Virus record (IMG/VR): IMGVR_UViG_3300035698_028676
Location: 1 to 64,000 of that record
Strand: one strand, 5' to 3'
Source: a virus
DNA: 64,000 nt
Shown piece after piece: positions 1 to 64,000 of this stretch (the first letter of the stretch is position 1; each line of letters begins with the position of its first letter). Under the pieces are notes generated by a model. That model did no database searches and was not told the origin of the DNA. It saw only the letters and a program-made list of their open reading frames with translations. The translations under genes were made by a program, and so were the position numbers.

Positions 1-17
1 AAACCTAAGATGTTGTA

Positions 18-245
18 ATGGTAAAAGAAATAAAAATAATAACATGGGTTGCTACAAGAGATGAAGAGTGCGCAGGTGTTTTTTTAGATAGAAAGGATGC
101 TGTAAAATGGATAAAAGAACTTTTAAAACAAACATTAAAAGATTTAGGGAAACAAGATAAAACTGATGAATTTACTTATCCTATACAAGTCCCAAAATAT
201 GAAATTAAATCGGTGGAGAATCGTAAACCATATTTAGGTTTATAA
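18..245 (+). CDS. hypothetical protein, 75 aa
   Basis: Small soluble protein with a central amphipathic stretch (FLDRKDAVKWIKELL) followed by a charged loop and a short beta-like C-terminus. I recognise no family. It opens a run of tightly packed plus-strand small genes; its promoter, if any, lies left of the window. Confidence 0.6.
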   Translation: MVKEIKIITWVATRDEECAGVFLDRKDAVKWIKELLKQTLKDLGKQDKTDEFTYPIQVPKYEIKSVENRKPYLGL

Positions 246-263
246 TTTTTTTAATAATTAACA

Positions 264-374
264 ATGGTAGAAAATACAGCAATACTAAAAATAAGACTTG
301 AGACAGAAGAAATGAAGTGGGACAGAATTATAAAAGAAAAACTAAATTCATTTCCGAGTACCCCTTTTGATTAA
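264..374 (+). CDS. hypothetical small protein, 36 aa
   Basis: Short ATG-to-TAA frame lying between two genes on the same strand with only a few bases on either side. The product is charged (MVENTAILKIRLETEEMKW...). No family recognised. Accepted because it tiles the gap with the spacing used by its neighbours. Confidence 0.4.
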   Translation: MVENTAILKIRLETEEMKWDRIIKEKLNSFPSTPFD

Positions 375-380
375 ACTACG

Positions 381-557
381 ATGGAAATTGATGATATAAA
401 TACTGATGTAATGAACCTAATCCAAGAAGTTAGGGAAGAAATGAAACACAGTTATCATAGGTTTGTTGAACTTGAGATGAAAATGAGTAAAATATCAAAG
501 AAGTTAATAGACTATGAAATAGAGCAGAAGGTAAAGGAGGATTCGCCTACGCCTTAG
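381..557 (+). CDS. hypothetical coiled-coil protein, 58 aa
   Basis: Frame of 58 codons fitting between the 36-aa and 60-aa genes. The product is mostly helical with heptad-like hydrophobics (MNLIQEVREEMKHSYHRFVE), so a short coiled coil is likely. It ends one base before the next ATG. No family recognised. Confidence 0.5.
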   Translation: MEIDDINTDVMNLIQEVREEMKHSYHRFVELEMKMSKISKKLIDYEIEQKVKEDSPTP

Positions 558-558
558 A

Positions 559-741
559 ATGGGAATAATGGAAGTAGCTAAGATAATATTATCATTCATA
601 TTCGTATTCTGTGGGTTTGGACTAGGTCTAGCCATTCATCTTAAAGAAGTACAAATATCAATATTGTTATCAATTATAATTATAATTATAATATATTTTT
701 TAACTTTAGATGAGGATAAGGGGGATTCATCTAAGCCTTAA
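559..741 (+). CDS. small membrane protein, 60 aa
   Basis: Two hydrophobic segments, about residues 6-26 and 30-48 (the second very isoleucine-rich), then a short acidic tail (DEDKGDSSKP). Probably a two-pass membrane protein. An internal ATG at codon 4 could be the real start. Function unknown. Confidence 0.55.
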   Translation: MGIMEVAKIILSFIFVFCGFGLGLAIHLKEVQISILLSIIIIIIIYFLTLDEDKGDSSKP

Positions 742-743
742 AA

Positions 744-941
744 ATGGAAGAAAGAATAAAACTAATTGAAAACGAACAGATGGAAATGGTGAAGTTGATT
801 AAAATCTTAAGTGATGAAGTTAAGAAATTAAAAGCTAAATCTGAATGCATTCATCAATGGGAAGAGCATGGATGTGCTTTGCCAATAAAGAAATATTTTG
901 TTTGTACTAAATGTAGCAAGGAGAGCTTTAGCTTTAATTAA
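744..941 (+). CDS. coiled-coil plus zinc-ribbon-like protein, 65 aa
   Basis: The N-terminal half is a predicted coiled coil (IKLIENEQMEMVKLIKILSD). The C-terminal half has spaced Cys and His residues ending in CTKC, suggesting one bound zinc. This layout is common in small phage accessory and DNA-associated proteins, but no specific family is recognised. It follows the preceding stop by 2 nt. Confidence 0.55.
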   Translation: MEERIKLIENEQMEMVKLIKILSDEVKKLKAKSECIHQWEEHGCALPIKKYFVCTKCSKESFSFN

Positions 942-944
942 AAC

Positions 945-1313
945 ATGAAATTCGGAATAGTAGGAAACAGAACAGGATGGAAACAAGATTTTGTTATAGA
1001 TAAAATCAGAGAAATAATAAGTATAGAACGAGATGATACATTTAATTTTGAAGTTGAAATAATTAGTGGCGGTGCTGATGGAGTAGATTATTTTGCTAAA
1101 CATTATGCCATTGGGGCTGGTTATGTTTTTGAAGAGTTTTTACCAAACATGAATGAACCATCTCCAGAAAGATATTTCAATAGAAATAAAAAGATAGCAG
1201 AAGAGTGTGATATATTAATTGCGTTTGATATGAAGCTGGGACATAGCGGGACAAAGAACACTATAAGATATGCCAGAGAATTAAACAAAGAAGTATTTAT
1301 TATTACTTCTTAA
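945..1313 (+). CDS. SLOG/DprA-like nucleotide-binding protein
   Basis: A 122-aa Rossmann-like protein. It starts with GIVGNRTG, has SGGADGVD at residues 41-48, a central RNKKIAEECDILIAFD and a late GTKNTIRYARELNKEVFII. This pattern is that of the SLOG superfamily (YspA/DUF2493-like and DprA-related), which bind nucleotides or nucleotide-derived ligands and are common in phages and defence islands. Its ligand and role here are unknown. Confidence 0.75.
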   Translation: MKFGIVGNRTGWKQDFVIDKIREIISIERDDTFNFEVEIISGGADGVDYFAKHYAIGAGYVFEEFLPNMNEPSPERYFNRNKKIAEECDILIAFDMKLGHSGTKNTIRYARELNKEVFIITS

Positions 1314-1317
1314 TCTA

Positions 1318-1551
1318 ATGAAGAAAAGATATTCAAGAAAAGTAAGTAGACATCACATAATCCCTAAATCAAGAGGGGGAAAACGTTCTTTAGAAAATAT
1401 TGCAGAGATAGAAAAGGAAGATCATAGAAACTATCATAACCTATTTGAGAACAAAATGCCATTTGAAATAATAGAAGAATTAGTAAATAAATATTGGAAT
1501 GGAAATTGGGATTACGTTAAGCAATCTCAGAAAATATATAATAGACATTAA
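1318..1551 (+). CDS. small HNH-like nuclease domain protein
   Basis: A 77-aa basic protein whose N-terminal half carries RHHIIPKSRGGKRSLENIAE followed by DHRNYHNLF, a His-His-Pro-Lys-Ser-Arg-Gly-Gly pattern typical of HNH (bba-metal) nuclease cores lacking the structural Cys pairs. Proteins of this size may be free-standing nucleases or inactive relatives. It is unlike the three larger HNH proteins at 10.5, 31.7 and 49.8 kb, which carry zinc-binding Cys pairs. Confidence 0.65.
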   Translation: MKKRYSRKVSRHHIIPKSRGGKRSLENIAEIEKEDHRNYHNLFENKMPFEIIEELVNKYWNGNWDYVKQSQKIYNRH

Positions 1552-1845
1552 ATGAAATACATAAAATCAGAAAAAATAAGTCCGAAAAGGTATTTGTTGA
1601 CACTTGAAGTATCGGAATACGATTTAGAAATATTGGAAGATATCGCCACAACTTACGCACCATTTCAATTATATGATGATCATAGAGAAGAGTTTGACTT
1701 TGACTTTAGTCCATGTGAATTTAATGATAAATATAGAAAATGGACAATGAAAATGTGGAGAGCATTTTGGATGTTATGGAAAACTCATGATGAGGAACAA
1801 AATGAAAAGGCAAATAAATTTGAAGGAGGTTTAAAAAATGAATAA
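1552..1845 (+). CDS. hypothetical protein, 97 aa
   Basis: Acidic and aromatic-rich protein (FDFDFSPCEF, WRAFWMLWK) with no family I recognise. It starts directly after the preceding stop and overlaps the next gene by 8 nt; its last codons contain the GGAGG that serves the next gene, so the two are probably translationally coupled. Confidence 0.55.
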   Translation: MKYIKSEKISPKRYLLTLEVSEYDLEILEDIATTYAPFQLYDDHREEFDFDFSPCEFNDKYRKWTMKMWRAFWMLWKTHDEEQNEKANKFEGGLKNE

Positions 1846-2185
1846 TAAAAAAGGAAGTTTCGGATGGATTATATTTGCCGTTATGGCATTTTTAGTAATT
1901 GGATCTTTATCATACAATGTTATATATGCATTTTCAAGTGGACACGAAACTATAACAATAAAAGAGAAGTGGGTGAAGTATAGCGGAGATGATGCAAAGT
2001 ATTTAATAAGTTCTGAAGATGGCCAGGTTTTTCAAATAACAGATAGTATTCTTAAATGGAGATTTGATAGTTCGAATTTATATGCATATTTAGAACAGGG
2101 TGAAACATATAATATTGATACTCAAGGATGGAGATTTGGATTTTTATCTAGTTATAAAAATATAATTAGAACTACTACTGCTTAG
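1838..2185 (+). CDS. membrane-anchored DUF1523-like protein
   Basis: A 115-aa protein with one N-terminal membrane segment (residues about 9-31) and an outside domain containing ETITIKEKWVKYSGDDAKYL, a GQVF...D S ILKW run and QGETYNIDTQGWRFGFLS. This resembles a small beta-rich domain in phage and archaeal membrane proteins (DUF1523-like, from memory). A Shine-Dalgarno GGAGG lies 8 nt upstream. Last gene before the 2.2-kb promoter. Confidence 0.6.
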   Translation: MNNKKGSFGWIIFAVMAFLVIGSLSYNVIYAFSSGHETITIKEKWVKYSGDDAKYLISSEDGQVFQITDSILKWRFDSSNLYAYLEQGETYNIDTQGWRFGFLSSYKNIIRTTTA

Positions 2186-2195
2186 TATGCCATGA

Positions 2196-2229
2196 TACTA
2201 CTCCGTAGTAACACCGGAAGGTTTATAAA
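2196..2229 (+). promoter_or_regulatory. class A archaeal promoter with TACTAC dyad
   Basis: The dyad TACTAC-TCC-GTAGTA (2196-2210) is followed by BRE ACCGGAAGG (2213-2221) and TATA box TTTATAAA (2222-2229). The ATG at 2254 lies 24 nt downstream, so the transcript should be leaderless or nearly so. It drives the 160-aa membrane protein and the SPFH gene. Confidence 0.8.
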
Positions 2230-2253
2230 CTATTAGTACCCTATAGATAGAGT

Positions 2254-2736
2254 ATGACATCTTATGTAGACAAATTAAAGAATGTATCAGACATTAGAGA
2301 AAAGATAAGGGAATGTATTTATAGTTCATCTTATATAATTTGGATAAGGTTTATAATTCCAATGATGGTTTTTATTTTAATCTTGTTAGGAGCTGTACAA
2401 ACTGTTTATCCATATGAATCTACTTTTCAAGAAGATTTAAATGCTTCAATAGGAGCTATGGGAATGTCAGTATATAGTATATATAATATTGGAGCAGAAA
2501 ATCCTAATTGGTTATATTATTCTATTATAGTATTCATTGTCTTAGGTTATTTGGCATTGGAAGAAGTATATCACAATGTCAAAGAAGTTTGGAGTGGAGT
2601 TAGAAAAATGGATGCCCAAGAGATAATAGATACAATTAAAGTTGATAAAGATAGTAAAGGATATGACGATGTCATAGGCCTTTCAAAATTGAAAGGAGGT
2701 AAAAGATATAAAAATGATTCCATTAATAATAGGTAG
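2254..2736 (+). CDS. membrane protein, 160 aa
   Basis: Two clear membrane segments (about residues 29-50 and 88-105) flank a roughly 35-residue exposed loop; the C-terminal third is soluble and charged. No family recognised. It is first in an operon with the SPFH protein, whose start it overlaps by 23 nt, suggesting partners at the membrane. Confidence 0.6.
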   Translation: MTSYVDKLKNVSDIREKIRECIYSSSYIIWIRFIIPMMVFILILLGAVQTVYPYESTFQEDLNASIGAMGMSVYSIYNIGAENPNWLYYSIIVFIVLGYLALEEVYHNVKEVWSGVRKMDAQEIIDTIKVDKDSKGYDDVIGLSKLKGGKRYKNDSINNR

Positions 2737-3445
2737 TTTAGCAGCAGTTGTACTAATAGGAGGTATAAGAGTTGTTAATGAATGGGAAGAAGGAGTTACT
2801 TTTTTTCTAGGTAAATATCAAGTCACGAAGAAGCCAGGATTCAGATGGATTTTTCCAATAATACAAACCATGAAAAAAGTAGATAGAAGAATTAGAACTT
2901 TAGATGTAGAACCACAGGAATGTATAACTAAAGATAGTGTTACAATTAATTTAGATGCAGTAATTTATTTTAAAGTAATAGATACTCGTAAGGCTATAGT
3001 AGATGTTAGAAATTTTGAGGCAGCATCATATAAATTTGGACAGACTGCGCTTAGAGGTATTGTAGGTAAGAAAGAGCTTAGTGATTTACTTGGGAAGAAG
3101 GAGGAGATAGGTGAAGAAGTAAAGCTGGCTATACAAGAACCAACTAATACTTTTGGAGTAGAGATTACAAATGTTGAAATTAAAGATGTAGTTCTTCCGG
3201 ATAATATGAAGAGAGCTATGGCTAAGGAGGCTGAGGCTTCGAGAGAAAAGAAAGCAAGGATTATAAAAGCTTCTGGTGAGTTTGAAGCCAGTAAGAAATT
3301 AAGAGAAGCAGCTGACCTTCTAAGTGACAAAGCGATGATTCTTAGACAACTACAAACATGGCAGGAGATTGGTTCTGAGCAGAACTCTACTATGATACTT
3401 GTACCTTCAGACTTAATTTCTAAAGTTCAGGGTTTGACTAAATAA
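2714..3445 (+). CDS. SPFH/band 7 (stomatin-like) membrane scaffold protein
   Basis: A 243-aa protein with an N-terminal membrane anchor (about residues 2-20), then the SPFH core (NEWEEGVTFFLGKYQ, KPGFRWIFP, DVEPQECITKDSVTINLDAV, YKFGQTALRGIVGKKELSDL) and a charged helical C-terminus (AKEAEASREKKARIIKASGE). This is the standard order for stomatin/prohibitin relatives, which oligomerise on the membrane and organise partner proteins. Slightly shorter than typical stomatins. An alternative role is control of a membrane protease. It overlaps the upstream membrane protein. Confidence 0.85.
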   Translation: MIPLIIGSLAAVVLIGGIRVVNEWEEGVTFFLGKYQVTKKPGFRWIFPIIQTMKKVDRRIRTLDVEPQECITKDSVTINLDAVIYFKVIDTRKAIVDVRNFEAASYKFGQTALRGIVGKKELSDLLGKKEEIGEEVKLAIQEPTNTFGVEITNVEIKDVVLPDNMKRAMAKEAEASREKKARIIKASGEFEASKKLREAADLLSDKAMILRQLQTWQEIGSEQNSTMILVPSDLISKVQGLTK

Positions 3446-3477
3446 ACCTTATATTTTTTATTTTTTATTTTTTTAAT
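3446..3477 (+). terminator. U-rich terminator-like tract
   Basis: Immediately after the SPFH stop the plus strand carries three runs of 5-7 T separated by A-rich bases. U-rich tracts of this kind terminate archaeal RNA polymerase without needing a hairpin. No strong stem is visible. Confidence 0.5.
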
Positions 3478-3520
3478 AGAGTAGATATGGCATACTTTTA
3501 AGTTACTACTTAAAAGTGAT

Positions 3521-3537
3521 ACCGAAAGGTTTATAAA
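3521..3537 (+). promoter_or_regulatory. class A archaeal promoter
   Basis: BRE ACCGAAAGG (3521-3529) and TATA TTTATAAA (3530-3537), preceded by a degenerate dyad TTACTACTTAAAAGTGA in place of the perfect TACTAC-N3-GTAGTA. The first ATG is at 3574, so a short leader of about 10-15 nt is expected. Confidence 0.8.
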
Positions 3538-3573
3538 GTAGAATGTATTATTAGATAGTACACCTATTTTAAA

Positions 3574-3696
3574 ATGGATGCACAATCTGAAGAACGTAAT
3601 AAAAGAAAAGATAAAGCTAAACGTAATAAAGGGTTTCCATATAGGAAACTTAGGGTGAGAGAAGAAGAGGGATCATATGAAAGAGGAAAAAAATAA
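3574..3696 (+). CDS. small highly basic protein, 40 aa
   Basis: First frame after the 3.5-kb promoter. The product is almost entirely charged (EERNKRKDKAKRNKG...RKLRVREEEG) and could be a short nucleic-acid-binding tail or a leader peptide. It overlaps the following glycyl-radical-like gene by 20 nt. Confidence 0.4.
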   Translation: MDAQSEERNKRKDKAKRNKGFPYRKLRVREEEGSYERGKK

Positions 3697-3823
3697 TAAA
3701 GGAAGGACTCCTTGTACTGTGTGGAGTCGTGTCGTGGGATATATGAGAAGTACTGACACATGGAATGATGGTAAGGTTGCAGAATTTGAAGATCGTAAAA
3801 TGTTCGTAGTAGAATCAAAATGA
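3677..3823 (+). CDS. stand-alone NrdD C-terminal glycyl-radical-like fragment
   Basis: A 48-aa frame whose residues 14-43 (TVWSRVVGYM, TWNDGKVAEFEDRKMF) match the extreme C-terminus of anaerobic class III ribonucleotide reductases (NrdD), which reads roughly S-R-V-x-G-Y-x-R-P-x...W-N-x-G-K-x-x-E-F-x-x-R. In those enzymes the Gly of the RVxGY motif carries the catalytic radical. The roughly 600-residue catalytic barrel is absent here. The stop overlaps the LAGLIDADG start (ATGA). It may be a split-NrdD fragment, a GrcA/YfiD-like spare radical domain, or a relic left by homing-endonuclease insertion. Confidence 0.6.
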   Translation: MKEEKNNKGRTPCTVWSRVVGYMRSTDTWNDGKVAEFEDRKMFVVESK

Positions 3824-4518
3824 AGAAAGGATTAGATGAAAAGTATAATATTAACGAAAATATCTTTGATAAAGATTGTGAAGAAAAGTATTATTGGTTA
3901 GGATTTATTTATGGAGATGGATATATTAATAAAAATAGACTGCAATTAGCTTTGGGTATAGTAGATATTTTACATTTAGAAAAGCTATGTATTTTTCTTG
4001 GAAATAAAAAAAGACCAATAAGAATTTTTGAGGTAGATGGTAATAATTATTGTGAAGTTAGAATAAGAAATAATACTCTTAGAGATTCATTTGAAAAATA
4101 TGAGATTACAGTGAATAAGGAAGATAGAGAGAAAAATATTATAGGAATGATCCCAGAAGAATATATAAGATTTTTTCTTAGAGGTTTATTTGATGCAGAT
4201 GGATGCATAGGTTTTTTGAAAGAGAATAGATGGGGTTTTTGTGAATTGACTGGTAGAGAATATTTAATAAAGGATATATTGAATTATTTGGGAAGTATTA
4301 ACATTATAGAGAATAATAAACTATATAAGAATGGAAGTATATATAGGATAAGATTTAATAAAGATGAATCTAAGAGATTTTTAAAATATATTTATTTTCC
4401 TAACTGTAATATTTATTTAAATAGAAAATATGAGAAGTTTTTATTATATTTTAATAAAAGCTATAATCCTGAAGAGATAAATCAGTGGAATTTACAAAAC
4501 AAGGAAAAATTAAAATGA
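3820..4518 (+). CDS. LAGLIDADG homing endonuclease
   Basis: A 232-aa protein with two LAGLIDADG motifs: YYWLGFIYGDGYI near residues 24-36 (Asp33) and FLRGLFDADGCI near 119-130 (Asp127). The spacing fits a single-chain, two-motif enzyme. Such enzymes cut a long target and spread their own gene. It is free-standing and overlaps the NrdD-like fragment upstream by 4 nt, so ribonucleotide reductase could be the host locus. No intein splice motifs are visible. Confidence 0.85.
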   Translation: MKKGLDEKYNINENIFDKDCEEKYYWLGFIYGDGYINKNRLQLALGIVDILHLEKLCIFLGNKKRPIRIFEVDGNNYCEVRIRNNTLRDSFEKYEITVNKEDREKNIIGMIPEEYIRFFLRGLFDADGCIGFLKENRWGFCELTGREYLIKDILNYLGSINIIENNKLYKNGSIYRIRFNKDESKRFLKYIYFPNCNIYLNRKYEKFLLYFNKSYNPEEINQWNLQNKEKLK

Positions 4519-4715
4519 AAAAAATACCAATAGTATTAGAGCAATATCAATGCATAGGTTGTGGTCGTAAGTGGTATATAAATACACAAGACAAAGCTGG
4601 GAATGAAATGACTTGCCCTTATGGGTGTGAATGCAAAGGTGATATCACAAGAAAGTTTGATATGGTTATTAATAGTTATGAAGAATACGCGAAAGAGCCA
4701 AGCCTTACTGAGTGA
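4515..4715 (+). CDS. zinc-ribbon protein, 66 aa
   Basis: Start placed at the ATG overlapping the endonuclease stop (ATGA). CIGCGRKW at the N-terminus and CPYGCEC in the middle give two Cys clusters consistent with a zinc ribbon. The C-terminal residues (NSYEEYAKEPSLTE) overlap the next gene by 38 nt in another frame. Exact function unknown. Confidence 0.6.
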   Translation: MKKIPIVLEQYQCIGCGRKWYINTQDKAGNEMTCPYGCECKGDITRKFDMVINSYEEYAKEPSLTE

Positions 4716-5079
4716 TAAAAAAGAATTAAACAAATTATGCTTAAAAATAAGAAGTTGTAAGAAATATAAAGCTTGGAGACAAGCTGTATTACTTAGAGAT
4801 AATGAAAAGTTAAAGAATCTTCAGGTTCATCATAAAGACCCGTTCAGAGATATTATATCAAGAAACAATATTAAAAGTATTGAGGATGCAGAGAAATGTA
4901 GGGAGCTCTGGAATATATCAAATGGTATAACTATTACAAAAGGAGAACATAGGATACTATCTTTAATTGAGAGATACAAGTACCATACTGATGGGTTCTT
5001 TACAGCAATGTATCAATTGCTTGAAGAACAAGAGGAAGAGAGGAAGCAATGTAAATTATCAAAACCGAAAGGTTTATAA
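4678..5079 (+). CDS. HNH-type endonuclease-like protein
   Basis: A 133-aa protein. WRQAVLLRDNEKLKNLQVHH followed by KDPFRDIISRNNI, IEDAEKCRELWNISNGITI and GEHR follows the phage HNH layout (xxVHHxxPF...ELWxxxNGIxL...H), but the usual zinc Cys pairs are missing. The start at 4678 was chosen over the longer frame from 4621 because it minimises overlap. The last codons (PKGL-stop) are themselves the next promoter. Confidence 0.65.
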   Translation: MKNTRKSQALLSDKKELNKLCLKIRSCKKYKAWRQAVLLRDNEKLKNLQVHHKDPFRDIISRNNIKSIEDAEKCRELWNISNGITITKGEHRILSLIERYKYHTDGFFTAMYQLLEEQEEERKQCKLSKPKGL

Positions 5080-5080
5080 A
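5064..5080 (+). promoter_or_regulatory. class A promoter embedded in a coding 3' end
   Basis: BRE ACCGAAAGG (5064-5072) and TATA TTTATAAA (5073-5080), with an ATG 21 nt downstream at 5102. It lies within the last codons and stop of the HNH-like gene; no TACTAC dyad precedes it. It drives the 69-aa membrane protein and the recombinase. Confidence 0.75.
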
Positions 5081-5101
5081 GGCTGAATAACATAATATAA
5101 G

Positions 5102-5311
5102 ATGATAGATACAATAATAATTAGCAATTGGATAGCGGATAATACAATTAGTGTTTTAATGACGCTAGGGGTAATTCTTATTATAAAAGGATTAGCTCTT
5201 TACAAAGCAGCTAGAAAAGAATCAATGATTTGGTTCTGGGTTATGTTAATATTTAATACTTTAGGGATATTACCTTTATTGTATTTAATATTCTCTAAGA
5301 GGGCAGATTGA
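5102..5311 (+). CDS. DUF5652-like two-pass membrane protein
   Basis: A 69-aa protein with two membrane helices. The run IIKGLALYKAARKESMIWFW followed by MLIFNTLGILPLLYLIF is the hallmark of the small DUF5652 family, frequent in CPR bacteria and DPANN archaea and their elements. Function unknown. Its stop overlaps the recombinase start (TGATG). Confidence 0.65.
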   Translation: MIDTIIISNWIADNTISVLMTLGVILIIKGLALYKAARKESMIWFWVMLIFNTLGILPLLYLIFSKRAD

Positions 5312-5952
5312 TGAATAGAAAAGAATTAAAGAAAGCCTATGAAGAAGGGCTAATGACACCTGAGGAATTCGGTAAAAGGCTTGTTGAGCTAGAATCTCAA
5401 GTTGCTAAGAAGAAGAAGCAGAGCAGAATATATACTGCTTTATCTGATGATGAATTTATAAAGTTATTGAATGCAATTAAGAAGCCTATTCATTATATTT
5501 GTTTTATACTTGCGGCAGAGAGTGGACTTAGGGTATCAGAGATAGTCAATTTGAAATTAGAAGATATAAATTTAAAAGAGCATAAAATATTTATAAGACA
5601 AGCAAAGGGACTTAAAGATAGAGTAGTTAATAGTCCAAAACATTTAAAGGTTAAGCACCTAAAGTATTTTCCAATAATGATTAAAGAGAGAGCAATTTCT
5701 AAAGCATTCTTAAATGCATCTAAAAGAGCTGGTATTAATAATATTATATATACAGATGATGCTGGGAGATCTAGATATAAATATCATTTTCATTGTCTTC
5801 GTCATACCTATTGCCAATATTTATTAAAGAATAAAATTCCTGTTAATGATGTACAGAGGCTACTTGGTCATGCAAATTTAGCTACAACTTCTAGATATGC
5901 ACAACGTTCCTCGGAAGATGCTATCGCTAGTATTCTTGAGCGTGGACTTTAA
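5311..5952 (+). CDS. tyrosine recombinase/integrase
   Basis: A 213-aa protein starting at ATG 5311. Catalytic residues in order: Arg74 (SGLRVSEIVNL), His161 and Arg164 (HCLRHTY), His187 (LLGHANL) and Tyr196 (SRYAQ). The core-binding domain is reduced to a short N-terminal coil (KELKKAYEEGLMTPEEFGKRL), making it shorter than XerC/D. Likely roles are integration, resolution of multimers or inversion. tRNA-Val lies 3 kb downstream, but no att duplication is visible. Confidence 0.9.
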   Translation: MNRKELKKAYEEGLMTPEEFGKRLVELESQVAKKKKQSRIYTALSDDEFIKLLNAIKKPIHYICFILAAESGLRVSEIVNLKLEDINLKEHKIFIRQAKGLKDRVVNSPKHLKVKHLKYFPIMIKERAISKAFLNASKRAGINNIIYTDDAGRSRYKYHFHCLRHTYCQYLLKNKIPVNDVQRLLGHANLATTSRYAQRSSEDAIASILERGL

Positions 5953-5979
5953 TTAAGTTACTACTTAAAAGTAATATAA

Positions 5980-5996
5980 GGTTTCCGAAGGAAACC
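5980..5996 (+). other. perfect hairpin between operons
   Basis: GGTTTCC-GAA-GGAAACC forms a perfect 7-bp stem with a 3-nt loop. It sits between the recombinase stop and the next promoter. There is no U-run after it, so a terminator is not clear; it may be a small mobile palindrome. Confidence 0.5.
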
Positions 5997-6002
5997 TGGA
6001 AA

Positions 6003-6036
6003 TACTACTTTGTAGTAGTACCGAAAAGTTTATAAA
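6003..6036 (+). promoter_or_regulatory. class A promoter with perfect TACTAC dyad
   Basis: TACTAC-TTT-GTAGTA (6003-6017), BRE ACCGAAAAG (6020-6028) and TATA TTTATAAA (6029-6036); ATG at 6064. It drives the 76-aa membrane protein and the OB-fold-like protein. Confidence 0.8.
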
Positions 6037-6063
6037 GGATGGGGGCTATAGAGAGTATATAAG

Positions 6064-6294
6064 ATGAGAACAACATATTTAATTTATTCATTCACGGGGC
6101 TTGTTGCATACTTAATACTGAAGAGTATGGCGAATGATATTAAGTGGATAGCATTAGGATTTGGAGTTGCTATGCTGTTGTTCGGAATGTTTAGTAAACA
6201 GAAAGTTATAATTAAGGAAGATAATATGAAAGTAAAAATTAATGATCTAAATAAACCAAAGGAGGGCAATAAAAATGGCATTCGAAAAAGTTGA
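6064..6294 (+). CDS. small membrane protein, 76 aa
   Basis: Two hydrophobic segments (about residues 4-20 and 25-43) followed by a soluble charged tail. The gene overlaps the next by 20 nt and its 3' end contains the GGAGG of that gene. No family recognised. Confidence 0.5.
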   Translation: MRTTYLIYSFTGLVAYLILKSMANDIKWIALGFGVAMLLFGMFSKQKVIIKEDNMKVKINDLNKPKEGNKNGIRKS

Positions 6295-6697
6295 AGTTAA
6301 TACTTGGAAACCAGTAGCGGACAATGAGTCTGTTGAAGGTATTTTTGTAAGAGCTGAGAAAGATGTCGGTACAAATAACTCTATGCTTTATAGTATGGAA
6401 GTTGAAGGAAAGCCTATGGCTATTTGGGGCTCTGCAGTTCTAGATCCAAAGATGAACGCAGTTAAGTCTAGCGACCTAATCAAGATTATATATCTTGGAA
6501 AGGGCGAAGCAAAAGGCGGACACAATGCACCAAAGCTATACGACGTTTATATCGACTATGAGCACCGGGACAAGATGATGGCTGAAGCAGAATCTGCAGT
6601 TACACCTGCAGTTGAAGCACCAGCAGTAGCTGAAGCAGTTACACCTGAAGCACCAGTATCTACACCAGCAGAAGTACCAGTTACACCTGTAGCTTAG
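6275..6697 (+). CDS. phage-type OB-fold-like, probable ssDNA-binding protein
   Basis: A 140-aa protein. The N-terminal 105 residues carry WKPVADNESVEGIFV, NNSMLYSMEVEGKPMAIWGS, VLDPKMNAVKSSDLIKIIYL and GKGEAKGGHNAPKLYDVYID, a pattern seen in small phage and archaeal-virus proteins thought to be single-strand DNA-binding OB folds. The C-terminus is a low-complexity Pro/Ala/Val/Glu tail (PAVEAPAVAEAV), reminiscent of flexible SSB tails. Strong Shine-Dalgarno upstream. Family assignment is from pattern memory. Confidence 0.5.
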   Translation: MAFEKVEVNTWKPVADNESVEGIFVRAEKDVGTNNSMLYSMEVEGKPMAIWGSAVLDPKMNAVKSSDLIKIIYLGKGEAKGGHNAPKLYDVYIDYEHRDKMMAEAESAVTPAVEAPAVAEAVTPEAPVSTPAEVPVTPVA

Positions 6698-6702
6698 ATA
6701 TA

Positions 6703-6740
6703 GCTAAAATATTATTATTTTATTTTTATTTTTTATAATT
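6703..6740 (+). terminator. U-rich terminator-like tract
   Basis: A run of T-rich sequence with four short T stretches directly follows the OB-fold gene, without a clear stem. Probably intrinsic archaeal termination. Confidence 0.4.
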
Positions 6741-6782
6741 ATAGGCACGTAGCCTTACAAACAAAATACACCAAATAAGAAC

Positions 6783-7202
6783 ATGGAAGAACCAGAAAAC
6801 AATATAGAGGAAAGAGAAGAAAGCATAGAAGAGATCCCGAGGGCTATGGATGAGGTAGAAGTTCCTACGGATACTATGAGTAAAATAGAAAACAAAATGG
6901 AGGAAATAAAAAATAAAATGGAAGTAAATACACACACACCTGATATTAAAAAGAGCAAGACAAGATTTATATTACCAATATTTTTAATATTGATAATACT
7001 TGTAGCAGTTGGATATGTAGGCTATGGGAAACATCAAGAAAGAGTAGCCGAAAAAGAAGTAGAGTTGTTTAGAACATTCACATCATCATTAGCTTTAAGT
7101 ATATTCAATGAAGCAATTACCTGCAAGCCTATCCCAATAAATAATGGGAGTTTAGAGATTAATCTTATTGCAGCAGAATGCCTAACAGCACCTTTGTCTT
7201 AG
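6783..7202 (+). CDS. acidic membrane-anchored protein, 139 aa
   Basis: The N-terminal 60 residues are strongly acidic (NNIEEREESIEEIPRAMDEV), followed by one membrane helix (about 61-81) and a short outer domain containing two cysteines (CKPIP, ECLTAP). No family recognised. It precedes the first radical SAM gene by 16 nt. Confidence 0.55.
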   Translation: MEEPENNIEEREESIEEIPRAMDEVEVPTDTMSKIENKMEEIKNKMEVNTHTPDIKKSKTRFILPIFLILIILVAVGYVGYGKHQERVAEKEVELFRTFTSSLALSIFNEAITCKPIPINNGSLEINLIAAECLTAPLS

Positions 7203-7218
7203 GAATAAAAAAGTTACC

Positions 7219-8313
7219 ATGGTACCAAAAGATATTTTTTTAAGAGCGCCACTAAGAACTATGGCTGCAGTATTTTCTTGCTTTAGGAGTGCTCCTAGAG
7301 CCTATTCCTACCCATTGAGATTAGCCATCGAGAACGGTGTTGGGTGTAATCTTAACTGTAAAATGTGCGCATTAAGACACATGGATAGACCAAGAGGATT
7401 TATAACTTTCGAAAATTTTAAAAAGGTGTATGACCAGGTTAAACCGCCTTATTTAAATCTTACTGGATATACTGACAGTTTTTTAAACAAAGATTTATTT
7501 AAGATGATTAAGTATGGGAAAGATAATGGCTCTTTTGTTAAGTTAGATACAAATGCTATGCTTATGACAGCTGATGTAGCTGAAGACTTATTGCTATCTG
7601 GTGCTGACGAGATATCTATTTCCATTGATGGCTCAACTCAAAAGATTTATGGAGATATACGTGTAGGTGGAAACCTTGAAACAGTGAAGAAGAATGTATC
7701 TGGGCTTGTAAAACTTCGGAATAGAATAGACTCCAAACTTAGAATAGATATAGCTGTTGTTGTTCAGAGGGACAATGTTAAAGATTTAGTTAATACTATT
7801 AAAATGATTGATGACCTTGGAGTAGATGAAATAAATCCTACTCCTATTGTTGAGTATGATATAAAAGAGCTTGAAGATTATTTATTAAAAGATATGATAA
7901 TAGAACTTGATTGTGCTCTTAGTGAAATCAGGAAATCTACTGCAATTATAGCTGACCTTAACATCCAACCTCTATATCAATATATTGAAGATTATGAAAA
8001 AGGAGAATTAAAATATACTACATCAAAACATGTATGTTATACTCCTTGGCATAACTGCTATGTTACATGGGAAGGTGATGTAGTTCCTTGTTGTTATTTT
8101 TATGATAAACAAATATGTTTTGGAAATGTATTTAGAGAGTCATTTAAAGATATATGGAATAATGATAAATACCAAGAATTTAGAAAAAGTAAAGCAATAT
8201 CTAGAGACTTACCTATATGTCAGACATGTAGAAATGATGAAGTGTTTCTTGAGAGCAAGTTTAAAAAGATTAGAAAAATTCCTTTAATTAAATCGATGAG
8301 TCATAGGAAATAA
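7219..8313 (+). CDS. radical SAM/SPASM enzyme
   Basis: A 364-aa enzyme with the [4Fe-4S] SAM motif C43-NLN-C47-KM-C50 and a C-terminal SPASM region rich in Cys (CYTPWHNCYV, VVPCCYF, PICQTC) that binds auxiliary clusters. The central barrel has DEISISIDGS. SPASM enzymes mature peptides or proteins or modify small molecules; several act in cell-surface clusters. The substrate cannot be read here. It neighbours membrane proteins and a second SPASM enzyme at 9349. Confidence 0.9.
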   Translation: MVPKDIFLRAPLRTMAAVFSCFRSAPRAYSYPLRLAIENGVGCNLNCKMCALRHMDRPRGFITFENFKKVYDQVKPPYLNLTGYTDSFLNKDLFKMIKYGKDNGSFVKLDTNAMLMTADVAEDLLLSGADEISISIDGSTQKIYGDIRVGGNLETVKKNVSGLVKLRNRIDSKLRIDIAVVVQRDNVKDLVNTIKMIDDLGVDEINPTPIVEYDIKELEDYLLKDMIIELDCALSEIRKSTAIIADLNIQPLYQYIEDYEKGELKYTTSKHVCYTPWHNCYVTWEGDVVPCCYFYDKQICFGNVFRESFKDIWNNDKYQEFRKSKAISRDLPICQTCRNDEVFLESKFKKIRKIPLIKSMSHRK

Positions 8314-8315
8314 AA

Positions 8316-8513
8316 ATGGATAGAAAAAAAGTTTTTGATATTATTAGAATTATATTTGCTGTAGTATTTGTAGCAATTTGGGGCATAGTAATGTTTGATG
8401 CCAGAGATGGTGAAATGTTTATTTTGATTGGAGCGACATTTGGATGGATGTTATTATTATTTTATATAATAGATATTATATTACCAAGTAGTGAAAAGGA
8501 GGAAAAGAAATAA
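8316..8513 (+). CDS. two-pass membrane protein, 65 aa
   Basis: Hydrophobic segments at about residues 7-26 and 34-54 and a basic/acidic C-terminal tail (SSEKEEKK). Follows the radical SAM stop by 2 nt. No family recognised. Confidence 0.5.
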   Translation: MDRKKVFDIIRIIFAVVFVAIWGIVMFDARDGEMFILIGATFGWMLLLFYIIDIILPSSEKEEKK

Positions 8514-8515
8514 AA

Positions 8516-8959
8516 ATGGAAAATAAAAATAAGTTTCAAATAGTAAGCAAAGTATATCAAGATAATTTCAAAAAAGTTATATTTGTTGTATTCAATTCAG
8601 AAACTGGAGAATTAATAAAGAAGACGATGCAGAACAAAGTAGAAGATGTATATAAAGGTAATGATATGAAAATAATATCTCAGACTGCAAAAGGTATTCA
8701 ATCTGAAATAAAAGGATTACTTTATGAACATGTAGAATCTATAGAAAATAAACTTTGGAATCAAGCTATAGCTGAAGCAGCTAATTGCTGCAATGGATAT
8801 AACGAGGTAGAAGAAGAAAAAGCAGAATGTAAAACTGAAGAGCCAAAGAATAAAGCTCAGAATAATCAAGAAGTAAAATTAGATTTAAAGAATTTACTTG
8901 ATGAAGCAATGAAGCAATTCCCTAATTTAGGGAAAGTTGGAAATATTAAAATAAATTAA
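8516..8959 (+). CDS. hypothetical protein, 147 aa
   Basis: The N-terminal part looks beta-rich (KVIFVVFNSETGELIKK); the middle is helical (QSEIKGLLYEHVESIENKLW), followed by a charged linker and a short helix (NLLDEAMKQFPNLGKVG). Soluble; no family recognised. Last gene before tRNA-Val. Confidence 0.5.
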   Translation: MENKNKFQIVSKVYQDNFKKVIFVVFNSETGELIKKTMQNKVEDVYKGNDMKIISQTAKGIQSEIKGLLYEHVESIENKLWNQAIAEAANCCNGYNEVEEEKAECKTEEPKNKAQNNQEVKLDLKNLLDEAMKQFPNLGKVGNIKIN

Positions 8960-8970
8960 TATGATAACAA

Positions 8971-9044
8971 GATCCCATAGTCTAGCCCGGTTAAAACATC
9001 TCCCTTACACGGAGAAATCCTAGGTTCAAATCCTGGTGGGATCA
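8971..9044 (+). tRNA. tRNA-Val(TAC)
   Basis: Cloverleaf by eye: acceptor GATCCCA (8971-8977) with TGGGATC (9037-9043) and discriminator A at 9044; anticodon stem TCTCC/GGAGA (8999-9003/9011-9015) around loop CTTACAC, anticodon TAC at 9006-9008; T arm CTAGG/CCTGG closing loop TTCAAAT. The D stem has a C-A mismatch at its third pair (GTC with AAC), where archaeal tRNA-Val usually has GTC/GAC. CCA is not encoded. It would read GUA, frequent in this AT-rich sequence. Confidence 0.88.
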
Positions 9045-9051
9045 TAACAAA

Positions 9052-9165
9052 ATGAAAACTAAGCAATGTAAAAAGTGCGGGGAGATGCACTTTAATTATC
9101 TCGACGCTATGGAGTGTTGTGATGGAGAGGAAAAAATAAAAAATGAAGAAAAAATTAACAATTAA
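9052..9165 (+). CDS. mini zinc-finger-like protein, 37 aa
   Basis: Starts just after the tRNA. QCKKCGEMH and MECC place two Cys pairs 14 residues apart. It overlaps the next gene by 23 nt. A real short gene is plausible because the frame and spacing match the neighbours. Confidence 0.45.
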   Translation: MKTKQCKKCGEMHFNYLDAMECCDGEEKIKNEEKINN

Positions 9166-9352
9166 ACATCTGACAATTAAACATCTGACGATGAAGCATC
9201 TAACAATGAAGCAGAAGATACTTAAGGCACTTGAAGAGCCAAGACCAAATGTAATATCTGGATTAGCTTCTGGTCTCTTTGCACTATCAATGACTCAGGC
9301 TGCCTTGACTATTCAGACTAATACTTTAAAAGAAGTTGGTATTTTAAAATGA
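9143..9352 (+). CDS. hypothetical 69-aa protein with N-terminal tandem repeat
   Basis: Residues 5-23 are a four-fold 5-residue repeat (LTIKH, LTIKH, LTMKH, LTMK) encoded by a 15-bp tandem DNA repeat at about 9153-9212. The remainder (PNVISGLASGLFALSMTQAA) is mildly hydrophobic. Its stop overlaps the start of the second radical SAM enzyme (ATGA), so co-translation is likely. It could be a substrate peptide of that enzyme, but nothing in the sequence proves it. Confidence 0.5.
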   Translation: MKKKLTIKHLTIKHLTMKHLTMKQKILKALEEPRPNVISGLASGLFALSMTQAALTIQTNTLKEVGILK

Positions 9353-10548
9353 ATAACATAATAAGTAAGCTATCTAAGAATCAATTGTTCGCAAACAAGC
9401 TAGAGGCAATGTATAACTGGATACCATATCATTTCGGAAATGGAAAAGCATTCAGCCCATTATCTGTAACGTTACTAGTATCATATAGATGCAACTTGAG
9501 ATGTAAAATGTGTTTCTATTATAACGAGGTAGAGAAAGATAAGACATGTAAGTTAATAGAACAACGTTCCACTGAGGAGCTTACGCTCCCTCAAATAAAA
9601 GATTTAATTGACCAGTGCTCGCTGATGAAAGTTAAGGTATTCACCATTCATGGAGGAGAGCCATTACTCTATCCACATATATTTGAGATTTCTAAGTATG
9701 CTAAAAGCAATGGAATGATAGTAAACTTTGTAACTAATGGTACTCTTATTAATGAAACTATAGCTAACAAGATAGTTGATGCTGGTATTAATCATATAAC
9801 ATTCTCCCTTGACGGTCCGAGACCTATTCATGACGAAGTAAGGAGTGTACCTGGAACATTCGATAGAATTATTGCAGGAATAAAGATACTAAAAGACATG
9901 GAGACTAGTGGAAAAACTGTTCCTGGGATGTCAATTTCAACTTATGTATCAGCCATTAATCAAAAGAAACTAGCCCAGACATTAAGGGTAATAAACAAGA
10001 CTGGTATCAAGGATTGGGGAGTTGGATTGATAACACATAACAGCGACAACTTAACTAACGATACAAAAAAGATATTTAATATGTCGGCAGGAGATGGTCA
10101 TGGGGGTTTAGGGAATCTTAAAGATGAAGTGAAGAATATTAATCTAGACATCTTAAACAATCAGAGAGAGGCATGTAAAATGATTAATAAAGGTGATGAT
10201 TATGGATTGGATATAATCTTTCCGTCTAAAGATGCTATTAAAAACTATTATGACCCAACATGGAATGAAGTTCCTAATTGTACATGCCGGTGGTCAAGGA
10301 CTGTTATCTCCCCTTATGGTGAGGTTTTCCCATGCGTCAATTTATCAATGATTAACCATATTGTTGGTAACATAAAAGAAGAAAAATTAAAGAAGATATG
10401 GAATGGAGAAAAGTATATCGACTTCCGTAAGAAGCTTAAAGAGTATGGGACGTTTCCTATATGTAGTAAATGTTGTCATATAAATAATAAGAGGAGTATC
10501 GCTTTTCAAAGCGATTCAACCTTTTCTTCGAAAAGGAGTCTAGAATGA
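9349..10548 (+). CDS. radical SAM/SPASM enzyme
   Basis: A 399-aa enzyme with SAM-cluster motif C48-NLR-C52-KM-C55 preceded by LLVSYR, HGGEPLLYPH and a SPASM-like C-terminus (CTCRWSRTVISPYGEVFPCV, PICSKCC). It differs clearly from the 7219 enzyme, so the two are not recent duplicates. Its 3' end carries two perfect hairpins within coding sequence (10498-10534). It overlaps both neighbours by ATGA. Confidence 0.9.
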   Translation: MNNIISKLSKNQLFANKLEAMYNWIPYHFGNGKAFSPLSVTLLVSYRCNLRCKMCFYYNEVEKDKTCKLIEQRSTEELTLPQIKDLIDQCSLMKVKVFTIHGGEPLLYPHIFEISKYAKSNGMIVNFVTNGTLINETIANKIVDAGINHITFSLDGPRPIHDEVRSVPGTFDRIIAGIKILKDMETSGKTVPGMSISTYVSAINQKKLAQTLRVINKTGIKDWGVGLITHNSDNLTNDTKKIFNMSAGDGHGGLGNLKDEVKNINLDILNNQREACKMINKGDDYGLDIIFPSKDAIKNYYDPTWNEVPNCTCRWSRTVISPYGEVFPCVNLSMINHIVGNIKEEKLKKIWNGEKYIDFRKKLKEYGTFPICSKCCHINNKRSIAFQSDSTFSSKRSLE

Positions 10549-11561
10549 AGAAAAAATGTTTGCAATGTAATATAGAATTTGAGGTTAGGCCATCAAATGT
10601 AAAAAGAGGTCATGGAAAATATTGCTCTGTAAAATGCTTAGCTAAAGCTAAAACCACAAAAATAAAAAAGAAATGCCCACAATGTGAAGTTGAATTTGAG
10701 GTTTACCCTTCAGATATAAAAAGAGGTAGAGGCAAATATTGTTCTAGGTCTTGCTCATCTAAAGCAAGAATTGTAATTATAAAAAAGATATGCCCTAATT
10801 GTAGGATTGAATTTGAAAGCCGTTTAGCAAAAAATAAAAAATATTGTTCTAAGATATGTGCAGACAATTTCTCCAATCGTTTAATAAAGAATATAACTAA
10901 ACCTCAAGTAAAGGTAAATAGGAGTTGTTTAAACTGTGGGATTGAATTCAAAGTCCAGCCTTCAAAAATTAAAAGAGGTGGTGGCAAATATTGTTCTAGG
11001 TCTTGCTCATCTAAAGCTCAGACTATAAGAATCAAAAAGAAATGTATTCAGTGTGGAACCGAATTTGAAATTTGGCCATCTCATATTATAAGAGGTGGTG
11101 GGAAGTATTGCTCCAAAGAGTGCTCAGATGGATCTAGGAAAACAAAAATAAAAAAGAAATGTATCCAATGCGGGATTAAATTTGAAACACATTTGTCAAG
11201 AAATAATAAATACTGTTCTACTAGATGTTCACATTTAGGAAACTCTGGAGAAAATTGTAGCCTTTGGGTAGATGGTAAATCTTTTGCGCCATATTCTTTA
11301 AACTGGAATAATACTTTTAGAAAATATATTAGAAGAAGAGATTCTTATCTTTGTGCTTTATGTCATCGTCATCAGGATGAATTTAATCGTTCACATTGTG
11401 TGCATCATATAGATGGCAATAAAATGAACACTACAAACGAAAACTGTATATCACTTTGTAGTCGACATCATATGATTGTTGAAAAGTCTGGTAAAGCTCA
11501 ATCTTTTTGGGGTCCTAGATTCAAAAAAATATTAACTAAAATTCATGGATATAAATATTAA
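10545..11561 (+). CDS. HNH homing-type endonuclease with zinc-finger array
   Basis: A 338-aa protein. The first ~230 residues are about six repeats of a Cys4 unit (CLQCNIEFEVRPSNVKRGHG, KYCSVKC; CPQCEVEFEVYPSDIKRGRG, KYCSRSC), then a C-terminal HNH nuclease: RKYIRRRDSYLCALC, HCVHHIDGN, NENCISLCSRHH, ending GYKY. The array probably gives DNA specificity. The same HNH tail occurs at 31686 and 49768. It sits between radical SAM and membrane-protein genes as a likely mobile insertion. Confidence 0.85.
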   Translation: MKKKCLQCNIEFEVRPSNVKRGHGKYCSVKCLAKAKTTKIKKKCPQCEVEFEVYPSDIKRGRGKYCSRSCSSKARIVIIKKICPNCRIEFESRLAKNKKYCSKICADNFSNRLIKNITKPQVKVNRSCLNCGIEFKVQPSKIKRGGGKYCSRSCSSKAQTIRIKKKCIQCGTEFEIWPSHIIRGGGKYCSKECSDGSRKTKIKKKCIQCGIKFETHLSRNNKYCSTRCSHLGNSGENCSLWVDGKSFAPYSLNWNNTFRKYIRRRDSYLCALCHRHQDEFNRSHCVHHIDGNKMNTTNENCISLCSRHHMIVEKSGKAQSFWGPRFKKILTKIHGYKY

Positions 11562-11562
11562 A

Positions 11563-11928
11563 ATGACTGAACAAATATCAATAGGTGATAAATGGAAAAG
11601 AAGAGTAGCTGTATTCAAATTTACTTTAGGTAGGGGATATATATTTCTTCAACTCCCAGCTTTAAGCTTAGTTGGAGCAGGAGTACTCGCACCTTATTTC
11701 CCAGGATTAGGACTATGGATATTAGCTATAGCAGCATTTGTAGCTTTTGTATTTGTAGGATGGTTAGATGTTAAGTTTAATATATTACAAGAAGAACAAA
11801 AGTATATGACTGAAAAGAACCCTATGTTAATGGAAGGATTGTTCGGAGAGAACAAAAAACTTCTTAAACAAATCAGTGCCCAGCAAATAATAGACGATTT
11901 AAACAATGAATTAATTAAGGATGAATAA
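11563..11928 (+). CDS. membrane protein, 121 aa
   Basis: Two hydrophobic segments (about residues 27-45 and 49-67) and a soluble C-terminal helical tail (QISAQQIIDDLNNELIKDE). The start at 11563 was chosen because it follows the HNH stop by 1 nt; a longer frame from 11545 overlaps it. Function unknown. Confidence 0.55.
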   Translation: MTEQISIGDKWKRRVAVFKFTLGRGYIFLQLPALSLVGAGVLAPYFPGLGLWILAIAAFVAFVFVGWLDVKFNILQEEQKYMTEKNPMLMEGLFGENKKLLKQISAQQIIDDLNNELIKDE

Positions 11929-12406
11929 TAAAAATAAAAAATATATACCAGAAAAAGAATTTATTAAGATATATGAAAGAGTTCCAAGGTTCTGTGTAGA
12001 GGTATTGGTTAAAACTAAGGATGGAATAATTATTACTAAAAGAGCTATAGAACCCATGAATGGGAGTTGGCATTTTGCAGGTGGGACAGTTCATCTTAAA
12101 GAATCAATAAAAGAGGCAGTTAGAAGAGTAGCTAAAGAAGAATTGAATTTAGATGTTGAGATTATTAAGGGTGTTGGAGAGATGGAGTTCTTAAATAATT
12201 ATAAAAAGAAAGGGAATAAACATATGGTATCAATAGCATATTTAGTTAAAGCAAAAGACATCAGTTCTATTAAATTAGATAGGCAGGCAAGTAGTTTCAT
12301 GTTCTGTAAATACAAAAGCGATATACCAAAACATACAGTTAAGGAGCATACTGTTCTATTAAATAAAATACTAAAGGATAAGCCAGATGCATTGCCCATC
12401 ATGTAA
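11921..12406 (+). CDS. Nudix hydrolase, GDP-mannose-hydrolase-like
   Basis: A 161-aa protein with a Nudix box at residues 54-77 (GGTVHLKESIKEAVRRVAKE, EL). The Glu normally following the second Arg is replaced, as in GDP-mannose mannosyl hydrolases, which also use the preceding FxGG layout. It probably hydrolyses a nucleoside diphosphate derivative, plausibly a nucleotide sugar given the neighbouring glycan genes. Substrate not provable. Confidence 0.8.
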   Translation: MNNKNKKYIPEKEFIKIYERVPRFCVEVLVKTKDGIIITKRAIEPMNGSWHFAGGTVHLKESIKEAVRRVAKEELNLDVEIIKGVGEMEFLNNYKKKGNKHMVSIAYLVKAKDISSIKLDRQASSFMFCKYKSDIPKHTVKEHTVLLNKILKDKPDALPIM

Positions 12407-12524
12407 TGGGGAGCTTACTAATATTTATATGAGAATTGGAGATGTATATGAAGTTATTCAAAAAAGATATATCTGCCAGGCATGTCATAAAATAATTAAA
12501 TTTGAGTATAAGGAATTACAATGA
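12387..12524 (+). CDS. zinc-ribbon mini-protein, 45 aa
   Basis: CPSC near the start and CQAC at residues 30-33 form a compact four-Cys ribbon. It overlaps the Nudix gene by 20 nt and the methyltransferase by ATGA, which argues for a translated gene. Role unknown. Confidence 0.55.
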   Translation: MHCPSCNGELTNIYMRIGDVYEVIQKRYICQACHKIIKFEYKELQ

Positions 12525-13234
12525 ATAAAATTAAAGTAAATAACAAAGATATCCCAACTGGATACGGGTCTGATTATCATAAGAATAGACACCAACACTT
12601 ATATACAAATTCAAAGTATTATAAAGTTAGGTCTGAAATTGCCAAACTAAGATATTTTAACAATATAGATGGTATAGAGAATAAAAAGATATTAGAATTT
12701 GGTGCAGGGCTTGGACAGAACCTATCAGCATTAGATACAAAGAAGAAGGTTGGATATGATATATCTGAATTTGCAGTTAAGTTTAGCCGAGAGAAGGGAG
12801 TATTATCTACAACAGACATCACTAGAATCCCTGATAACACCTTCGATATAGTATTCTCTGCTCATGTGCTAGAACATGTAGATAATCCATTGGAAACACT
12901 GCGTGTAATGCGTTCTAAGCTACGAAAAGATGGTAGGCTTATACTTATTACCCCACTAGATAGATGTAAAAAGATAAAAGATAAGAACAACGTCTTTCGT
13001 CCTGATGTAAATCAGCATTTGTGGACATGGACACCACAGCTTATGACTAACCTTTTAGTTAAGGCAGGATTTAAACCGGTTAGTAGTAAAATAATTCATA
13101 CATTTGCTTATAAGAAACTTTTATTATTTCGTAAGTTAGGGTTAAGAACTTATGACTGGGCTACTAGGTTTGCTGGAGTAATAGCTAGAGATAGAGAACT
13201 AAAATTTGAAGCGACTAAGGTAGAAAATGAATGA
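12521..13234 (+). CDS. SAM-dependent methyltransferase (class I)
   Basis: A 237-aa protein. SAM-binding motif I KILEFGAGLGQ at residues 56-66, motif II with GYDIS, and FDIVFSAHVLEHVDNP, typical of the Methyltransf_11 group. A C-terminal segment (TWTPQLMTNLLVKAGFKPV) is the usual lid. In glycan clusters such enzymes often methylate sugars or lipid-linked intermediates; the target is inferred only from context. Confidence 0.85.
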   Translation: MNKIKVNNKDIPTGYGSDYHKNRHQHLYTNSKYYKVRSEIAKLRYFNNIDGIENKKILEFGAGLGQNLSALDTKKKVGYDISEFAVKFSREKGVLSTTDITRIPDNTFDIVFSAHVLEHVDNPLETLRVMRSKLRKDGRLILITPLDRCKKIKDKNNVFRPDVNQHLWTWTPQLMTNLLVKAGFKPVSSKIIHTFAYKKLLLFRKLGLRTYDWATRFAGVIARDRELKFEATKVENE

Positions 13235-13586
13235 GATAGAATACAAGAGGGGAATAGAAAGGCAAGTGTGTGAGGAAGTAGTATCAAAGGATAAAAGAAG
13301 ATTCTTAAAACATCTTGGTAATGGGATAGTAATTGGATTCATAATAATGTTTATTGGATTTATATTAATTATGGCCCTAACCTCATGCAACCAAGATAAT
13401 TTTTATGGTATAATGATAGTTTTTGTAGGAGTTGTTCTTGTAATGACGCATGGAATAATTTATGATTATAATGGTGGATATGAGGCAGGGGAATATGGAG
13501 TTACAGAAATAATTAAGAGAAGAGAATTTATAGATTTAATAAATACAAAAACAGGTAAAATTAATAGGTTGTTTGTGGAAAAATGA
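13227..13586 (+). CDS. membrane protein, 119 aa
   Basis: Membrane helices at about residues 32-51 and 60-78 between a charged N-terminus and a soluble C-terminal helix. It overlaps the methyltransferase by 8 nt and the next mini-gene by 4 nt. No family recognised. Confidence 0.5.
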   Translation: MNEIEYKRGIERQVCEEVVSKDKRRFLKHLGNGIVIGFIIMFIGFILIMALTSCNQDNFYGIMIVFVGVVLVMTHGIIYDYNGGYEAGEYGVTEIIKRREFIDLINTKTGKINRLFVEK

Positions 13587-13762
13587 AACTAAGTAAAATA
13601 TATTCATTGATATGGGTTATAGCAGGAATTGCATTATCAGTTGTAGATTGGAGATTTGGAATTATATGGGTAATCTCTATGGTACTAACTGACTTAAATA
13701 ATTTTCAAAGAAAAAGAGAGGATAGGAACAAAAATAAAAAGATACCTACATATATAAGATGA
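13583..13762 (+). CDS. small membrane protein, 59 aa
   Basis: Hydrophobic from residue 7 to about 38 (probably two short helices), then a basic tail (NNFQRKREDRNKNKKIP). ATGA overlaps both neighbours. Confidence 0.5.
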   Translation: MKLSKIYSLIWVIAGIALSVVDWRFGIIWVISMVLTDLNNFQRKREDRNKNKKIPTYIR

Positions 13763-13878
13763 CAGAAGAAGAATTATATACTAGTGAAGATATATTAAAA
13801 ATGATAGATGAAGCCCCAGATATAGATCGAGTTGGAGAATATTTAAGAGATAGACTTACTCAGGGGAAAGCATGGTAA
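13759..13878 (+). CDS. hypothetical acidic protein, 39 aa
   Basis: Soluble acidic peptide (MTEEELYTSEDILKMIDEAP). Overlaps its neighbours by 4 and 7 nt, in keeping with the compact operon. No family recognised. Confidence 0.45.
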   Translation: MTEEELYTSEDILKMIDEAPDIDRVGEYLRDRLTQGKAW

Positions 13879-14774
13879 ATAAACCAAAAGCATTCGTAGC
13901 TGCATGTTCAGCAGGATTAGGCAATAGAATTAAATGTATGGTATCAATAATAGGAAGTTCTAAAGATTATAAACCACAGGTTTATTGGCCAATAAATAAT
14001 GAATGTGGATGTAGCTTTGATGAGCTATTCGAGAAAGAAACTATATTTAAAGAAATAGGCAGAAGTGAACTTTATGGAGTTGAGGTTGACGCTAAGTATG
14101 GTGATGCATATATAAATAAATCATGGAAGATTGATAACGATTCTGATATAGATTTTATGTATCATAAATTACCACAAGCTAAGATAGATGAAATTCTAGA
14201 ATGTTTTGCAGATATATATCCGAAGGAAGATATCATAGATGCAGCATGGGCATTTCGTAACAAGTATATAGATAGCTTTAATAGGTGTGAGGTTATAGGA
14301 GTTCATATAAGGAAAGGAGATTTTAAAGGATTACAAGATGGTCGATATTATGTATCACAAGAGAGTGACTTCATAGAAAGGATGAAGAACTTATTAGAAG
14401 TGAACCCTAACTATAAGTTTTTATTATGTACTGAAGATGAAGAAACAGAAGAAAAGTTTCGATCAATATTTGGGAGTAATGCTATTATATATTTTCCTAA
14501 ACGTTTTAGAGGTAGAACTTGTCCTAACGCTATAAAAGAAGCCTTTGTTGATATCTTATTACTATCTGAATGTCCTATAATAATAGGAACATTCCTAAGC
14601 ACATTTACTGAGATAGCATGGTGGATAGGTGGGTGCAAAGCTAAGGTTGTTATCCCTGGAACTAGTGACAAAGAAGCTGTAGCTAAAGTCTTATCTAAGC
14701 TACCACAGAAAGGAGAATGGATTCACAAGAAAATACTAAGGAGAATAAGAATATGGATAAAAGAAGGAATATGA
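13872..14774 (+). CDS. fucosyltransferase-like (GT-B, NodZ/GT11-type) protein
   Basis: A 300-aa protein with GLGNR at residues 15-19, VIGVHIRKGDF near 141-151, and STFTEIAWWIGGCKAKVVIP near the end. This is the layout of alpha-fucosyltransferases of the NodZ/FUT8/GT11 superfamily, which bind GDP-fucose through the HxRxGD loop. Donor and acceptor are unknown here. No membrane segment. It lies directly before a GT4 glycosyltransferase. Confidence 0.75.
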   Translation: MVNKPKAFVAACSAGLGNRIKCMVSIIGSSKDYKPQVYWPINNECGCSFDELFEKETIFKEIGRSELYGVEVDAKYGDAYINKSWKIDNDSDIDFMYHKLPQAKIDEILECFADIYPKEDIIDAAWAFRNKYIDSFNRCEVIGVHIRKGDFKGLQDGRYYVSQESDFIERMKNLLEVNPNYKFLLCTEDEETEEKFRSIFGSNAIIYFPKRFRGRTCPNAIKEAFVDILLLSECPIIIGTFLSTFTEIAWWIGGCKAKVVIPGTSDKEAVAKVLSKLPQKGEWIHKKILRRIRIWIKEGI

Positions 14775-14935
14775 GAAGAGAGAAATTAGGCATACTTGAT
14801 ATGGTATTTTTTACTATACTATTTATACCATTTCTATTAATTGACCTATTTCATATCGCTAATGAAACTACTGAATATGAGAGGATGGGACGAAATCGCC
14901 CATCCGTCGATACCGAAAGGAGAAGTGAACAATGA
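14717..14935 (+). CDS. small membrane protein, 72 aa
   Basis: Charged N-terminus, one membrane helix (about residues 29-46) and a short soluble end. The first ~20 codons overlap the GT11-like gene, so the start may be the ATG at 14753. The 3' part contains a GC-rich hairpin at 14880-14900 (GATGGG/CCCATC). Confidence 0.45.
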   Translation: MDSQENTKENKNMDKRRNMRREKLGILDMVFFTILFIPFLLIDLFHIANETTEYERMGRNRPSVDTERRSEQ

Positions 14936-16128
14936 TAATAGCACATGTATGTCCATACTACACTCCAGCTATCGGAGGAGTTAAGCAGGTTGTTGAGGAG
15001 TTAGCTAAGAGGCAAATATCTAAAGATAATTCCAACGCTAACGCTCAATTCACAGAAGGCAATGAAGTTCATGTATTTACATCTGACTGGGATAAAAACA
15101 ACCGAATAGAAGTTATGGATGAAGTAATTGATGGTGTCAATGTACACCGTTGCAAGCACTATCTAAAGGTAAGTTCATTCTCCACTATATGGCCAGGGGT
15201 TTATAGTAAACTTCTAGAGCTAAAACCAGATGTTATACACGCTCATGTCACTGGGCACCTTCATACATATTTAGCTAAGAAGGCAGCTAAGAAGTTAGAG
15301 GAACGTTGCGATAGCGGATGTAAGTTTATAATCACAACACATTGTCCATGGGAATCTAAACGTAGCTTACCTGGAACTATAGCTAACTTTATAAGCTATA
15401 AGTTTTTTCCTGTGCTTAAATATGCGGATGCAGTTATAGCGATTACTCCATGGGAGCATAAGTTCTTAAAAGCAGAAGGTGTTAAGCCTGAGAGAATACA
15501 CACTATTCCCAATGGAATGGATAAATCATTCTTTAATAAGATTGAGCCGAATATGTTTAAAGAGAAACATAATATACCAGAGCATCATAAAATAGTTCTA
15601 TTCTTTGGTAGGTTAAACTATACAAAGAATCCACAGATGTTTATCGAAATTGCTGATAAGGTATTAAAGGAAAGGAATAATGCAACTTTTGTAATGTGTG
15701 GTCCGGATGAAGGGGAGCTTGAAGATGTTACTAATAAGATAGATAGCTTATATCCAAGAGTAAAAAATAATTTCAGATTACTACCTCCAAATAGGAATAG
15801 ACAAGATATAATAGAAATGTATCAGGCATCAGATATATACCTTCTTCCTTCTCGTCGTGAAGGTTTGCCCCTTACAATTTTCGAAGCATATGCTAGTGGA
15901 TTGCCTGTAATTGGAAGTTCGGTAAATGGTGTATCTTATGAATTGAAGGATAAGGTTAATGGGTTTTTACTACCTCATAGTGATACCAATAGCTTTATAA
16001 AGCGAACTAACTTTATTCTAGATAACGAAAGACTTAGACATCAGTTTTCAATTAATAATGAAACTAAAGCTAAGGATTTTGATTGGGACTTAATAAATAA
16101 GAGGACAATGGAAGTATATAAAAAATGA
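14932..16128 (+). CDS. GT4-family glycosyltransferase
   Basis: A 398-aa protein with N-terminal HVCPYYTPAIGGVKQVVEEL, a GRLNYTKNPQMFIEIADKVL donor-binding segment and REGLPLTIFEAYASGLPVI, the E-x7-E nucleotide-sugar motif of GT-B retaining enzymes. Cytosolic; it probably extends a lipid-linked glycan. It follows an ATGA overlap and precedes a secreted protein gene. Confidence 0.9.
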   Translation: MIIAHVCPYYTPAIGGVKQVVEELAKRQISKDNSNANAQFTEGNEVHVFTSDWDKNNRIEVMDEVIDGVNVHRCKHYLKVSSFSTIWPGVYSKLLELKPDVIHAHVTGHLHTYLAKKAAKKLEERCDSGCKFIITTHCPWESKRSLPGTIANFISYKFFPVLKYADAVIAITPWEHKFLKAEGVKPERIHTIPNGMDKSFFNKIEPNMFKEKHNIPEHHKIVLFFGRLNYTKNPQMFIEIADKVLKERNNATFVMCGPDEGELEDVTNKIDSLYPRVKNNFRLLPPNRNRQDIIEMYQASDIYLLPSRREGLPLTIFEAYASGLPVIGSSVNGVSYELKDKVNGFLLPHSDTNSFIKRTNFILDNERLRHQFSINNETKAKDFDWDLINKRTMEVYKK

Positions 16129-16217
16129 AAATTAGAGTATTGAGAAGGAAAATCATCAAAGATGATGCACCTTTAAATATTATTAATATTGAAAGGAGGT
16201 TTAAAAAAAATGAATAA
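16125..16217 (+). CDS. possible 30-aa peptide
   Basis: Frame from the ATG overlapping the GT4 stop to a TAA inside the next gene; highly basic (MKIRVLRRKIIKDD). Its 3' half contains the GGAGG for the next gene. It may be only a coupling leader. Confidence 0.25.
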   Translation: MKIRVLRRKIIKDDAPLNIINIERRFKKNE

Positions 16218-16731
16218 AAAATATATGTATAGTTTTGTAGCTTTATTGGCTATTGGATTAGTTAGTGCTGGATTAACTGGTTATTTCTCCAATACTGTTG
16301 AGGCAGACTTTACTGCAGAACATCCAATTTTAATTACTGGATTCGATGATGATTTAACTGATTTCCAAGGGGGAGAAACTAGAACCATTCAAGCCCATCT
16401 CTCAAATGAAGCAGATGTAGAAATCCAAGGATTACTTCAAATAGTAATTAGTGAAGCTCATGTAAGTATTAATGATTTTGAAGCGTTGACAGGGAATATC
16501 CACGAATATGTTAATGAAGCACTTACTTTCTCTAGCGGAGATTTAGATTTAACAGTTGAAGAAGGATTTGTGGAATCTATTGACTCTTCTATCCCTGGTG
16601 AAGTAACTATTACTACAGGAGTAAGAACTTTTGAAGTAGGAGAAGATTGGGATGCTAGCATAACAATGACATTAGCAACAGATGCTACTGGAACTTATAC
16701 TATTGAAGCGTCAATAATTCCATTAGTATAA
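16210..16731 (+). CDS. secreted beta-rich surface protein
   Basis: A 173-aa protein. The start at ATG 16210 is supported by GAAAGGAGGT 9 nt upstream; a TTG further up is weaker. The signal peptide (residues about 1-27: SFVALLAIGLVSAGLTGYFS) resembles TasA/SipW-dependent secreted proteins, followed by beta-rich repeats (RTIQAHLSNEADVEIQG, ITMTLATDATGTYTIEASII). No C-terminal anchor. Possibly a filament or surface component. Confidence 0.6.
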   Translation: MNKKYMYSFVALLAIGLVSAGLTGYFSNTVEADFTAEHPILITGFDDDLTDFQGGETRTIQAHLSNEADVEIQGLLQIVISEAHVSINDFEALTGNIHEYVNEALTFSSGDLDLTVEEGFVESIDSSIPGEVTITTGVRTFEVGEDWDASITMTLATDATGTYTIEASIIPLV

Positions 16732-16735
16732 ACAC

Positions 16736-16770
16736 AAACACAATTTAATTTTTTTGCTTTTATTTTTGGC
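16736..16770 (+). terminator. U-rich terminator-like tract
   Basis: Runs of 7, 4 and 5 T after the secreted protein gene, with only a weak GC-poor stem. Likely intrinsic termination. Confidence 0.4.
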
Positions 16771-16804
16771 AAAAGGGAAGGACAATAGGAGAGAACAAAA
16801 CAAA

Positions 16805-17812
16805 ATGAGAAAACATATAATAACAATAACACTAGGATTAATCCTAATCAGTTTAGCTTCAGCAGGGATAGAACTTAATATAGATAATACAGATTGGAGT
16901 TCTTATTCTGGAGAGAGCAATTCATATAATATAGAAGTATGTAATGAATTAGGAGAAAGAGAAATATTTTTATCTTATGATATATCTGGAAATAGTTATG
17001 ATATGAGTGGAATCAATTTTAGCTTTTCAGAGAATCCAATAATATTTGAAGGATGTAAAGATATTAATTTTGTAATAACATCACAAGCGAATTATCAGCC
17101 AGATAATTATAGCATATCTATATATGCTATGACATCACAATCTGAAACTATAGGTTATACTACAGACAACAATTCGATAACATACAATGATTTAGATGTA
17201 GAACTAATTATAGAATCAGATACAAATGGGACAGTAGAGGTTATAAAGACAAGTGCTAACCCTAAGAGCGGGTTTTCAATCCCAGCCTTAGGAATTTTTC
17301 TAGATATAAAGTCAGATGATATTCAAAATTCAACTACAATTAAAGTATTCTATACAGACCAAGAAGTTAGTGATGCTGGGATAGTAGAATCAACAATGAG
17401 ATTATATTACTTCAACGAGACTAGTCAAGCATGGGAAAAATATGATGGGCTAGAGGGTGGAGTAGATACTACTAATAACTATGTCTGGGCAAAGACAAAT
17501 CACTTCTCTATATGGGGAGCCTTTGGAACTGCAGTTGTAGTACCCAGTACTTCTAGTGGCGGATGGTCAAGAACAAAATATCTTTATGCAGATAATATCA
17601 CAATAGTTAAAGAAGTCTTTGTAGATAGGAACATAACCGCAGAGCCTAAGGTGTGTAATACCTGTGATATAAAAGAAACTATAAAAGAAACAATTGATGA
17701 GAGTAGCCCATGGACAAAAGTTTATTGGGCCTTAGGTATAATTGCTCTGTTGTTTGTAATCTTTAAGTTAATAAGCTGGTTCCGTTCTGATAGCGCTACT
17801 ACCATAGAGTAG
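16805..17812 (+). CDS. membrane-anchored surface protein
   Basis: A 335-aa protein with signal peptide (ITITLGLILISLASAG), a beta-rich ectodomain ending in YYFNETSQAWEKYDGL, NTTNNYVWAKTNHFSIWGAF (a module seen before C-terminal anchors of archaeal surface proteins) and a final membrane helix (about 307-325) with a short charged tail. The ATG at 16805 follows U-rich DNA; a longer upstream frame has no signal. About ten potential N-glycosylation sequons. Confidence 0.7.
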   Translation: MRKHIITITLGLILISLASAGIELNIDNTDWSSYSGESNSYNIEVCNELGEREIFLSYDISGNSYDMSGINFSFSENPIIFEGCKDINFVITSQANYQPDNYSISIYAMTSQSETIGYTTDNNSITYNDLDVELIIESDTNGTVEVIKTSANPKSGFSIPALGIFLDIKSDDIQNSTTIKVFYTDQEVSDAGIVESTMRLYYFNETSQAWEKYDGLEGGVDTTNNYVWAKTNHFSIWGAFGTAVVVPSTSSGGWSRTKYLYADNITIVKEVFVDRNITAEPKVCNTCDIKETIKETIDESSPWTKVYWALGIIALLFVIFKLISWFRSDSATTIE

Positions 17813-17830
17813 TATCGGAAAGTTTATAAA
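17800..17830 (+). promoter_or_regulatory. class A archaeal promoter with dyad
   Basis: The dyad ACTAC...GTAGT (6-nt loop) overlaps the end of the preceding gene; BRE ATCGGAAAG (17814-17822) and TATA TTTATAAA (17823-17830). The ATG at 17854 is 23 nt downstream. Confidence 0.75.
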
Positions 17831-17853
17831 GGATGACTCTATAGATAGATAGT

Positions 17854-18258
17854 ATGGTTAATAAAAAGATAAAAAAGAAAGATGAAGCAGAATGTGAATA
17901 TTGCCATATAACTGGTAATAGTCTTGACATATTAGAGCATGAGAAGAAGTGTGAGAAGCGGTATAGTGGTATTGGTGGGTGGTTAATACTTCCAATTATA
18001 GGATTGTTTTTTAATATTATAAGTTTATTAATTATAGAGTTAAATATTATAAGTATATTAATAATTATATTATGGGGTACAACCTTATATTTTATTTTTC
18101 AGAAAAGAAGAATAGCTAGAACACTAGGTATTTTTTCTTATGCTGTGCCTCTTTTGATATTTATATTTACTGAGGAATATACTTCTGTATTGGGTTCTTT
18201 TATATGGATGTTATACTTTATTGAATCCAAAAGAGTAAAAAACACTTTCATAAATTAA
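17854..18258 (+). CDS. DUF2569-like membrane protein with zinc finger
   Basis: A 134-aa protein. The N-terminus has CEYC...EHEKKC, a possible zinc knuckle, then YSGIGGWLILPIIGLFFNII, further helices and the terminal YFIESKRVKNTF. The GxGGWLxLP start and the S-x-R-V-K-x-T-F end match DUF2569 integral membrane proteins of unknown role. The zinc-finger fusion looks unusual. Confidence 0.65.
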   Translation: MVNKKIKKKDEAECEYCHITGNSLDILEHEKKCEKRYSGIGGWLILPIIGLFFNIISLLIIELNIISILIIILWGTTLYFIFQKRRIARTLGIFSYAVPLLIFIFTEEYTSVLGSFIWMLYFIESKRVKNTFIN

Positions 18259-18259
18259 T

Positions 18260-20116
18260 ATGGAATCAACTAAAAAAGATAGGCTTATTGAATGGATAAA
18301 GAATCCATACTCAATAGCGTTCTTAATAATTTTGGCACTAGGAATAGCTATAAGATTAAAGTATCTATTCATTAATGGGACTGGCATCTGGTGGGATGAA
18401 ATAGGATGGTTACAAGCTGGACAAATTCTAGCTGGAATGTCACCTGCAGCTTTTGAAGCCGCTAAGGCTCCATTATTCCCACTACTTGAAAGTTTTATAT
18501 TCAAGCTTGGCGGAGGGGAGAACTTCATTAGATTTTTCCTGGTATTTATTCCTTCTATAGGAGTAATGATAGGGGCATACATTTTAGGGAAAGAAATCTT
18601 TAATAAAAAGGTAGGATTAATTACTATGGCTATAGTAACAGTCTTCTCACATCACTTATTCTATGAGGCTAGAATAATGGCAGATATGCTAGCCAACTGC
18701 TTAGAGCTATTAACAATAGCCCTATTCATATGTTTCTATGTTAATAATAAAAAACCTCATCTATTATTTATACCTATTATATTGGGTGTTTTTGCATTCC
18801 TTACAAGATACTCAGCATGTATCTCATTGATAGTTATAGCTATATACTTACTTCTAACTGAAAGGTTTAGCTTATTAAAAAATAAACATGCATGGATTGC
18901 TGCAGGGGCTGCCTCTGTGATATTAATAATATTCGGGCTGATAAACTTATCAGTATTCGGAAATGTGTGGCCTGCGATGATACATTATATCACTAGTCCT
19001 ATTTCGGGGACAGCTGCAATAGAAGCTGCACATGGAGCTCTTAATTTTAGTTTTTTATATGCAATATTCGATTGGCTTAACTATGGACCATATTTATTAG
19101 GCACAGGAACTGCATTAATTAAATCATTATTACCATTATTTATTATAGGTCTATCTTGTTTCTTTACTATGTTCTTATGTATGGACAAAATACTTAAAAA
19201 AGATATCAATAAAAAAGATGTTGCTGCAGTTAATAAGCTTAAACCTATTCTTGTATTATTTCTTTGGATAGCCATATCTGCTTACTTCTGGATATTTTTC
19301 TGGCATTATGCTACCCCAAGGTGGGCGATGGGTATAGCCCCTGCAATATTTGTAATAGCAGCCTATGGTTATCATTATCTATATAATATAATTCTAAATA
19401 CTATAGATAAGATAAAGCCTAATAAAAAGAATATGGCTCAGGCAATATCAGTAATAGTTATAGGAGTAATGATTTTATCTAGTTTAATAATAGTTTATCA
19501 GAGAACAGATAGAATGATAGATAGTAAAGCTGGTACTTATGATTATTTAAAACCAACATCACTATGGCTACAAGATAATGTACAGGAAGATGAACTAATA
19601 ATGTTCCCCTCTTATGTATGGTATGAATATTACACACAACGAGATAATTTTATTACAGATTATGATATAAAGGTTGCAGCATTTGAGCCTAGGAATCTTA
19701 CACATCTATTCCTAGAAGATGTTCCATATGGGCTAATACCAACGTGTGAATATGATTATGAGATAGCAATGAGAGATAGTGGAATAGATTATTTTGTATG
19801 GACAATAGGACAGCAGGTATGGACACCAACAACAGAATATATGGACAAGGCTATGAAGGAAGGTATCTTTACTGGTTATGCTAACTTCAATTCAGCTTCC
19901 AATGGACAACCTTCTGCTTGGATATTTAAGGTAAATAAAGAAGCTTTAAATAAAAAGATTGATAATCTAGAATATGAGAACCAACTACTAGTCATGGTTA
20001 CAATGGAGCAGTGGGGCCCCTGGAACGTCTACAAGGAGAGTAATAATATAACAGAGCAAGATATTTGCGGATATGTTTATGGAGAGAAAGGAGGTAAATT
20101 TTATGGTGAAGATTAA
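18260..20116 (+). CDS. GT39-type polyprenyl-linked sugar glycosyltransferase
   Basis: A 618-aa integral membrane protein with about 11-13 hydrophobic segments. The first extracellular loop has GIWWDEIGW with the catalytic Asp46-Glu47 pair of the GT-C fold (ArnT/PMT/GT39 relatives). A soluble C-terminal domain follows about residue 410. Such enzymes use dolichyl- or polyprenyl-phosphate sugars outside the membrane and could complete or modify the glycan transferred by the AglB-like enzyme at 28.9 kb. Confidence 0.85.
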   Translation: MESTKKDRLIEWIKNPYSIAFLIILALGIAIRLKYLFINGTGIWWDEIGWLQAGQILAGMSPAAFEAAKAPLFPLLESFIFKLGGGENFIRFFLVFIPSIGVMIGAYILGKEIFNKKVGLITMAIVTVFSHHLFYEARIMADMLANCLELLTIALFICFYVNNKKPHLLFIPIILGVFAFLTRYSACISLIVIAIYLLLTERFSLLKNKHAWIAAGAASVILIIFGLINLSVFGNVWPAMIHYITSPISGTAAIEAAHGALNFSFLYAIFDWLNYGPYLLGTGTALIKSLLPLFIIGLSCFFTMFLCMDKILKKDINKKDVAAVNKLKPILVLFLWIAISAYFWIFFWHYATPRWAMGIAPAIFVIAAYGYHYLYNIILNTIDKIKPNKKNMAQAISVIVIGVMILSSLIIVYQRTDRMIDSKAGTYDYLKPTSLWLQDNVQEDELIMFPSYVWYEYYTQRDNFITDYDIKVAAFEPRNLTHLFLEDVPYGLIPTCEYDYEIAMRDSGIDYFVWTIGQQVWTPTTEYMDKAMKEGIFTGYANFNSASNGQPSAWIFKVNKEALNKKIDNLEYENQLLVMVTMEQWGPWNVYKESNNITEQDICGYVYGEKGGKFYGED

Positions 20117-20417
20117 AAGAAAGATTAAAGAACAGTTATATTGTAAAAGATGTGGAGCTATGATAAAACGTCATTTTCAAATAAGTATTTCTCCTAAGAA
20201 AGTTATAGATGTATGTAGTGAATGCTTTAGTTGGACAATGGACAAAACAGAGGTAGAAGTAAAGGTAGATTATAAAGAAAGGAATAAAAAGCCTGTAAAG
20301 AAAAAGATAATAAAGAAGATAGTAAAGAAGAAAGTCGTAAAGAAGGTAGTAAAGAAGAAAGTAGTAAAGAAGAAAGTAGTAAAGAAAACTAAAAAGAAGA
20401 CAATAAGGAAAAAATAA
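20103..20417 (+). CDS. zinc ribbon with lysine/valine-rich tail
   Basis: A 104-aa protein started at ATG 20103 (GAAAGGAGG upstream), overlapping the GT39 stop by 14 nt. CKRCGAMIKRHF and CSEC form a ribbon; the last 50 residues are a repetitive basic tail (KKKVVKKVVKKKVVKKK) encoded by a short tandem DNA repeat. It resembles histone- or nucleoid-like basic tails; nucleic-acid binding is inferred. Confidence 0.55.
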   Translation: MVKIKRKIKEQLYCKRCGAMIKRHFQISISPKKVIDVCSECFSWTMDKTEVEVKVDYKERNKKPVKKKIIKKIVKKKVVKKVVKKKVVKKKVVKKTKKKTIRKK

Positions 20418-20419
20418 AT

Positions 20420-21046
20420 ATGACTAAAAGCGAACTATTCAAAGAAATATATCCATTAATAAAAGGAAAAGATGTTCTTGATATTGGTTGCATAGAACAT
20501 ACACTAAGTGCCAAAGATATCAATCCATTCTGGGTACATGAATTTCTAAAGAAAAACTGCAATGTCTTAGGAATAGATATCTTAGAAGATAGTGTAAATA
20601 CCCTTAGCAAAGAAGGCTATAATATTATTGTAGCTAACGCAGAAACATTTGAATTAGATAAGAAGTTTGATATTATATTCGCGGGAGAATTGATAGAACA
20701 CCTTAGTAACCCAGGATTGTTTCTACAGCAATCTAAAAAACATTTGAATGATAATGGGTTAATTATAATCACTACTCCTAATACATTCTATACTCCAAGA
20801 TTAGTAAATTGTGTTATTAATTTTAATGATGATCCTATAGTTAATGGAGAGCACACTAACTGGTTCTCCCCGTCAACTATAAAAACATTATTTGAACGTG
20901 AAGGTCTTGATATAGTATCTATTAAAAGATTTGATGCTGCTACTTTAGATAAAACATTCAAGAGTAGATTAAAATCAGGGATAAATAAAAGTAGAGATAA
21001 AAAAATAAAAGGAAGCTTATTGGTTATAGCTAAGATTAAAAAATGA
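20420..21046 (+). CDS. SAM-dependent methyltransferase
   Basis: A 208-aa class I methyltransferase: KDVLDIGCIEHT (motif I), GIDILEDSVNTLSKEG, FDIIFAGELIEHLSNPGLFL and GLIIITTPNTFY. Insertions and the GEHTNWFSP segment are typical of glycan-cluster methyltransferases. Acceptor unknown. Confidence 0.85.
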   Translation: MTKSELFKEIYPLIKGKDVLDIGCIEHTLSAKDINPFWVHEFLKKNCNVLGIDILEDSVNTLSKEGYNIIVANAETFELDKKFDIIFAGELIEHLSNPGLFLQQSKKHLNDNGLIIITTPNTFYTPRLVNCVINFNDDPIVNGEHTNWFSPSTIKTLFEREGLDIVSIKRFDAATLDKTFKSRLKSGINKSRDKKIKGSLLVIAKIKK

Positions 21047-21483
21047 TGCCTAGAGAACATTTAGTATGTGGAGTTGCATTGGCTGTTGTATTATGGATTT
21101 TAGGAATAGGATTCATCCCAATTTGTATAATTATACTTGCTTCTATATTAATAGATATAGACCATGCTATAAATTATATTAATATATTCAAAAGATGCAA
21201 TATAATAGAAATGTTTTCATATTTTAGAAGAGATGTAAGCTTAAAAAATTCTACTATACCTCTGCCTGTATTTATTTTTCATAACTATGAAACGATATTT
21301 ATAATAGCTCTCCTTTCTCAGTTTTATCCATTTATGTTATTCGTTCTAGCTGGAGTCGCATTCCATATGTTTATAGACTGGGGGGTAATGCCAACAGATA
21401 GATATCCTGCTGTAATAAAACTATCTTTAATTTTAGTATTACTTGAGAATGGAAGAAGAAGAAGGGGCTATTCAAAATGGTAG
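21043..21483 (+). CDS. membrane-bound metal-dependent hydrolase-like protein
   Basis: A 146-aa protein with four or five hydrophobic segments and conserved polar positions DIDH (about residue 43), FHNYE (about 84) and FHMFIDW (about 108), as in the YdjM/LrgB-neighbour group of membrane metal-dependent hydrolases. Enzymatic role unproved. Overlaps the methyltransferase by 4 nt. Confidence 0.6.
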   Translation: MMPREHLVCGVALAVVLWILGIGFIPICIIILASILIDIDHAINYINIFKRCNIIEMFSYFRRDVSLKNSTIPLPVFIFHNYETIFIIALLSQFYPFMLFVLAGVAFHMFIDWGVMPTDRYPAVIKLSLILVLLENGRRRRGYSKW

Positions 21484-22361
21484 CAACTACAAAGACAGCC
21501 AAACCTAGAGATGTTTATCTAATGAGTTATGCTAATGGTAAATTTATTAACAACCAGAAAAGACTTAACAAATCTGGCAAAGCTTATGGTATAAAAAATA
21601 TAATATCATATACTGATTCAGATTTAAAAAGAACAAAGTTCTATAATAAATACAAAGGAATATTAGACCAGCCACGTGGTGCTGGATATTGGTTATGGAA
21701 ACCTTTCTTTATATATAAAGCTATGAAAGAATTAAATGATGGTGATATATTAATATACTCTGATTCAGGTGCTGTATTTGTTGAGAAACCAATGCCATTG
21801 CTCACTCTAGCCCTTAAAGAAAAGATACTTCTTTTTACTAATAACGAACCTAATATTAAATGGAATAAAAGAAGATGTTTATCTAAGATGAATTGTGACT
21901 CTAAAAAATATTTAGATGCACCACAGGTGTCTGCTGGGTTCCAGATATATGTTAATAATGAAGAAACTAGAAAGTTCGTTAAGGAGTGGTTATACTATTG
22001 TTGTATGCCTGGAGTTATAGATGACACCACAAGTAGTCCTGGAGAATATGAAGAGTATGCCGAATACAAGGAACATCGTCATGACCAATCTGTTTTAACT
22101 AATCTGGCTACTAAATATAATATTCCACTCTACCGAGACCCATCTCAAGGTGGCAATTACATTAAGCCACTAAAATTTAGACAAAAAGGAGAATGGTTGC
22201 AGTACCCTTATAAATATAAAGATACACCTAACAATAAAAAATCTAATTACCCTACTATTATTAATCACCTAAGAAATACCAATAAAATGAAATTATCACT
22301 AATTAAATTACAATCAAAATTACCAAGATGGTTAAAGATGATATTAAGAAGAAAAAAATGA
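21477..22361 (+). CDS. capsular-type glycosyltransferase
   Basis: A 294-aa protein with RGAGYWLWKPFFIYKAM, GDILIYSDSGAVF (a probable DxD-like YSDS metal site), SAGFQIYV and EHRHDQSVLTNLATKYN. This combination marks a family of small GT-A glycosyltransferases in capsule or LPS-like clusters and in phages. Donor unknown. Basic C-terminus may contact the membrane. Confidence 0.75.
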   Translation: MVATTKTAKPRDVYLMSYANGKFINNQKRLNKSGKAYGIKNIISYTDSDLKRTKFYNKYKGILDQPRGAGYWLWKPFFIYKAMKELNDGDILIYSDSGAVFVEKPMPLLTLALKEKILLFTNNEPNIKWNKRRCLSKMNCDSKKYLDAPQVSAGFQIYVNNEETRKFVKEWLYYCCMPGVIDDTTSSPGEYEEYAEYKEHRHDQSVLTNLATKYNIPLYRDPSQGGNYIKPLKFRQKGEWLQYPYKYKDTPNNKKSNYPTIINHLRNTNKMKLSLIKLQSKLPRWLKMILRRKK

Positions 22362-23623
22362 AAGAAAAAATTTTAGTTATAGGTGATGTTATGGTGGACT
22401 CATATATAGGAGGATCTGTTAATAGAATAAACCCAGAGGCCCCAACTCTTATATTAGAAGCTGAAGAAGAAACTTTATCTCTAGGAGGAGCAGCTAATGT
22501 AGCTAACAACTTAATTAGTCTTGGTGCAGAAGCGTATTTAATTGGATATACTGGGAAAGATGAAGCTGGGAAAGATTTTAACAGAATGGCAAAAGACAGA
22601 GGAATCAATATAAAGCTATTTGAATCTAGCATAACAACTCTTAAGAAGAGATATGGATACCCACAGATGCTAAGAGTAGACTGGGAAGATAAAGTAAATG
22701 TTTCTGATAAAGAAATATCTGAGATAATCTTAAAAATTAAAGAAGTCGAACCTTCTATTATTATAATATCAGATTATGCTAAAGGTTGTATCTCACAAGA
22801 ATTATTTGATAAAATTGTGGAGCTGAATAGAGCACTAAACTTTAAAATTATAGTTGACCCGAAACCAAGTAGCGGGATTAATTATAAAGGCTGCTTTCTA
22901 ATGACACCAAACCTTAAAGAAGCTATAGAAATTTCTAAAAATAATAGCTTAGAATACACTGGTGATTATCTAGTTAATAAATATGAATGTAATGTTATGA
23001 TAACAATGGGAGATGATGGTATAAGTTTATTCACTAAAGGTAAATATACTAAGCTACCAACTGTAGCTAAAGAAGTTTATAATGTTAGTGGCGCTGGAGA
23101 TGCTGTTATCGCATCAATGGCTTTTGCTATATCCAAGGGCTGGGAATTAGATAAAGCTATGAAGTTTGCTAACAGTATTGCTGGAGAGGTGGTCTCTACT
23201 AAGCGTACATCTATAAAGGGAAACAAAAAGATAGTACTTACAAATGGTTGCTTTGATATTTTACATGCTGGACATATAGAATACCTTGAAAAAGCTGGGG
23301 AGATGGGATATCTTATAGTTGGCTTAAATAGTGATACCTCAATGGAAAGAATAAAACGAAAACCTCAGTTCAGCCAAGAGGATAGAAAAACAATACTAGA
23401 GAAGTTAAGATTTGTAGATGAAGTTATAATTTTTGATGAAGATACTCCTATAAAATTAATTAATAAAATAAATCCAGATATATATGTTAAGAGTAAGGGT
23501 TATAAAGATATTGATGCTATAGATGAGTCTATCCGTGAATTGGTGAGAGATAGGTTGTGCATAATTCCCCCAAGTAATAATAAATCTTCCTCGGAGATAA
23601 TAAACAAAATTAAAAATGGATAA
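22358..23623 (+). CDS. hldE: HldE-like bifunctional heptose kinase/nucleotidyltransferase
   Basis: A 421-aa two-domain protein. Residues about 5-280 are a PfkB/ribokinase fold (GGAANVANN at 43-51, VDPKPSSG, and catalytic NVSGAGDAV near 243-251). Residues about 288-421 are a cytidylyltransferase-like domain (TNGCFDILHAGHIEYLEKAG, GLNSDTSMERIKR, YVKSKGYKD). The order and length match E. coli HldE, which makes ADP-heptose from heptose 7-phosphate. Start placed at ATGA overlap. No GmhA or GmhB is seen in this window. Nucleotide preference cannot be read. Confidence 0.85.
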   Translation: MKEKILVIGDVMVDSYIGGSVNRINPEAPTLILEAEEETLSLGGAANVANNLISLGAEAYLIGYTGKDEAGKDFNRMAKDRGINIKLFESSITTLKKRYGYPQMLRVDWEDKVNVSDKEISEIILKIKEVEPSIIIISDYAKGCISQELFDKIVELNRALNFKIIVDPKPSSGINYKGCFLMTPNLKEAIEISKNNSLEYTGDYLVNKYECNVMITMGDDGISLFTKGKYTKLPTVAKEVYNVSGAGDAVIASMAFAISKGWELDKAMKFANSIAGEVVSTKRTSIKGNKKIVLTNGCFDILHAGHIEYLEKAGEMGYLIVGLNSDTSMERIKRKPQFSQEDRKTILEKLRFVDEVIIFDEDTPIKLINKINPDIYVKSKGYKDIDAIDESIRELVRDRLCIIPPSNNKSSSEIINKIKNG

Positions 23624-24296
23624 GACAAGAGAGCCAGTAGGGTTGATATCCGTTAAGGATATGCCAACACAATATATACTACCAGTAAGTGAAATAAACA
23701 AACTCCCTTCTGATAGAAATTATAAACTGTTAGATATAGGAGCTGGGATAAAAGATATAAGAAAATTCTTGCCAGGTAATATAACATACTTCTCAATAGA
23801 TTGTACAGCTGATGTTAAACATAATATAGTTCTAGATTTAGATAAGGGTAGTGATGGCAAAGGACATATCCCAATTAAAGACAAACTATTTGATATAGTC
23901 TTGTGCTTAGAGACACTAGAACATTTACAGAGCCCTCAGAGGACCATGGATGAGATATTAAGAATAGCTAAAGATGATGCGTCAATATTCTTGTCAATGC
24001 CAAATGAATATAATTTTTGGTTAAGGTTTCAATATATTCTTGGGATAAAGGATAAAATGAAAGAACCATTTCAAATAGTAAATAACCATCTTCATATCCA
24101 TTTACCTAGAGTTAAAGATATTAAAAAATTCTTTAGTAATTATGTGAAGATAGAAAAGGTATACTATGGATGGAATTCATATAGAGCACCAAGAATATTT
24201 AACGGGATGCTCACTAAGTTATCTAAAATATGGCCAAGTATGTTTACCAGAATGGTTGTGGTTAAAGGTAACAAATATAATACCACTACTCTGTAG
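23616..24296 (+). CDS. SAM-dependent methyltransferase
   Basis: A 226-aa class I methyltransferase with KLLDIGAGIKD (37-47), FDIVLCLETLEHLQSPQRTM and a MPNEYNFWLRFQYILG segment. A long basic C-terminal part may contact acceptor or membrane. The third methyltransferase of this cluster; each is diverged, so they are not recent copies. Confidence 0.85.
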   Translation: MDKTREPVGLISVKDMPTQYILPVSEINKLPSDRNYKLLDIGAGIKDIRKFLPGNITYFSIDCTADVKHNIVLDLDKGSDGKGHIPIKDKLFDIVLCLETLEHLQSPQRTMDEILRIAKDDASIFLSMPNEYNFWLRFQYILGIKDKMKEPFQIVNNHLHIHLPRVKDIKKFFSNYVKIEKVYYGWNSYRAPRIFNGMLTKLSKIWPSMFTRMVVVKGNKYNTTTL

Positions 24297-24317
24297 TAGT
24301 ATCGGAAGACTTATAAA
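24287..24317 (+). promoter_or_regulatory. class A archaeal promoter with dyad
   Basis: ACTAC-TCT-GTAGT (about 24285-24299), BRE ATCGGAAG (24301-24308) and TATA CTTATAAA (24310-24317). The ATG at 24342 lies 24 nt downstream. It begins a second glycan operon. Confidence 0.75.
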
Positions 24318-24341
24318 GGGTAGTGTATATAGAGTATCATT

Positions 24342-25160
24342 ATGAGGTTTATAATTACAGGACATCTTGGACTTATCGGGTCATCTCTAAAAAAGCGACT
24401 AGAAGACGAAGGAAATAAGTGTGTATTGAAAATGGATTTGAGAGACGGTAAAGATATTACTTATGACCTAGAAGGGAAAAAGTGTAATGCTGATATCATG
24501 TTTCATTTAGCCGCAAGATGTAAAATAAATAAAAGTATTTCTAATCCAGAATGGTGTTTTGAAAACGTTGCAGCTATACATGAGGTAATGGAATTTTGTC
24601 GTAAGAATAATATTAAAAAAGTAGTAGCCTTTTCAAGTTCAAGAATTCTTAATAAAGAAGTAAACCCATACACAGCATCAAAGAAATACTTAGAAGAATT
24701 ATGTAGGACATATTATTCATGTTATGGTATAGAATATATTATAATTCGTCCGAGTACAGTTTATGGGCCATTCGATGATAAAACACATAGGCTAATAGAT
24801 ATCTGGATTAAGAATGCACTAAAGGATAATGACTTAGTTATCTATGGGAATGGTAAAAAAACATTGGACTTTACTTATATTAATGACTTTATAGATGGTG
24901 TTATGCTAACATTAAAAAATGGTATGAATAAAGAATATAACATATCTGGTAATGAAGAATTTAATCTTAAGAAATTAGCTGAAATTATAATAAAAGAAAC
25001 TAATAGTAAAAGTAAAGTTATACTAAAAACAGCAGAGGCAGAACAACCGCAGAAAGTGCATGTTGATATATCTAAGATTAAGAAATTAGGGTATACTCCT
25101 AAAGTAAAACTTAATGATGGAATCAAAAAAACAATTGAGTTCTATAAAAAAATAAAATGA
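24342..25160 (+). CDS. NAD-dependent nucleotide-sugar epimerase/dehydratase (SDR)
   Basis: A 272-aa extended SDR with GHLGLIGSSL (cofactor loop, 7-16), FHLAARCKI, SSSR and catalytic YTASK near 110-114, then RPSTVYGPFDD and a C-terminal substrate domain. Converts a nucleotide sugar by 4-epimerisation, dehydration or reduction; the sugar is not identifiable. Short for the family (usually about 310). Confidence 0.85.
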   Translation: MRFIITGHLGLIGSSLKKRLEDEGNKCVLKMDLRDGKDITYDLEGKKCNADIMFHLAARCKINKSISNPEWCFENVAAIHEVMEFCRKNNIKKVVAFSSSRILNKEVNPYTASKKYLEELCRTYYSCYGIEYIIIRPSTVYGPFDDKTHRLIDIWIKNALKDNDLVIYGNGKKTLDFTYINDFIDGVMLTLKNGMNKEYNISGNEEFNLKKLAEIIIKETNSKSKVILKTAEAEQPQKVHVDISKIKKLGYTPKVKLNDGIKKTIEFYKKIK

Positions 25161-25945
25161 AAAAAGTATTATTCACAACAGTTAATGGAATATTAAAACC
25201 GTTCAAAGGAAGAGGATTAAGTAATACAAAGATAGGAAAATTTGTATATGAAAAAATGTTCATTCCTAATAAACCAGACTATGTTAATGTAGAAGGATTT
25301 AAGTTGTATCTACATAAGGGTGGAGATCTTTTATCTGACAGTCTTTTAATCTCTAAAGAATATGAGCCAGTAGAAACTAGAGTGATAAAGGAATTAGTTA
25401 ATGAAGGTGATATAGTTGTAGATGCCGGAGCTAATATAGGATACTATACTGTATTAATGTCTAAAGAAGTCGGACCCAATGGTAAGGTATATGCTTTTGA
25501 GCCCGGTAAAGAATGTTTTGATATACTTGCGAAGAATGTTAAAGAAAATAATTGTAATAATGTTGTTCTTATTAATAAGGCGATATCAGATAAAGAGGGA
25601 GAAATTAAATTCTATGTTAATGAAAAAGATAAAGCCTCTAGTAGCATACTTGAAGAAACAAAGCATTTGGGTAAGGAAGTTATAGTTAAAGCTACAACTC
25701 TAGATAAAGAAGTAATAGAAGATGTAGATTTTATGAAGATGGATATAGAAGGTGCTGAGCTTGGTGGATTGATTGGTGGTAAAGAGCTATTGCAAAACTG
25801 TGGCAAGATGGTGATAGAAGCTCCAGAAGACCGAAGAGATTTCAAAGATATAGAACAGGTGTTACTTGAAAATAAATATAGGATTGAAAGGTTAGACGAA
25901 GGGAATATATTCTGTATAAAAAGAAAGAAGGAGGATATTATTTAA
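25157..25945 (+). CDS. FkbM-family methyltransferase
   Basis: A 262-aa protein with VVDAGANIGYYTVLM (88-102), VYAFEPGKECFDILAKN and FMKMDIEGAELGGLIGG, the signature of FkbM methyltransferases, which often O-methylate sugars. Overlaps the epimerase by ATGA. Confidence 0.9.
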   Translation: MKKVLFTTVNGILKPFKGRGLSNTKIGKFVYEKMFIPNKPDYVNVEGFKLYLHKGGDLLSDSLLISKEYEPVETRVIKELVNEGDIVVDAGANIGYYTVLMSKEVGPNGKVYAFEPGKECFDILAKNVKENNCNNVVLINKAISDKEGEIKFYVNEKDKASSSILEETKHLGKEVIVKATTLDKEVIEDVDFMKMDIEGAELGGLIGGKELLQNCGKMVIEAPEDRRDFKDIEQVLLENKYRIERLDEGNIFCIKRKKEDII

Positions 25946-25949
25946 TAAT

Positions 25950-26315
25950 ATGGAAATGACTATAGGGGAATTTGTAGATAAGTTAAGTATCCAGTTACAT
26001 AAAGTACAAAAGATAGGTGAAGAATCTTATCCTGAATTCATTAAATTAACAGAAGAGCTTCTATTAAAAACTCCAATAGAAAATATTGAAGAAGTATTTA
26101 AGAGTTTAAGAGAACTTTATAAAATCAATGGGGAAATATGGTTGTTAGAATCGGGGTTACGACAAGGGAAAGAAGGCAAGATATCGCTTAAAGATGTTGG
26201 CAAAACAGCAATACAAATAAGAAATATAAATAATAAAAGAGTAGCTGAGCAGAATAGACTAATAGGGATAGTTGGTGGATTTAAGAATATAAAAAGAGAC
26301 CATGCTTCGGCATAA
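25950..26315 (+). CDS. DUF4254-like protein of glycan clusters
   Basis: A 121-aa helical protein with TIGEFVDKLSIQLHKVQKIG, EIWLLESGLRQGKEGKISL and AIQIRNINNKRVAEQNRLIG. This three-part pattern (short N-terminal helix, W-x-x-E-x-x-L-R-x-G-K, and I-R-x-x-N-x-x-R-V-x-x-x-N) is found beside many glycosyltransferases, commonly annotated DUF4254. Function unknown. Confidence 0.6.
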   Translation: MEMTIGEFVDKLSIQLHKVQKIGEESYPEFIKLTEELLLKTPIENIEEVFKSLRELYKINGEIWLLESGLRQGKEGKISLKDVGKTAIQIRNINNKRVAEQNRLIGIVGGFKNIKRDHASA

Positions 26316-26322
26316 AAAATAT

Positions 26323-27204
26323 ATGGAAGAACAAACAGTATCATTAATTATAACATCCTTTAAAGAGAAGACATTAGATAAAGCGATAGCAGCAGCTTTA
26401 AATCAGAATACTAAATACAACTATAATGTGATAGTTGTATCTCCTGATGATAAAGATTTACAATTTGCAGAATCAGTTGGAGCTATTCCATTTAAGGATC
26501 CAGGCCAAGGCAAAAGCTTTGCTCTTAACAAAGTATTCAAAGAAATAAAATCAGATATACTTATATTTACCGACGGTGATGTCTATATAAATAGTACAGC
26601 AGTAGAGGAAATAGTCAATGGATTTAATAATACGAAAATAGGATGTTTAACTGGGCGACCTGTTCCATTAGAAAATAGAAAAAGTAAGTATGGATATTGG
26701 GCTAATGTATTATTTAATGCTGCCCATAAAATAAGAAGAGATGCTTTTCTTAATAACAAGTTTATAGAATGTTCTGGTTATCTATTCGCATTCCGTGGCG
26801 GTCATATTAAAAAGATTCCACTTGATGTAGCAGAGGATACATACATACCATTTTTCTTTTCTGGGAAAGGCTACAGAATAGGATATGCAGAAAAAGCAAA
26901 AGTATATGTTAAGAATGTGGATAACTTTAAAGACTGGTTGCTCCAGAAGGTGAGGACTAGTAAGGCTCATGAAACTCTTGATAAATATGTGGATACTAAA
27001 AAGAATAAGAAAGTAAAATCTTTATCTGGAGAAGCCAAGGGTTTGTTTAAGGTTTTGAAAGAACCAGCTAATCCTAGAGAATTTTATTGGACACTTCAGC
27101 TGATTGCAGCTAGAGGTTATATGTGGGCCAAAGTTAAGACCGATATAAAGATTAAAAATAAACATTACAGTGACGGATGGGAAAGCCCTAAGTCTACGAA
27201 ATAA
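26323..27204 (+). CDS. GT2-family glycosyltransferase
   Basis: A 293-aa GT-A protein with SLIITSFKEKTLDKAIAAAL, FTDGDVYIN (DxD metal site) and AEDTYIPFFFSGKGYRIGYA, the usual GT2 order. C-terminal amphipathic/hydrophobic segment may be a membrane contact. Start at 26323 follows the previous stop by 7 nt; an ATG at 26302 overlaps it. Confidence 0.85.
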   Translation: MEEQTVSLIITSFKEKTLDKAIAAALNQNTKYNYNVIVVSPDDKDLQFAESVGAIPFKDPGQGKSFALNKVFKEIKSDILIFTDGDVYINSTAVEEIVNGFNNTKIGCLTGRPVPLENRKSKYGYWANVLFNAAHKIRRDAFLNNKFIECSGYLFAFRGGHIKKIPLDVAEDTYIPFFFSGKGYRIGYAEKAKVYVKNVDNFKDWLLQKVRTSKAHETLDKYVDTKKNKKVKSLSGEAKGLFKVLKEPANPREFYWTLQLIAARGYMWAKVKTDIKIKNKHYSDGWESPKSTK

Positions 27205-27223
27205 ATAGAAGGAGGAATAAAAT

Positions 27224-27583
27224 ATGAAAAAAGTAAATAAAGTATGGGGAGAAGAAAAGTGGATAGTAAATAGAGATTATTGCGGCAAAGTTCTTATCTT
27301 AAATAAAGGTTTTAAATGTAGTATGCATAAACATAAAATTAAAGATGAAACATTCTATATGAATAAAGGTAAAATACTATTAGAATATGGTGATGATAAA
27401 TCTATAATGTATCCAGGAGATGTCCAACTAATTGAACCTGGAGTATATCATAGCTTCACTGGTCTAGAAGATTCAGAGATTATAGAATTCTCAACACATC
27501 ATAGAGACGATGATTCTTACAGGAAAGATTCATCGGGTAAAGTTGATCTATCTTCTATAAAACTACCAGAGGAGAAAAAATGA
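27224..27583 (+). CDS. cupin-domain sugar isomerase-like protein
   Basis: A 119-aa single cupin. KCSMHKHKIKDETFYMNKGK supplies metal ligands His35, His37 and Glu42, and VYHSF the last His. The STHHRDDDSYRKD C-terminal motif is shared by cupins next to sugar nucleotide genes (lyxose/mannose isomerase-like). Shine-Dalgarno GGAGG upstream. Overlaps the next gene by ATGA. Confidence 0.75.
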   Translation: MKKVNKVWGEEKWIVNRDYCGKVLILNKGFKCSMHKHKIKDETFYMNKGKILLEYGDDKSIMYPGDVQLIEPGVYHSFTGLEDSEIIEFSTHHRDDDSYRKDSSGKVDLSSIKLPEEKK

Positions 27584-28488
27584 AATACTTAGTAACTGGA
27601 GGAGCTGGATTTATAGGGAGTAATATAGCTAAGCATCTTTATGAGGCTGGGCATGATGTAACTATAATAGATGATTTTAGTTCTGGATATATGTATAATC
27701 TAAATGGATTTAAGGGAGAAATAATTAAATGGGATATATCTAAACCATACGCCTTTAACAAAAAATATGATGCTATATTCCATCAAGCAGCAATAACCGA
27801 CCCAAGGTATCCAGATGATAAAGAGGTTTTAAATAAGAACATAGCTGGATTTAAACTTATGCTTCAAAAGGCTAAAAAGGATAAATCAAAATTGGTATAT
27901 GCTTCTAGCGCAAATCTATATGGGAATGGGGATACCCCACAACAAGAAGACCAACTAAAAGAACTTATGAACGCCTATGGTACATCAAAGTTTATAATGG
28001 ATGAGATAGCAAGCTATCACTTTAATAGTATGCATATAGTAGGTTTAAGATACTTTAATGTATTCGGTCCAGGTGAAGGTGGTAAGGGTGTTCCAGCTTC
28101 TATGATATATCATCTAATAAATAATATGAGAGAGGGTAAATCTCCTAGAATATTTAAAATGGGAGAACAAATACGTGACCATATATATGTTAAAGATTGT
28201 GTAACTGCAAATATAAATGCATTAGATTCAAAATCTGGAGTTTATAATGTTGGTACAGGTAGAGGAACAGACTTTAATGAACTAGTGTGTATTATAAATA
28301 AAGAATTAGGAAAAGATATGCCTATAGAATATTTTGATATGCCATATGATAAATCCACTTACCAAGCAAACACACAAGCTGATACTAAAAAGGCAGAGGA
28401 AGTTTTAGGCTTTAAAGCTAAGTTTACATTAGAAGAGGGTATTAAAGAATACGCAAAAGTTCTAAAAAATGAAGTTGCTACTAAGTAG
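27580..28488 (+). CDS. hldD: HldD-like ADP-heptose 6-epimerase
   Basis: A 302-aa extended SDR with TGGAGFIGSNI (6-16), IFHQAAITDPR, SSANLYGNG and catalytic NAYGTSKF. The substrate part has LRYFNVFGPGEGGKG, RDHIYVKDCV, NVGTGRGTDFNEL and MPYDKSTYQANTQADTKKAE, closely following the E. coli HldD pattern (RYFNVYGPRE, YQAFTQAD). It is expected to invert C6 of ADP-D-glycero-D-manno-heptose. With the HldE-like gene it suggests a heptose-containing glycan. Another epimerase of this subfamily cannot be excluded. Confidence 0.75.
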   Translation: MKYLVTGGAGFIGSNIAKHLYEAGHDVTIIDDFSSGYMYNLNGFKGEIIKWDISKPYAFNKKYDAIFHQAAITDPRYPDDKEVLNKNIAGFKLMLQKAKKDKSKLVYASSANLYGNGDTPQQEDQLKELMNAYGTSKFIMDEIASYHFNSMHIVGLRYFNVFGPGEGGKGVPASMIYHLINNMREGKSPRIFKMGEQIRDHIYVKDCVTANINALDSKSGVYNVGTGRGTDFNELVCIINKELGKDMPIEYFDMPYDKSTYQANTQADTKKAEEVLGFKAKFTLEEGIKEYAKVLKNEVATK

Positions 28489-28509
28489 TAGTATCGGAAG
28501 GTTTATATA
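28483..28509 (+). promoter_or_regulatory. class A promoter with short leader
   Basis: CTACT-A-AGTAG dyad at the preceding gene end, BRE ATCGGAAGG (28493-28501) and TATA TTTATATA (28502-28509). An ATG at 28531 begins a 15-codon frame overlapping the 28568 start, possibly a leader peptide. The main gene has GGAGGT 7 nt upstream. Confidence 0.7.
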
Positions 28510-28567
28510 CTCATACCCTATAGAGAGAGTATGGTAAACTTTATATTATTAGAATGGAGGTGTTTAA

Positions 28568-28900
28568 ATGACTGTTGAAATAATTGATGCTGGGATGTTA
28601 GTACTATATCCTTTAATGCTCTTCGCGGGTGTATCTTTATTTGTATTGACACTGGGAACCATATTCGGACCATCTACAAGTAAAATATACAGACAAGATT
28701 TGTCTAACATGTATGTTGCCGGAAAGATCAAGCAAATAGCTAAAAAAGATGGAATTAATCTTAATGAAGAATTCTTAGACTTCTCTAAAGTAATGAAGAA
28801 CAAAAAGATTAACCTTGAAGCTTTAGATAATACTGTTGAACGAGAACTGCAAGAAAAGCTATCAGAGGATAATAAATCCAAACTAGCTACTAAGGAATAA
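28568..28900 (+). CDS. membrane-anchored protein, 110 aa
   Basis: One N-terminal membrane segment (about residues 9-33), then a soluble helical part (AGKIKQIAKKDGINLNEEFL). Directly upstream of the oligosaccharyltransferase under the same promoter, though a U-rich tract lies between. Might be an accessory subunit; no homology recognised. Confidence 0.5.
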   Translation: MTVEIIDAGMLVLYPLMLFAGVSLFVLTLGTIFGPSTSKIYRQDLSNMYVAGKIKQIAKKDGINLNEEFLDFSKVMKNKKINLEALDNTVERELQEKLSEDNKSKLATKE

Positions 28901-28935
28901 ACCTTAACGAATTTTTATTTTTTTATTTTTAAATT
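28901..28935 (+). terminator. U-rich terminator-like tract
   Basis: Runs of T (5, 7 and 5) between the 110-aa protein and the oligosaccharyltransferase. It may terminate or attenuate. Confidence 0.35.
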
Positions 28936-28947
28936 AAAACAAACAAT

Positions 28948-31668
28948 ATGGAAAACGATAGTATAATTGACTCCAGGAATGCAAAGGCTTCAGCTATATT
29001 TAGTAATCCAAAGATTATCTTTCCAATAATTCTAATCCTTCTAATCATACTAGGTGTTTATATAAGAGCACTTCCTATGACTGACCATAATGGATTACCT
29101 GGTCTATGGGATCATTCAAAGAATGCCTGGACATTAGGCCCAGATTTGGACCCTTGGTCTTTTGTAAAGAACGCTAAAATAATAGCTCAGGGAAGCGGAA
29201 TACCCGCTATAGATACTCTTAGGAATGTACCACTAGGGGTAGATAACTCCAGGGAGACAATACTTCTACCATATATGATATATGGAACTTATCAATTAGT
29301 AAACCTATTTGGTACATTTAATATGGAATTTGCTGGGGCCTTATTCCCTGTAATAATGTTTGGATTAACAATAATAGCATTCTTCTTATTTACTAGAGAG
29401 ATATTCTTACATAGTGGAAAAACTAAGGCCAACATTATAGCATCTATATCAACATTTTTCTTTACAATAACTCCCGCGCTATTACATAGAACTGTAGCTG
29501 GAATACCAGAAAAAGAATCTGCTGGATTTCTATTCATGTTTTTAGCATTTTATCTGTTCTTAAAATCTATAAAGGCAGGGAATATAAAGAGTGCTATATT
29601 ATATGGATTCTTAGCTGGAGCTGCAACAACTATTATGAGATTTATATGGGGAGGAGCTGTATATATTTTTGGTGCAATATTTATGGCAGTTTTATTATCA
29701 TTCTTATTTAATAAAGTAAATAGTAAATACTATGCAGCATATAGTTCGTGGCTAATTACTACATGTTTAACTATGGTGATGTTCTCTAGTTGGTTTACTC
29801 TTGGTGGGTTGTTAGTATTATCATACACAAGTGTCTGTATCCTTCTTTGGTTTTTTCTGACTCTTCATATAATATTATGGAATACTAGACTATCGAATAT
29901 AGGATTTATGAATACATTAAAGCAGAAATTACCAAAGAATATCATTTCAATAATAATCTCTTTAATACTATTGATACCAATATCTCTGATTATATTTGGT
30001 CCAGATTTTATTTATGGTAAACTTAAAATAATATATGAACTTCTGTTTAATCCTATTACTGGAAGATGGAATACTACTGTAGCAGAGAATAGACCTCCAT
30101 TCCTTGGAGAGTGGATGGGGAACTTTGGACCATTCATAGGAAACTTACCAGTAATGTTTACATTGTTCATAACTGGGTCTGTTGTATTGTTTAAAGAGGC
30201 GTTAACTAATTTGAAGAAAAAGGATTCTGTTAGATTAACTATTATATATTTGATATTATTAATGGGTATTACTTTCTCAAGAATAGCATCGACTAGTATA
30301 TTCAATGGACAAAACTTTATAAGTAAACTATTCTTTATAGGCTCTATCTTATTTTTTATTATATCATTATTATATTATTCTATTAAATATATCAAAGAAG
30401 GTAATAATGGATTTAAAAAGATAAAGTTTGAATATATATTGGCAATATCATTATTTGTTCTTTGTTTATTGACAGTCCGTGGAGCCATAAGGTTGACAAT
30501 GGTTCTAGCGTCGGTAGTACCAATCTTTGTTGGATACTTTGTTGTTAAACTAAGTTATTCTGTAAAAGATAATTTAACGTCTACTGATAATACAAGAAAC
30601 AATAATACAGTTTTTGATAAAAGTTATATAAGTATATTCTTTCTAATAATAGTAATACTATCTAGCTTCTCAGTTGGATATACATTCTATAAAACATCTA
30701 CATCTATAGCATATAGCATGGTGCCAAATTACTATAATATTCAATGGCAAAATGCTATGGGCTGGGTAAGAGATAACACAGAGGTTGATTCAGTCTTTGC
30801 TCACTGGTGGGATTACGGATACTGGGTACAGGCAATAGGAGAAAGGGCCACAGTAACAGATGGTGGTAATGTAATAACTTATTGGAATTATCTAATGGGT
30901 AGGCATGTGCTTACTGGAGATAATCAGGAAGACGCATTAGAATTTTTATATAACCATAACGCAGATTATCTTTTAATTGATAGTTCAGATATAGGAAAAT
31001 ATGGTGCATATAGTAGCATAGGAAGTGATGGTAATTATGATAGATTCTCTACTGTATCTACGCTTCTAATGGACCCTCAACAGACACATGAAAATGGCAA
31101 CTCAACTACATATTTTTATAATGGTGGCATGAATTTAGATGAAGATATAAATTATGAAATAAATGGAATATCATATTTCTTCCCACAATCGCAATCTGCT
31201 ATTTATGGGATTATTATAACTGAAGGAAATAATACAATTGAAGGAGTTGATATATTAATAATAAACAAAGGAGTATTGACTCCTATACCATTAAGATACA
31301 TCCAAAATGGAGATATGTATTATGATACTGGCAGTGGATTAAACGGAACTGTAAAAACAATTACAAGAGTCGATGCTGCTGGAGTAGTACATCAGAATGG
31401 AGCATTACTATATATTTCTCCAAGAGTAACAAAAACTTTATTTTCTCATCTATACCTTTTAGATGACCCTACAAAAAAATTCCCTAATTTTGAACTCTCA
31501 CATGCCGAACCAAACATAATGACTCAGGATAATAATATATTTTTTTATGATCCTATCGGCACTGTTGGGCCAATAAAAATATGGTCAATAAACTATTCTG
31601 GTGATGAAGAACTCAAAGAAGAATATATAGATATCGATTCTACAAAATATCTAGATTGGAAGCTTTAA
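28948..31668 (+). CDS. aglB: AglB/STT3-type oligosaccharyltransferase
   Basis: A 906-aa GT-C integral membrane enzyme. About 12-13 hydrophobic segments lie up to residue ~595, then a soluble C-terminal domain. First-loop metal-binding DLD (66-68), GIPEKES (186-191) and the hallmark WWDYGYW at 620-626. It transfers a glycan from a lipid carrier to Asn in N-X-S/T sequons of exported proteins. Full length and all the motifs I can recognise are present, so it is probably active. It follows the nucleotide-sugar and glycosyltransferase operon. Confidence 0.92.
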   Translation: MENDSIIDSRNAKASAIFSNPKIIFPIILILLIILGVYIRALPMTDHNGLPGLWDHSKNAWTLGPDLDPWSFVKNAKIIAQGSGIPAIDTLRNVPLGVDNSRETILLPYMIYGTYQLVNLFGTFNMEFAGALFPVIMFGLTIIAFFLFTREIFLHSGKTKANIIASISTFFFTITPALLHRTVAGIPEKESAGFLFMFLAFYLFLKSIKAGNIKSAILYGFLAGAATTIMRFIWGGAVYIFGAIFMAVLLSFLFNKVNSKYYAAYSSWLITTCLTMVMFSSWFTLGGLLVLSYTSVCILLWFFLTLHIILWNTRLSNIGFMNTLKQKLPKNIISIIISLILLIPISLIIFGPDFIYGKLKIIYELLFNPITGRWNTTVAENRPPFLGEWMGNFGPFIGNLPVMFTLFITGSVVLFKEALTNLKKKDSVRLTIIYLILLMGITFSRIASTSIFNGQNFISKLFFIGSILFFIISLLYYSIKYIKEGNNGFKKIKFEYILAISLFVLCLLTVRGAIRLTMVLASVVPIFVGYFVVKLSYSVKDNLTSTDNTRNNNTVFDKSYISIFFLIIVILSSFSVGYTFYKTSTSIAYSMVPNYYNIQWQNAMGWVRDNTEVDSVFAHWWDYGYWVQAIGERATVTDGGNVITYWNYLMGRHVLTGDNQEDALEFLYNHNADYLLIDSSDIGKYGAYSSIGSDGNYDRFSTVSTLLMDPQQTHENGNSTTYFYNGGMNLDEDINYEINGISYFFPQSQSAIYGIIITEGNNTIEGVDILIINKGVLTPIPLRYIQNGDMYYDTGSGLNGTVKTITRVDAAGVVHQNGALLYISPRVTKTLFSHLYLLDDPTKKFPNFELSHAEPNIMTQDNNIFFYDPIGTVGPIKIWSINYSGDEELKEEYIDIDSTKYLDWKL

Positions 31669-31685
31669 ATACTACTTAAAATTAT

Positions 31686-32387
31686 ATGAAAAATAAATGT
31701 CAAATCTGTGGTAATGAATGTCGTAATAAGTTCTGCTCAGTTAACTGCTATCGTAAAAAGCCAACAACTATGAAAAAAAAGAAATGCAAAAATTGTGATA
31801 CGTATTTTTATGTTAATCCTTTAGATAGTAATCATTATTTTTGTTCAAAACTATGTTGGGAAATATATAGGGAGATCAATAAAAAAATAGATTGGGGTGA
31901 TCCTGAAGAAGTAAAAAAATATATGAGAAAAGTGCATTTAAAAAAGAATAAAGAAAGGTATGAAAAAAGCAAAAAAAATAAATGCGAGATATGCTGTAGG
32001 CCATCTGTTAATAAATACTGTTCGCATAGATGTCTAGTTATAGGTATAACTGGGAAAAACAATTCTAATTATATTGGTGGAGATATAAAAATGTATGATA
32101 ATAAATTTACTCTGCAGTTTAGGAAACTAATTAGGAATAGAGATAAAAAATGCATGGAATGTGGTAGATTAATAAACTTTGGTAACAGAGAGTTAGATGT
32201 TCATCATATAGATAATTCACATAATAATTCTTGCATAAAAAATTGCATAAGTCTGTGTTCATCTTGTCATGCAACGGTTACTTTCGGTAAAGATAAATAT
32301 ACTTATTATATGCCAAAATTTAGAAGATTACTTAATATGATTTATGGATATAAATATGATAACTATAATGCTATCACATCAGAGTAG
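31686..32387 (+). CDS. HNH homing-type endonuclease
   Basis: A 233-aa protein. N-terminal Cys-rich fingers (CQICGNECRNKFCSVNC, CKNCDTYF, CEICCRPSVNKYC), then HNH: RKLIRNRDKKCMECG, LDVHHIDNS, NCISLCSSCHAT, terminal MIYGYKYD. The same C-terminal nuclease as the 10545 and 49768 proteins, with fewer fingers. Probably mobile. Confidence 0.85.
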   Translation: MKNKCQICGNECRNKFCSVNCYRKKPTTMKKKKCKNCDTYFYVNPLDSNHYFCSKLCWEIYREINKKIDWGDPEEVKKYMRKVHLKKNKERYEKSKKNKCEICCRPSVNKYCSHRCLVIGITGKNNSNYIGGDIKMYDNKFTLQFRKLIRNRDKKCMECGRLINFGNRELDVHHIDNSHNNSCIKNCISLCSSCHATVTFGKDKYTYYMPKFRRLLNMIYGYKYDNYNAITSE

Positions 32388-32400
32388 TTCAATATGATTA

Positions 32401-32437
32401 AGTTACTACTTAATAGTGATACCGAAAGATTTATAAA
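32401..32437 (+). promoter_or_regulatory. class A archaeal promoter
   Basis: TTACTACTTAATAGTGA degenerate dyad, BRE ACCGAAAGA (32421-32429) and TATA TTTATAAA (32430-32437). The first ATG is at 32503, so a leader of roughly 40 nt containing an imperfect hairpin (ACTTTTAAATAGTAAAAGT) is expected. Confidence 0.75.
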
Positions 32438-32502
32438 GGGAAGTATCTATATAGAGAGAGTATAATTACTACTTTTAAATAGTAAAAGTATTTTAAAACA
32501 AG

Positions 32503-32691
32503 ATGGTAACAGAAAAAGAAAAAGCTGAGGGAAAAAGTAAGCCAGAAGTATTTGAAAAGTCTTGCCCATATTGTGATAAGCCTTTTTACTCATTAAGTGA
32601 AAAGCAATTACTTTTTAATTATACAAGCCACATAGGTTCTTGTAAATTTAAAAATGATAAAAAGAAAAATCTAGAGGCAAAGAAAGAATGA
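32503..32691 (+). CDS. zinc-finger protein, 62 aa
   Basis: CPYCDKPF...HIGSC gives a CCHC finger within a charged small protein. Probably nucleic-acid or protein binding. First gene of the 32.5-35.7 kb operon. Confidence 0.5.
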   Translation: MVTEKEKAEGKSKPEVFEKSCPYCDKPFYSLSEKQLLFNYTSHIGSCKFKNDKKKNLEAKKE

Positions 32692-32927
32692 AATTTTCAG
32701 ATTATTTTAGTATAACAGGAATAGTATATGTGTTTTTTATGTTCTTCTTTATATGGTTTATAAGAATATCTAATATTACAAGTTTGATAGTTGAACCTAT
32801 TACGCAATGGCATGTAGTATTTAATATTGGGGTTTGGTTTGTATTAGTTATGTTTTGTATGAATGGATTTCTTGATTCAGCCTCAAGAAGTGAAGCCCGT
32901 AGATTAAGAAGAGGGGCAAATAAATAA
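32688..32927 (+). CDS. two-pass membrane protein, 79 aa
   Basis: Hydrophobic segments at about residues 10-28 and 43-61; basic C-terminus (RSEARRLRRGANK). Overlaps upstream by ATGA. No family recognised. Confidence 0.5.
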   Translation: MKFSDYFSITGIVYVFFMFFFIWFIRISNITSLIVEPITQWHVVFNIGVWFVLVMFCMNGFLDSASRSEARRLRRGANK

Positions 32928-32928
32928 A

Positions 32929-33243
32929 ATGGGTTTTGGATGCTTTGCTGGGTTTGAAGGATTTGATTGTAGTATCCTTTGGATTATTTTAATAATGATA
33001 TTTTTCTCCGCGGCAATATTTAGAAAAAATGTAGCAGAAGGGATTTTAGATATGGATTTCTCACTTATAGGAGGATCTGCTATTGGAGCTATCGCATTTG
33101 TAGTTATGATATTTATAACACACTCTATGAAATGGAGTGGAGTCGCTGGAGTTGTAGGAATGATAATAGGTGGGTTTATTGGTTCACAATTTTTACCAGA
33201 TGGAGAAAGTAGTTCTGGAGGTGGAGATGGTGGTTGGTTCTAA
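32929..33243 (+). CDS. three-pass membrane protein with Gly-rich tail
   Basis: A 104-aa protein with hydrophobic segments at about 16-32, 46-64 and 69-89, ending in a Ser/Gly-rich tail (ESSSGGGDGGWF). A holin-like topology is possible but unsupported by a motif. Confidence 0.5.
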   Translation: MGFGCFAGFEGFDCSILWIILIMIFFSAAIFRKNVAEGILDMDFSLIGGSAIGAIAFVVMIFITHSMKWSGVAGVVGMIIGGFIGSQFLPDGESSSGGGDGGWF

Positions 33244-33637
33244 TAACCAAAGCGATGAAGTCGCGGCTGTTGGTTCTAATGATACAGTTATTATAAAAAA
33301 TAAAGAGATAAAGAAAACAAAGGGGAATTATTGTTTTCCTGACTTTTTAGGTAAAGCTATGGCTGGTGTAGGACAGAGAGTTCAATTCGAGTCTTCATTA
33401 TTAAGTATGGCATCAATTTTAGTAGGAATAATGATCATGGGTTTTGTTACAGTGCTTGGTACTGATTTATCATTGTTTATAAAAATAATGACTGGGCTTA
33501 ATTGTGCAGCAGCATTTGTATTCTTATCATCTAGTATGATAACCACATTCCAACAATATCAAGCATATCTAAGTATAATGGGTATTCTAGAATCTGAAGA
33601 AGAAATAAATAATGAAAGTATTAAGATTAATATTTGA
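33227..33637 (+). CDS. membrane protein, 136 aa
   Basis: Start at ATG 33227 (17-nt overlap) chosen over a longer frame from 33170. A soluble N-terminal part contains CFPDFLGKAMAGVGQRVQFE; two membrane helices follow (about 62-80 and 85-104). No family recognised. Confidence 0.5.
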   Translation: MVVGSNNQSDEVAAVGSNDTVIIKNKEIKKTKGNYCFPDFLGKAMAGVGQRVQFESSLLSMASILVGIMIMGFVTVLGTDLSLFIKIMTGLNCAAAFVFLSSSMITTFQQYQAYLSIMGILESEEEINNESIKINI

Positions 33638-33664
33638 AAAATTAATGAAAGGAGGAATAAAAAA

Positions 33665-34003
33665 ATGGAAAATGAAATAAGCAACATCGAAGAAGATTTT
33701 AATATAGATGAGCTATTAGGGGAAGATGAAGATAGTCCAACCGAAGAATCTAAGAAAGAAGTTGTTAAATCCAAACAAAAGAAAGCCGTTGTAAAAGCTG
33801 CAGTTAAAGAAGAAGTTGCACCAGCTGTTCCAGTAGAGGTAGCAAATGCAGAAAGAGATCTTCTAGATATGGAATGGCAAATGATTTCACAGCAAGCGTA
33901 TGAAGGATATCAAAACATAAAAACAGGAGAAGTTATAGATAACAAAGAAGCTATTAGAAGATGTTTGTGTTATGCTCAAGAGGCAGCTAGAAATTCAAGA
34001 TGA
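33665..34003 (+). CDS. acidic protein, 112 aa
   Basis: Acidic N-terminus (DELLGEDEDSPTEE), basic linker (KSKQKKAVVKAAVKEE) and a helical C-terminal region containing YEGYQNIKTGEVIDN. Shine-Dalgarno GAAAGGAGG 11 nt upstream. Possibly scaffolding or DNA-associated; no match recognised. Confidence 0.5.
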   Translation: MENEISNIEEDFNIDELLGEDEDSPTEESKKEVVKSKQKKAVVKAAVKEEVAPAVPVEVANAERDLLDMEWQMISQQAYEGYQNIKTGEVIDNKEAIRRCLCYAQEAARNSR

Positions 34004-34233
34004 AAATGGAAGAAAAAGATATATCAATTAAAGAAGAGCCAGAAGATTATAAACAAGAAGATACAAAAAATAAGTTCATGACTTACTTTTTACTATTTTT
34101 CCCAACTATAATTATAATGGCAATTCCAGATAAAATAAATAATATAGTTATGTTAAGTATGTCTATTAAAGGACTGCTAGCATTCTTTCAATTTATTACA
34201 ATAAAAACATTTGTAGATAAACACTACGAATAG
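34000..34233 (+). CDS. membrane protein, 77 aa
   Basis: Acidic N-terminus and two membrane helices (about 27-43 and 47-66). Overlaps upstream by ATGA. Unknown function. Confidence 0.5.
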   Translation: MKMEEKDISIKEEPEDYKQEDTKNKFMTYFLLFFPTIIIMAIPDKINNIVMLSMSIKGLLAFFQFITIKTFVDKHYE

Positions 34234-34263
34234 TTTTGAAGGATATATAGATTAATTTATAAT

Positions 34264-34300
34264 GTGGCCCACTATCGGGCCATATTATTTTATTTTAAAA
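34264..34300 (+). terminator. GC-rich hairpin followed by T-rich tract
   Basis: GGCCC-ACTATC-GGGCC (34266-34281) followed by TATTATTTTATTTT. It looks like a bacterial-type intrinsic terminator, unusual beside the U-rich-only ends elsewhere. The next gene begins at 34306. Confidence 0.65.
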
Positions 34301-34305
34301 AAACA

Positions 34306-34707
34306 ATGGCAAAAAGAATTAAATTAGCATTTATGGTAAACAGAGAAACCTTTCGTATAGAGATAGAAGATAAAAATATTTGGTATACGGATAGAAGGTG
34401 GGATAGAGCTATTAGGCTTATTCCTAGGGATAAAGATTTCTTAAGAAAGATAATGTTTAGTAGAGGGAAGATACCACCTTTGATAAAGGACTTGTTTACA
34501 CTTACAAAGAAAGAGCAAGAAGAATATGATAACGCTGAAGATGCAAGAGAACTTGCAGATATCTGTATAAGAGATTGTAAAAGATATGGTTCGAAATTAC
34601 TGAGAGAAGATGTTGAGGAGATAGAGGAAGAGGAAGATACATATAATCCTAAATGGACTAAAGTAGAAATAGATGAAGATGAGGTAAAAGACAATGAGTT
34701 TCGATAG
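34306..34707 (+). CDS. hypothetical basic/acidic protein, 133 aa
   Basis: Basic N-terminal half (KRIKLAFMVNRETFRIEIED, RRWDRAIRLIPRDKDF) and an acidic C-terminal end (EEIEEEEDTYNP). Soluble. Start chosen after the terminator hairpin. No family recognised. Confidence 0.5.
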   Translation: MAKRIKLAFMVNRETFRIEIEDKNIWYTDRRWDRAIRLIPRDKDFLRKIMFSRGKIPPLIKDLFTLTKKEQEEYDNAEDARELADICIRDCKRYGSKLLREDVEEIEEEEDTYNPKWTKVEIDEDEVKDNEFR

Positions 34708-34897
34708 TATATTAAATGCTATAATTCCATGGGTTGTATTTGTCATCGGTATTTATATATTATATCGACCGCTGAAAGAACCTCTAGACCCAATGTTTAG
34801 AGGAATAGGAAATATGCTTAGGAATATAAAGAATATGATAACTGGAGAAAATGATGATGATTCATTTGAAAGAATTACAACATTAGAATATGAATAA
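34694..34897 (+). CDS. single-pass membrane protein, 67 aa
   Basis: One hydrophobic helix at about residues 9-27, then a basic/amphipathic section and an acidic end (GENDDDSFE). Overlaps upstream by 14 nt. Unknown. Confidence 0.5.
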   Translation: MSFDSILNAIIPWVVFVIGIYILYRPLKEPLDPMFRGIGNMLRNIKNMITGENDDDSFERITTLEYE

Positions 34898-34899
34898 AA

Positions 34900-35226
34900 A
34901 TGGAAAATAAAATAAAAGATAATAAAGAAAAGAAAATAGTCCTATGGGAAGGTTTTCGTAAAGAACTTCCGTGGATATTATTTTGGGCACTATTGATTAT
35001 AATGTCTTATGGATATTATCAAGATAAAAAAATATGTGAAGAAGTTTTAGCTGATCCATGTTCGGCTTGTTACTCACTAAATAAAACAATGATGGATTCT
35101 GACTACTTAAAAGAATATACTATAAGTGATGATATACCTAAATATAAAGATGTTTATATAAACGAATCTGCTATCCCGATTGAAGATAAAAATCCCAACA
35201 GCAGAACTATTTCTATATACGAATAA
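34900..35226 (+). CDS. single-pass membrane protein, 108 aa
   Basis: Basic N-terminus, one membrane helix (about 22-41), then an ectodomain with CEEVLADPCSACYSLN (three Cys). Possibly a small envelope protein. Confidence 0.5.
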   Translation: MENKIKDNKEKKIVLWEGFRKELPWILFWALLIIMSYGYYQDKKICEEVLADPCSACYSLNKTMMDSDYLKEYTISDDIPKYKDVYINESAIPIEDKNPNSRTISIYE

Positions 35227-35654
35227 TGGCTGACAAATATATCCCACTAATTTATGCATATATTTATATGAAGATAAAAAAACAAATGAAAGCTGGTAGG
35301 ATATCTGCATCTACACTAAGAACAATTATAAAAAAAATAATCTTATGCGATAAAGATAGAGGCTCAAAAGGAATACCTAGAAGATACCGTTATGATATAA
35401 TAAAAGATCTTGTTGAATTGGGGCTTATAGAAAAGGTTGGAGCGATACGTAAAAATAATATATATATTGATAGTAATGATAATGTTTCAGAGGTCGCGGA
35501 AAGATTAAATGATTGGAATATTAGTGATAAGCTAAGGGAAGATGATAGTGTAAATGAGAAATTAGGTATTGCACTTGAGATATTAGATAAAGATAAAACT
35601 TATAGAGTAGTTAAAAGCCAATGTGATAAACAAGTGAACCAGGCTTTCTGGTAA
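35226..35654 (+). CDS. winged-helix-like protein, 142 aa
   Basis: Helical protein containing ISASTLRTIIKKIILCDKDR and IPRRYRYDIIKDLVELGLIE followed by a short hairpin, the order expected of a winged helix-turn-helix. It could be the regulator that separates the two promoter classes, but no operator link is demonstrable. Last plus-strand gene before the convergent junction. Confidence 0.55.
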   Translation: MADKYIPLIYAYIYMKIKKQMKAGRISASTLRTIIKKIILCDKDRGSKGIPRRYRYDIIKDLVELGLIEKVGAIRKNNIYIDSNDNVSEVAERLNDWNISDKLREDDSVNEKLGIALEILDKDKTYRVVKSQCDKQVNQAFW

Positions 35655-35702
35655 TATCCCTAAGTGAATACTTAGGAATATTTTACGTTTGCAAAGCAAA
35701 CG
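35637..35702. terminator. convergent terminator hairpins
   Basis: Three small stems at the end of plus-strand genes: ACCAG/CTGGT (35637-35651), CCTAAGT-GAAT-ACTTAGG (35659-35676, followed by T-rich) and the perfect CGTTTGC-AAA-GCAAACG (35686-35702). They face minus-strand genes from the right. The rest up to 35843 has no gene I can support. Confidence 0.55.
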
Positions 35703-35843
35703 AGTAATACTTTTACCTAAAAATATTTAACGTTATCTGCGATGAACGAGTAATATATCTAGATTGGTAATGGTTCTCAAAGTATGTTAGCCATACATTT
35801 TTATCCCGAATATTCTTGTTCTTTATAAAATATAACATTGTTA

Positions 35844-35981
35844 TTATGTACTTAATGTTGGTGTGACCATACCTAAAGTTAATCCAACTACTGCTAACGC
35901 TCCACATACAACTATAGCCTTTCCGGCAGTCTTAACTACGTTCTTACCAGTATCTTTACTCCATGCTTCTTTACTCGCCAT
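35844..35981 (-). CDS. small hydrophobic protein, 45 aa
   Basis: Frame on the minus strand from ATG at 35981. Charged N-terminus (MASKEAWSKDTGKN) and one hydrophobic segment (GKAIVVCGALAVVGLTLGMV). Likely a small membrane component of the virion-like operon and its last gene. Confidence 0.5.
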   Translation of the reverse strand: MASKEAWSKDTGKNVVKTAGKAIVVCGALAVVGLTLGMVTPTLST

Positions 35982-35995
35982 TATAAATTAAATAA

Positions 35996-36193
35996 TTATA
36001 ATTTAGCTACGGAATTAGCTGTAGCTCCTATTAATGGAACTCCTACTAGAATGTCCATTGAACTCTTGAGAAAATCTCCTGGTTTGCTCTTCCCTTTTAA
36101 AGAATCATCTGCTAGTTTAGCTGAATTCCCAACTAAGGCTAAAGACATCATCCCTGGGATAACTCCTGCTACTGATTTTGTTAAATCTGTCAT
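35996..36193 (-). CDS. small hydrophobic protein, 65 aa
   Basis: Two hydrophobic stretches (SVAGVIPGMMSLALVG and SMDILVGVPLIGATAN) flank a Lys/Gly loop. Shine-Dalgarno GAAAGGAGGT upstream. Short glycine- and hydrophobic-rich proteins such as this serve as membrane coat proteins in some archaeal viruses; assignment is speculative. Confidence 0.5.
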   Translation of the reverse strand: MTDLTKSVAGVIPGMMSLALVGNSAKLADDSLKGKSKPGDFLKSSMDILVGVPLIGATANSVAKL

Positions 36194-36394
36194 TTACTTT
36201 AAAAACCTCCTTTCATCTGAGGAAAGGTGGACTGATTTTATCAGACTCCCTTTTCCTACTTTATCATCAACTATCTTAATCTCTCTTTTAGTATCAAATT
36301 TAAACTTCATATTATTCAAGTCTTCTTTATTCTCCTTATCGAATGGAGCAATAGCTTCAACTACTAAGGTTTCGTTTATTATTTTTTTCTTCAT
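36194..36394 (-). CDS. hypothetical charged protein, 66 aa
   Basis: Soluble, alternating beta-like and charged (NETLVVEAIAPFDKENKEDL, MKFKFDTKREIKIVDD). Distantly resembles the 81-aa and 56-aa proteins at 49.3 and 57.5 kb (short KFKF/KFRITD-like segment), though this is weak. Confidence 0.45.
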   Translation of the reverse strand: MKKKIINETLVVEAIAPFDKENKEDLNNMKFKFDTKREIKIVDDKVGKGSLIKSVHLSSDERRFLK

Positions 36395-36440
36395 TGTATT
36401 TTTATTTGCAAATAAATGGAGATATGTAACACCTAGGCGT

Positions 36441-36464
36441 GGGCAGTTAAATTAATAACTGCCC
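36441..36464 (-). terminator. hairpin between minus-strand genes
   Basis: GGGCAGTTA-AATTAA-TAACTGCCC, a perfect 9-bp stem, between the 176-aa and 66-aa genes. No T-run follows on the minus strand; it may be a processing or attenuation site. Confidence 0.55.
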
Positions 36465-36497
36465 ATTAAGATGATTCATTCTACTTACTACAAGTAT

Positions 36498-37028
36498 TTA
36501 AACACTCCAAATACCTTCTCTTTTACCTACTGCGTAAAATAATCCAATTCCAATTCCCATCAATGCTATCGCAAAGAATCCAGGAACCAAATTTATAATA
36601 GACCTATTCCATCCTTCAGTAAGGTAGTCTTCCTCACAGTATTGATAAGTCGCAGTTGTAGTATTATATCCAGTGTCATTAACATTATCACTGTTATTAA
36701 ATACTATCCCTCCCGTAGAGGCATTAAAAGTATAGTCAACAGCAGTCCATGTTACTGAGCCATTGTGTAAAATAAGTCCAGCGATAGGACATCCAGTAAC
36801 TCTCCAAGTTGTTGGCACATTAGCTACATAGAATGTAGATCCTGGTATAATTTCCCCTTTACCATCTGCAGTTAGATTCCTAGCTGATTCATAACTTATA
36901 TTCTCTCCAGAGATATTAACAGTATTAGTTAATGCGTTACCAGAAGTAGCGATTACTCCTAATAGAGAAATACCAATAATTAATGCGACAAAAGCGCTAA
37001 CAAGTAAGCTTACATTTTCGTTTTCCAT
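36498..37028 (-). CDS. bitopic/two-pass glycosylation-sequon-rich virion-like protein
   Basis: A 176-aa protein with an N-terminal membrane segment (about 8-31), a roughly 110-residue outside domain with many N-X-S/T sequons (NIS, NLT, NGS, NAS, NNS, NDT, NTT, NRS) and a C-terminal membrane helix (about 147-167). A Shine-Dalgarno-like GAAAGGGGG precedes it. The form suits an envelope protein and possible target of the AglB-like enzyme. Confidence 0.6.
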   Translation of the reverse strand: MENENVSLLVSAFVALIIGISLLGVIATSGNALTNTVNISGENISYESARNLTADGKGEIIPGSTFYVANVPTTWRVTGCPIAGLILHNGSVTWTAVDYTFNASTGGIVFNNSDNVNDTGYNTTTATYQYCEEDYLTEGWNRSIINLVPGFFAIALMGIGIGLFYAVGKREGIWSV

Positions 37029-37106
37029 TTATTCATTACCCCCTTTCATTAAAGTTTTAAACGTTAAAGCATAAATCAAAGATTTATTCAATGTTATAAT
37101 TTTCAT
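37029..37106 (-). CDS. possible 25-aa leader peptide
   Basis: Minus frame from an ATG overlapping the preceding stop (ATGA) to a TAA one base before the 176-aa gene. The 3' end includes the Shine-Dalgarno for that gene. It may only couple translation. Confidence 0.25.
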   Translation of the reverse strand: MKIITLNKSLIYALTFKTLMKGGNE

Positions 37107-37360
37107 TCCTTTTCACCATCCGCAAAATCTCTTAAACTCCCAACCGTAGCAAATTCTCTTTCCATTCTAATCTTCCATTTACTACTAGGATCATGTTGCT
37201 TCTTCCTATTCATAGGTTTACAATCGTACTTATTCTTAACTCCATCATTGTCCCAATCACCCATTGGTTTCAGTCTAGGGTTAGCCCACTTAGCTTCAGC
37301 CCAATTCATCTTCCTTCTATCTTTTGGTTTCTTTATATCAAATATCTTTATCATTTCCAT
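37103..37360 (-). CDS. DxDxDG...DCKP motif protein, 85 aa
   Basis: Start placed at ATG 37360, one base after the preceding stop. N-terminal IKKPKDRRKMNWAEAKW is followed by PRLKPMGDWDNDGVKNKYDC and KPMNRKKQ. The DxDxDG loop resembles a calcium-binding thrombospondin-3/EF-hand-like loop, ending with a conserved Cys. One of four such paralogs in this operon. Confidence 0.65.
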   Translation of the reverse strand: MEMIKIFDIKKPKDRRKMNWAEAKWANPRLKPMGDWDNDGVKNKYDCKPMNRKKQHDPSSKWKIRMEREFATVGSLRDFADGEKE

Positions 37361-37361
37361 A

Positions 37362-37661
37362 TTATTCTTCGTAGTCATACTCGTATGACCCAACATTTTT
37401 AGCTCCTTGTTTTTTTAATAGTTTCTTTGCAGACTTTAGTTCTTCTTTCCCATGGACAAGATACTCTCCTGCTTGGCTATAAACCATATGATATTTTCCT
37501 TTTCCTTGCATCTTTCTATTCATTGGCTTACAATCGAATTGATTCTTAACTCCATCATTATCCCAATCACCCATCGGTTTTAATTTAGGAAATTTATGTT
37601 TAGCTTGTGCCCAGTTCATATTCTTTCTATCCATTGGTTTCTTTATTTTTATAAATTCCAT
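37362..37661 (-). CDS. DxDxDG...DCKP motif protein, 99 aa
   Basis: N-terminal IKKPMDRKNMNWAQAKHKFP, then KLKPMGDWDNDGVKNQFDC and KPMNRKMQ. The C-terminal half (YHMVYSQAGEYLVHGKEELK) differs from the paralogs and recalls a small beta-alpha domain. Adjacent paralog at 37103, so tandem duplication is likely. Confidence 0.65.
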   Translation of the reverse strand: MEFIKIKKPMDRKNMNWAQAKHKFPKLKPMGDWDNDGVKNQFDCKPMNRKMQGKGKYHMVYSQAGEYLVHGKEELKSAKKLLKKQGAKNVGSYEYDYEE

Positions 37662-37662
37662 A

Positions 37663-38106
37663 TTATACGTTCGCTCCTTCTACATTTCTTAAATGCTCTA
37701 TTGCTTCTTTCTTAGTAAATCCCCAGTCTTCTTTCATCATTCTTATTCTTTCTTTAGTTTCTGTATCAACATCCTGCCTTTTTCTATTCAAAGGTTTACA
37801 ATCAAACATATTCTTAACTCCATCTCTATCTTTATCACCCATAGGTTTAAGCTTAGGATACTTCCATTTAGTTTGAGACCAATTCATATCCTTATCTTTC
37901 ATAGGAGATTTAATTTTAAATGAAGGAATAGTCTTACTAAGTTTCCCTGCTTTAGAAATAGGTTTTAATAATGGGTTGCTATATCTTGCTTCTTCCCATT
38001 TATTATTTAGTCTCTTGGGTTTTCCAACTTTCAAGTTACCAAAGATAGGCGAAGCTGATTGCTTTCCCTTCTTCACTGTAGTCTTTATATCAAACATTGA
38101 TTTCAT
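37663..38106 (-). CDS. DxDxDG...DCKP motif protein, 147 aa
   Basis: Contains KWEEARYSNPLLKPI near residue 36, a degenerate first copy, and MNWSQTKWKYPKLKPMGDKD followed by RDGVKNMFDCKPLNRKRQ near 74-110. The C-terminal RIRMMKEDWGFTKKEAIEHL is helical. Thus one degenerate and one full module in a single protein. Confidence 0.65.
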   Translation of the reverse strand: MKSMFDIKTTVKKGKQSASPIFGNLKVGKPKRLNNKWEEARYSNPLLKPISKAGKLSKTIPSFKIKSPMKDKDMNWSQTKWKYPKLKPMGDKDRDGVKNMFDCKPLNRKRQDVDTETKERIRMMKEDWGFTKKEAIEHLRNVEGANV

Positions 38107-38267
38107 TTCTTTTTATAAGTAAGTTTTGCAGATTTCATTGCTTCACTTAACTTAACTGATTTATTTTTTACTTTCATGTCGGCATAAACCTTTTTCAGGT
38201 GCACCTGCCATGGGTTAACTGTCTTAACCTTTATCTTCTCTGTTTTTATTTTAATTTTTTGTTTCAT
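38103..38267 (-). CDS. small basic protein, 54 aa
   Basis: Start at ATG 38267, after a GGAGGT Shine-Dalgarno. Very Lys-rich N-terminus, then NPWQVHLKKVYADMK and LSEAMKSAKLTYKKK. A similar short W...KxY...SxxEAMxxAkxtY motif is found in basic DNA-associated proteins of large viruses; naming would be speculative. Confidence 0.5.
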   Translation of the reverse strand: MKQKIKIKTEKIKVKTVNPWQVHLKKVYADMKVKNKSVKLSEAMKSAKLTYKKK

Positions 38268-38296
38268 TTTTGTATTACCTCCGTTTAATTTAATTG

Positions 38297-39328
38297 TTAT
38301 TGCGTCCACGACTCCGGTTGAGGTACTGGGACTAATGCCTTTCTACCAGTCATTAAGTCTTCCTGTAATCTATAGCCTGGAGGAATCCCTGATTTACTAG
38401 TTTGTTGTTGCGGCCTTTGCCCATATTTTTTTATACCTTGAAGTTGAACCTGTTGTATTTGCTGCGGCTGAACTTGCTGGACAACCTGAGCTGGTACCTG
38501 TTGAATTTGCTCTTCAATTATTTGAGTCTCTTGTATCGTTTCTATCGGTAATTGTTCTTCCATTTGCTTAGCCTCTTTTATTGCTCTTAGTCTAGCCATC
38601 TTAGCATTTATTTCTTCTTGAGCTGCAGCTACTTCTTCTGGAGATAATCCTCTTTTTGCTAAAGCAAATCTCTGAGAAACTTCTGCTTTAGTCTCTACGG
38701 CCTGAGCTTGACTTTTTAATTGCTTTCTTAGTCTATGATAATCAACGGCAGATATAGGTCGACCTGTTCTTGGGTCTTTATATTTATATGATTGTTTTGG
38801 CCTTCCTGCACCAGCTTGTTTTTGCCCACTAGATGCTTTCCCTGCTTTTGCCTTAGTTCTTCCAACACCAGAAAATTTTCTAACTGTTCTAACTATCGCT
38901 CCTTGCTGTCTAGCCTTAGCTTGAGATATTTGTTTTTGAGTTGTAGGAGTTATTCTTCGTACAGCCTTCTCAGCTCCACTTGCAACCTTTTCTGATTTAG
39001 TCTTTACAGCCGCAACTACCTTATCTACACCCTTTGCAACACCACCAATAAAACTACTAAATGCTCCATCCTTAGATGGGTCAAGTGGTTTACAATCCCT
39101 AGAATTAATTAACCCATCAAAATCAGCGTCTGCAGTTGGGCTCATATTTGGGAACTTTTTCTTTAGTTGTTTCCAATTCATCTGTCTTGTTTTGTTGACG
39201 GAATATATAGGACTAACTTTATTATTAGATATTCTATTATTTATTGAAAAGACTAATGGGTTTTTTACAGGTACAACTCTCTTGACATTCTTGTTCTTAT
39301 TCTTATAACTAAGTTTACGTTTAACCAT
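38297..39328 (-). CDS. DxDxDG motif protein with basic and Gln-rich regions, 343 aa
   Basis: First gene after a class B promoter. Residues about 50-83: MNWKQLKKKFPNMSPTADAD, FDGLINSRDCKPLDPSKDG, the fourth module copy. Then a basic Ala/Lys region, GRPKQSYKYKDPRTGRPIS at about 178-196 (a short motif I recall from archaeal-virus proteins), and a Gln-rich tail (QQVPAQVVQQVQPQQIQQV). No membrane segment. Likely internal virion or DNA-associated protein. Confidence 0.6.
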   Translation of the reverse strand: MVKRKLSYKNKNKNVKRVVPVKNPLVFSINNRISNNKVSPIYSVNKTRQMNWKQLKKKFPNMSPTADADFDGLINSRDCKPLDPSKDGAFSSFIGGVAKGVDKVVAAVKTKSEKVASGAEKAVRRITPTTQKQISQAKARQQGAIVRTVRKFSGVGRTKAKAGKASSGQKQAGAGRPKQSYKYKDPRTGRPISAVDYHRLRKQLKSQAQAVETKAEVSQRFALAKRGLSPEEVAAAQEEINAKMARLRAIKEAKQMEEQLPIETIQETQIIEEQIQQVPAQVVQQVQPQQIQQVQLQGIKKYGQRPQQQTSKSGIPPGYRLQEDLMTGRKALVPVPQPESWTQ

Positions 39329-39334
39329 CTTTAT

Positions 39335-39388
39335 ATTACTAGTAATTCTTTATATTTAAATGTTGCGTTAATCGGGTTAACTCGATTA
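39335..39388 (-). promoter_or_regulatory. class B (late-type) promoter, copy 1
   Basis: The 38 bp at 39335-39372 are identical to those at 49579 and 57682. Reading on the minus strand: dyad TAATCGAGTTAACCCGATTA (39388-39369), BRE-like ACGCAACA, TATA ATTTAAATATAA (39361-39350), then palindrome ATTACTAGTAAT near the start site. The ATG at 39328 implies a near-leaderless mRNA. Confidence 0.85.
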
Positions 39389-39391
39389 GCT

Positions 39392-42300
39392 TTAATAGTC
39401 ATATACAAATATCTCCTCTGGTTCACTGCTTCTTCCCATGAATAATTTAAAAATCATAGTTAAGATTAATAACAATAATATACCAGGTAATATCTTAATT
39501 ATAGCTCCTTGTAATATATCATCTGCATATTTAAAATATACATAAGCTACTTCAATAGTAGTTCTATCTCTAGCATCATTAATAAGAACAAATGTTCCAG
39601 TGTCTTCGTCTACAGAGTAATCAAACAAATCTATTAATGTAATATCTATATCATCATCACCCCATGCTGCTTCCTCTATTGTACCATTGTTACTATTCCC
39701 AGATATATCATACGCTACATCTCCAGTCCCAGCATTTAGATTAAATACTCCTGTTAAATTTGATAAGTACCATATCGAAATATTTATACCCCAATGCTCC
39801 TCTGCAGCTGTATAGTTGTCGTTTCCATCATATGTTACATTAAAATAATAACTACCAAGCTCAAAGTCTGTTATATTAAATAATGGTGGTGAACCAGAAT
39901 TGATTAATGAGTTGTCTAGATACATTTTTATATCTCCAAGCCCAATATTTAAACTTCCATTTAGATATTCATTCTTCGCAGTAAGATTATTACCTAAATA
40001 ATTTGCTCTTAAGTTTCCTACATAAGCATATACTTCTGCAGTCGCTTTACTTATGATTAACGTAAATGAATCTATGCTCGCATTGGCAGTATAATTCTCC
40101 CCACCAGTAGAGTTATAAATATAATAATAAGTCCCAGCACCTAGCATTGTGTTATCTGGATTAGATACTGTAACATTATCTCTATATAATATATATGTTA
40201 CATCACTATCATTATTATTTGTTTCATTGGCTGTTATGTTTGCTAATGAAGTATAGTTTATTGGTGAAGTCCCAGTTATAGAACCAGCCAAAGTTGCCTT
40301 ATTAATAACAATTGTAAAGTTAGCATAAGCAGATGTATAGTTTGCATTCCCAGGAGTAGAATAGTTACCTGTAATAGATCCTGCTGCATAGATTCCATTC
40401 GATATATCAAGGGTGCATACAAGCTCTGCGGGGCATCCTGAGCCAATAAAATCAGTATCTGTGCCATATACTATAGGAGTTGTCGCATTAAGCGTTAAAA
40501 TTGGTATGTTCTTGCTTATTGTATATGTCCCTGTCTCAGAATTATTGAAGTTCCCAACTGAATCATTAGCAAACCATCTATAATTATAGACCCCAACTGA
40601 AAGATTTAAGAAGCTTACATTGAATATATCCGCTGACATATTTGTTGCAGTGTAATTTATCTCGTTAAATTCAAATAGAACGGTATCTAAGTTGCTGCTA
40701 TCTGTTATTGTAGAGTTAAACCCATAGATTACAGTTTGAGAATAATTTGTTGGGTCACTTGGATACTCAGTTAATATTGTAATATTAGGAGGTAATGAAT
40801 CTATTGAGAATGTAACAGTTGTCGTATTAATATTATTATCACTATCATTAACCCACATCTGCCAAACAGATATACCTTCTCCTGGACTAAGCCCAACTAC
40901 ATTATTACCGCAAACTATAGTTGTGTTAACTAGGCCACCATTTAATGAATACCAACAAGTATTAAGATTCGTATCTGTAGCTGTATAGTTAAGTTCAGTA
41001 ACAGTTGATTTATAAATGGCATTATTAATTGGGTAGTCTATAGTTATGCCTGGATTTACATTGTCACTAACAGTTAATGTCTGAGCATCCATACTGGAAT
41101 TGTAAGTCCAATTTTGTCCAGCTGTATTATTTAATACATAGTAATAGACACCATAAGATGGGGTCCATGTTTCACCTGTACCGATAGAGACATTATCTTT
41201 AGATATAATATATACCACATCATCATCTCCTACTTGAGATTCATCTAATCCAATTGTTATTTCTTGAGTCTCATTAATAGCCCAACCTAAAGTTGAGGTT
41301 AAGTTCCCCTCTGGCATTGCCTTATTTATTATATAAGATGTTGTGTTTGTGCTTCCTGTATAATTAGCAGTCTCAGTATAGGAACAATTGAAAGTACTTG
41401 TACCTGCAGCTATAACTATTGGGCTTCCTGATGATATAACTGCCCCATTAAAATCTAATACTGCCGGGCCATCTCCTGAGAGTACACTACATGTTGGAGT
41501 TATAGCTGTTCCATATGTCTGTGGTGATGCTATATCAAATGTTAAAGATGTTTGCGATGCCGCTTTATTTACCGTGTAACTTCCTGTAGCGCTATTATTT
41601 ACATTCCCTGCAGTATCATTAGCAAACCATACATAGTTATAGGTCCCAGCTGATAGATTAGTTAAGCTAACATAGAAATTATCACTGATATTGCTAGCAC
41701 TATAATTTATACCATTAAATGTTAATATAATATTATCTAAAGGACTATCTGCATCTGAAACTGTAGCATTAAAACTATAAATTGTACTGCTAGAGAATGT
41801 TGCGGGGTCAGCTGGGTATTCAGTTAGAGCTGTAACTGCAGGTGGCATTGTATCTACAAAGAAAGTCGTAGTTGTTGTGTTAATGTTGTTATCGCTATCG
41901 TTAGCCCATACCCGCCAGGTTGTCCAACCCTCTCCTGAATTTAATCCAACTACGTTATCACCACAAGTTACAGTAGTATTTGCCAATCCTCCATTTAATG
42001 AATACCAACAGGTGTTAAGATTTGTATCTGTAGCTGTATAGTTTAACTCAGTTACCGCTGCATCATAGCTTGAACCATTAACTGGGTAATCAATAGTTAT
42101 TCCTGGATTTATATTATCACTAACGGTTAAAGTTTTAGTATCCATACTAATATTCTCAGTCCAATTCACACCACCAGTAGTATTTAAAACATAATAATAA
42201 GTTCCGTAAGATGGAGTCCAAGTTTCACCTGTAGCTTTTGAGACATTGTCTCTTGAAACTATATAAACTACATCTGCATCTCCACCTTGAGATTCAGTTA

Positions 42301-44554
42301 ATCCAATTGTTACCTCTTGAGTTTCATTTATAGTCCAACCTAATGTTGAGGTTAAACTACCTTCCGGTATTGCTTTGTTAATCGTGTAGCTTCCAGATTC
42401 AGTATTATTTATACCACCAATACTATTGTTAGCGAACCAACTATAATTATACACTCCAACTGATAGATTAGCTATATTGGCATAGAAGTTACTGCTAATA
42501 TTACTAGCTGTATAATTAGTCCCATTAAAAGTTAATACTACATCATCTATACTACCTATGTCTGTAACAGTAGTATTAAACTGATAGATTGTTGATTGTG
42601 AGAATGTTGCTGGGTCAGCTGGGTATTCTGTTAATGATGCAACATCTGGTGAGTATACAACGCTTGAAGATGTTAAATTAACTTTAGTTGTATTTACAGT
42701 TCCATCTCCAGCCCAAACTTGTGCTATTAATATATCTCCTCCGCTGAAATTTCCACTATCTAATGTTCCTATTAATGAGGTAGTACCATTGGTTACAACC
42801 TGAGACTGCTCTGCACCTGCAGCTGTACCGTTAACATAGAACTGGACATAACCAGTTAATGTATCTGCGATATCTGTATCTTCAATTGTTAGGTTCACTA
42901 GATAATCTGTATTGGTATGAACTATATCTGGCTTTGTTGCGTTTGCTGTTATGTTTGGGGGGTTGTTTGCTTCAAACGGATAAGCAAAACCATCTCCATC
43001 TGCCCAGAGATTTTCCACTTCTGTTGAGTTTAATACTCTTGACCATATTCCTATTTCATCAAGTTTACCCTCTAATAAATCTGAAGTATGCCATCCAGAA
43101 CTTACGGCAAATTGTAAATTAGCTGAAGATGAACTTATTGTTGTAGAACCGGAACCCGTTGCCACACCATTTATATAAAAAACAATAGAACCACTATCCG
43201 CAGTTACGACTAAATGATTCCACGAATTTTCTATTAAAACACTGGTAGAATTAGAAAGAACATTAGCTCCTCCTGTACCAAAAAATCGCACCGTTCCATT
43301 ATCATCATTTACCAACGTAAGTTCATATCCAACTGCAGCGACTGGAGGTCTATTGGATAAAATTCTATCGTATTTAGTTTTAAATGTAGGATTTATCCAC
43401 AAAGAAAAAGTGAAATCTGAAGAAGTGATAAAGTTAAAATCACTTGCCTCGTTAGTATCTAGATAATCCCCATAGTCTTCGCCATTAAAATCATAAGCCT
43501 TACCAATTTTTCCGGCTACATTAATAGTTGCACCATAATTAGTACCATCGTTAGAACCATGAGCATCATTAACAGTTGTTCCAGAAGCCTCATCTAACTT
43601 ATAATAAGAAATTAAATCAGTAACCAAATAACTAGCCCATTCATAAATATTAAAACCTTCGATAGTCGGAATAAATTCTACATACTCACCAGAAATAGTA
43701 TCAGTGAACAATCCAATAATAATATTCTTATGTGGCAACTCCTTCACTTTGCTAAATTCAATCCATTCTTTACCTATATAACTATGGCATTCCTCTGCAT
43801 TTGCATTTTTCAAAGTTTTCTTATCTGCTTTTGCAGCATCATAACAATCTGTAACTTCAGTCTCAACTAAATATTTCCAAGTATAATCTTTATCTTTTAT
43901 TTTATAATTATCTTTAAGATCATAGTAATCTATTTTCTCAGGGAACTTAACTTTATTATCCCAATCTACTAATAACCATTCAGCAACCATAACACTCTCT
44001 CCAGACTGAACCTCATTGTTGTATGGTGTTAATAATTCCATATCTAATAATATCTTATCATCAGAAAAAGTCAACTTCTTGCTATCTGTGACATATGTCT
44101 TAGTAATTCCATCATATGTATTTGTATTATCATTTTTTCTAATAGAATCAATATATCCTTTGTCTTTAATTTTACTCAATGTATCTCTCATATCAAATTC
44201 ATAGATATCAGAATTATCCCCAATATGAAGTTTAAATCTATCCTCATTAGAATAATCATAAATTATAATTCTATCATCTCCAATTGTGTATCTGTCATCT
44301 GACATTCCATCTATCCATACATTATCTTCGTTTGTGGAATATTCAATTATTAAATTATTGTTATTAATATAAGAGTTTATGTTAGAATCAATATTGATAT
44401 CATCTTCCATCTGAATACAACTTACTTCTTCTGTGTTAAAATTACTGTATAGAAAAAATACAGATGCTATTACGATAATAGCTCCTATACTTAAAGTTAA
44501 TAATTTGCTCTTATTCGTACTCGATCGTACGTGCTCATTTCGTTCACCTTCCAT
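39392..44554 (-). CDS. giant membrane-anchored LamG/Ig-repeat surface protein
   Basis: A 1720-aa protein. One membrane segment near the N-terminus (residues 18-35), a LamG/concanavalin-like domain at about 315-518, then several long Ig-like repeats from ~530 (recurring ALTEYPADPATFSQSTIYQF, TDTNLNTCWYSLNGGL, TINETQEVTIGL) and a C-terminal membrane helix (KILPGILLLLILTMIFKLF). Residues 530-890 alone hold more than 20 N-X-S/T sequons. It is the natural candidate for an N-glycosylated spike. The repeat DNA shows recent duplication. Confidence 0.8.
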   Translation of the reverse strand: MEGERNEHVRSSTNKSKLLTLSIGAIIVIASVFFLYSNFNTEEVSCIQMEDDINIDSNINSYINNNNLIIEYSTNEDNVWIDGMSDDRYTIGDDRIIIYDYSNEDRFKLHIGDNSDIYEFDMRDTLSKIKDKGYIDSIRKNDNTNTYDGITKTYVTDSKKLTFSDDKILLDMELLTPYNNEVQSGESVMVAEWLLVDWDNKVKFPEKIDYYDLKDNYKIKDKDYTWKYLVETEVTDCYDAAKADKKTLKNANAEECHSYIGKEWIEFSKVKELPHKNIIIGLFTDTISGEYVEFIPTIEGFNIYEWASYLVTDLISYYKLDEASGTTVNDAHGSNDGTNYGATINVAGKIGKAYDFNGEDYGDYLDTNEASDFNFITSSDFTFSLWINPTFKTKYDRILSNRPPVAAVGYELTLVNDDNGTVRFFGTGGANVLSNSTSVLIENSWNHLVVTADSGSIVFYINGVATGSGSTTISSSSANLQFAVSSGWHTSDLLEGKLDEIGIWSRVLNSTEVENLWADGDGFAYPFEANNPPNITANATKPDIVHTNTDYLVNLTIEDTDIADTLTGYVQFYVNGTAAGAEQSQVVTNGTTSLIGTLDSGNFSGGDILIAQVWAGDGTVNTTKVNLTSSSVVYSPDVASLTEYPADPATFSQSTIYQFNTTVTDIGSIDDVVLTFNGTNYTASNISSNFYANIANLSVGVYNYSWFANNSIGGINNTESGSYTINKAIPEGSLTSTLGWTINETQEVTIGLTESQGGDADVVYIVSRDNVSKATGETWTPSYGTYYYVLNTTGGVNWTENISMDTKTLTVSDNINPGITIDYPVNGSSYDAAVTELNYTATDTNLNTCWYSLNGGLANTTVTCGDNVVGLNSGEGWTTWRVWANDSDNNINTTTTTFFVDTMPPAVTALTEYPADPATFSSSTIYSFNATVSDADSPLDNIILTFNGINYSASNISDNFYVSLTNLSAGTYNYVWFANDTAGNVNNSATGSYTVNKAASQTSLTFDIASPQTYGTAITPTCSVLSGDGPAVLDFNGAVISSGSPIVIAAGTSTFNCSYTETANYTGSTNTTSYIINKAMPEGNLTSTLGWAINETQEITIGLDESQVGDDDVVYIISKDNVSIGTGETWTPSYGVYYYVLNNTAGQNWTYNSSMDAQTLTVSDNVNPGITIDYPINNAIYKSTVTELNYTATDTNLNTCWYSLNGGLVNTTIVCGNNVVGLSPGEGISVWQMWVNDSDNNINTTTVTFSIDSLPPNITILTEYPSDPTNYSQTVIYGFNSTITDSSNLDTVLFEFNEINYTATNMSADIFNVSFLNLSVGVYNYRWFANDSVGNFNNSETGTYTISKNIPILTLNATTPIVYGTDTDFIGSGCPAELVCTLDISNGIYAAGSITGNYSTPGNANYTSAYANFTIVINKATLAGSITGTSPINYTSLANITANETNNNDSDVTYILYRDNVTVSNPDNTMLGAGTYYYIYNSTGGENYTANASIDSFTLIISKATAEVYAYVGNLRANYLGNNLTAKNEYLNGSLNIGLGDIKMYLDNSLINSGSPPLFNITDFELGSYYFNVTYDGNDNYTAAEEHWGINISIWYLSNLTGVFNLNAGTGDVAYDISGNSNNGTIEEAAWGDDDIDITLIDLFDYSVDEDTGTFVLINDARDRTTIEVAYVYFKYADDILQGAIIKILPGILLLLILTMIFKLFMGRSSEPEEIFVYDY

Positions 44555-45080
44555 TTAATAGTAACTCTGATAACTGAGACTGATTCATTGTATCATTATA
44601 AAATTTAATTGTATCTATACTTCCCTCAAAAAATCCTGATTCATTAATACCAAAATACCATCCAGTAGCATTCTTCTTAAATGGATTTATAGTTAAGTTG
44701 CCTACAGTGTTATTCCCTTCATAAATTAAATCAGATGAGTTAGTTATCATTATCCAATCACTACCTGAGGTGTTTGCCCAAAATACAACCGATACATAAT
44801 CATAATCTGGGATAAATAGATAATCATCTATACCATCAAAGTCTAACCATGTACTATTTTTAGTTGTAACTACTGTTGATTTTATTCCATCACCTATTGG
44901 AGATAAAACTGTATTAGAACTAGTTGTTACTAAAAATGAATTTGTATCAGAATACTCATTCTCTGCCCTTGAGTTATCATACACATCTGGGATAATTCTA
45001 AATAATAATATAAATAATATTAACGCTATCATTGATACTATTATATAAAGAACTGCGTTGCCTTTTTTGTTTATTCTCAT
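44544..45080 (-). CDS. membrane-anchored LamG-like protein, 178 aa
   Basis: N-terminal pilin-like start (MRINKKGNAVLYIIVSMIAL), then an ectodomain with LDFDGIDDYLFIPDYDYVSV, GSIDTIKFYNDTMNQSQLSE, a shortened concanavalin/LamG fold with several sequons. Overlaps the 1720-aa gene by 11 nt; probably a partner in the same surface complex. Confidence 0.65.
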   Translation of the reverse strand: MRINKKGNAVLYIIVSMIALILFILLFRIIPDVYDNSRAENEYSDTNSFLVTTSSNTVLSPIGDGIKSTVVTTKNSTWLDFDGIDDYLFIPDYDYVSVVFWANTSGSDWIMITNSSDLIYEGNNTVGNLTINPFKKNATGWYFGINESGFFEGSIDTIKFYNDTMNQSQLSELLLNGR

Positions 45081-45119
45081 TCATTCACCTCAGGGTTTTT
45101 ATAAATTGAATCTTCCATG

Positions 45120-45389
45120 CTATGACACCGAGGTTATGAAATTTATTAGTCCTCTGAAAAAATAGAATAATGCAAACATACCTATAGTCAGTGTCGCTAA
45201 TCCTCCAACATAGCCAATACTAAATGTCATAAGAAAGATAAATACAATCATATAGTTCAGAAATGGCGACATCTTAGAAAGCATTCCTATTAAGAATAAG
45301 ATTGCCGCTATACCTATTCCAGAAACAAGTATCCCACCGAATACATTCTCCACAAAGAGATAAAATAAATCAAATGCTGCTGCTACCAT
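45120..45389 (-). CDS. multi-pass membrane protein, 89 aa
   Basis: Almost entirely hydrophobic, three segments. Part of the spike operon. Could be a pore/holin-like or assembly protein; no motif decides. Confidence 0.6.
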   Translation of the reverse strand: MVAAAFDLFYLFVENVFGGILVSGIGIAAILFLIGMLSKMSPFLNYMIVFIFLMTFSIGYVGGLATLTIGMFALFYFFRGLINFITSVS

Positions 45390-45793
45390 TAATCTGCATT
45401 CCTCCAGAATTTTAGCACAACATAAAGATATGATACCACCAGTGGAGCCGCAAGTATCAGCGCGATATATGAATTAGATTGTCCTAAAACTTCCCATTGA
45501 CTATACCTAGTATATAATTCAGCAAAAGATATACCGAAACTAAAGAAAACTCCAGTTATACCGGCAAATATTAAGAAGTCAGATTTAGTCCAAAATGAAC
45601 CTACAACTATCCCCACAACAGAGCTTAAGGCTAATGCATCTGTAATCAAATCCATTAGAGATAAACTCCCCCAATCTTGTGGATTTGTAATCATTGTCCA
45701 AAGACTAGACCCAGGTGGACTAGCTCCTACAAATATAACTATAGACAAATTAATAGCAACTATAAATAGTAACATTGGTAATAATTTTCCCAT
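45389..45793 (-). CDS. four-pass membrane protein, 134 aa
   Basis: Start at ATG 45793, one base after the upstream stop. Hydrophobic segments at about 5-22, 45-64, 69-86 and 107-128. Paired with the 1052-aa ectodomain protein and the 89-aa protein in an order suggesting a membrane complex. Confidence 0.6.
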   Translation of the reverse strand: MGKLLPMLLFIVAINLSIVIFVGASPPGSSLWTMITNPQDWGSLSLMDLITDALALSSVVGIVVGSFWTKSDFLIFAGITGVFFSFGISFAELYTRYSQWEVLGQSNSYIALILAAPLVVSYLYVVLKFWRNAD

Positions 45794-45794
45794 T

Positions 45795-48700
45795 TTATGT
45801 TTCCCTCGCAAATTTATTTAGTATATAACCAGCCGCGAATAAAGAAGTTATTAACGCAACAACATATTGATCCATCCAGGCATTTGTTCCTGTATAACTA
45901 ATTCTTAAAAATCCACCATATGATGCAAAGATTATTATGAAAGTCATAAACCCTATTGCTCCGCCTGCTGTAGAAAAGTCCCATCCTGTACTATAACTTA
46001 TATATCCCATAACTATAGAAAGCATAAGAAAGAAGAAAACAATTCTAGAAAACTCTTGTCTATTGCTATCATTACCGAATTCATTCAACTCTCTCGCATA
46101 TTTGAAGAATGAAACTAATGTTCCTCTGTTTGGGATATTTGTAGTCATAACACTCCAATATGCATCTGCATCAAGAATTATATATCCTTCTCCCATATCT
46201 ACATAGTAAATAGCCCTTATACTTCTATTAGTACCAACAGGAATAGATAAAGATAAATTACCACCTTTAGAATCACACCCGATAGTAGAACCTAATGATA
46301 CTGTATTATTATTGACTAGTTCCATCTTACACGAAACAATATTACTTAAATTTGCAGTAATGTTAAATAAGAATGTTTGTGTAGTATTAGGTAAAATAAT
46401 CTTACCAAGGTCTGGATAGACTGTCCAGAATAATCCTTCAGTGCTCGAGTTATAAGTTGCAGCTGAAGCTCCAGAGCCCATTACAACGGTATATGTAGAA
46501 GATGATGGTCTAACTGTAACAGTGACAGTTGAATAACCAGACTTAGTAAATGTTAATTCATGGTCATAATCCGGATTTAACCATCCAGTAAAACCTCCAG
46601 CTGAATCTGTAACACCTTGTTCAACCAATGTCCATACACCTGCAAATTCTCTTTTAACGACTACCTCTACTCCTTCTATCCCATTTCCAACCGTATCCTG
46701 TACTTGATATACAGAATAAGTACCATCTGCCGATGCCAACATATAAAGAGTTGGTGTTGAAGTTGTATTAGTTAAGTCTCCAGATGTTGACCACCTTCTT
46801 TGTGGATACCCTGTATCTGAATATTGTAACTCTAACGAACTTGTTATAGTTTTATCTGACGGTAAAAAACAAAAACCATAGGATTCATTAGCATCAGTAG
46901 TTGAATATAATAGTGTCTTATTGATAGTAGCATCACCTGAAGATAAATAGTAAGTCCACGTTGATGTATCAATTGAAGCATTAGTTGCTATAGTTGTTTC
47001 TTCATCTTCAAATGTAAAGTTTATATAAGGAGCAGTTAATGTTGTGTTACATAGGCCTAAGGCTATTCTTCCTGTAGACTGATTTATTTGAGGAGTGTCT
47101 ATGTCTTCAGCCCCATAAGATATTGTCCAAAAAAATGTATTATTAATTGCAGTAGCTGTAGATATAGCCGGAACAATTATGTCCCTACTGAATACCATCT
47201 CAGAATTATTTCCAGTTTTAGTTGTATCATAATATATACCACCGGTAGGATATGTCCCACCGTAATATAGGCTGGCAGTTATAGATTGACTTCCATTTGC
47301 AGTTAAATTTATTCTGAATCCTTCTCGTGCAGTTTCATATGTTGTTAAGTTATATTTTTCTGAATTACCAAATATTTTATATGTCCAGCTACGAGTAAAG
47401 TTGGCTTCATTTGCTGCGCTGTCATTCGCATAAAATGTTACGTTTTTTTGATCAGTTAAAATAAATGATGCATTTAAGTCAGCACACGTTACTGTTGTAT
47501 TTGTGTTGTTATAATTATACCAGCAACTTTCCAAACTGGTATCTGAAGATGTCCAGTTCAATGATATATTTTGTCCTGTATATGCATAATCAAAAGACGT
47601 TGTAGGATAAGTTATATTTATTATAGGAGTATTTGTATCTAAATATACTGTTCTATTCTCTGTCGCAAATCCACAATCCTCATCAGAATCACAAGCTTGG
47701 CAATTCCAATTAGTTGTTCCACTAATTGTTTGTGTAAATGAATTTGTATAATTCATTTGTAAAGTATTATAGTTTAATTCATATGTTTTGAATGTAGATG
47801 CAAATCCAGTAAATGAGCCACTATGACTATATGAAACTACTGTTTTTATCATTAATCCTTCAACATATTTATCTAAGACTACACTTCTGTTTACAAGAAG
47901 AGATGGGACAGCAGTATTATTTGTTGCTTCAACAGCCCATTCTGTTCCATTATAAGATTCTAATGTTATAACAATTGAACTTGTATCCATACTTCCAAGT
48001 CCCCAAGCAAATTGAGATTTATAATTTACAGTTCCAACTTTTCTGATACCAAATATTTGTCCTAATTCATTATCATGATTGTCAGTAGTACCTGAACTCC
48101 AAATTAATTTAGCAGCATAAGTATCATAATCTTCATCAAAAGCATTAGAAGTATTTACATTGCTATCTGGATTATATAATGTTTTTGATATACTTTGTGT
48201 ATCTCTAATCCCCCATGTTCCAGTGCTATCATCGAATAAACTTATATTGGTTAATTCTGCGCCTCCAGTAATATTTGCTGAACAATTAAAAGTACTCTCA
48301 AGAGTATGTAATGTATAATTATCAGAAGGATTAATCAAAATAACTTCTCCATCATCACCCAAAGAGATATTTCCCCACGTCGCCCATTCATTCAGAGTTT
48401 CACCATTAGTTTTAATAACCCAATCAACAGTTCTAGATGGTTTCTTTTCTGCATTTAATTTAACCTTGTAGTTACCAGCAGGCATCTCTGTTCCTAGGGA
48501 ATAAGTTTCTCCGTCTGCTTCGTTACCTTGTAACGTGGAATCATCAATAGATGATACATAAAATTGATAACTTCTAACGTCCTGCTTAATCTGAGACCCA
48601 TCATCTTTAATGGTATAGAAATCTACATCATCAATTAGAACTGAATCTTCGGATAAATAAATTTGCATAGTAGAAGAACAATCTATCCCACAAACATCAT

Positions 48701-48953
48701 CGTGTTGTGTTATTGCCCCACGGAATAATGTCTTACCCCAACCAAACATATTCTTAATCTCAATAGGCTTGTAAGTTTCCCAAATAGGATTGTATTCTAT
48801 GTTCTTATTACCTATAGAAAAAGATTCTCCGCTATTTATATTTTTAGAATTCTGAGAGTTATCTATATTCATAGCTGAAGCTATCGGTACAGCTGCAGCT
48901 ATAATAAACAACATTAATACAATTAAGAAAGATAAAGACTTTATATTTGCCAT
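45795..48953 (-). CDS. large exported ectodomain protein with C-terminal membrane domain
   Basis: A 1052-aa protein with signal peptide (LSFLIVLMLFIIAAAVPIAS), a long beta-rich ectodomain with many N-X-S/T sequons and a carboxypeptidase-regulatory-like segment (GIEGVEVVVKREFAGVW, DSAGGFTGWLNPDYDHEL), and about four membrane helices in the last ~110 residues. CDSDEDCG supplies a Cys cluster. Likely a receptor-binding or fusion-type envelope protein with the downstream membrane proteins. Confidence 0.7.
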   Translation of the reverse strand: MANIKSLSFLIVLMLFIIAAAVPIASAMNIDNSQNSKNINSGESFSIGNKNIEYNPIWETYKPIEIKNMFGWGKTLFRGAITQHDDVCGIDCSSTMQIYLSEDSVLIDDVDFYTIKDDGSQIKQDVRSYQFYVSSIDDSTLQGNEADGETYSLGTEMPAGNYKVKLNAEKKPSRTVDWVIKTNGETLNEWATWGNISLGDDGEVILINPSDNYTLHTLESTFNCSANITGGAELTNISLFDDSTGTWGIRDTQSISKTLYNPDSNVNTSNAFDEDYDTYAAKLIWSSGTTDNHDNELGQIFGIRKVGTVNYKSQFAWGLGSMDTSSIVITLESYNGTEWAVEATNNTAVPSLLVNRSVVLDKYVEGLMIKTVVSYSHSGSFTGFASTFKTYELNYNTLQMNYTNSFTQTISGTTNWNCQACDSDEDCGFATENRTVYLDTNTPIINITYPTTSFDYAYTGQNISLNWTSSDTSLESCWYNYNNTNTTVTCADLNASFILTDQKNVTFYANDSAANEANFTRSWTYKIFGNSEKYNLTTYETAREGFRINLTANGSQSITASLYYGGTYPTGGIYYDTTKTGNNSEMVFSRDIIVPAISTATAINNTFFWTISYGAEDIDTPQINQSTGRIALGLCNTTLTAPYINFTFEDEETTIATNASIDTSTWTYYLSSGDATINKTLLYSTTDANESYGFCFLPSDKTITSSLELQYSDTGYPQRRWSTSGDLTNTTSTPTLYMLASADGTYSVYQVQDTVGNGIEGVEVVVKREFAGVWTLVEQGVTDSAGGFTGWLNPDYDHELTFTKSGYSTVTVTVRPSSSTYTVVMGSGASAATYNSSTEGLFWTVYPDLGKIILPNTTQTFLFNITANLSNIVSCKMELVNNNTVSLGSTIGCDSKGGNLSLSIPVGTNRSIRAIYYVDMGEGYIILDADAYWSVMTTNIPNRGTLVSFFKYARELNEFGNDSNRQEFSRIVFFFLMLSIVMGYISYSTGWDFSTAGGAIGFMTFIIIFASYGGFLRISYTGTNAWMDQYVVALITSLFAAGYILNKFARET

Positions 48954-48965
48954 CTTTATCTAAAG

Positions 48966-49337
48966 TTAATACTGTCCTGGGTATCCGTATTGAGGCTCAG
49001 GTCTATCTACCAATCCGCCTTGCAATAATTTTGTAATCAAACCAATCATTATACCTAGTATCAAAAAAGGCAGAAAAAGGTCAAGAATTGTACATGACAA
49101 TGCATTCTCTGACAAGTTTGGATTATATGATCTATTTGAAGATGTACAGTTACCGCCACTTGCTCCAGTTGCGTCTGGATCAACATATCCGGCACAATTC
49201 ATCGAATCACATTGTCTTGTGTCATCCATTACGCTCTGAATAGCAGGTAATGTTGCAATAAATATTAAAACTGCCATTATCAGTATCATAATACCTATCA
49301 TCATCATCTGTCCACGTTTATTTTTATAATTTAACAT
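48966..49337 (-). CDS. pilin-like membrane protein, 123 aa
   Basis: Start at ATG 49337 with GGAGGA 10 nt upstream. KNKRGQMMMIGIMILIMAVL resembles an archaeal class III (type IV pilin) N-terminus. A Cys-rich short ectodomain (DTRQCDSMNCAGYVD, GGNCTSS) and a second helix (LDLFLPFLILGIMIGLITKL) follow; acidic Tyr-rich end. Confidence 0.6.
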   Translation of the reverse strand: MLNYKNKRGQMMMIGIMILIMAVLIFIATLPAIQSVMDDTRQCDSMNCAGYVDPDATGASGGNCTSSNRSYNPNLSENALSCTILDLFLPFLILGIMIGLITKLLQGGLVDRPEPQYGYPGQY

Positions 49338-49569
49338 TTGTTTTATTCCTCCTTTCAATATTTTTTAATATGTTATCCTTTTTAATAATATCTGTTATCC
49401 TAAATTTTAATCCAACTACATTCTTATCATTAAATATATCTTGCATCATTTCTGGAGATAAGCTTTTCTTTAGAACAGGTAAATTAAATTGTTTATTAGT
49501 TTTATTCTGAAATATCTTTACCTCTACGGTATCATCATATAATTTTTTTCTACTAGTATTTTTCTTCAT
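49324..49569 (-). CDS. operon-leading short protein, 81 aa
   Basis: First gene after class B promoter copy 2. MKKNTSRKKLYDDTVEVKIF and NDKNVVGLKFRITDIIKKDN resemble the 56-aa protein at 57502 (KNVVSIKFKITD), so the two promoter-proximal genes are paralogs. Soluble; no family recognised. Confidence 0.55.
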   Translation of the reverse strand: MKKNTSRKKLYDDTVEVKIFQNKTNKQFNLPVLKKSLSPEMMQDIFNDKNVVGLKFRITDIIKKDNILKNIERRNKTNVKL

Positions 49570-49578
49570 ATTCCTGAT

Positions 49579-49616
49579 ATTACTAGTAATTCTTTATATT
49601 TAAATGTTGCGTTAAT
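49579..49616 (-). promoter_or_regulatory. class B (late-type) promoter, copy 2
   Basis: Identical to copies 1 and 3 over 38 bp. The TATA (about 49594-49605) is 24 nt from ATG 49569. Only the promoter-proximal half of the TAAT dyad (TAATTGTG) is kept. Confidence 0.85.
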
Positions 49617-49682
49617 TGTGTAAGTAGAAGATAACTACAAAGATATAAAATTGATACTTTTATATCGATACAACGGAATGAA

Positions 49683-49718
49683 AATACTACTTTGTAGTAA
49701 TACCAAAAGATTTATAAA
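49683..49718 (+). promoter_or_regulatory. class A promoter inside the minus-strand module
   Basis: TACTAC-TTT-GTAGTA (about 49685-49699), BRE ACCAAAAGA (49702-49710) and TATA TTTATAAA (49711-49718) drive the plus-strand HNH gene at 49768. Divergent from class B copy 2. Confidence 0.75.
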
Positions 49719-49767
49719 GGATGATGTTTATATTATAAGAGGGAAAGGAACGCGACAATAAAAAAAG

Positions 49768-50775
49768 ATGAATCTATTAGGTAAAGAAATAAATTGGAAT
49801 AATCCTGCCGAGGTCAAGGAATATGAAAGAAAACGTAGGGAGGTTAATGTAGAACAAATAAAAGCTACAAAAAAAGCATACTACAAAAAAAATAAAGATA
49901 GATTGGTTATTAAAAATAAAGATAATTATGAAAAAAATAAAGGTAAGATAGCAATTCAAAGCAAAAAGTATAGAAAAGAGAATAAAGAGAAAATAAAAAT
50001 TCAGAGGAGAAAATATAGAGAAAAGAATAAAGAGAAAATAAAAATTGACAAAAAAGAATATTACAAAAAGAATAAAGATAAGATAGCTATTAAGGAGAAA
50101 GAACATTATAAAAATAATAAAGATGAGATTAATGCTTCTAGTATAAAGTATTATAAAGAGAACAAAAATCATATAAGAATTAAAAGTAAGGAATATTACA
50201 AAAAGAATAAAGATAAGGTATTAATTCAGTGCAAAAAATATCGAAAAAATAATAAAGAAATAGTAGCTATTAAGGAGAAAGAGTATTATGAAAAAAATAA
50301 AGATAAGGTATTAATTCAGTGCAAAAAATATCAAAAAAAGAATAAAGATAAGATAGCAATTCAAAGTAAAAAATATTATAAAAACAGTAAAAAAAATATA
50401 TGTATAGTATGTGGGGAACCGCACGCCTTAGATAAATTTTGCTCAAAAAAATGCATGGGAATTTATTGGACTGGAAAAGGACATCCGTTATGGAAAGGCG
50501 GACCAGCTCCTTATCCTACAGCATGGACAAGGAAATTTAAGAAATCAATTAGAGATAGAGATAATAATAAGTGTATGAGATGTGATAAGCCAAGAGAAGT
50601 CTTAGGACAGGCTTTATGTGTTCATCATATTGATGCCATTAAAGAAAATACATATCCAGAGAACTGCATCTCTCTTTGTCGTGCCTGCCATGGATTAACT
50701 GTAGGTAGAGAACACCTTTTTACTGAAGGTTTTAGAAAGATGCTATCTAAAAGATTTGGATATAAATATACCTAA
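49768..50775 (+). CDS. HNH homing-type endonuclease with Lys/Tyr repeats
   Basis: A 335-aa protein. Residues about 30-210 are about twelve repeats near 15 aa long (EYYKKNKDKIAIKEKEHY-like), then CIVCGEPHALDKFCSKKC and the HNH: RKFKKSIRDRDNNKCMRC, LCVHHIDAI, ENCISLCRACHG, ending RFGYKY. The C-terminal nuclease is shared with 10545 and 31686 proteins, but the DNA-contact region is different. The only plus-strand gene in the right half. Confidence 0.85.
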   Translation: MNLLGKEINWNNPAEVKEYERKRREVNVEQIKATKKAYYKKNKDRLVIKNKDNYEKNKGKIAIQSKKYRKENKEKIKIQRRKYREKNKEKIKIDKKEYYKKNKDKIAIKEKEHYKNNKDEINASSIKYYKENKNHIRIKSKEYYKKNKDKVLIQCKKYRKNNKEIVAIKEKEYYEKNKDKVLIQCKKYQKKNKDKIAIQSKKYYKNSKKNICIVCGEPHALDKFCSKKCMGIYWTGKGHPLWKGGPAPYPTAWTRKFKKSIRDRDNNKCMRCDKPREVLGQALCVHHIDAIKENTYPENCISLCRACHGLTVGREHLFTEGFRKMLSKRFGYKYT

Positions 50776-50973
50776 TTACAACCCCTTTAATCTTATTTCC
50801 ATAGGCAAAAGCCCTTTTGAATAATAACAGCTAAACTCATCTATATGCTGTTCAGCAATCTTGCCAGCCATCTTCTTTTGTAACTTCTTAGGAAACAAAG
50901 CCGCGTGTTCCATTTCTATCTTTTTACCTATAGATAACTCCTTAGCTCTATCGCATTTTATTTTTTTCTTCAT
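50776..50973 (-). CDS. DUF5661-like protein, 65 aa
   Basis: Start at ATG 50973. EMEHAALFPKKLQKKMAGKI and AEQHIDEFSCYYSKGLLPME fit the small phage-associated DUF5661-type pattern (E-x-E-H...I-A-x-x-H-x-x-E...Y-Y). Role unknown. Confidence 0.5.
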   Translation of the reverse strand: MKKKIKCDRAKELSIGKKIEMEHAALFPKKLQKKMAGKIAEQHIDEFSCYYSKGLLPMEIRLKGL

Positions 50974-51004
50974 TTTATTTTTATTAATGTAATAAATGCT
51001 TATA

Positions 51005-51035
51005 GACTGCCACAATTACTGTAGCAGCCTATAGC
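51005..51035 (-). terminator. imperfect hairpin
   Basis: TATAG-CTGC/GCAG-CTATA stem with bulges between the 71-aa and 65-aa genes on the minus strand. Weak evidence. Confidence 0.35.
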
Positions 51036-51049
51036 TTTATTGTTGGTTT

Positions 51050-51265
51050 CTAAATTCCCCAGTAACCAGCTGGCCCTCCATGCATTCTATCTTTCATGCC
51101 TCTGCCATCCTTATAAGTGCATTTACTTTTTCTCTCGATTCTAACCATCATTTCTTTATCATCATTATCACCGATAGCATAGTATCCCTTTGGATATCCT
51201 AACTTGCAGCATCCATTAGCCACATCTTTTCTATTTCTATGCATTCTTTTCATATCATATTCCAT
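51050..51265 (-). CDS. hypothetical protein, 71 aa
   Basis: Basic N-terminal half with NGCCKLGYPKGYYAIG and a Met/Arg-rich C-terminus (GRGMKDRMHGGPAGYWGI). Shine-Dalgarno GGAGGT upstream. No family recognised. Confidence 0.45.
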   Translation of the reverse strand: MEYDMKRMHRNRKDVANGCCKLGYPKGYYAIGDNDDKEMMVRIERKSKCTYKDGRGMKDRMHGGPAGYWGI

Positions 51266-51273
51266 TTTTTATT

Positions 51274-51516
51274 TTACCTCCTTTCTCCAAAGTGCATTAT
51301 CTTTGATAATTTTCCATTGGATTTACTTTTTATAGTCCAATGGTGGTCGGATTTTGTCCGGCCCGACTTTGTCGTGACGGCTCTGCCGACTCCATTGGAT
51401 TTAATCTCCTCAGTTTTAACCTTTAAGCTTACCTTTTTAATCCCTCTCCAATCTGTCCATTCTTTCGTAGCAAAACATAACGCCCTCTGTTTGCTTTTAT
51501 ATTTTGAACAAGGCAT
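51274..51516 (-). CDS. hypothetical basic protein, 80 aa
   Basis: Start at ATG 51516 (GGGAGG 9 nt upstream). MPCSKYKSKQRALCFATKEW recalls a short N-terminal motif in small archaeal-virus proteins. It contains a GC-rich mobile-looking palindrome encoding GVGRAV (51376-51390). Confidence 0.5.
   Translation of the reverse strand: MPCSKYKSKQRALCFATKEWTDWRGIKKVSLKVKTEEIKSNGVGRAVTTKSGRTKSDHHWTIKSKSNGKLSKIMHFGERR
51376..51390. repeat. GACGGCTCTGCCGAC palindromic repeat, copy 1
   Basis: GC-rich palindrome core CGGCTCTGCCG in an AT-rich genome. Repeated at 61711-61725 and, as CGGCAGAGCCG, at 62043-62057. Here it lies inside a coding sequence. Confidence 0.65.
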
Positions 51517-51546
51517 TTTAAATATCCCTCCTAAAAAATCCAAAGC

Positions 51547-51570
51547 ACGAGCCCGTAGGCCCGCACTTTT
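51547..51570 (-). other. stable RNA hairpin with UACG tetraloop
   Basis: On minus-strand RNA a 10-bp stem (with three G-U pairs) closes a UACG loop, the UNCG type that is unusually stable. Between the 1828-aa stop and the 80-aa start. Confidence 0.5.
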
Positions 51571-51615
51571 TCCTCTGGACAAGTGGCTGAGGACCACTAA
51601 GAATAGAGTGTAATA

Positions 51616-54600
51616 TCATATCCATTTTACCCTACCAACTTTTTTTGTTTGTGACTTTCTTTTCTTAATACCTTTAGCTGTGATAGCAGCGAACTCTCCC
51701 TTTGTAGATATTCTAGCTTTTCTTTTCTGGATGAATGTTGATGGCTTTTTGACTTCTTTACCTTTTACTATTCTGCCCCTGTATTCTTTCTTAAGTTCAG
51801 CTCTAGATATTGGGGCCAGATTTAGTGTACCTTCAATTCCTTTCCCCTTCTTTAATCTAAATGAAACTGATGCATCGGATTTTGTTTCTTTTCTACCTAA
51901 AGCTAAAGCTTCCCCTTCTGATAATGCGAATGGAGTTACATCTTCCCACTTCCCTCCTCTTTTAACTTCAACTTCATAACCTCGTTTAACTTTGGTCTTT
52001 GATTTAGTTTTGGGGATTCTAACTTTTACTTTCCCTAAATCAGGTATAATTATAACTGGAGGTACTGGTTTTGGTGGAGATGGCGACGGGCTTGGCGATG
52101 GTGAAGGCGAAGGACTAGGGCTAGGACTAGGACTTGGGCTTGGACTTGGACTAGGTGATGGACTAGGAGAAGGACTAGGACTAGGAGAAGGACTAGTAGT
52201 TATGCTAGGACTAGGTGAAGGACTAGGTGAAGGACTAGGTGAAGGTGAAGGACTAGGGCTTGGACTAGTAGTTATACTAGGACTAGGCGAAGGGCTAGGA
52301 GAAGGTCTAGGTCTAGGGGAAGGAGAAGGTGATGGCTTAAACTTAATTACAGGAGAAGGACTAGATACTGAAGATATTTTAATTAGTGAAGAAGGACTAG
52401 CCGCAGTTGAAGGCCTAGTGCTAGGAGAGCTTAAAGTAGATGTAGTAATTTTCGCCTCTGAAGGAATAGTTATTGGACTAACAACACGTCCAGTAAATGA
52501 AGTTTTTACAGGAGTCTTCAATGAGCTAGTAACATCAATTTTTATTCCAGATAAATATGCAGCCCTACTAGTATCAAGTTCTCCAAACAATGTCCCTACA
52601 TCTTCCGCAGCCCAATCTAATTTTCTATATTTTTCAAATAATTTATCTGCCCTTACCCCTTCAGCCTTAGTCCCAACTGTAGGATTAAAAACTTTGCTTT
52701 CTGCTAAACTTTTACCTATGGCGTAAGTATCAACAACATCTTTAGAACGATGCATAGGTGGCTCTATTATCTTCTTTCCAGTTAAAGGATCTTCCCACCA
52801 AGTGGCAGAAGCTCCAGCCTTTCTTATTAACTGTTCATATTCTGTTTGAGAAGCAACTCCTTCAACCTTTGTAGTAGGTCTATATTCCTCAAATCCATAT
52901 CTGAAACCTTTAGATAATTCTACTAAAGAAGTAGGATCATCATGATATTTTAATTCTATGCTCTTCTCTCCTTTAACATAAACTCCCATACCTTGTGCAT
53001 CATCTATTACTTCAGCAGTACTAGAACCTTTCCTTCTTAATTCCTCTGCAGCCTTTTCTCCCCATTTCCCAGCAGCAGTCTTAGAATTAAATTCTATTTC
53101 AATATCTCCAGGGGTTCTTTTAAACTCTAATTTTCTTTGAGCAATATCTGAGAAAGAACCATAAACTCTTTCATATGCTCCTTTATCTTTTTTCAAAAGT
53201 TTAAGTACAACCTTAATTTCATCTTTATCTAATGATTTAGTCTCTGTAGGAAACTTTTCTAAAAAACTACTTTTCTGCTCTCTTAGTAAATTTAATACAT
53301 CTTTAGTTATTTCTATCTTTTTTATACCTTGAGTACTGACCCCTAAAGCCTTTAGCACAGGTTTTTGAGTTAATACTTCTGCTTCTAATGCAGTCCCTGG
53401 ATAACTAGCAATATTTTTCTTAGACCATTCTGGGAATGCCATTCTTTTTACACCTGGTAATTTTTCTACTCCTGGAGTTCCAATTGCAACCCCTCTTTTA
53501 GTCCATCCTATTAAAGGTTTTACTACCCCCTCTTCTGGCTCAAGATAAAACCCCCTATAAAGAGATTCAGGTTCGGTAAATCTCGCAGCCTCAATCATTT
53601 CTACATCTTTTACCGCTTTAATAGTTTTTGGGAGTAAAGGAGACTCTGTACGAATAATTGCCTTTTTATCTGTAAGAATTTGTTGATAATCCCTGACCCT
53701 TATGCCATCTACTTCTTTTATAACATCTAATCTTTGTCCTCTGTATCCTATATCAACAACATCTGTTTTAGTGGCTGTATCGACAATTTTAACCTGTCTA
53801 CCAGTATTATCTATTTTTAAAACATTAGGATCTTTACCCTCGGCCTTATAGTTCTTTCTAGCTATTCTTAAAGCTTTCTTCGCAAACTCCCCAACTTTTT
53901 CTTTTACTAAAAAATAAACATCGGCATCACCAGGATTTCTAAAACTTCCTTTTGGAAGTTGCATTTTGACTGCCGCAGTACCTCCTAAATATCCTCCTTC
54001 CTTAGTAGCTGCCTTCGCCACATCTAATTGTAATTTATTTAATGTATCTAATGCCCTTGGCACTTTAACCTCAACATTACCATACTTCAAAAACTTTCCT
54101 GCTCCAGAGGCACCAACCCCCATAAGAACAAAATCTTTTGCGGCAGCTCCAGTCATTTTTCCCGCTTGAAAATAATCTTCTGCATCTCTTACATTTTTAT
54201 ATGTCTCTGCTCCATAAGTAACACCAAATCCTACTCCTGCTCCTAAAGTTCCAACATCTGCAGCAACACCTGCAACTTGAGCACCTTTTGTTCCAGCAAC
54301 GAGCCCACCTACTGTTCTAAATCCAAGACCTGCAGCCTTTACTCCAACCCCTAACCCATAACCTGCACCAATAAGAGCGACTTGTTTTAATGGTTTTTCT
54401 ATAACATCCTCTGCAATCCCTATACCAACTCCAGTTATAAAACCACCACCTTTAGCGACTACCTCAGGAACTCCTTTGTCAAGAAACGACGCTGTTGTCT
54501 CTTCAGATTTTATGGCTGCTTCCTCAAATGTAGTTGGTAAATCTAGGCCTGTTTGTGTTTCCACTACAGTCATACCAGTTCCAAATCCCTTTGCAAATGG

Positions 54601-57102
54601 ATCTGTTATCCCTCCCCTAAGCCCTTCGCTTATATCACCAAAAAAGCCTGGTATCTCTTTTGCTGTTTTAACTATCTTATCAGCTGCAACTGCAGGTCCA
54701 AGATAAGCTGCTTCAGTATAAGGTTTAGCTGCATCTTGAATCCTTTCATTTGCTAAAAGTGGGGCTAATGCCGTATCTATTACAATAGGAGCTACTGTTT
54801 CTTTTATTACTGGAGCTACGACTTCAGTTATCTTATCAGCTGCAACTGTAGTCCCAAGATAAGCTGCTTCGACATAAGGTTTAACTGCATCTTTAATTAT
54901 ACTTCCAGTTAACATAGAGCCCAAAGCTGTTTCTTTTATCAATGGGGTTACGACTTCAGCTATCTTATCGGCTGCAATTGAAGGTCCAAAAAAAGCTGCT
55001 TCAGTATAAGGTTTAGCTGCATCTTTAATTACACTTCCAGTTAACATAGAACCTAAAGCTGTCTCTTCTATTACTGGAGCTACTACTTTACTTATCTTAT
55101 CAGCTGCAACTGAAGGTCCAAGATATGCTGCTTCAACATAGGGTTTAGCTGCATCTTTAATTACTCTCCCAGTTAACATAGAACCTAAAGCTGTCTCTTT
55201 TATAGCTGAAGCTGTTACTTCAGTTATCTTATCAGCTGCAAGTGAAGGCCCAATGAAAGCTGTTTCAGTATAAGGTTTAGCTGAATCTTTAATTATTTTT
55301 GCAACTGAAAGTGAACTAATAGCCGTTCCTTTTATAGCTGGGACTATTGTTTCCTTAATAACTACTCCAGCTTCTTTAATTAATGGAACCGCTTTCTCTT
55401 CAACCCTTTTTCCTAACGATAATATAGATGTTGCTTTTTTTTCTACTGCACCTGCTACTGTTGTTCCAATATAATCTAAAGCATCTGCTCTAGCTTCTCC
55501 AACACCTGCTGTAAATTCTTTGACTGATGGGATTACCTTTTCTTTAATAACTACTCCAGTTCCTTTGATTACTGGAGCTACTTTTTCCTTAACATCTTTT
55601 CCTAAAGATAAAACAGATGTTGCTTTTTCTTCAACTGCATCTACTACTGTAGTCCCAATGTAGCTCAATGTATCTGATCTAACTTTTCCAAACTCTTTGA
55701 TTACTGGAATTACCTTTTCTTTAATAACCGGAGCTACAACTTCAGTTATTTTATCAGCCACAATTGAAGGTCCAAGATATGCTGTTCTAGTATAAGGATT
55801 AGCTGCTTCCCTGACTGCACTTGCAGTAGAAATAGATCCTATAGCGGTATCTCTTATAACTGGAGCTACTATTTTCGCAACTCTTCCACCCAAAGATATA
55901 CTTTCTGCCGTATCCGCAACTTTTGTTCCAATATAGTCTAGGGTATCTGCCCTTGCTTCTCTTATTGCTGGAATTATCTTTTCCTTATTAACCCATGTCT
56001 CTGCGGCTACAACTGACAAAGCACCAGTAGCTGCACCTAATCCTGCACCTAATGTTTCACCACTACCTTTTAAAACATCTTTAATAACCTTTGCCCCTAT
56101 TTCATTATACGCCTGTGGATTATAAAGTTTCCTATTTGTAAATGGAGTATAGACATCTCTTCCAGTTCCTGGAGTTGGTCTTCCTCCTTCGAACATCTCT
56201 CCATAAGTTTCTCTTGGTGTATTTCCGGTAAGCCTCTCCCATTGAGCAGCAGGAAAATTTGTTATCTTTTGTATTATAGTTTTTTTAGGAGCAGCTTCAA
56301 CTGACCATTGTGGGGCAGAAGGTAAAGGTGTTTTTTTAAATAATTCTGGATGAGATAATGCAAAGGCCGCCTGTCTATCTTGTGACATCTCTATTCCCTG
56401 TCTACCTACTGCTACAGGAATCTGAGTAGCCGTAGCAAGATCTGGAGAAGCTAAAGATTGCAATTCACCAGTAAGAACATCTTTATATGCAACCTGTGGC
56501 GCATCAAATTGTTGTCCATATCTTTCTTGTAAGCCCTCTAGAGACATGCTCGCCTGATCTGGCCCACCTGAAACACCAACAAGTTGTCCTTTATCATAAA
56601 TAAGATTAAACCCAGCCTCATTTAAATTTGATTTAAATTCGGACAAATCGCCCCGAGCCAACTTCTGTTCTGTTCTCATTTGAGAATCTCTTGGCGACCA
56701 ATCTGTTGTTGTTCCATATGGTGTAGAATATTCGTAGCCTAATACTTGCGTTACGTAGCCCTTCCCTAACTTTCCCATAATCGCCCTTGGAGCTATCCCT
56801 TTCTCTTTGGCATATTGCATTATCCCGGCAGGAGTTTTTTTAAATTCTTCAATTCTTTGTCCATAAGAAGCAACTTGTTCTTCATCTTGCGCTGCTTGTT
56901 GTGATTGTCCTGCTAACCTTTCTCTTTCAGACCTAACTGCCTGTTTCTTGGGAACTCCAGCTATTCCCTTTATAGCCCTAAGTGCCCTTTGTGTTCTTGT
57001 CTCAGGCAAAGCCGCCTGTCTAGATGCTATACCAGATTGAGCTCTAGCTATACCTTCTCTACTAGCTGCTACTTGAGCTTGTGCTTCCTGAATACTAACC
57101 AT
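51616..57102 (-). CDS. giant 1828-aa repeat protein with NTase-like and Ser-Pro regions
   Basis: Residues 1-90 form a coiled coil (QAQVAASREGIARAQSGIAS). About 430-805 carry 40-45-residue repeats (AADKITEVVAPVIKETALGS, SVIKDAAKPYTEAAFFGPS), then hydrophobic Gly/Ala-rich segments. About 1030-1160 has GGTAAVKMQLPKGSFRNPGD, ADVYF, a nucleotidyltransferase-like G-G-x...DxD pattern, and a second GDIEIEF is near 1336. A (SP)n linker at about 1584-1672 precedes a basic C-terminal domain. Candidate tape-measure, injected or scaffold protein. Confidence 0.6.
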   Translation of the reverse strand: MVSIQEAQAQVAASREGIARAQSGIASRQAALPETRTQRALRAIKGIAGVPKKQAVRSERERLAGQSQQAAQDEEQVASYGQRIEEFKKTPAGIMQYAKEKGIAPRAIMGKLGKGYVTQVLGYEYSTPYGTTTDWSPRDSQMRTEQKLARGDLSEFKSNLNEAGFNLIYDKGQLVGVSGGPDQASMSLEGLQERYGQQFDAPQVAYKDVLTGELQSLASPDLATATQIPVAVGRQGIEMSQDRQAAFALSHPELFKKTPLPSAPQWSVEAAPKKTIIQKITNFPAAQWERLTGNTPRETYGEMFEGGRPTPGTGRDVYTPFTNRKLYNPQAYNEIGAKVIKDVLKGSGETLGAGLGAATGALSVVAAETWVNKEKIIPAIREARADTLDYIGTKVADTAESISLGGRVAKIVAPVIRDTAIGSISTASAVREAANPYTRTAYLGPSIVADKITEVVAPVIKEKVIPVIKEFGKVRSDTLSYIGTTVVDAVEEKATSVLSLGKDVKEKVAPVIKGTGVVIKEKVIPSVKEFTAGVGEARADALDYIGTTVAGAVEKKATSILSLGKRVEEKAVPLIKEAGVVIKETIVPAIKGTAISSLSVAKIIKDSAKPYTETAFIGPSLAADKITEVTASAIKETALGSMLTGRVIKDAAKPYVEAAYLGPSVAADKISKVVAPVIEETALGSMLTGSVIKDAAKPYTEAAFFGPSIAADKIAEVVTPLIKETALGSMLTGSIIKDAVKPYVEAAYLGTTVAADKITEVVAPVIKETVAPIVIDTALAPLLANERIQDAAKPYTEAAYLGPAVAADKIVKTAKEIPGFFGDISEGLRGGITDPFAKGFGTGMTVVETQTGLDLPTTFEEAAIKSEETTASFLDKGVPEVVAKGGGFITGVGIGIAEDVIEKPLKQVALIGAGYGLGVGVKAAGLGFRTVGGLVAGTKGAQVAGVAADVGTLGAGVGFGVTYGAETYKNVRDAEDYFQAGKMTGAAAKDFVLMGVGASGAGKFLKYGNVEVKVPRALDTLNKLQLDVAKAATKEGGYLGGTAAVKMQLPKGSFRNPGDADVYFLVKEKVGEFAKKALRIARKNYKAEGKDPNVLKIDNTGRQVKIVDTATKTDVVDIGYRGQRLDVIKEVDGIRVRDYQQILTDKKAIIRTESPLLPKTIKAVKDVEMIEAARFTEPESLYRGFYLEPEEGVVKPLIGWTKRGVAIGTPGVEKLPGVKRMAFPEWSKKNIASYPGTALEAEVLTQKPVLKALGVSTQGIKKIEITKDVLNLLREQKSSFLEKFPTETKSLDKDEIKVVLKLLKKDKGAYERVYGSFSDIAQRKLEFKRTPGDIEIEFNSKTAAGKWGEKAAEELRRKGSSTAEVIDDAQGMGVYVKGEKSIELKYHDDPTSLVELSKGFRYGFEEYRPTTKVEGVASQTEYEQLIRKAGASATWWEDPLTGKKIIEPPMHRSKDVVDTYAIGKSLAESKVFNPTVGTKAEGVRADKLFEKYRKLDWAAEDVGTLFGELDTSRAAYLSGIKIDVTSSLKTPVKTSFTGRVVSPITIPSEAKITTSTLSSPSTRPSTAASPSSLIKISSVSSPSPVIKFKPSPSPSPRPRPSPSPSPSPSITTSPSPSPSPSPSPSPSPSPSPSITTSPSPSPSPSPSPSPSPSPSPSPSPSPSPSPSPSPSPSPSPPKPVPPVIIIPDLGKVKVRIPKTKSKTKVKRGYEVEVKRGGKWEDVTPFALSEGEALALGRKETKSDASVSFRLKKGKGIEGTLNLAPISRAELKKEYRGRIVKGKEVKKPSTFIQKRKARISTKGEFAAITAKGIKKRKSQTKKVGRVKWI
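52085..52345 (-). repeat. Ser-Pro coding tandem repeat
   Basis: Six-base SP repeats encode a flexible (SP)n linker with a few SITTSP interruptions. It is protein-coding low complexity, not CRISPR. Confidence 0.85.
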
Positions 57103-57121
57103 ACTAATTTGATAAAGTTAT

Positions 57122-57502
57122 CTAGTAACTTATTATCCCCCTTCTTACTTTTCTACGCATTTGTACATTTGGCGTTAGATTAATTTTAGGTGCAACTGGT
57201 GCTACTTTTACTGATACTGTACTAAATGTAATTCCATCTTTAACTATTGGCTCTTGTGGAATACTATTATATGTATTCAAATCATCAAGATATTTATTGA
57301 TAGTTGTAAGATTCTTTTTTGCCATAACTCCACCTTTCCTTACATCTTTCATATAGCTTCTATCTTCTTGTCTAGCAACTCTATTCTGCATTCCCCCATG
57401 TAATTGTGCTTTAGAGTATTTAAGTGGATGGTCTAATTGTGCAAAATAATTTCTCCTTTCAATTATTTGTAATTTCAAGTTTTCTGCTTGTGTTTTATCC
57501 AT
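57122..57502 (-). CDS. hypothetical protein, 126 aa
   Basis: Helical and basic N-terminus (LQIIERRNYFAQLDHPLKYS), then a beta-like C-terminus (KDGITFSTVSVKVAPVAPKI). It precedes the 1828-aa gene and overlaps the 56-aa gene by one base (TAATG). No family recognised. Confidence 0.5.
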   Translation of the reverse strand: MDKTQAENLKLQIIERRNYFAQLDHPLKYSKAQLHGGMQNRVARQEDRSYMKDVRKGGVMAKKNLTTINKYLDDLNTYNSIPQEPIVKDGITFSTVSVKVAPVAPKINLTPNVQMRRKVRRGIISY

Positions 57503-57672
57503 TATATTTTACCTCCATTGTATTTGTTTTTAAATATAATATCTTTCCCTATGTCGTCTATACTAAAAGTATCTTTTCCTGGAGTGTCCCTAGGAGCAAC
57601 ATCTGTTATTTTAAATTTTATACTAACTACGTTTTTATCATATAAATTATTCCTATTGATATATTTCTTCAT
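57502..57672 (-). CDS. operon-leading short protein, 56 aa
   Basis: First gene after class B promoter copy 3. MKKYINRNNLYDKNVVSIKF, KITDVAPRDTPGKDTFSIDD. It shares LYD and KNVV.xKFxITD with the 81-aa protein heading the 49-kb operon. Internal GGAGG precedes the next gene. Confidence 0.5.
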   Translation of the reverse strand: MKKYINRNNLYDKNVVSIKFKITDVAPRDTPGKDTFSIDDIGKDIIFKNKYNGGKI

Positions 57673-57681
57673 ATTACTAAT

Positions 57682-57719
57682 ATTACTAGTAATTCTTTAT
57701 ATTTAAATGTTGCGTTAAT
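57682..57719 (-). promoter_or_regulatory. class B (late-type) promoter, copy 3
   Basis: Identical 38 bp to copies 1 and 2. The TATA (about 57697-57708) is 24 nt from ATG 57672. It abuts the 42-bp array to its right. Confidence 0.85.
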
Positions 57720-57861
57720 TGTGCTAGCACAATTATCCACTGCTGAAAAGCAGCTGTTAATCGAGTTAACTCGATTAGCCATTACGTAAACGTAACTGTT
57801 AATCGTGTAAACATAATTAGTAATTATAAATAAACAACTATTAATCATTAGTCTCCCGACC
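57716..57861. repeat. 42-bp period array of nested dyads
   Basis: TAAT starts recur at 57716, 57758, 57800 and 57842, exactly 42 bp apart. Unit 1 begins TAATTGTGCTAGCACAATTA and unit 2 TAATCGAGTTAACTCGATTA, both perfect 20-bp palindromes. Unit 3 is imperfect and unit 4 mostly degenerate. At offset 24 units 1 and 2 hold a second stem (CTGCT-GAAA-AGCAG and TTACG-TAAA-CGTAA). Upstream of class B promoter copy 3. Confidence 0.85.
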
Positions 57862-57864
57862 AGT

Positions 57865-57905
57865 CATAAAAAATAAAAAAATATAAAAGGTGGGTTAATC
57901 CCACC
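57865..57905 (-). terminator. hairpin plus U-rich tract
   Basis: GGTGGG-ATTAA-CCCACC (57905-57889) followed on the minus strand by T-rich sequence, 31 nt after the S-layer-like stop. Confidence 0.7.
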
Positions 57906-57936
57906 CCTTATATAATAAGAAATCGTTTCTGTTTAT

Positions 57937-60117
57937 CTAAATAATAACCTTCTCGCCATCAGCGATATTGATATTATTACTTAATAGATATTGGATACCT
58001 CTTGTAGTATCTTCTGCGTTATAACCTGCAACTACTGTTGCAAATTGACCCTCACCCATATCGAATGTCTGAATCAATACTTTCCCGGCTACAACTCCTG
58101 TAATCGCTGTGAATTCTGCTCCACATGCTTTACCGCCTAGTAAGCTAGCTGATACTGTATTAATACAACTTCCTCCGACAACAATGATATTCTTACCTGA
58201 AGCTGCTGCTAAATTAGCATCAGTTATCTTCGCGATACCTAACTCTGCAGCTGTTGGTTTAACAACGGTTGCGTTGGACGCAACTGTATCTTCCTCACTA
58301 CCTAGTACTGAAACCTGGGCGTATAATTGTTCACTAGGAACTTTGAATACAACCTTATCGTCATCAGCATTATTCTGTGGGCTCTCTACAATAGTACCAT
58401 AATAATCCATTACATCATTATCATATTTTCCAATAGATTTACCATCAACTTTCACATCACTAGATGCTGCATCCTCTTCTATAGTCCCAAGATATGTATT
58501 ATTGCCTCCTAGAGAAATTTCAATATTACTATTTTTATAACTCCCTGTTATAGATAATGTATCTCCACCTGCGGAAATTCCAATTACCATTTCAGTTTCA
58601 TCTGCAATTAAATCTGCAATATCAATGTAAGAGTTTTTTACAGTCACCAATGCGGCTTCTGCTGCTGTTACATCTGCTTCTGCTGTCACTACTGCTGCTT
58701 GTGTAATAGAATTATTCGTCACAAGTACTGTGGCCTCCGCATTTGTTAATGCAAGTTCTGCTGCTGTTACATTTGCTTCTGCTGTTGTTACTGCTGATAT
58801 ATCAATATTCGCGTATCGTACCGGCTTTCCAGTAGAATAATCTTCCGCTAAATCCATATAATAAACTTGTAAAAGTCCGTTACCAGAATTCTGCAGATAT
58901 AATGTATCTGTCTCTATATCATCTTTTAGTAAAAAAGAATCTTCGTTATTACCCTTAATAACCATAACATCTACATCACTAATTCTTGCTCCATTTCCGC
59001 TAGAACTTCCATTCTCATACATATCAATATTATCGAAGTAAACTTCGTAATCATGATAATCTACATCAGTTAAGCTATCAAAACTCACTGTTGCAAAATC
59101 GTTTGGGAAAATGTATTCTCCTCCTTCATAAACAACATCATCTTCTTCGTCAACTTGTCTTAAGTCATACCTAACACCAATCCATCCATCTTCACTTCCA
59201 GGATTAGATATACTCCAAACCCACTCTGGGTCATCGTTATCTTGTCCTATAAATGCATCTCCATCGGAATATTCCTCAGAAATATCTCCTCCAGCATAGA
59301 TTTCAACTTTGCTAGTTCTAGTATCAGAATCTGTATAGTAAACGTCGTCTACTTTAACCTCTACTCCATTAATAGTCTTTTTCTTACCTTCTTTGATAAG
59401 AACTCCATTAATAAATGCACTGTCATCATAAATACTATCTATTGTTAATGAAACTCCATTAACTGTAGTAGTAGCCCCTTCTGCAAGAAAAATCTTTTCT
59501 GCGTTAGTTACTGTAATAGAATTACTATCTATATCTTCAATAAGATATTCATCTCCAAGAATTGATACCTCTAAAGACTCTGCATCTGTATCACCTAGTT
59601 CTCTAACATTTTTAACAAAGACATCTTCCTCAAATATAAGCTTATATTCTAGGCCTTTATCATTTGTCAAAACTACATCTTCAAAATCGTTATTGTCTAA
59701 AGTAGTCTGAATTTTAAGATCACCGATTGCAAGCTCTTCATGAACATTATAGCTATCTGTGTTGTCTCCATCGTTCCACTCTATTTTACCATCAAATAAA
59801 GAAGGAATTTTGTTATCAGTTAACGTAGATTTAATCTTCCCACTCAAACCTAATCCAAGCTCTGCTTCATCCTCAGTGACTCCTGCAGAAAAAATCCTTT
59901 CAAGTTCTTCTGGGATAATAATTGTATCTGCCAAACTATTTACTAAACTATCCGCTGCTGTAGAATCTGTCGCTGCTGCGCTAACACCATAGACAACTGC
60001 TACATTAGCTTCATTGTTATTAGTAAATGGAATTGGATATACTCCTGCTGAAACTAACATCATACTTATTAAAAATAGACTAAGAAATCCTGTCGTCTTT
60101 TTAAATGTTTTTTTCAT
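57937..60117 (-). CDS. S-layer-like protein
   Basis: A 726-aa protein. Signal peptide (TTGFLSLFLISMMLVSAGVY), then VVYGVSAAATDSTAADSLVN, a long acidic beta-rich body and the C-terminal SGKNIIVVGGSCINTVSASL, CGAEFTAITG, VAGYNAEDTTRGIQYLL. I recall this N- and C-terminal combination from S-layer proteins of small-genome archaea, where they form the cell coat. An insert at about 440-500 repeats VTAAEAALVTxxN. Class A-like promoter upstream. Confidence 0.7.
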   Translation of the reverse strand: MKKTFKKTTGFLSLFLISMMLVSAGVYPIPFTNNNEANVAVVYGVSAAATDSTAADSLVNSLADTIIIPEELERIFSAGVTEDEAELGLGLSGKIKSTLTDNKIPSLFDGKIEWNDGDNTDSYNVHEELAIGDLKIQTTLDNNDFEDVVLTNDKGLEYKLIFEEDVFVKNVRELGDTDAESLEVSILGDEYLIEDIDSNSITVTNAEKIFLAEGATTTVNGVSLTIDSIYDDSAFINGVLIKEGKKKTINGVEVKVDDVYYTDSDTRTSKVEIYAGGDISEEYSDGDAFIGQDNDDPEWVWSISNPGSEDGWIGVRYDLRQVDEEDDVVYEGGEYIFPNDFATVSFDSLTDVDYHDYEVYFDNIDMYENGSSSGNGARISDVDVMVIKGNNEDSFLLKDDIETDTLYLQNSGNGLLQVYYMDLAEDYSTGKPVRYANIDISAVTTAEANVTAAELALTNAEATVLVTNNSITQAAVVTAEADVTAAEAALVTVKNSYIDIADLIADETEMVIGISAGGDTLSITGSYKNSNIEISLGGNNTYLGTIEEDAASSDVKVDGKSIGKYDNDVMDYYGTIVESPQNNADDDKVVFKVPSEQLYAQVSVLGSEEDTVASNATVVKPTAAELGIAKITDANLAAASGKNIIVVGGSCINTVSASLLGGKACGAEFTAITGVVAGKVLIQTFDMGEGQFATVVAGYNAEDTTRGIQYLLSNNINIADGEKVII

Positions 60118-60230
60118 TTTATTTTAAACCCCCTTTCATTATTATAATTTTTAAATTTAATACCATTATATATATTTTACATACTATACCCTACAGAGTA
60201 TTTTATGCGTGATTATATCAGACAACTTTC

Positions 60231-60262
60231 CTTTATAAATCTTTCGGTACTACTACATAGTA
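60231..60262 (-). promoter_or_regulatory. class A promoter for the S-layer-like gene
   Basis: Minus-strand BRE ACCGAAAG (60248-60241) and TATA ATTTATAAAG (60240-60231), with TACTA-TG-TAGTA at 60262-60251. Further palindromes at 60263-60278 (CTAACA/TGTTAG) and 60284-60298 (CGTTTC/GAAACG). The ATG is about 90 nt downstream, after GAAAGGGGG, so this leader is longer than the others. Confidence 0.75.
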
Positions 60263-60356
60263 CTAACATCAGTGTTAGTTCCACGTTTCTTCGAAACGCA
60301 GTAGTAGTTATACGCTTCTCTGAAACGTTATAATAAAATAACTAAAGTAAAAAGAT

Positions 60357-60381
60357 GGTATAGGGGTTTATCCCCTATACC
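60357..60381 (-). terminator. perfect hairpin terminator
   Basis: GGTATAGGGG-ATAAA-CCCCTATACC on the minus strand followed by a T-run. It ends the operon whose last gene stops at 60405. Confidence 0.75.
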
Positions 60382-60404
60382 ATAAAATCAAAAATACTTT
60401 AGCG

Positions 60405-60608
60405 TTATTGCCAAAATCCTCCCACGTCATTTCTTTCCTTCTTATACCTAGCATAAGCTTTGCCTATGTCCGCTCCGTGGAGCTCTAAGTCAGAAAAAAA
60501 AATCGCAAGATTAGTAGGATTCTTAAAATCCACGGTGTTCTTATATCTAACACTACCTGGACCATTCATCCCTTTCTCTTTCAACTTAACAGAAAGTACT
60601 ACTCCCAT
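60405..60608 (-). CDS. hypothetical protein, 67 aa
   Basis: Small soluble protein with FKNPTNLAIFFSDLELHGAD and AYARYKKERND. Follows the 189-aa gene by 1 nt. No family recognised. Confidence 0.5.
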   Translation of the reverse strand: MGVVLSVKLKEKGMNGPGSVRYKNTVDFKNPTNLAIFFSDLELHGADIGKAYARYKKERNDVGGFWQ

Positions 60609-60609
60609 C

Positions 60610-61179
60610 TTATTTCATAAAAAGAACTATCACAACAACTACTACTGCAATAACTCCTGCAATTACCATACCATTCTTATTGGTATCAGCAGAATCTTTG
60701 TTCTTTTGAACAGCACCAAGAACTGCCTTTATTAAAGGTACATCTCCATCTGTATCATCTCCTCTTGCTCTAACTTGCTCGTAATCATCATTAGACACTG
60801 GGTGTCTATCTATCTCACGAAGTATATAACAAGAATCTTTACCAAGCCTCCATATCTTATCTGGATTAAGCTTATGTACCTTATTTGCTACAACAACCAA
60901 GTTCCCACTAATTATCTTAGAAAGAATAAACTTCACCTCGTAGTTCACAGTCAAATACTGCACAACTACATATCCAGGTTTCTTTTTCTTCTTCTTCATT
61001 AGCTTCTTAAGAATCTTGGGTGTCTTATTACCTTTAGCAGTCTTCTTATCTTTGCTTTTAAGGATAATTATCTCCTTCTTTAATCTCTGTACTTTATTTA
61101 AGGAATCAGATAAACCCGCCTTAGCGGGCATACCTATATCCCTTCTACCTTGTATATTTTCCATATTATTGTTTACCAT
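60610..61179 (-). CDS. C-terminally anchored basic protein, 189 aa
   Basis: Basic coiled-coil region (LNKVQRLKKEIIILKSKDKK), a core KPGYVVVQYLTVNYEVKFIL, SGNLVVVANKVHKLNPDKIW, REIDRHPVSNDDYEQVRARG, and one C-terminal membrane helix (MVIAGVIAVVVVVIVLFMK). The tail-anchored layout suits a protein linking the membrane to an internal complex. Operon-mate of 61179. Confidence 0.6.
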   Translation of the reverse strand: MVNNNMENIQGRRDIGMPAKAGLSDSLNKVQRLKKEIIILKSKDKKTAKGNKTPKILKKLMKKKKKKPGYVVVQYLTVNYEVKFILSKIISGNLVVVANKVHKLNPDKIWRLGKDSCYILREIDRHPVSNDDYEQVRARGDDTDGDVPLIKAVLGAVQKNKDSADTNKNGMVIAGVIAVVVVVIVLFMK

Positions 61180-61652
61180 CAGAAAATCTTTCTTTTCTTC
61201 TGGGATGGCTGTTTGAGTGCGTCTGGCAACTCTCTATTCTCATCCTTTGCCTTAACTCTTCTAGACGTAACAACAATCTGCGGTAAGAATCCACCTTTAC
61301 TTAATGAAGTGCTAGTAATTATCTCAGCTTGAGCTATAAAAAACTTAGCAAATCCGTGATGTCCTAAAGTAGTAGCTAGTAATGCAATCTTCTGACAGTC
61401 TCTAACTGACAAGTTTAACATACCTAACTCGCTCTTACTTAAGTTCGCGATCTTACTGGAGTCAGACTTATTAACCATCTTCCAAAAGAGAGAGAATAAA
61501 TCATCTTTCTTTTCATATGCTGGTGTTAAGTCCTCTCCCCAATCTCGTTGTTTCTCCATAGAATCCATAGCCATATCATCTTCCATATCATCCATTTGAT
61601 CTTCAGACATGATATCTTCTCCGCTATACTCATCTATATTTTCCTCAGCCAC
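61179..61652 (-). CDS. acidic/helical protein, 157 aa, GTG start
   Basis: GTG start at 61652 with GAAAGGGGG 10 nt upstream. Acidic N-terminus (SEDQMDDMEDDMAMDSMEK), then a helical core with KSELGMLNLSVRDCQKIALL, LGHHGFAKFFIAQAEIITST. I recall similar cores from archaeal virus and plasmid proteins. First gene of a three-gene operon. Confidence 0.6.
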   Translation of the reverse strand: MAEENIDEYSGEDIMSEDQMDDMEDDMAMDSMEKQRDWGEDLTPAYEKKDDLFSLFWKMVNKSDSSKIANLSKSELGMLNLSVRDCQKIALLATTLGHHGFAKFFIAQAEIITSTSLSKGGFLPQIVVTSRRVKAKDENRELPDALKQPSQKKRKIF

Positions 61653-61710
61653 TTTTCCAAATACCCCCTTTCATTAAATGTTGAATGTCAATATTTATAA
61701 TAACGGAGTG

Positions 61711-61725
61711 GACGGCTCTGCCGAC
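61711..61725. repeat. GACGGCTCTGCCGAC palindromic repeat, copy 2
   Basis: Same sequence as at 51376-51390, here intergenic upstream of the GTG-start gene. The 109-nt gap also contains a weak TATA-like stretch (about 61691-61701). Confidence 0.65.
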
Positions 61726-61761
61726 ATAAGGATTTTCCTTATTCATTTGTTTGATTTTCAT

Positions 61762-62010
61762 TTATTCATCCCAACTATCCAAATTTATTAGAGGAGATAA
61801 GATCGCTAAAATCCCAACTCCTATTTGTATAACTGCTAAACCTTGTGTAACAAAATTATTAATTCCTTCTAATCCGCTCACCATAATGTAAACTGACATT
61901 AAAAGTAAACCACATCCTGCAAGAAAAATTAATATATCGTTTTCATTGGCTGCTCCAAAAACAAAAAGAGCCCACATAAAGATTAATATCAATGATATTG
62001 TTCCTATCAT
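61762..62010 (-). CDS. membrane protein, 82 aa
   Basis: Three hydrophobic segments (about 4-21, 26-45 and 55-74). Translationally coupled to the 217-aa gene (TAATG), whose membrane part it resembles in pattern (ILIFxxGCxxLLMxxYM), suggesting partial duplication. Confidence 0.6.
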   Translation of the reverse strand: MIGTISLILIFMWALFVFGAANENDILIFLAGCGLLLMSVYIMVSGLEGINNFVTQGLAVIQIGVGILAILSPLINLDSWDE

Positions 62011-62663
62011 TAAAAACCACCTCCTTTTCCACCGAAAAGGTTGACGGCAGAGCCGACTCCTTCATATTCATATCCTTCATACTCATTCTCTTCCATAAAT
62101 CTAATACTAGGAATTATTGTTAAAATAAGGGCAAGTCCAATTAGTATCCATGCTAATGGATAGACCCACCAATTAGTAACTCCATAAACAGTAATCCCTT
62201 CTTTAAACATATAGATACCCATTAATAATGGGAAGCACCCTGATATAAATATTAAAATATTACTTCCTTTATATACACCAGTTACAAATAGAATAAAAAA
62301 TATCACACCCATTATAAGCCATAAATTAAATCCAGGCTCATCTTCTTCTGTCCCCATATTAAGATTAATTGTTGCTGAGTAATTGTTACATGTAACTGTA
62401 ATACTATATGTTGCGATTGCAGTTTGGTTAAAGGTGAAGTTATTTGTACCATCGCCTAATGGGGTCAATCCAACACTATAATTCATATCAGAATCATTTA
62501 TATTTAAAACTGATGCATTGCATCCTACACTCGCATTAAAAACTGGAGTTATAACTTCACATGGCGAGTTCCAATATTCCATATTATCCTGACACTCATA
62601 AGCACCAACGGTAGCAAGAGACATTGCTAAGATAAATAGCATTAAAAAATTATTAATTTGCAT
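62010..62663 (-). CDS. exported protein with C-terminal membrane domain, 217 aa
   Basis: Signal peptide (FLMLFILAMSLATVGAYEC), an ectodomain with about eight sequons (NAS, NDS, NYS, NFT, NQT), three membrane helices from ~112 and a Gly-rich end. Near its 3' end GVGSAV is encoded by the GC-rich palindrome at 62043-62057. Confidence 0.6.
   Translation of the reverse strand: MQINNFLMLFILAMSLATVGAYECQDNMEYWNSPCEVITPVFNASVGCNASVLNINDSDMNYSVGLTPLGDGTNNFTFNQTAIATYSITVTCNNYSATINLNMGTEEDEPGFNLWLIMGVIFFILFVTGVYKGSNILIFISGCFPLLMGIYMFKEGITVYGVTNWWVYPLAWILIGLALILTIIPSIRFMEENEYEGYEYEGVGSAVNLFGGKGGGF
62043..62057. repeat. GACGGCAGAGCCGAC palindromic repeat, copy 3
   Basis: Inverted core (CGGCAGAGCCG) of the copies at 51376 and 61711, inside the coding end of the 217-aa membrane protein. 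Confidence 0.6.
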
Positions 62664-63045
62664 TTATAACTCCTCCAGAATTTACCCATATAATTGAATC
62701 ATTTCCGGGGTCTCCCAAATCAGAAGTATTAATTATTGCCGCAACAGTAAAGTTACCAGAATTAATAAAACTTAATTTCCCAGTTCCTAAATAACAGTCA
62801 TCATTTATAATACAATAATCTGACATATCAGCTTCCCATGCATTATTTAATCCTACACAGGTGCAAGTATCACAAGCCTCACTTTCTCCAAGGGTAAAAT
62901 TAATAGAATCATAAGTTGGTGCAGTATAGCCAGAGCAAAGTGTAAAGTTTATTGAGTCATAAGTTGGCGCGGTATAAGAACTACTAAAACTTAACATACT
63001 AATTAACCCAATTACTATAATTAATAATAGGTTCTGTTTCAACAT
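62653..63045 (-). CDS. secreted protein with internal repeat, 130 aa
   Basis: Signal peptide (LLLIIVIGLISMLSFSSS), then two copies of YTAPTYDSINFTL separated by four residues, and a small Cys-rich domain (CDTCTCVGL, DYCIINDDCYLG) with sequons. A short lectin-like surface module. Confidence 0.55.
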   Translation of the reverse strand: MLKQNLLLIIVIGLISMLSFSSSYTAPTYDSINFTLCSGYTAPTYDSINFTLGESEACDTCTCVGLNNAWEADMSDYCIINDDCYLGTGKLSFINSGNFTVAAIINTSDLGDPGNDSIIWVNSGGVINAN

Positions 63046-64000
63046 GTTCCACTTATCCCCTTTTTTAATTGTCCGATTATTGTATCGTTATCATTATATG
63101 CTCCTGCCATATATGTGTTTGTTGAGTTTGGTACACCAACGCTCCATAACCCATTTGAATCTGTAATGTTTTGGTAATATTCTGATATATTATATTGGTT
63201 CCATACTGTTACGTTTGCTGCTACTATCGCGTTGTCTGCTTCGTCTAATACGTATCCTGAGAATTGGCAGTTTACTATTGGTACATAAGTCAAATATCTA
63301 ATAATAACAACACCAGAACCACCATTTCCTCCATCATACTTAACTCCATTAGCACTAGCACCTCCTCCTCCGCCTCCAAGTCCATTAGTTCCATCAGTTC
63401 CATCACCATTATTACCACCAGCACCTCCTCCTCCAGAACCACCAGCTCCACCAAGTTTACTTCTATAATCATCAGCTCCAGCTCCGCCACCACCAGCATA
63501 AGTAACAGCAGTACCAGTTATTGAGTTTGAAACTCCATCACCACCATCTCCACCATTACCAGATGCTCCATCACCACCTACTTCACTAGCACCTCCTCCT
63601 CCACCACCACCAAAATTATCCCCATTACCGCCACCAGCATAACCTTGACCAGCAGTTCCAGCACCACCAGCACCATTATAATAACCACCTCCACCGCTTC
63701 CACCAGTAGTTCCACCGCCTGGAGCTAAATAAACACCACCACCAACAGCAGTTTTAGTATCAAATACAGAATCATCTCCCTCTTGAACATTAGTTGCGTC
63801 AGTAGATCCACTACCACCATCACCAACAGTAATACTATAATTTTGTTCAGTTACTGTGAATACTGCATCATATAATAGCCCACCAGCTCCACCACCTCCA
63901 CCTACTGAATAACCACCACCGCCACCTCCAGCGACAACTAAAACACTAACATTTTGAGAATCTCCTGTCCAACTAAATGTTCCACTAGATGTAAAAGTGG
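63039..64000 (-). CDS. partial glycine-rich fibre/adhesin-like protein
   Basis: The frame is open to the right window edge; at least 320 residues with the N-terminus missing. It has VLVVAGGGGGG, then about 150 residues of Gly-rich sequence and GGNGGSGVVIIRY, the characteristic closing of the Gly-rich domain of phage tail fibres. After it comes NCQFSGYVLDEADNAIVAAN, a small carboxypeptidase-regulatory-like domain. Likely a receptor-binding or fibre protein. Confidence 0.75.
   Translation of the reverse strand, partial: TFTSSGTFSWTGDSQNVSVLVVAGGGGGGYSVGGGGGAGGLLYDAVFTVTEQNYSITVGDGGSGSTDATNVQEGDDSVFDTKTAVGGGVYLAPGGGTTGGSGGGGYYNGAGGAGTAGQGYAGGGNGDNFGGGGGGGASEVGGDGASGNGGDGGDGVSNSITGTAVTYAGGGGAGADDYRSKLGGAGGSGGGGAGGNNGDGTDGTNGLGGGGGGASANGVKYDGGNGGSGVVIIRYLTYVPIVNCQFSGYVLDEADNAIVAANVTVWNQYNISEYYQNITDSNGLWSVGVPNSTNTYMAGAYNDNDTIIGQLKKGISGTC

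What the first reader, a model, noticed from the sequence alone, without database searches (positions are those of the whole stretch)
57716..57861. 42-bp periodic array of nested palindromes next to a late promoter
Seen: TAAT starts at 57716, 57758, 57800 and 57842, an exact 42-bp step, which is four turns of B-DNA. Two units are perfect 20-bp dyads, and two carry a second stem at the same offset. One dyad variant abuts promoter copy 1 and a half-site abuts copy 2. The dyad sequences differ although geometry is kept. Inference: helically phased cooperative activator binding, or iterons of an origin.
Basis: partly seen in the sequence, partly recalled or inferred. Interest (0 to 1): 0.78.

Follow-up and report, generated by a model that had tools for sequence, protein, structure and literature searches.

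The report
Phased operator array at viral promoter
In a virus that probably infects tiny Pacearchaeota archaea, a row of mirror-image DNA sites spaced exactly two helix turns apart leads up to one of three identical promoters for its structural genes, most likely as landing sites for a virus-controlled switch protein; the arrangement resembles known archaeal gene switches but is unusually regular.

Summary
The basic step is 21 bp (two turns): five dyads in alternating sequence types A-B-A-B-A are centred exactly 21 bp apart, so same-type sites repeat every 42 bp. The array scores 40/50 matched pairs; the best in 20 shuffled windows was 30. The fourth unit is only a TAAT half-site.

The first A dyad abuts the BRE/TATA of promoter P1. 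The same 39-bp promoter occurs twice more (P2, P3), with a 9/10 A dyad or half-site in the same register. All four good A sites in the window lie upstream of this promoter. The 65.6-kb record is an archaeal virus of probable Pacearchaeota host. A second promoter class, about ten copies on mostly plus-strand genes, carries a different dyad at the same distance from TATA.

Best reading: a cooperative operator array (upstream activating sequence) for a dimeric regulator of the structural-gene promoters, in the manner of Ptr2, Ss-LrpB or TFB-RF1. Activation and the protein's identity are inferred. Iterons are disfavoured. Distant relatives place unrelated dyads or repeats next to some promoters but lack this array. 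The mirrored differences between units 1 and 2 are unexplained.

The parts
57716..57735 (.). Dyad A1, TAATTGTGCTAGCACAATTA, perfect, promoter-proximal, overlaps the start of the promoter block
57737..57756 (.). Dyad B1, CCACTGCTGAAAAGCAGCTG; 5-bp stem CTGCT/AGCAG at 57740-57753
   Evidence: second stem at the same offset as in B2
57758..57777 (.). Dyad A2, TAATCGAGTTAACTCGATTA, perfect
57779..57798 (.). Dyad B2, CCATTACGTAAACGTAACTG; 5-bp stem TTACG/CGTAA at 57782-57795
57800..57819 (.). Dyad A3, TAATCGTGTAAACATAATTA, imperfect (7/10 pairs)
57821..57847 (.). Degenerate distal end: 6/10 dyad centred 57830.5 and a TAAT half-site at 57842 on the 42-bp register
   Evidence: may be chance in AT-rich DNA
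57680..57718 (-). Promoter P1 block TTAACGCAACATTTAAATATAAAGAATTACTAGTAATAT; BRE region ACGCAACA 57715-57708, TATA box TTTAAATA 57707-57700
   Evidence: identical in P1, P2, P3
57502..57672 (-). First small ORF behind P1 (56 aa, MKKYINRNNLYDK...); ATG 28 nt after the TATA box, so a leaderless or very short leader is likely
   Evidence: read directly
57122..57502 (-). Second gene of the P1 operon (126 aa, no family)
51616..57102 (-). Giant 1828-aa protein of the P1 operon, presumed virion protein
49577..49615 (-). Promoter P2, same 39-bp block
49613..49620 (-). Half-site CACAATTA (proximal half of dyad A) at P2; distal half missing
39333..39371 (-). Promoter P3, same 39-bp block
39369..39388 (.). 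Dyad A at P3, TAATCGAGTTAACCCGATTA (minus strand), 9/10 pairs
57881..57913 (-). Intrinsic-terminator-like hairpin plus T run ending the upstream transcript (gene 57937-60117), before the array
35226..35654 (+). Candidate regulator with winged-helix-like sequence near the end of the plus-strand gene block; homologue in relative G085:C27 at 5207-5491
   Evidence: (inconclusive)

Best explanation
The region is a multi-site operator array, an upstream activating sequence, of promoter P1 on the minus strand, which drives a structural-gene operon of an archaeal virus of probable Pacearchaeota host. A dimeric regulator binds the A dyad that touches the BRE, about two helix turns from the TATA box, and helps TBP/TFB settle on a promoter whose BRE looks weak (ACGCAACA against VRAAA). 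Further dimers, perhaps of a second protein on the B dyads, bind every 21 bp on the same DNA face and stabilise the complex cooperatively, making P1 the most strongly or most steeply controlled of three promoters of one regulon. Shown: array, phasing, promoter identity, recurrence of the A site at the same place at P3 and as a half-site at P2. Inferred: binding, cooperativity, activation, timing and the protein's identity.
For: Array far above chance with a unique 21-bp optimum. All four good A sites in the window lie upstream of the shared promoter, two of them (A1 and the P3 site) abutting it, with a half-site at P2. The three promoters are identical over 39 bp and unrelated further upstream except for the dyad. 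A second promoter class carries a different dyad at 21.0-22.5 bp from the TATA centre in most copies, the same position as the P1/P3 dyad at 22 bp, so a dyad abutting the BRE is this virus's general promoter layout. Upstream transcription is closed by a terminator-like hairpin before the array, which fits DNA-level action. Published archaeal activators use a dimer site a few bp upstream of BRE with extra sites two or three turns away (PMC2995911), and activators recruiting TFB work on weak BREs (PMC5937170). Relatives: G085:C27 has an 8/10 dyad about 20 bp upstream of a late-region TATA; G141:C15 has three TTTGTTAACA elements, all upstream of late-region TATA boxes, two of them exactly 21 bp apart; G372:C37 has GTATAC pairs abutting two promoters.
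Against: No binding or expression data. The relatives' operators are unrelated in sequence, sit at varying distance from TATA (about 12 to 20 bp) and none has the alternating array. In the relatives, an automated comparison of dyads upstream of all TATA-like sites against control positions showed no clear general excess, so the relatives' cases are selected examples. The weak-BRE argument rests on a Pyrococcus consensus; host promoters could not be read from Pacearchaeota DNA. P2 works, if it does, with only a half-site. Mirrored differences between units are more than degenerate dimer sites need.
Confidence: 0.7

Rival explanations
1. Repressor operator array: a dimeric viral repressor covers the dyads and, through the dyad that overlaps the BRE edge, blocks TFB until late in infection or in the lysogenic state, as in lambda-like or F55-like control.
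For: Dyad A1 overlaps the first bases of the conserved promoter block and lies next to the BRE. The virus encodes a tyrosine recombinase (5308-5952, Pfam Phage_integrase), so a lysogenic state is possible. Several operators bound cooperatively are common for viral regulators such as AvtR and F55 (PMC5569661).
Against: Sites lie upstream of BRE, not over TATA or the start site; upstream is the usual place for archaeal activators (PMC5937170). The array extends away from the promoter.
Confidence: 0.15
2. Leftover of tandem duplication: a 42-bp A+B unit duplicated locally and is decaying, only A1 being functional.
For: Exact 42-bp spacing and decay with distance from the promoter (10, 10, 7 and 0 of 10 pairs for A1 to A4); P3 has one dyad only.
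Against: A2 is perfectly symmetric although it differs from A1 at six positions, and B2 is as symmetric as B1; neutral decay would break symmetry.
Confidence: 0.06
3. Replication origin with iterons bound by an initiator, which happens to lie beside a promoter.
For: Direct 42-bp repeats with dyads in an AT-rich intergenic region.
Against: The same A site stands at another promoter, with a half-site at a third; cumulative GC skew turns at about 35.7 kb, where gene orientation switches, not at 57.7 kb; no recognised replication gene nearby; only three good A units.
Confidence: 0.04
4. Structured element: the stems act as RNA hairpins in a read-through transcript or as DNA hairpins/cruciforms recognised for shape (packaging, recombination, processing).
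For: Twelve of 14 differences between units 1 and 2 are mirrored and keep pairing; B stems keep centre and flanks while stem letters change; folding energy beats shuffles (z -4.0 as DNA, -6.1 as RNA including the terminator), though any array of perfect dyads would fold well, so the energies add little.
Against: A terminator-like hairpin precedes the array and the promoter follows it, so it should be little transcribed; an exact 21-bp register shared with the TATA palindrome at 57704.5 is expected for double-helix binding, not for hairpins.
Confidence: 0.05

Closest known systems
Ptr2 / Ss-LrpB upstream activating sites (archaeal Lrp-family activators)
   Same: Dimer site just upstream of BRE at constrained distance, with additional sites upstream; site spacing of two or three helix turns on one face is reported for the family (PMC2995911).
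   Different: Those sites are degenerate, belong to cellular genes, and alternation of two dyad types is not described there; no Lrp-family protein was identified in this virus.
TFB-RF1 of Pyrococcus furiosus
   Same: Palindromic site just upstream of a weak BRE; activator recruits TFB (PMC5937170).
   Different: Single 13-nt palindrome TCTGAANTTCAGA, no phased array, unrelated sequence.
AvtR (AFV6) and F55 (SSV1), ribbon-helix-helix regulators of archaeal viruses
   Same: Virus-encoded regulators with several operator copies; AvtR spreads along about 100 nt and both activates and represses (PMC5569661).
   Different: F55 sites are tandem repeats overlapping BRE or start site and used for repression; no ribbon-helix-helix protein was recognised among the small proteins scanned here.
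Plasmid/phage iterons
   Same: Regularly spaced repeats in AT-rich DNA.
   Different: Here the repeats belong to a promoter regulon; no initiator gene or skew switch at the site.

Membership tests
Archaeal BRE-proximal activator site (Ptr2, Ss-LrpB, TFB-RF1 type) | Dyad site immediately upstream of BRE/TATA at a constrained distance | tested here: met
   Dyad centre to TATA centre 22 bp at P1 and P3; half-site in the same register at P2
Archaeal BRE-proximal activator site (Ptr2, Ss-LrpB, TFB-RF1 type) | Extra sites two or three helix turns further upstream (Ptr2/Ss-LrpB) | tested here: met
   Five dyads at 21-bp steps at P1; P3 has one site only
Archaeal BRE-proximal activator site (Ptr2, Ss-LrpB, TFB-RF1 type) | Weak BRE or weak TATA that makes the promoter depend on the activator | tested here: inconclusive
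   ACGCAACA deviates from VRAAA, but the host's BRE consensus could not be derived
Archaeal BRE-proximal activator site (Ptr2, Ss-LrpB, TFB-RF1 type) | Bound by a dimeric HTH protein that raises transcription | not testable with these tools
   No binding or expression data; candidate 35226-35654 unproven
Lrp/AsnC regulator as the binder | Lrp-family protein encoded in the virus | tested here: inconclusive
   None among the proteins scanned with Pfam, but not every small ORF was scanned and the host could supply one
Iteron-type replication origin | Repeats restricted to the origin next to an initiator gene | tested here: not met
   Same A site upstream of another promoter; neighbouring genes match no replication family
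Iteron-type replication origin | Strand-skew switch at the site | tested here: not met
   Cumulative GC skew maximum near 35.7 kb, none at 57.7 kb; skew is confounded by gene orientation
Structured RNA element | Match to a known RNA family | tested here: not met
   Only a tRNA at 8971-9044 in the window reaches Rfam thresholds
Structured RNA element | Compensatory changes across related sequences | tested here: inconclusive
   Mirrored changes between units 1 and 2 within one genome; no homologous array in relatives to test

The most novel reading that the evidence does not exclude
Two different dimeric regulators occupy alternate 21-bp slots (A and B) to build one ordered nucleoprotein filament at P1, an enhanceosome-like integrator in an archaeal virus, and the symmetry of each slot is itself maintained, either by selection for perfect dyads or by palindrome-templated repair, so that slot sequence can drift while mirror symmetry persists.
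Probability: 0.12. Interest if true: 0.72.

Novelty: new variant of a known kind. Interest (0 to 1): 0.48.

Why it matters
Little is known of how viruses of DPANN archaea time their genes (own knowledge; one literature search found nothing on point). Here one record yields two promoter classes with separate dyad operators in the same position, a ready-made regulon map, plus a strikingly regular array that can be tested in vitro with purified transcription factors. The mirrored drift of the dyads is a concrete small puzzle about how palindromic operators evolve.

Tried and rejected
Similarity of the region to phage records: none. Protein relatives of late proteins in IMG/VR by exact peptide patterns: none. 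Promoter pattern in IMG/VR: two hits, L007 and L008, read and judged chance because no dyad precedes the box; combined dyad+TATA pattern and second-class pattern: none. Both promoter patterns in 180 Pacearchaeota genomes with up to 3 mismatches: none, so these operators are not an obvious host regulon. Hits of the 1828-aa protein in six genomes lie in or beside its Pro-Ser repeat tail and were discarded. Winged-helix candidate: no PDB match, model pLDDT 44, so no fold search was run. Host BRE consensus: not readable. Resemblance of early leader CTATAGATAGAGTATG to the SSV1 F55 motif ATAGATAGAGT: match counts not above shuffles over the window, left as a remark. Bacterial sigma-70 scan: irrelevant here. 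A folding job with the relative's homologue was not submitted because the tool does not list such loci as allowed.

Full report
What was claimed. The sequence bears this out. The two 20-bp dyads at 57716-57735 and 57758-57777 are perfect; only one other perfect 20-bp dyad exists in the 64-kb window, a simple AT repeat at 673.

Finer anatomy. Scoring 10-pair dyads along the region shows centres at 57725.5 (10/10), 57746.5 (6/10), 57767.5 (10/10), 57788.5 (7/10) and 57809.5 (7/10), with a weak one at 57830.5 (6/10) and nothing at 57851.5 (0/10). The step is 21 bp, two helix turns. Two sequence types alternate: A, TAATYGWGYT and its mirror, and B, a 5-bp stem around a 4-nt centre with conserved flanks. 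This gives the 42-bp period. The summed score of five dyads at 21-bp steps is 40/50; the maximum over 20 Markov-shuffled windows is 30, and no other period from 18 to 29 gives more than 31 in the real window. The palindrome ATTTAAAT inside the TATA box, centred at 57704.5, lies on the same 21-bp grid.

Mirrored differences. Units 1 and 2 differ at 14 of 42 positions; 12 of these are six mirrored pairs that keep base pairing (random placement reaches six mirrored pairs with p = 3e-4). Unit 3 does not show this. Symmetry is thus kept while sequence changes. A dimer with relaxed specificity would tolerate this but does not require it; selection for perfect symmetry or copying of one arm from the other are possible. 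I have no test that separates them.

The promoter. On the minus strand the array runs into TTAACGCAACATTTAAATATAAAGAATTACTAGTAATAT, found identically at P1 (57718-57680), P2 (49615-49577) and P3 (39371-39333), while sequences further upstream are unrelated apart from the dyad. TTTAAATA is an archaeal-type TATA box; start codons lie 25 to 28 nt beyond it, so the transcripts are probably leaderless or nearly so, whereas later genes carry ribosome-binding sites such as GGAGGT. P3 has a 9/10 A dyad in the same register; P2 has only the proximal half CACAATTA, next to an HNH-endonuclease gene on the other strand (49768-50775), whose arrival may have removed the rest (inference). A profile of the A site finds four strong matches in the window, all upstream of this promoter, and nothing else above the level of shuffled sequence. 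P1-P3 precede the minus-strand blocks with giant presumed virion proteins and small hydrophobic proteins; 'late' is inferred from this.

The organism. The window is part of a 65,642-bp virus record that ends inside an open frame, so it is incomplete. Its STT3/AglB gene (28948-31668) is up to about 50% identical to Pacearchaeota genes; the host is inferred from this. It also has a tyrosine recombinase, radical SAM enzymes and glycosyltransferases.

A second promoter class. While checking the surroundings I found about ten copies of a different promoter, dyad TACTAC-NNN-GTAGTA or a variant, then YCGRAAG and TTTATAAA, at nine plus-strand sites and one minus-strand site (60256-60234); eight matches against none in shuffles. 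One plus-strand copy, 5065, has no dyad. Dyad centres lie 21.0-22.5 bp from the TATA centre in most copies, the same geometry as in P1 and P3 (22 bp). Two promoter classes with class-specific dyads at one fixed place is strong internal evidence that the dyads are regulator sites, and it argues against an origin.

Relatives. Exact-pattern searches of IMG/VR, phage records and 180-200 Pacearchaeota genomes found nothing close. A protein search of 371 genomes of the phylum with the 1052-aa product of 45795-48953 did: G085:C27, G043:C5, G372:C45, G372:C37, G141:C11 and G141:C15. G085:C27 (24.7 kb) shares the recombinase, several plus-strand genes including the winged-helix-like protein, then convergent minus-strand structural genes. 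Its late-region promoter has the dyad ACATAGTCATATATCTATGT (8/10) centred about 20 bp upstream of TTTATATA; such a dyad occurs at 0.14% of centres in that contig. G141:C15 has three TTTGTTAACA elements, all upstream of late-region TATA boxes, two of them exactly 21 bp apart; G372:C37 has GTATAC pairs abutting two promoters. These cases were picked by eye; the automated comparison over all TATA-like sites gave no clear general excess. None has the alternating array.

Mechanism. A review states that archaeal activators of the Lrp family bind a dimer site a few bp upstream of BRE at a constrained place, with extra sites, and that neighbouring sites are spaced two or three turns along one face (PMC2995911); activators such as TFB-RF1 help TFB onto weak BREs (PMC5937170). 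The present array fits this layout. The P1-P3 BRE (ACGCAACA) departs from the Pyrococcus VRAAA consensus while the second class (CGRAAG) fits it, suggesting that P1-P3 need help and the others need less. This is suggestive only, since the host's own consensus could not be read. A terminator-like hairpin (57913-57881) closes upstream transcription before the array, which favours a DNA-level role.

Which protein. The 35226-35654 product lies near the end of the plus-strand block and has a homologue in the corresponding place of G085:C27, 45% identical over the aligned part. Pfam gives only a TrmB match at E = 0.42, and the single-sequence model is poor (pLDDT 44). It is a candidate, no more.

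Verdict. A real, unusually regular operator array of a known functional kind. Activation is preferred to repression; origin and RNA readings are unlikely. The alternating A/B register and mirrored drift are the parts a specialist would not expect.

Noticed in passing
2205, 3513, 5065, 6012, 17806, 24293, 28485, 32413, 49694 (+) and 60256-60234 (-): Second promoter class: dyad TACTACnnnGTAGTA (or variant; absent at 5065) abutting YCGRAAG and TTTATAAA, about ten copies; the minus-strand copy at 60 kb has additional dyads upstream (CGTTTCGAAGAAACG, ACTAACActgaTGTTAGT).
   Followed up: partly
2241-2256, 28518-28533, 32449-32464: Several copies of that class share CTATAGAKAGAGTATG near the expected transcript start; at 2243 it contains ATAGATAGAGT, the consensus reported for SSV1 repressor F55. 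Not above chance as a window-wide count.
   Followed up: partly
49768-50775: HNH-endonuclease gene on the plus strand next to P2; carries a promoter of the second class and may have cut off the distal half of the P2 dyad.
   Followed up: no
28948-31668: Virus-encoded STT3/AglB oligosaccharyltransferase, closest to Pacearchaeota, within a block of glycosylation-type genes (glycosyltransferases, sugar kinase/nucleotidyltransferase, epimerase-like).
   Followed up: partly
37103-39328: Four neighbouring genes share a motif MNWxQxKxKxPKLKPMGDxDxDGVKNxxDCKPxN; no relatives found in IMG/VR or GTDB genomes by pattern.
   Followed up: partly
8971-9044: tRNA-Val (anticodon TAC) encoded by the virus.
   Followed up: no
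L114 1-20000 and L115 1-4704 (G085:C27, 24.7 kb): Compact relative in a Pacearchaeota genome bin with recombinase, MCM-like protein and two small hydrophobic proteins resembling spindle-shaped-virus capsid proteins in character (impression, untested).
   Followed up: partly
60340-60400 and 57881-57913, minus strand: Strong hairpins followed by T runs after minus-strand genes, bacterial-style terminator shapes in an archaeal virus.
   Followed up: no
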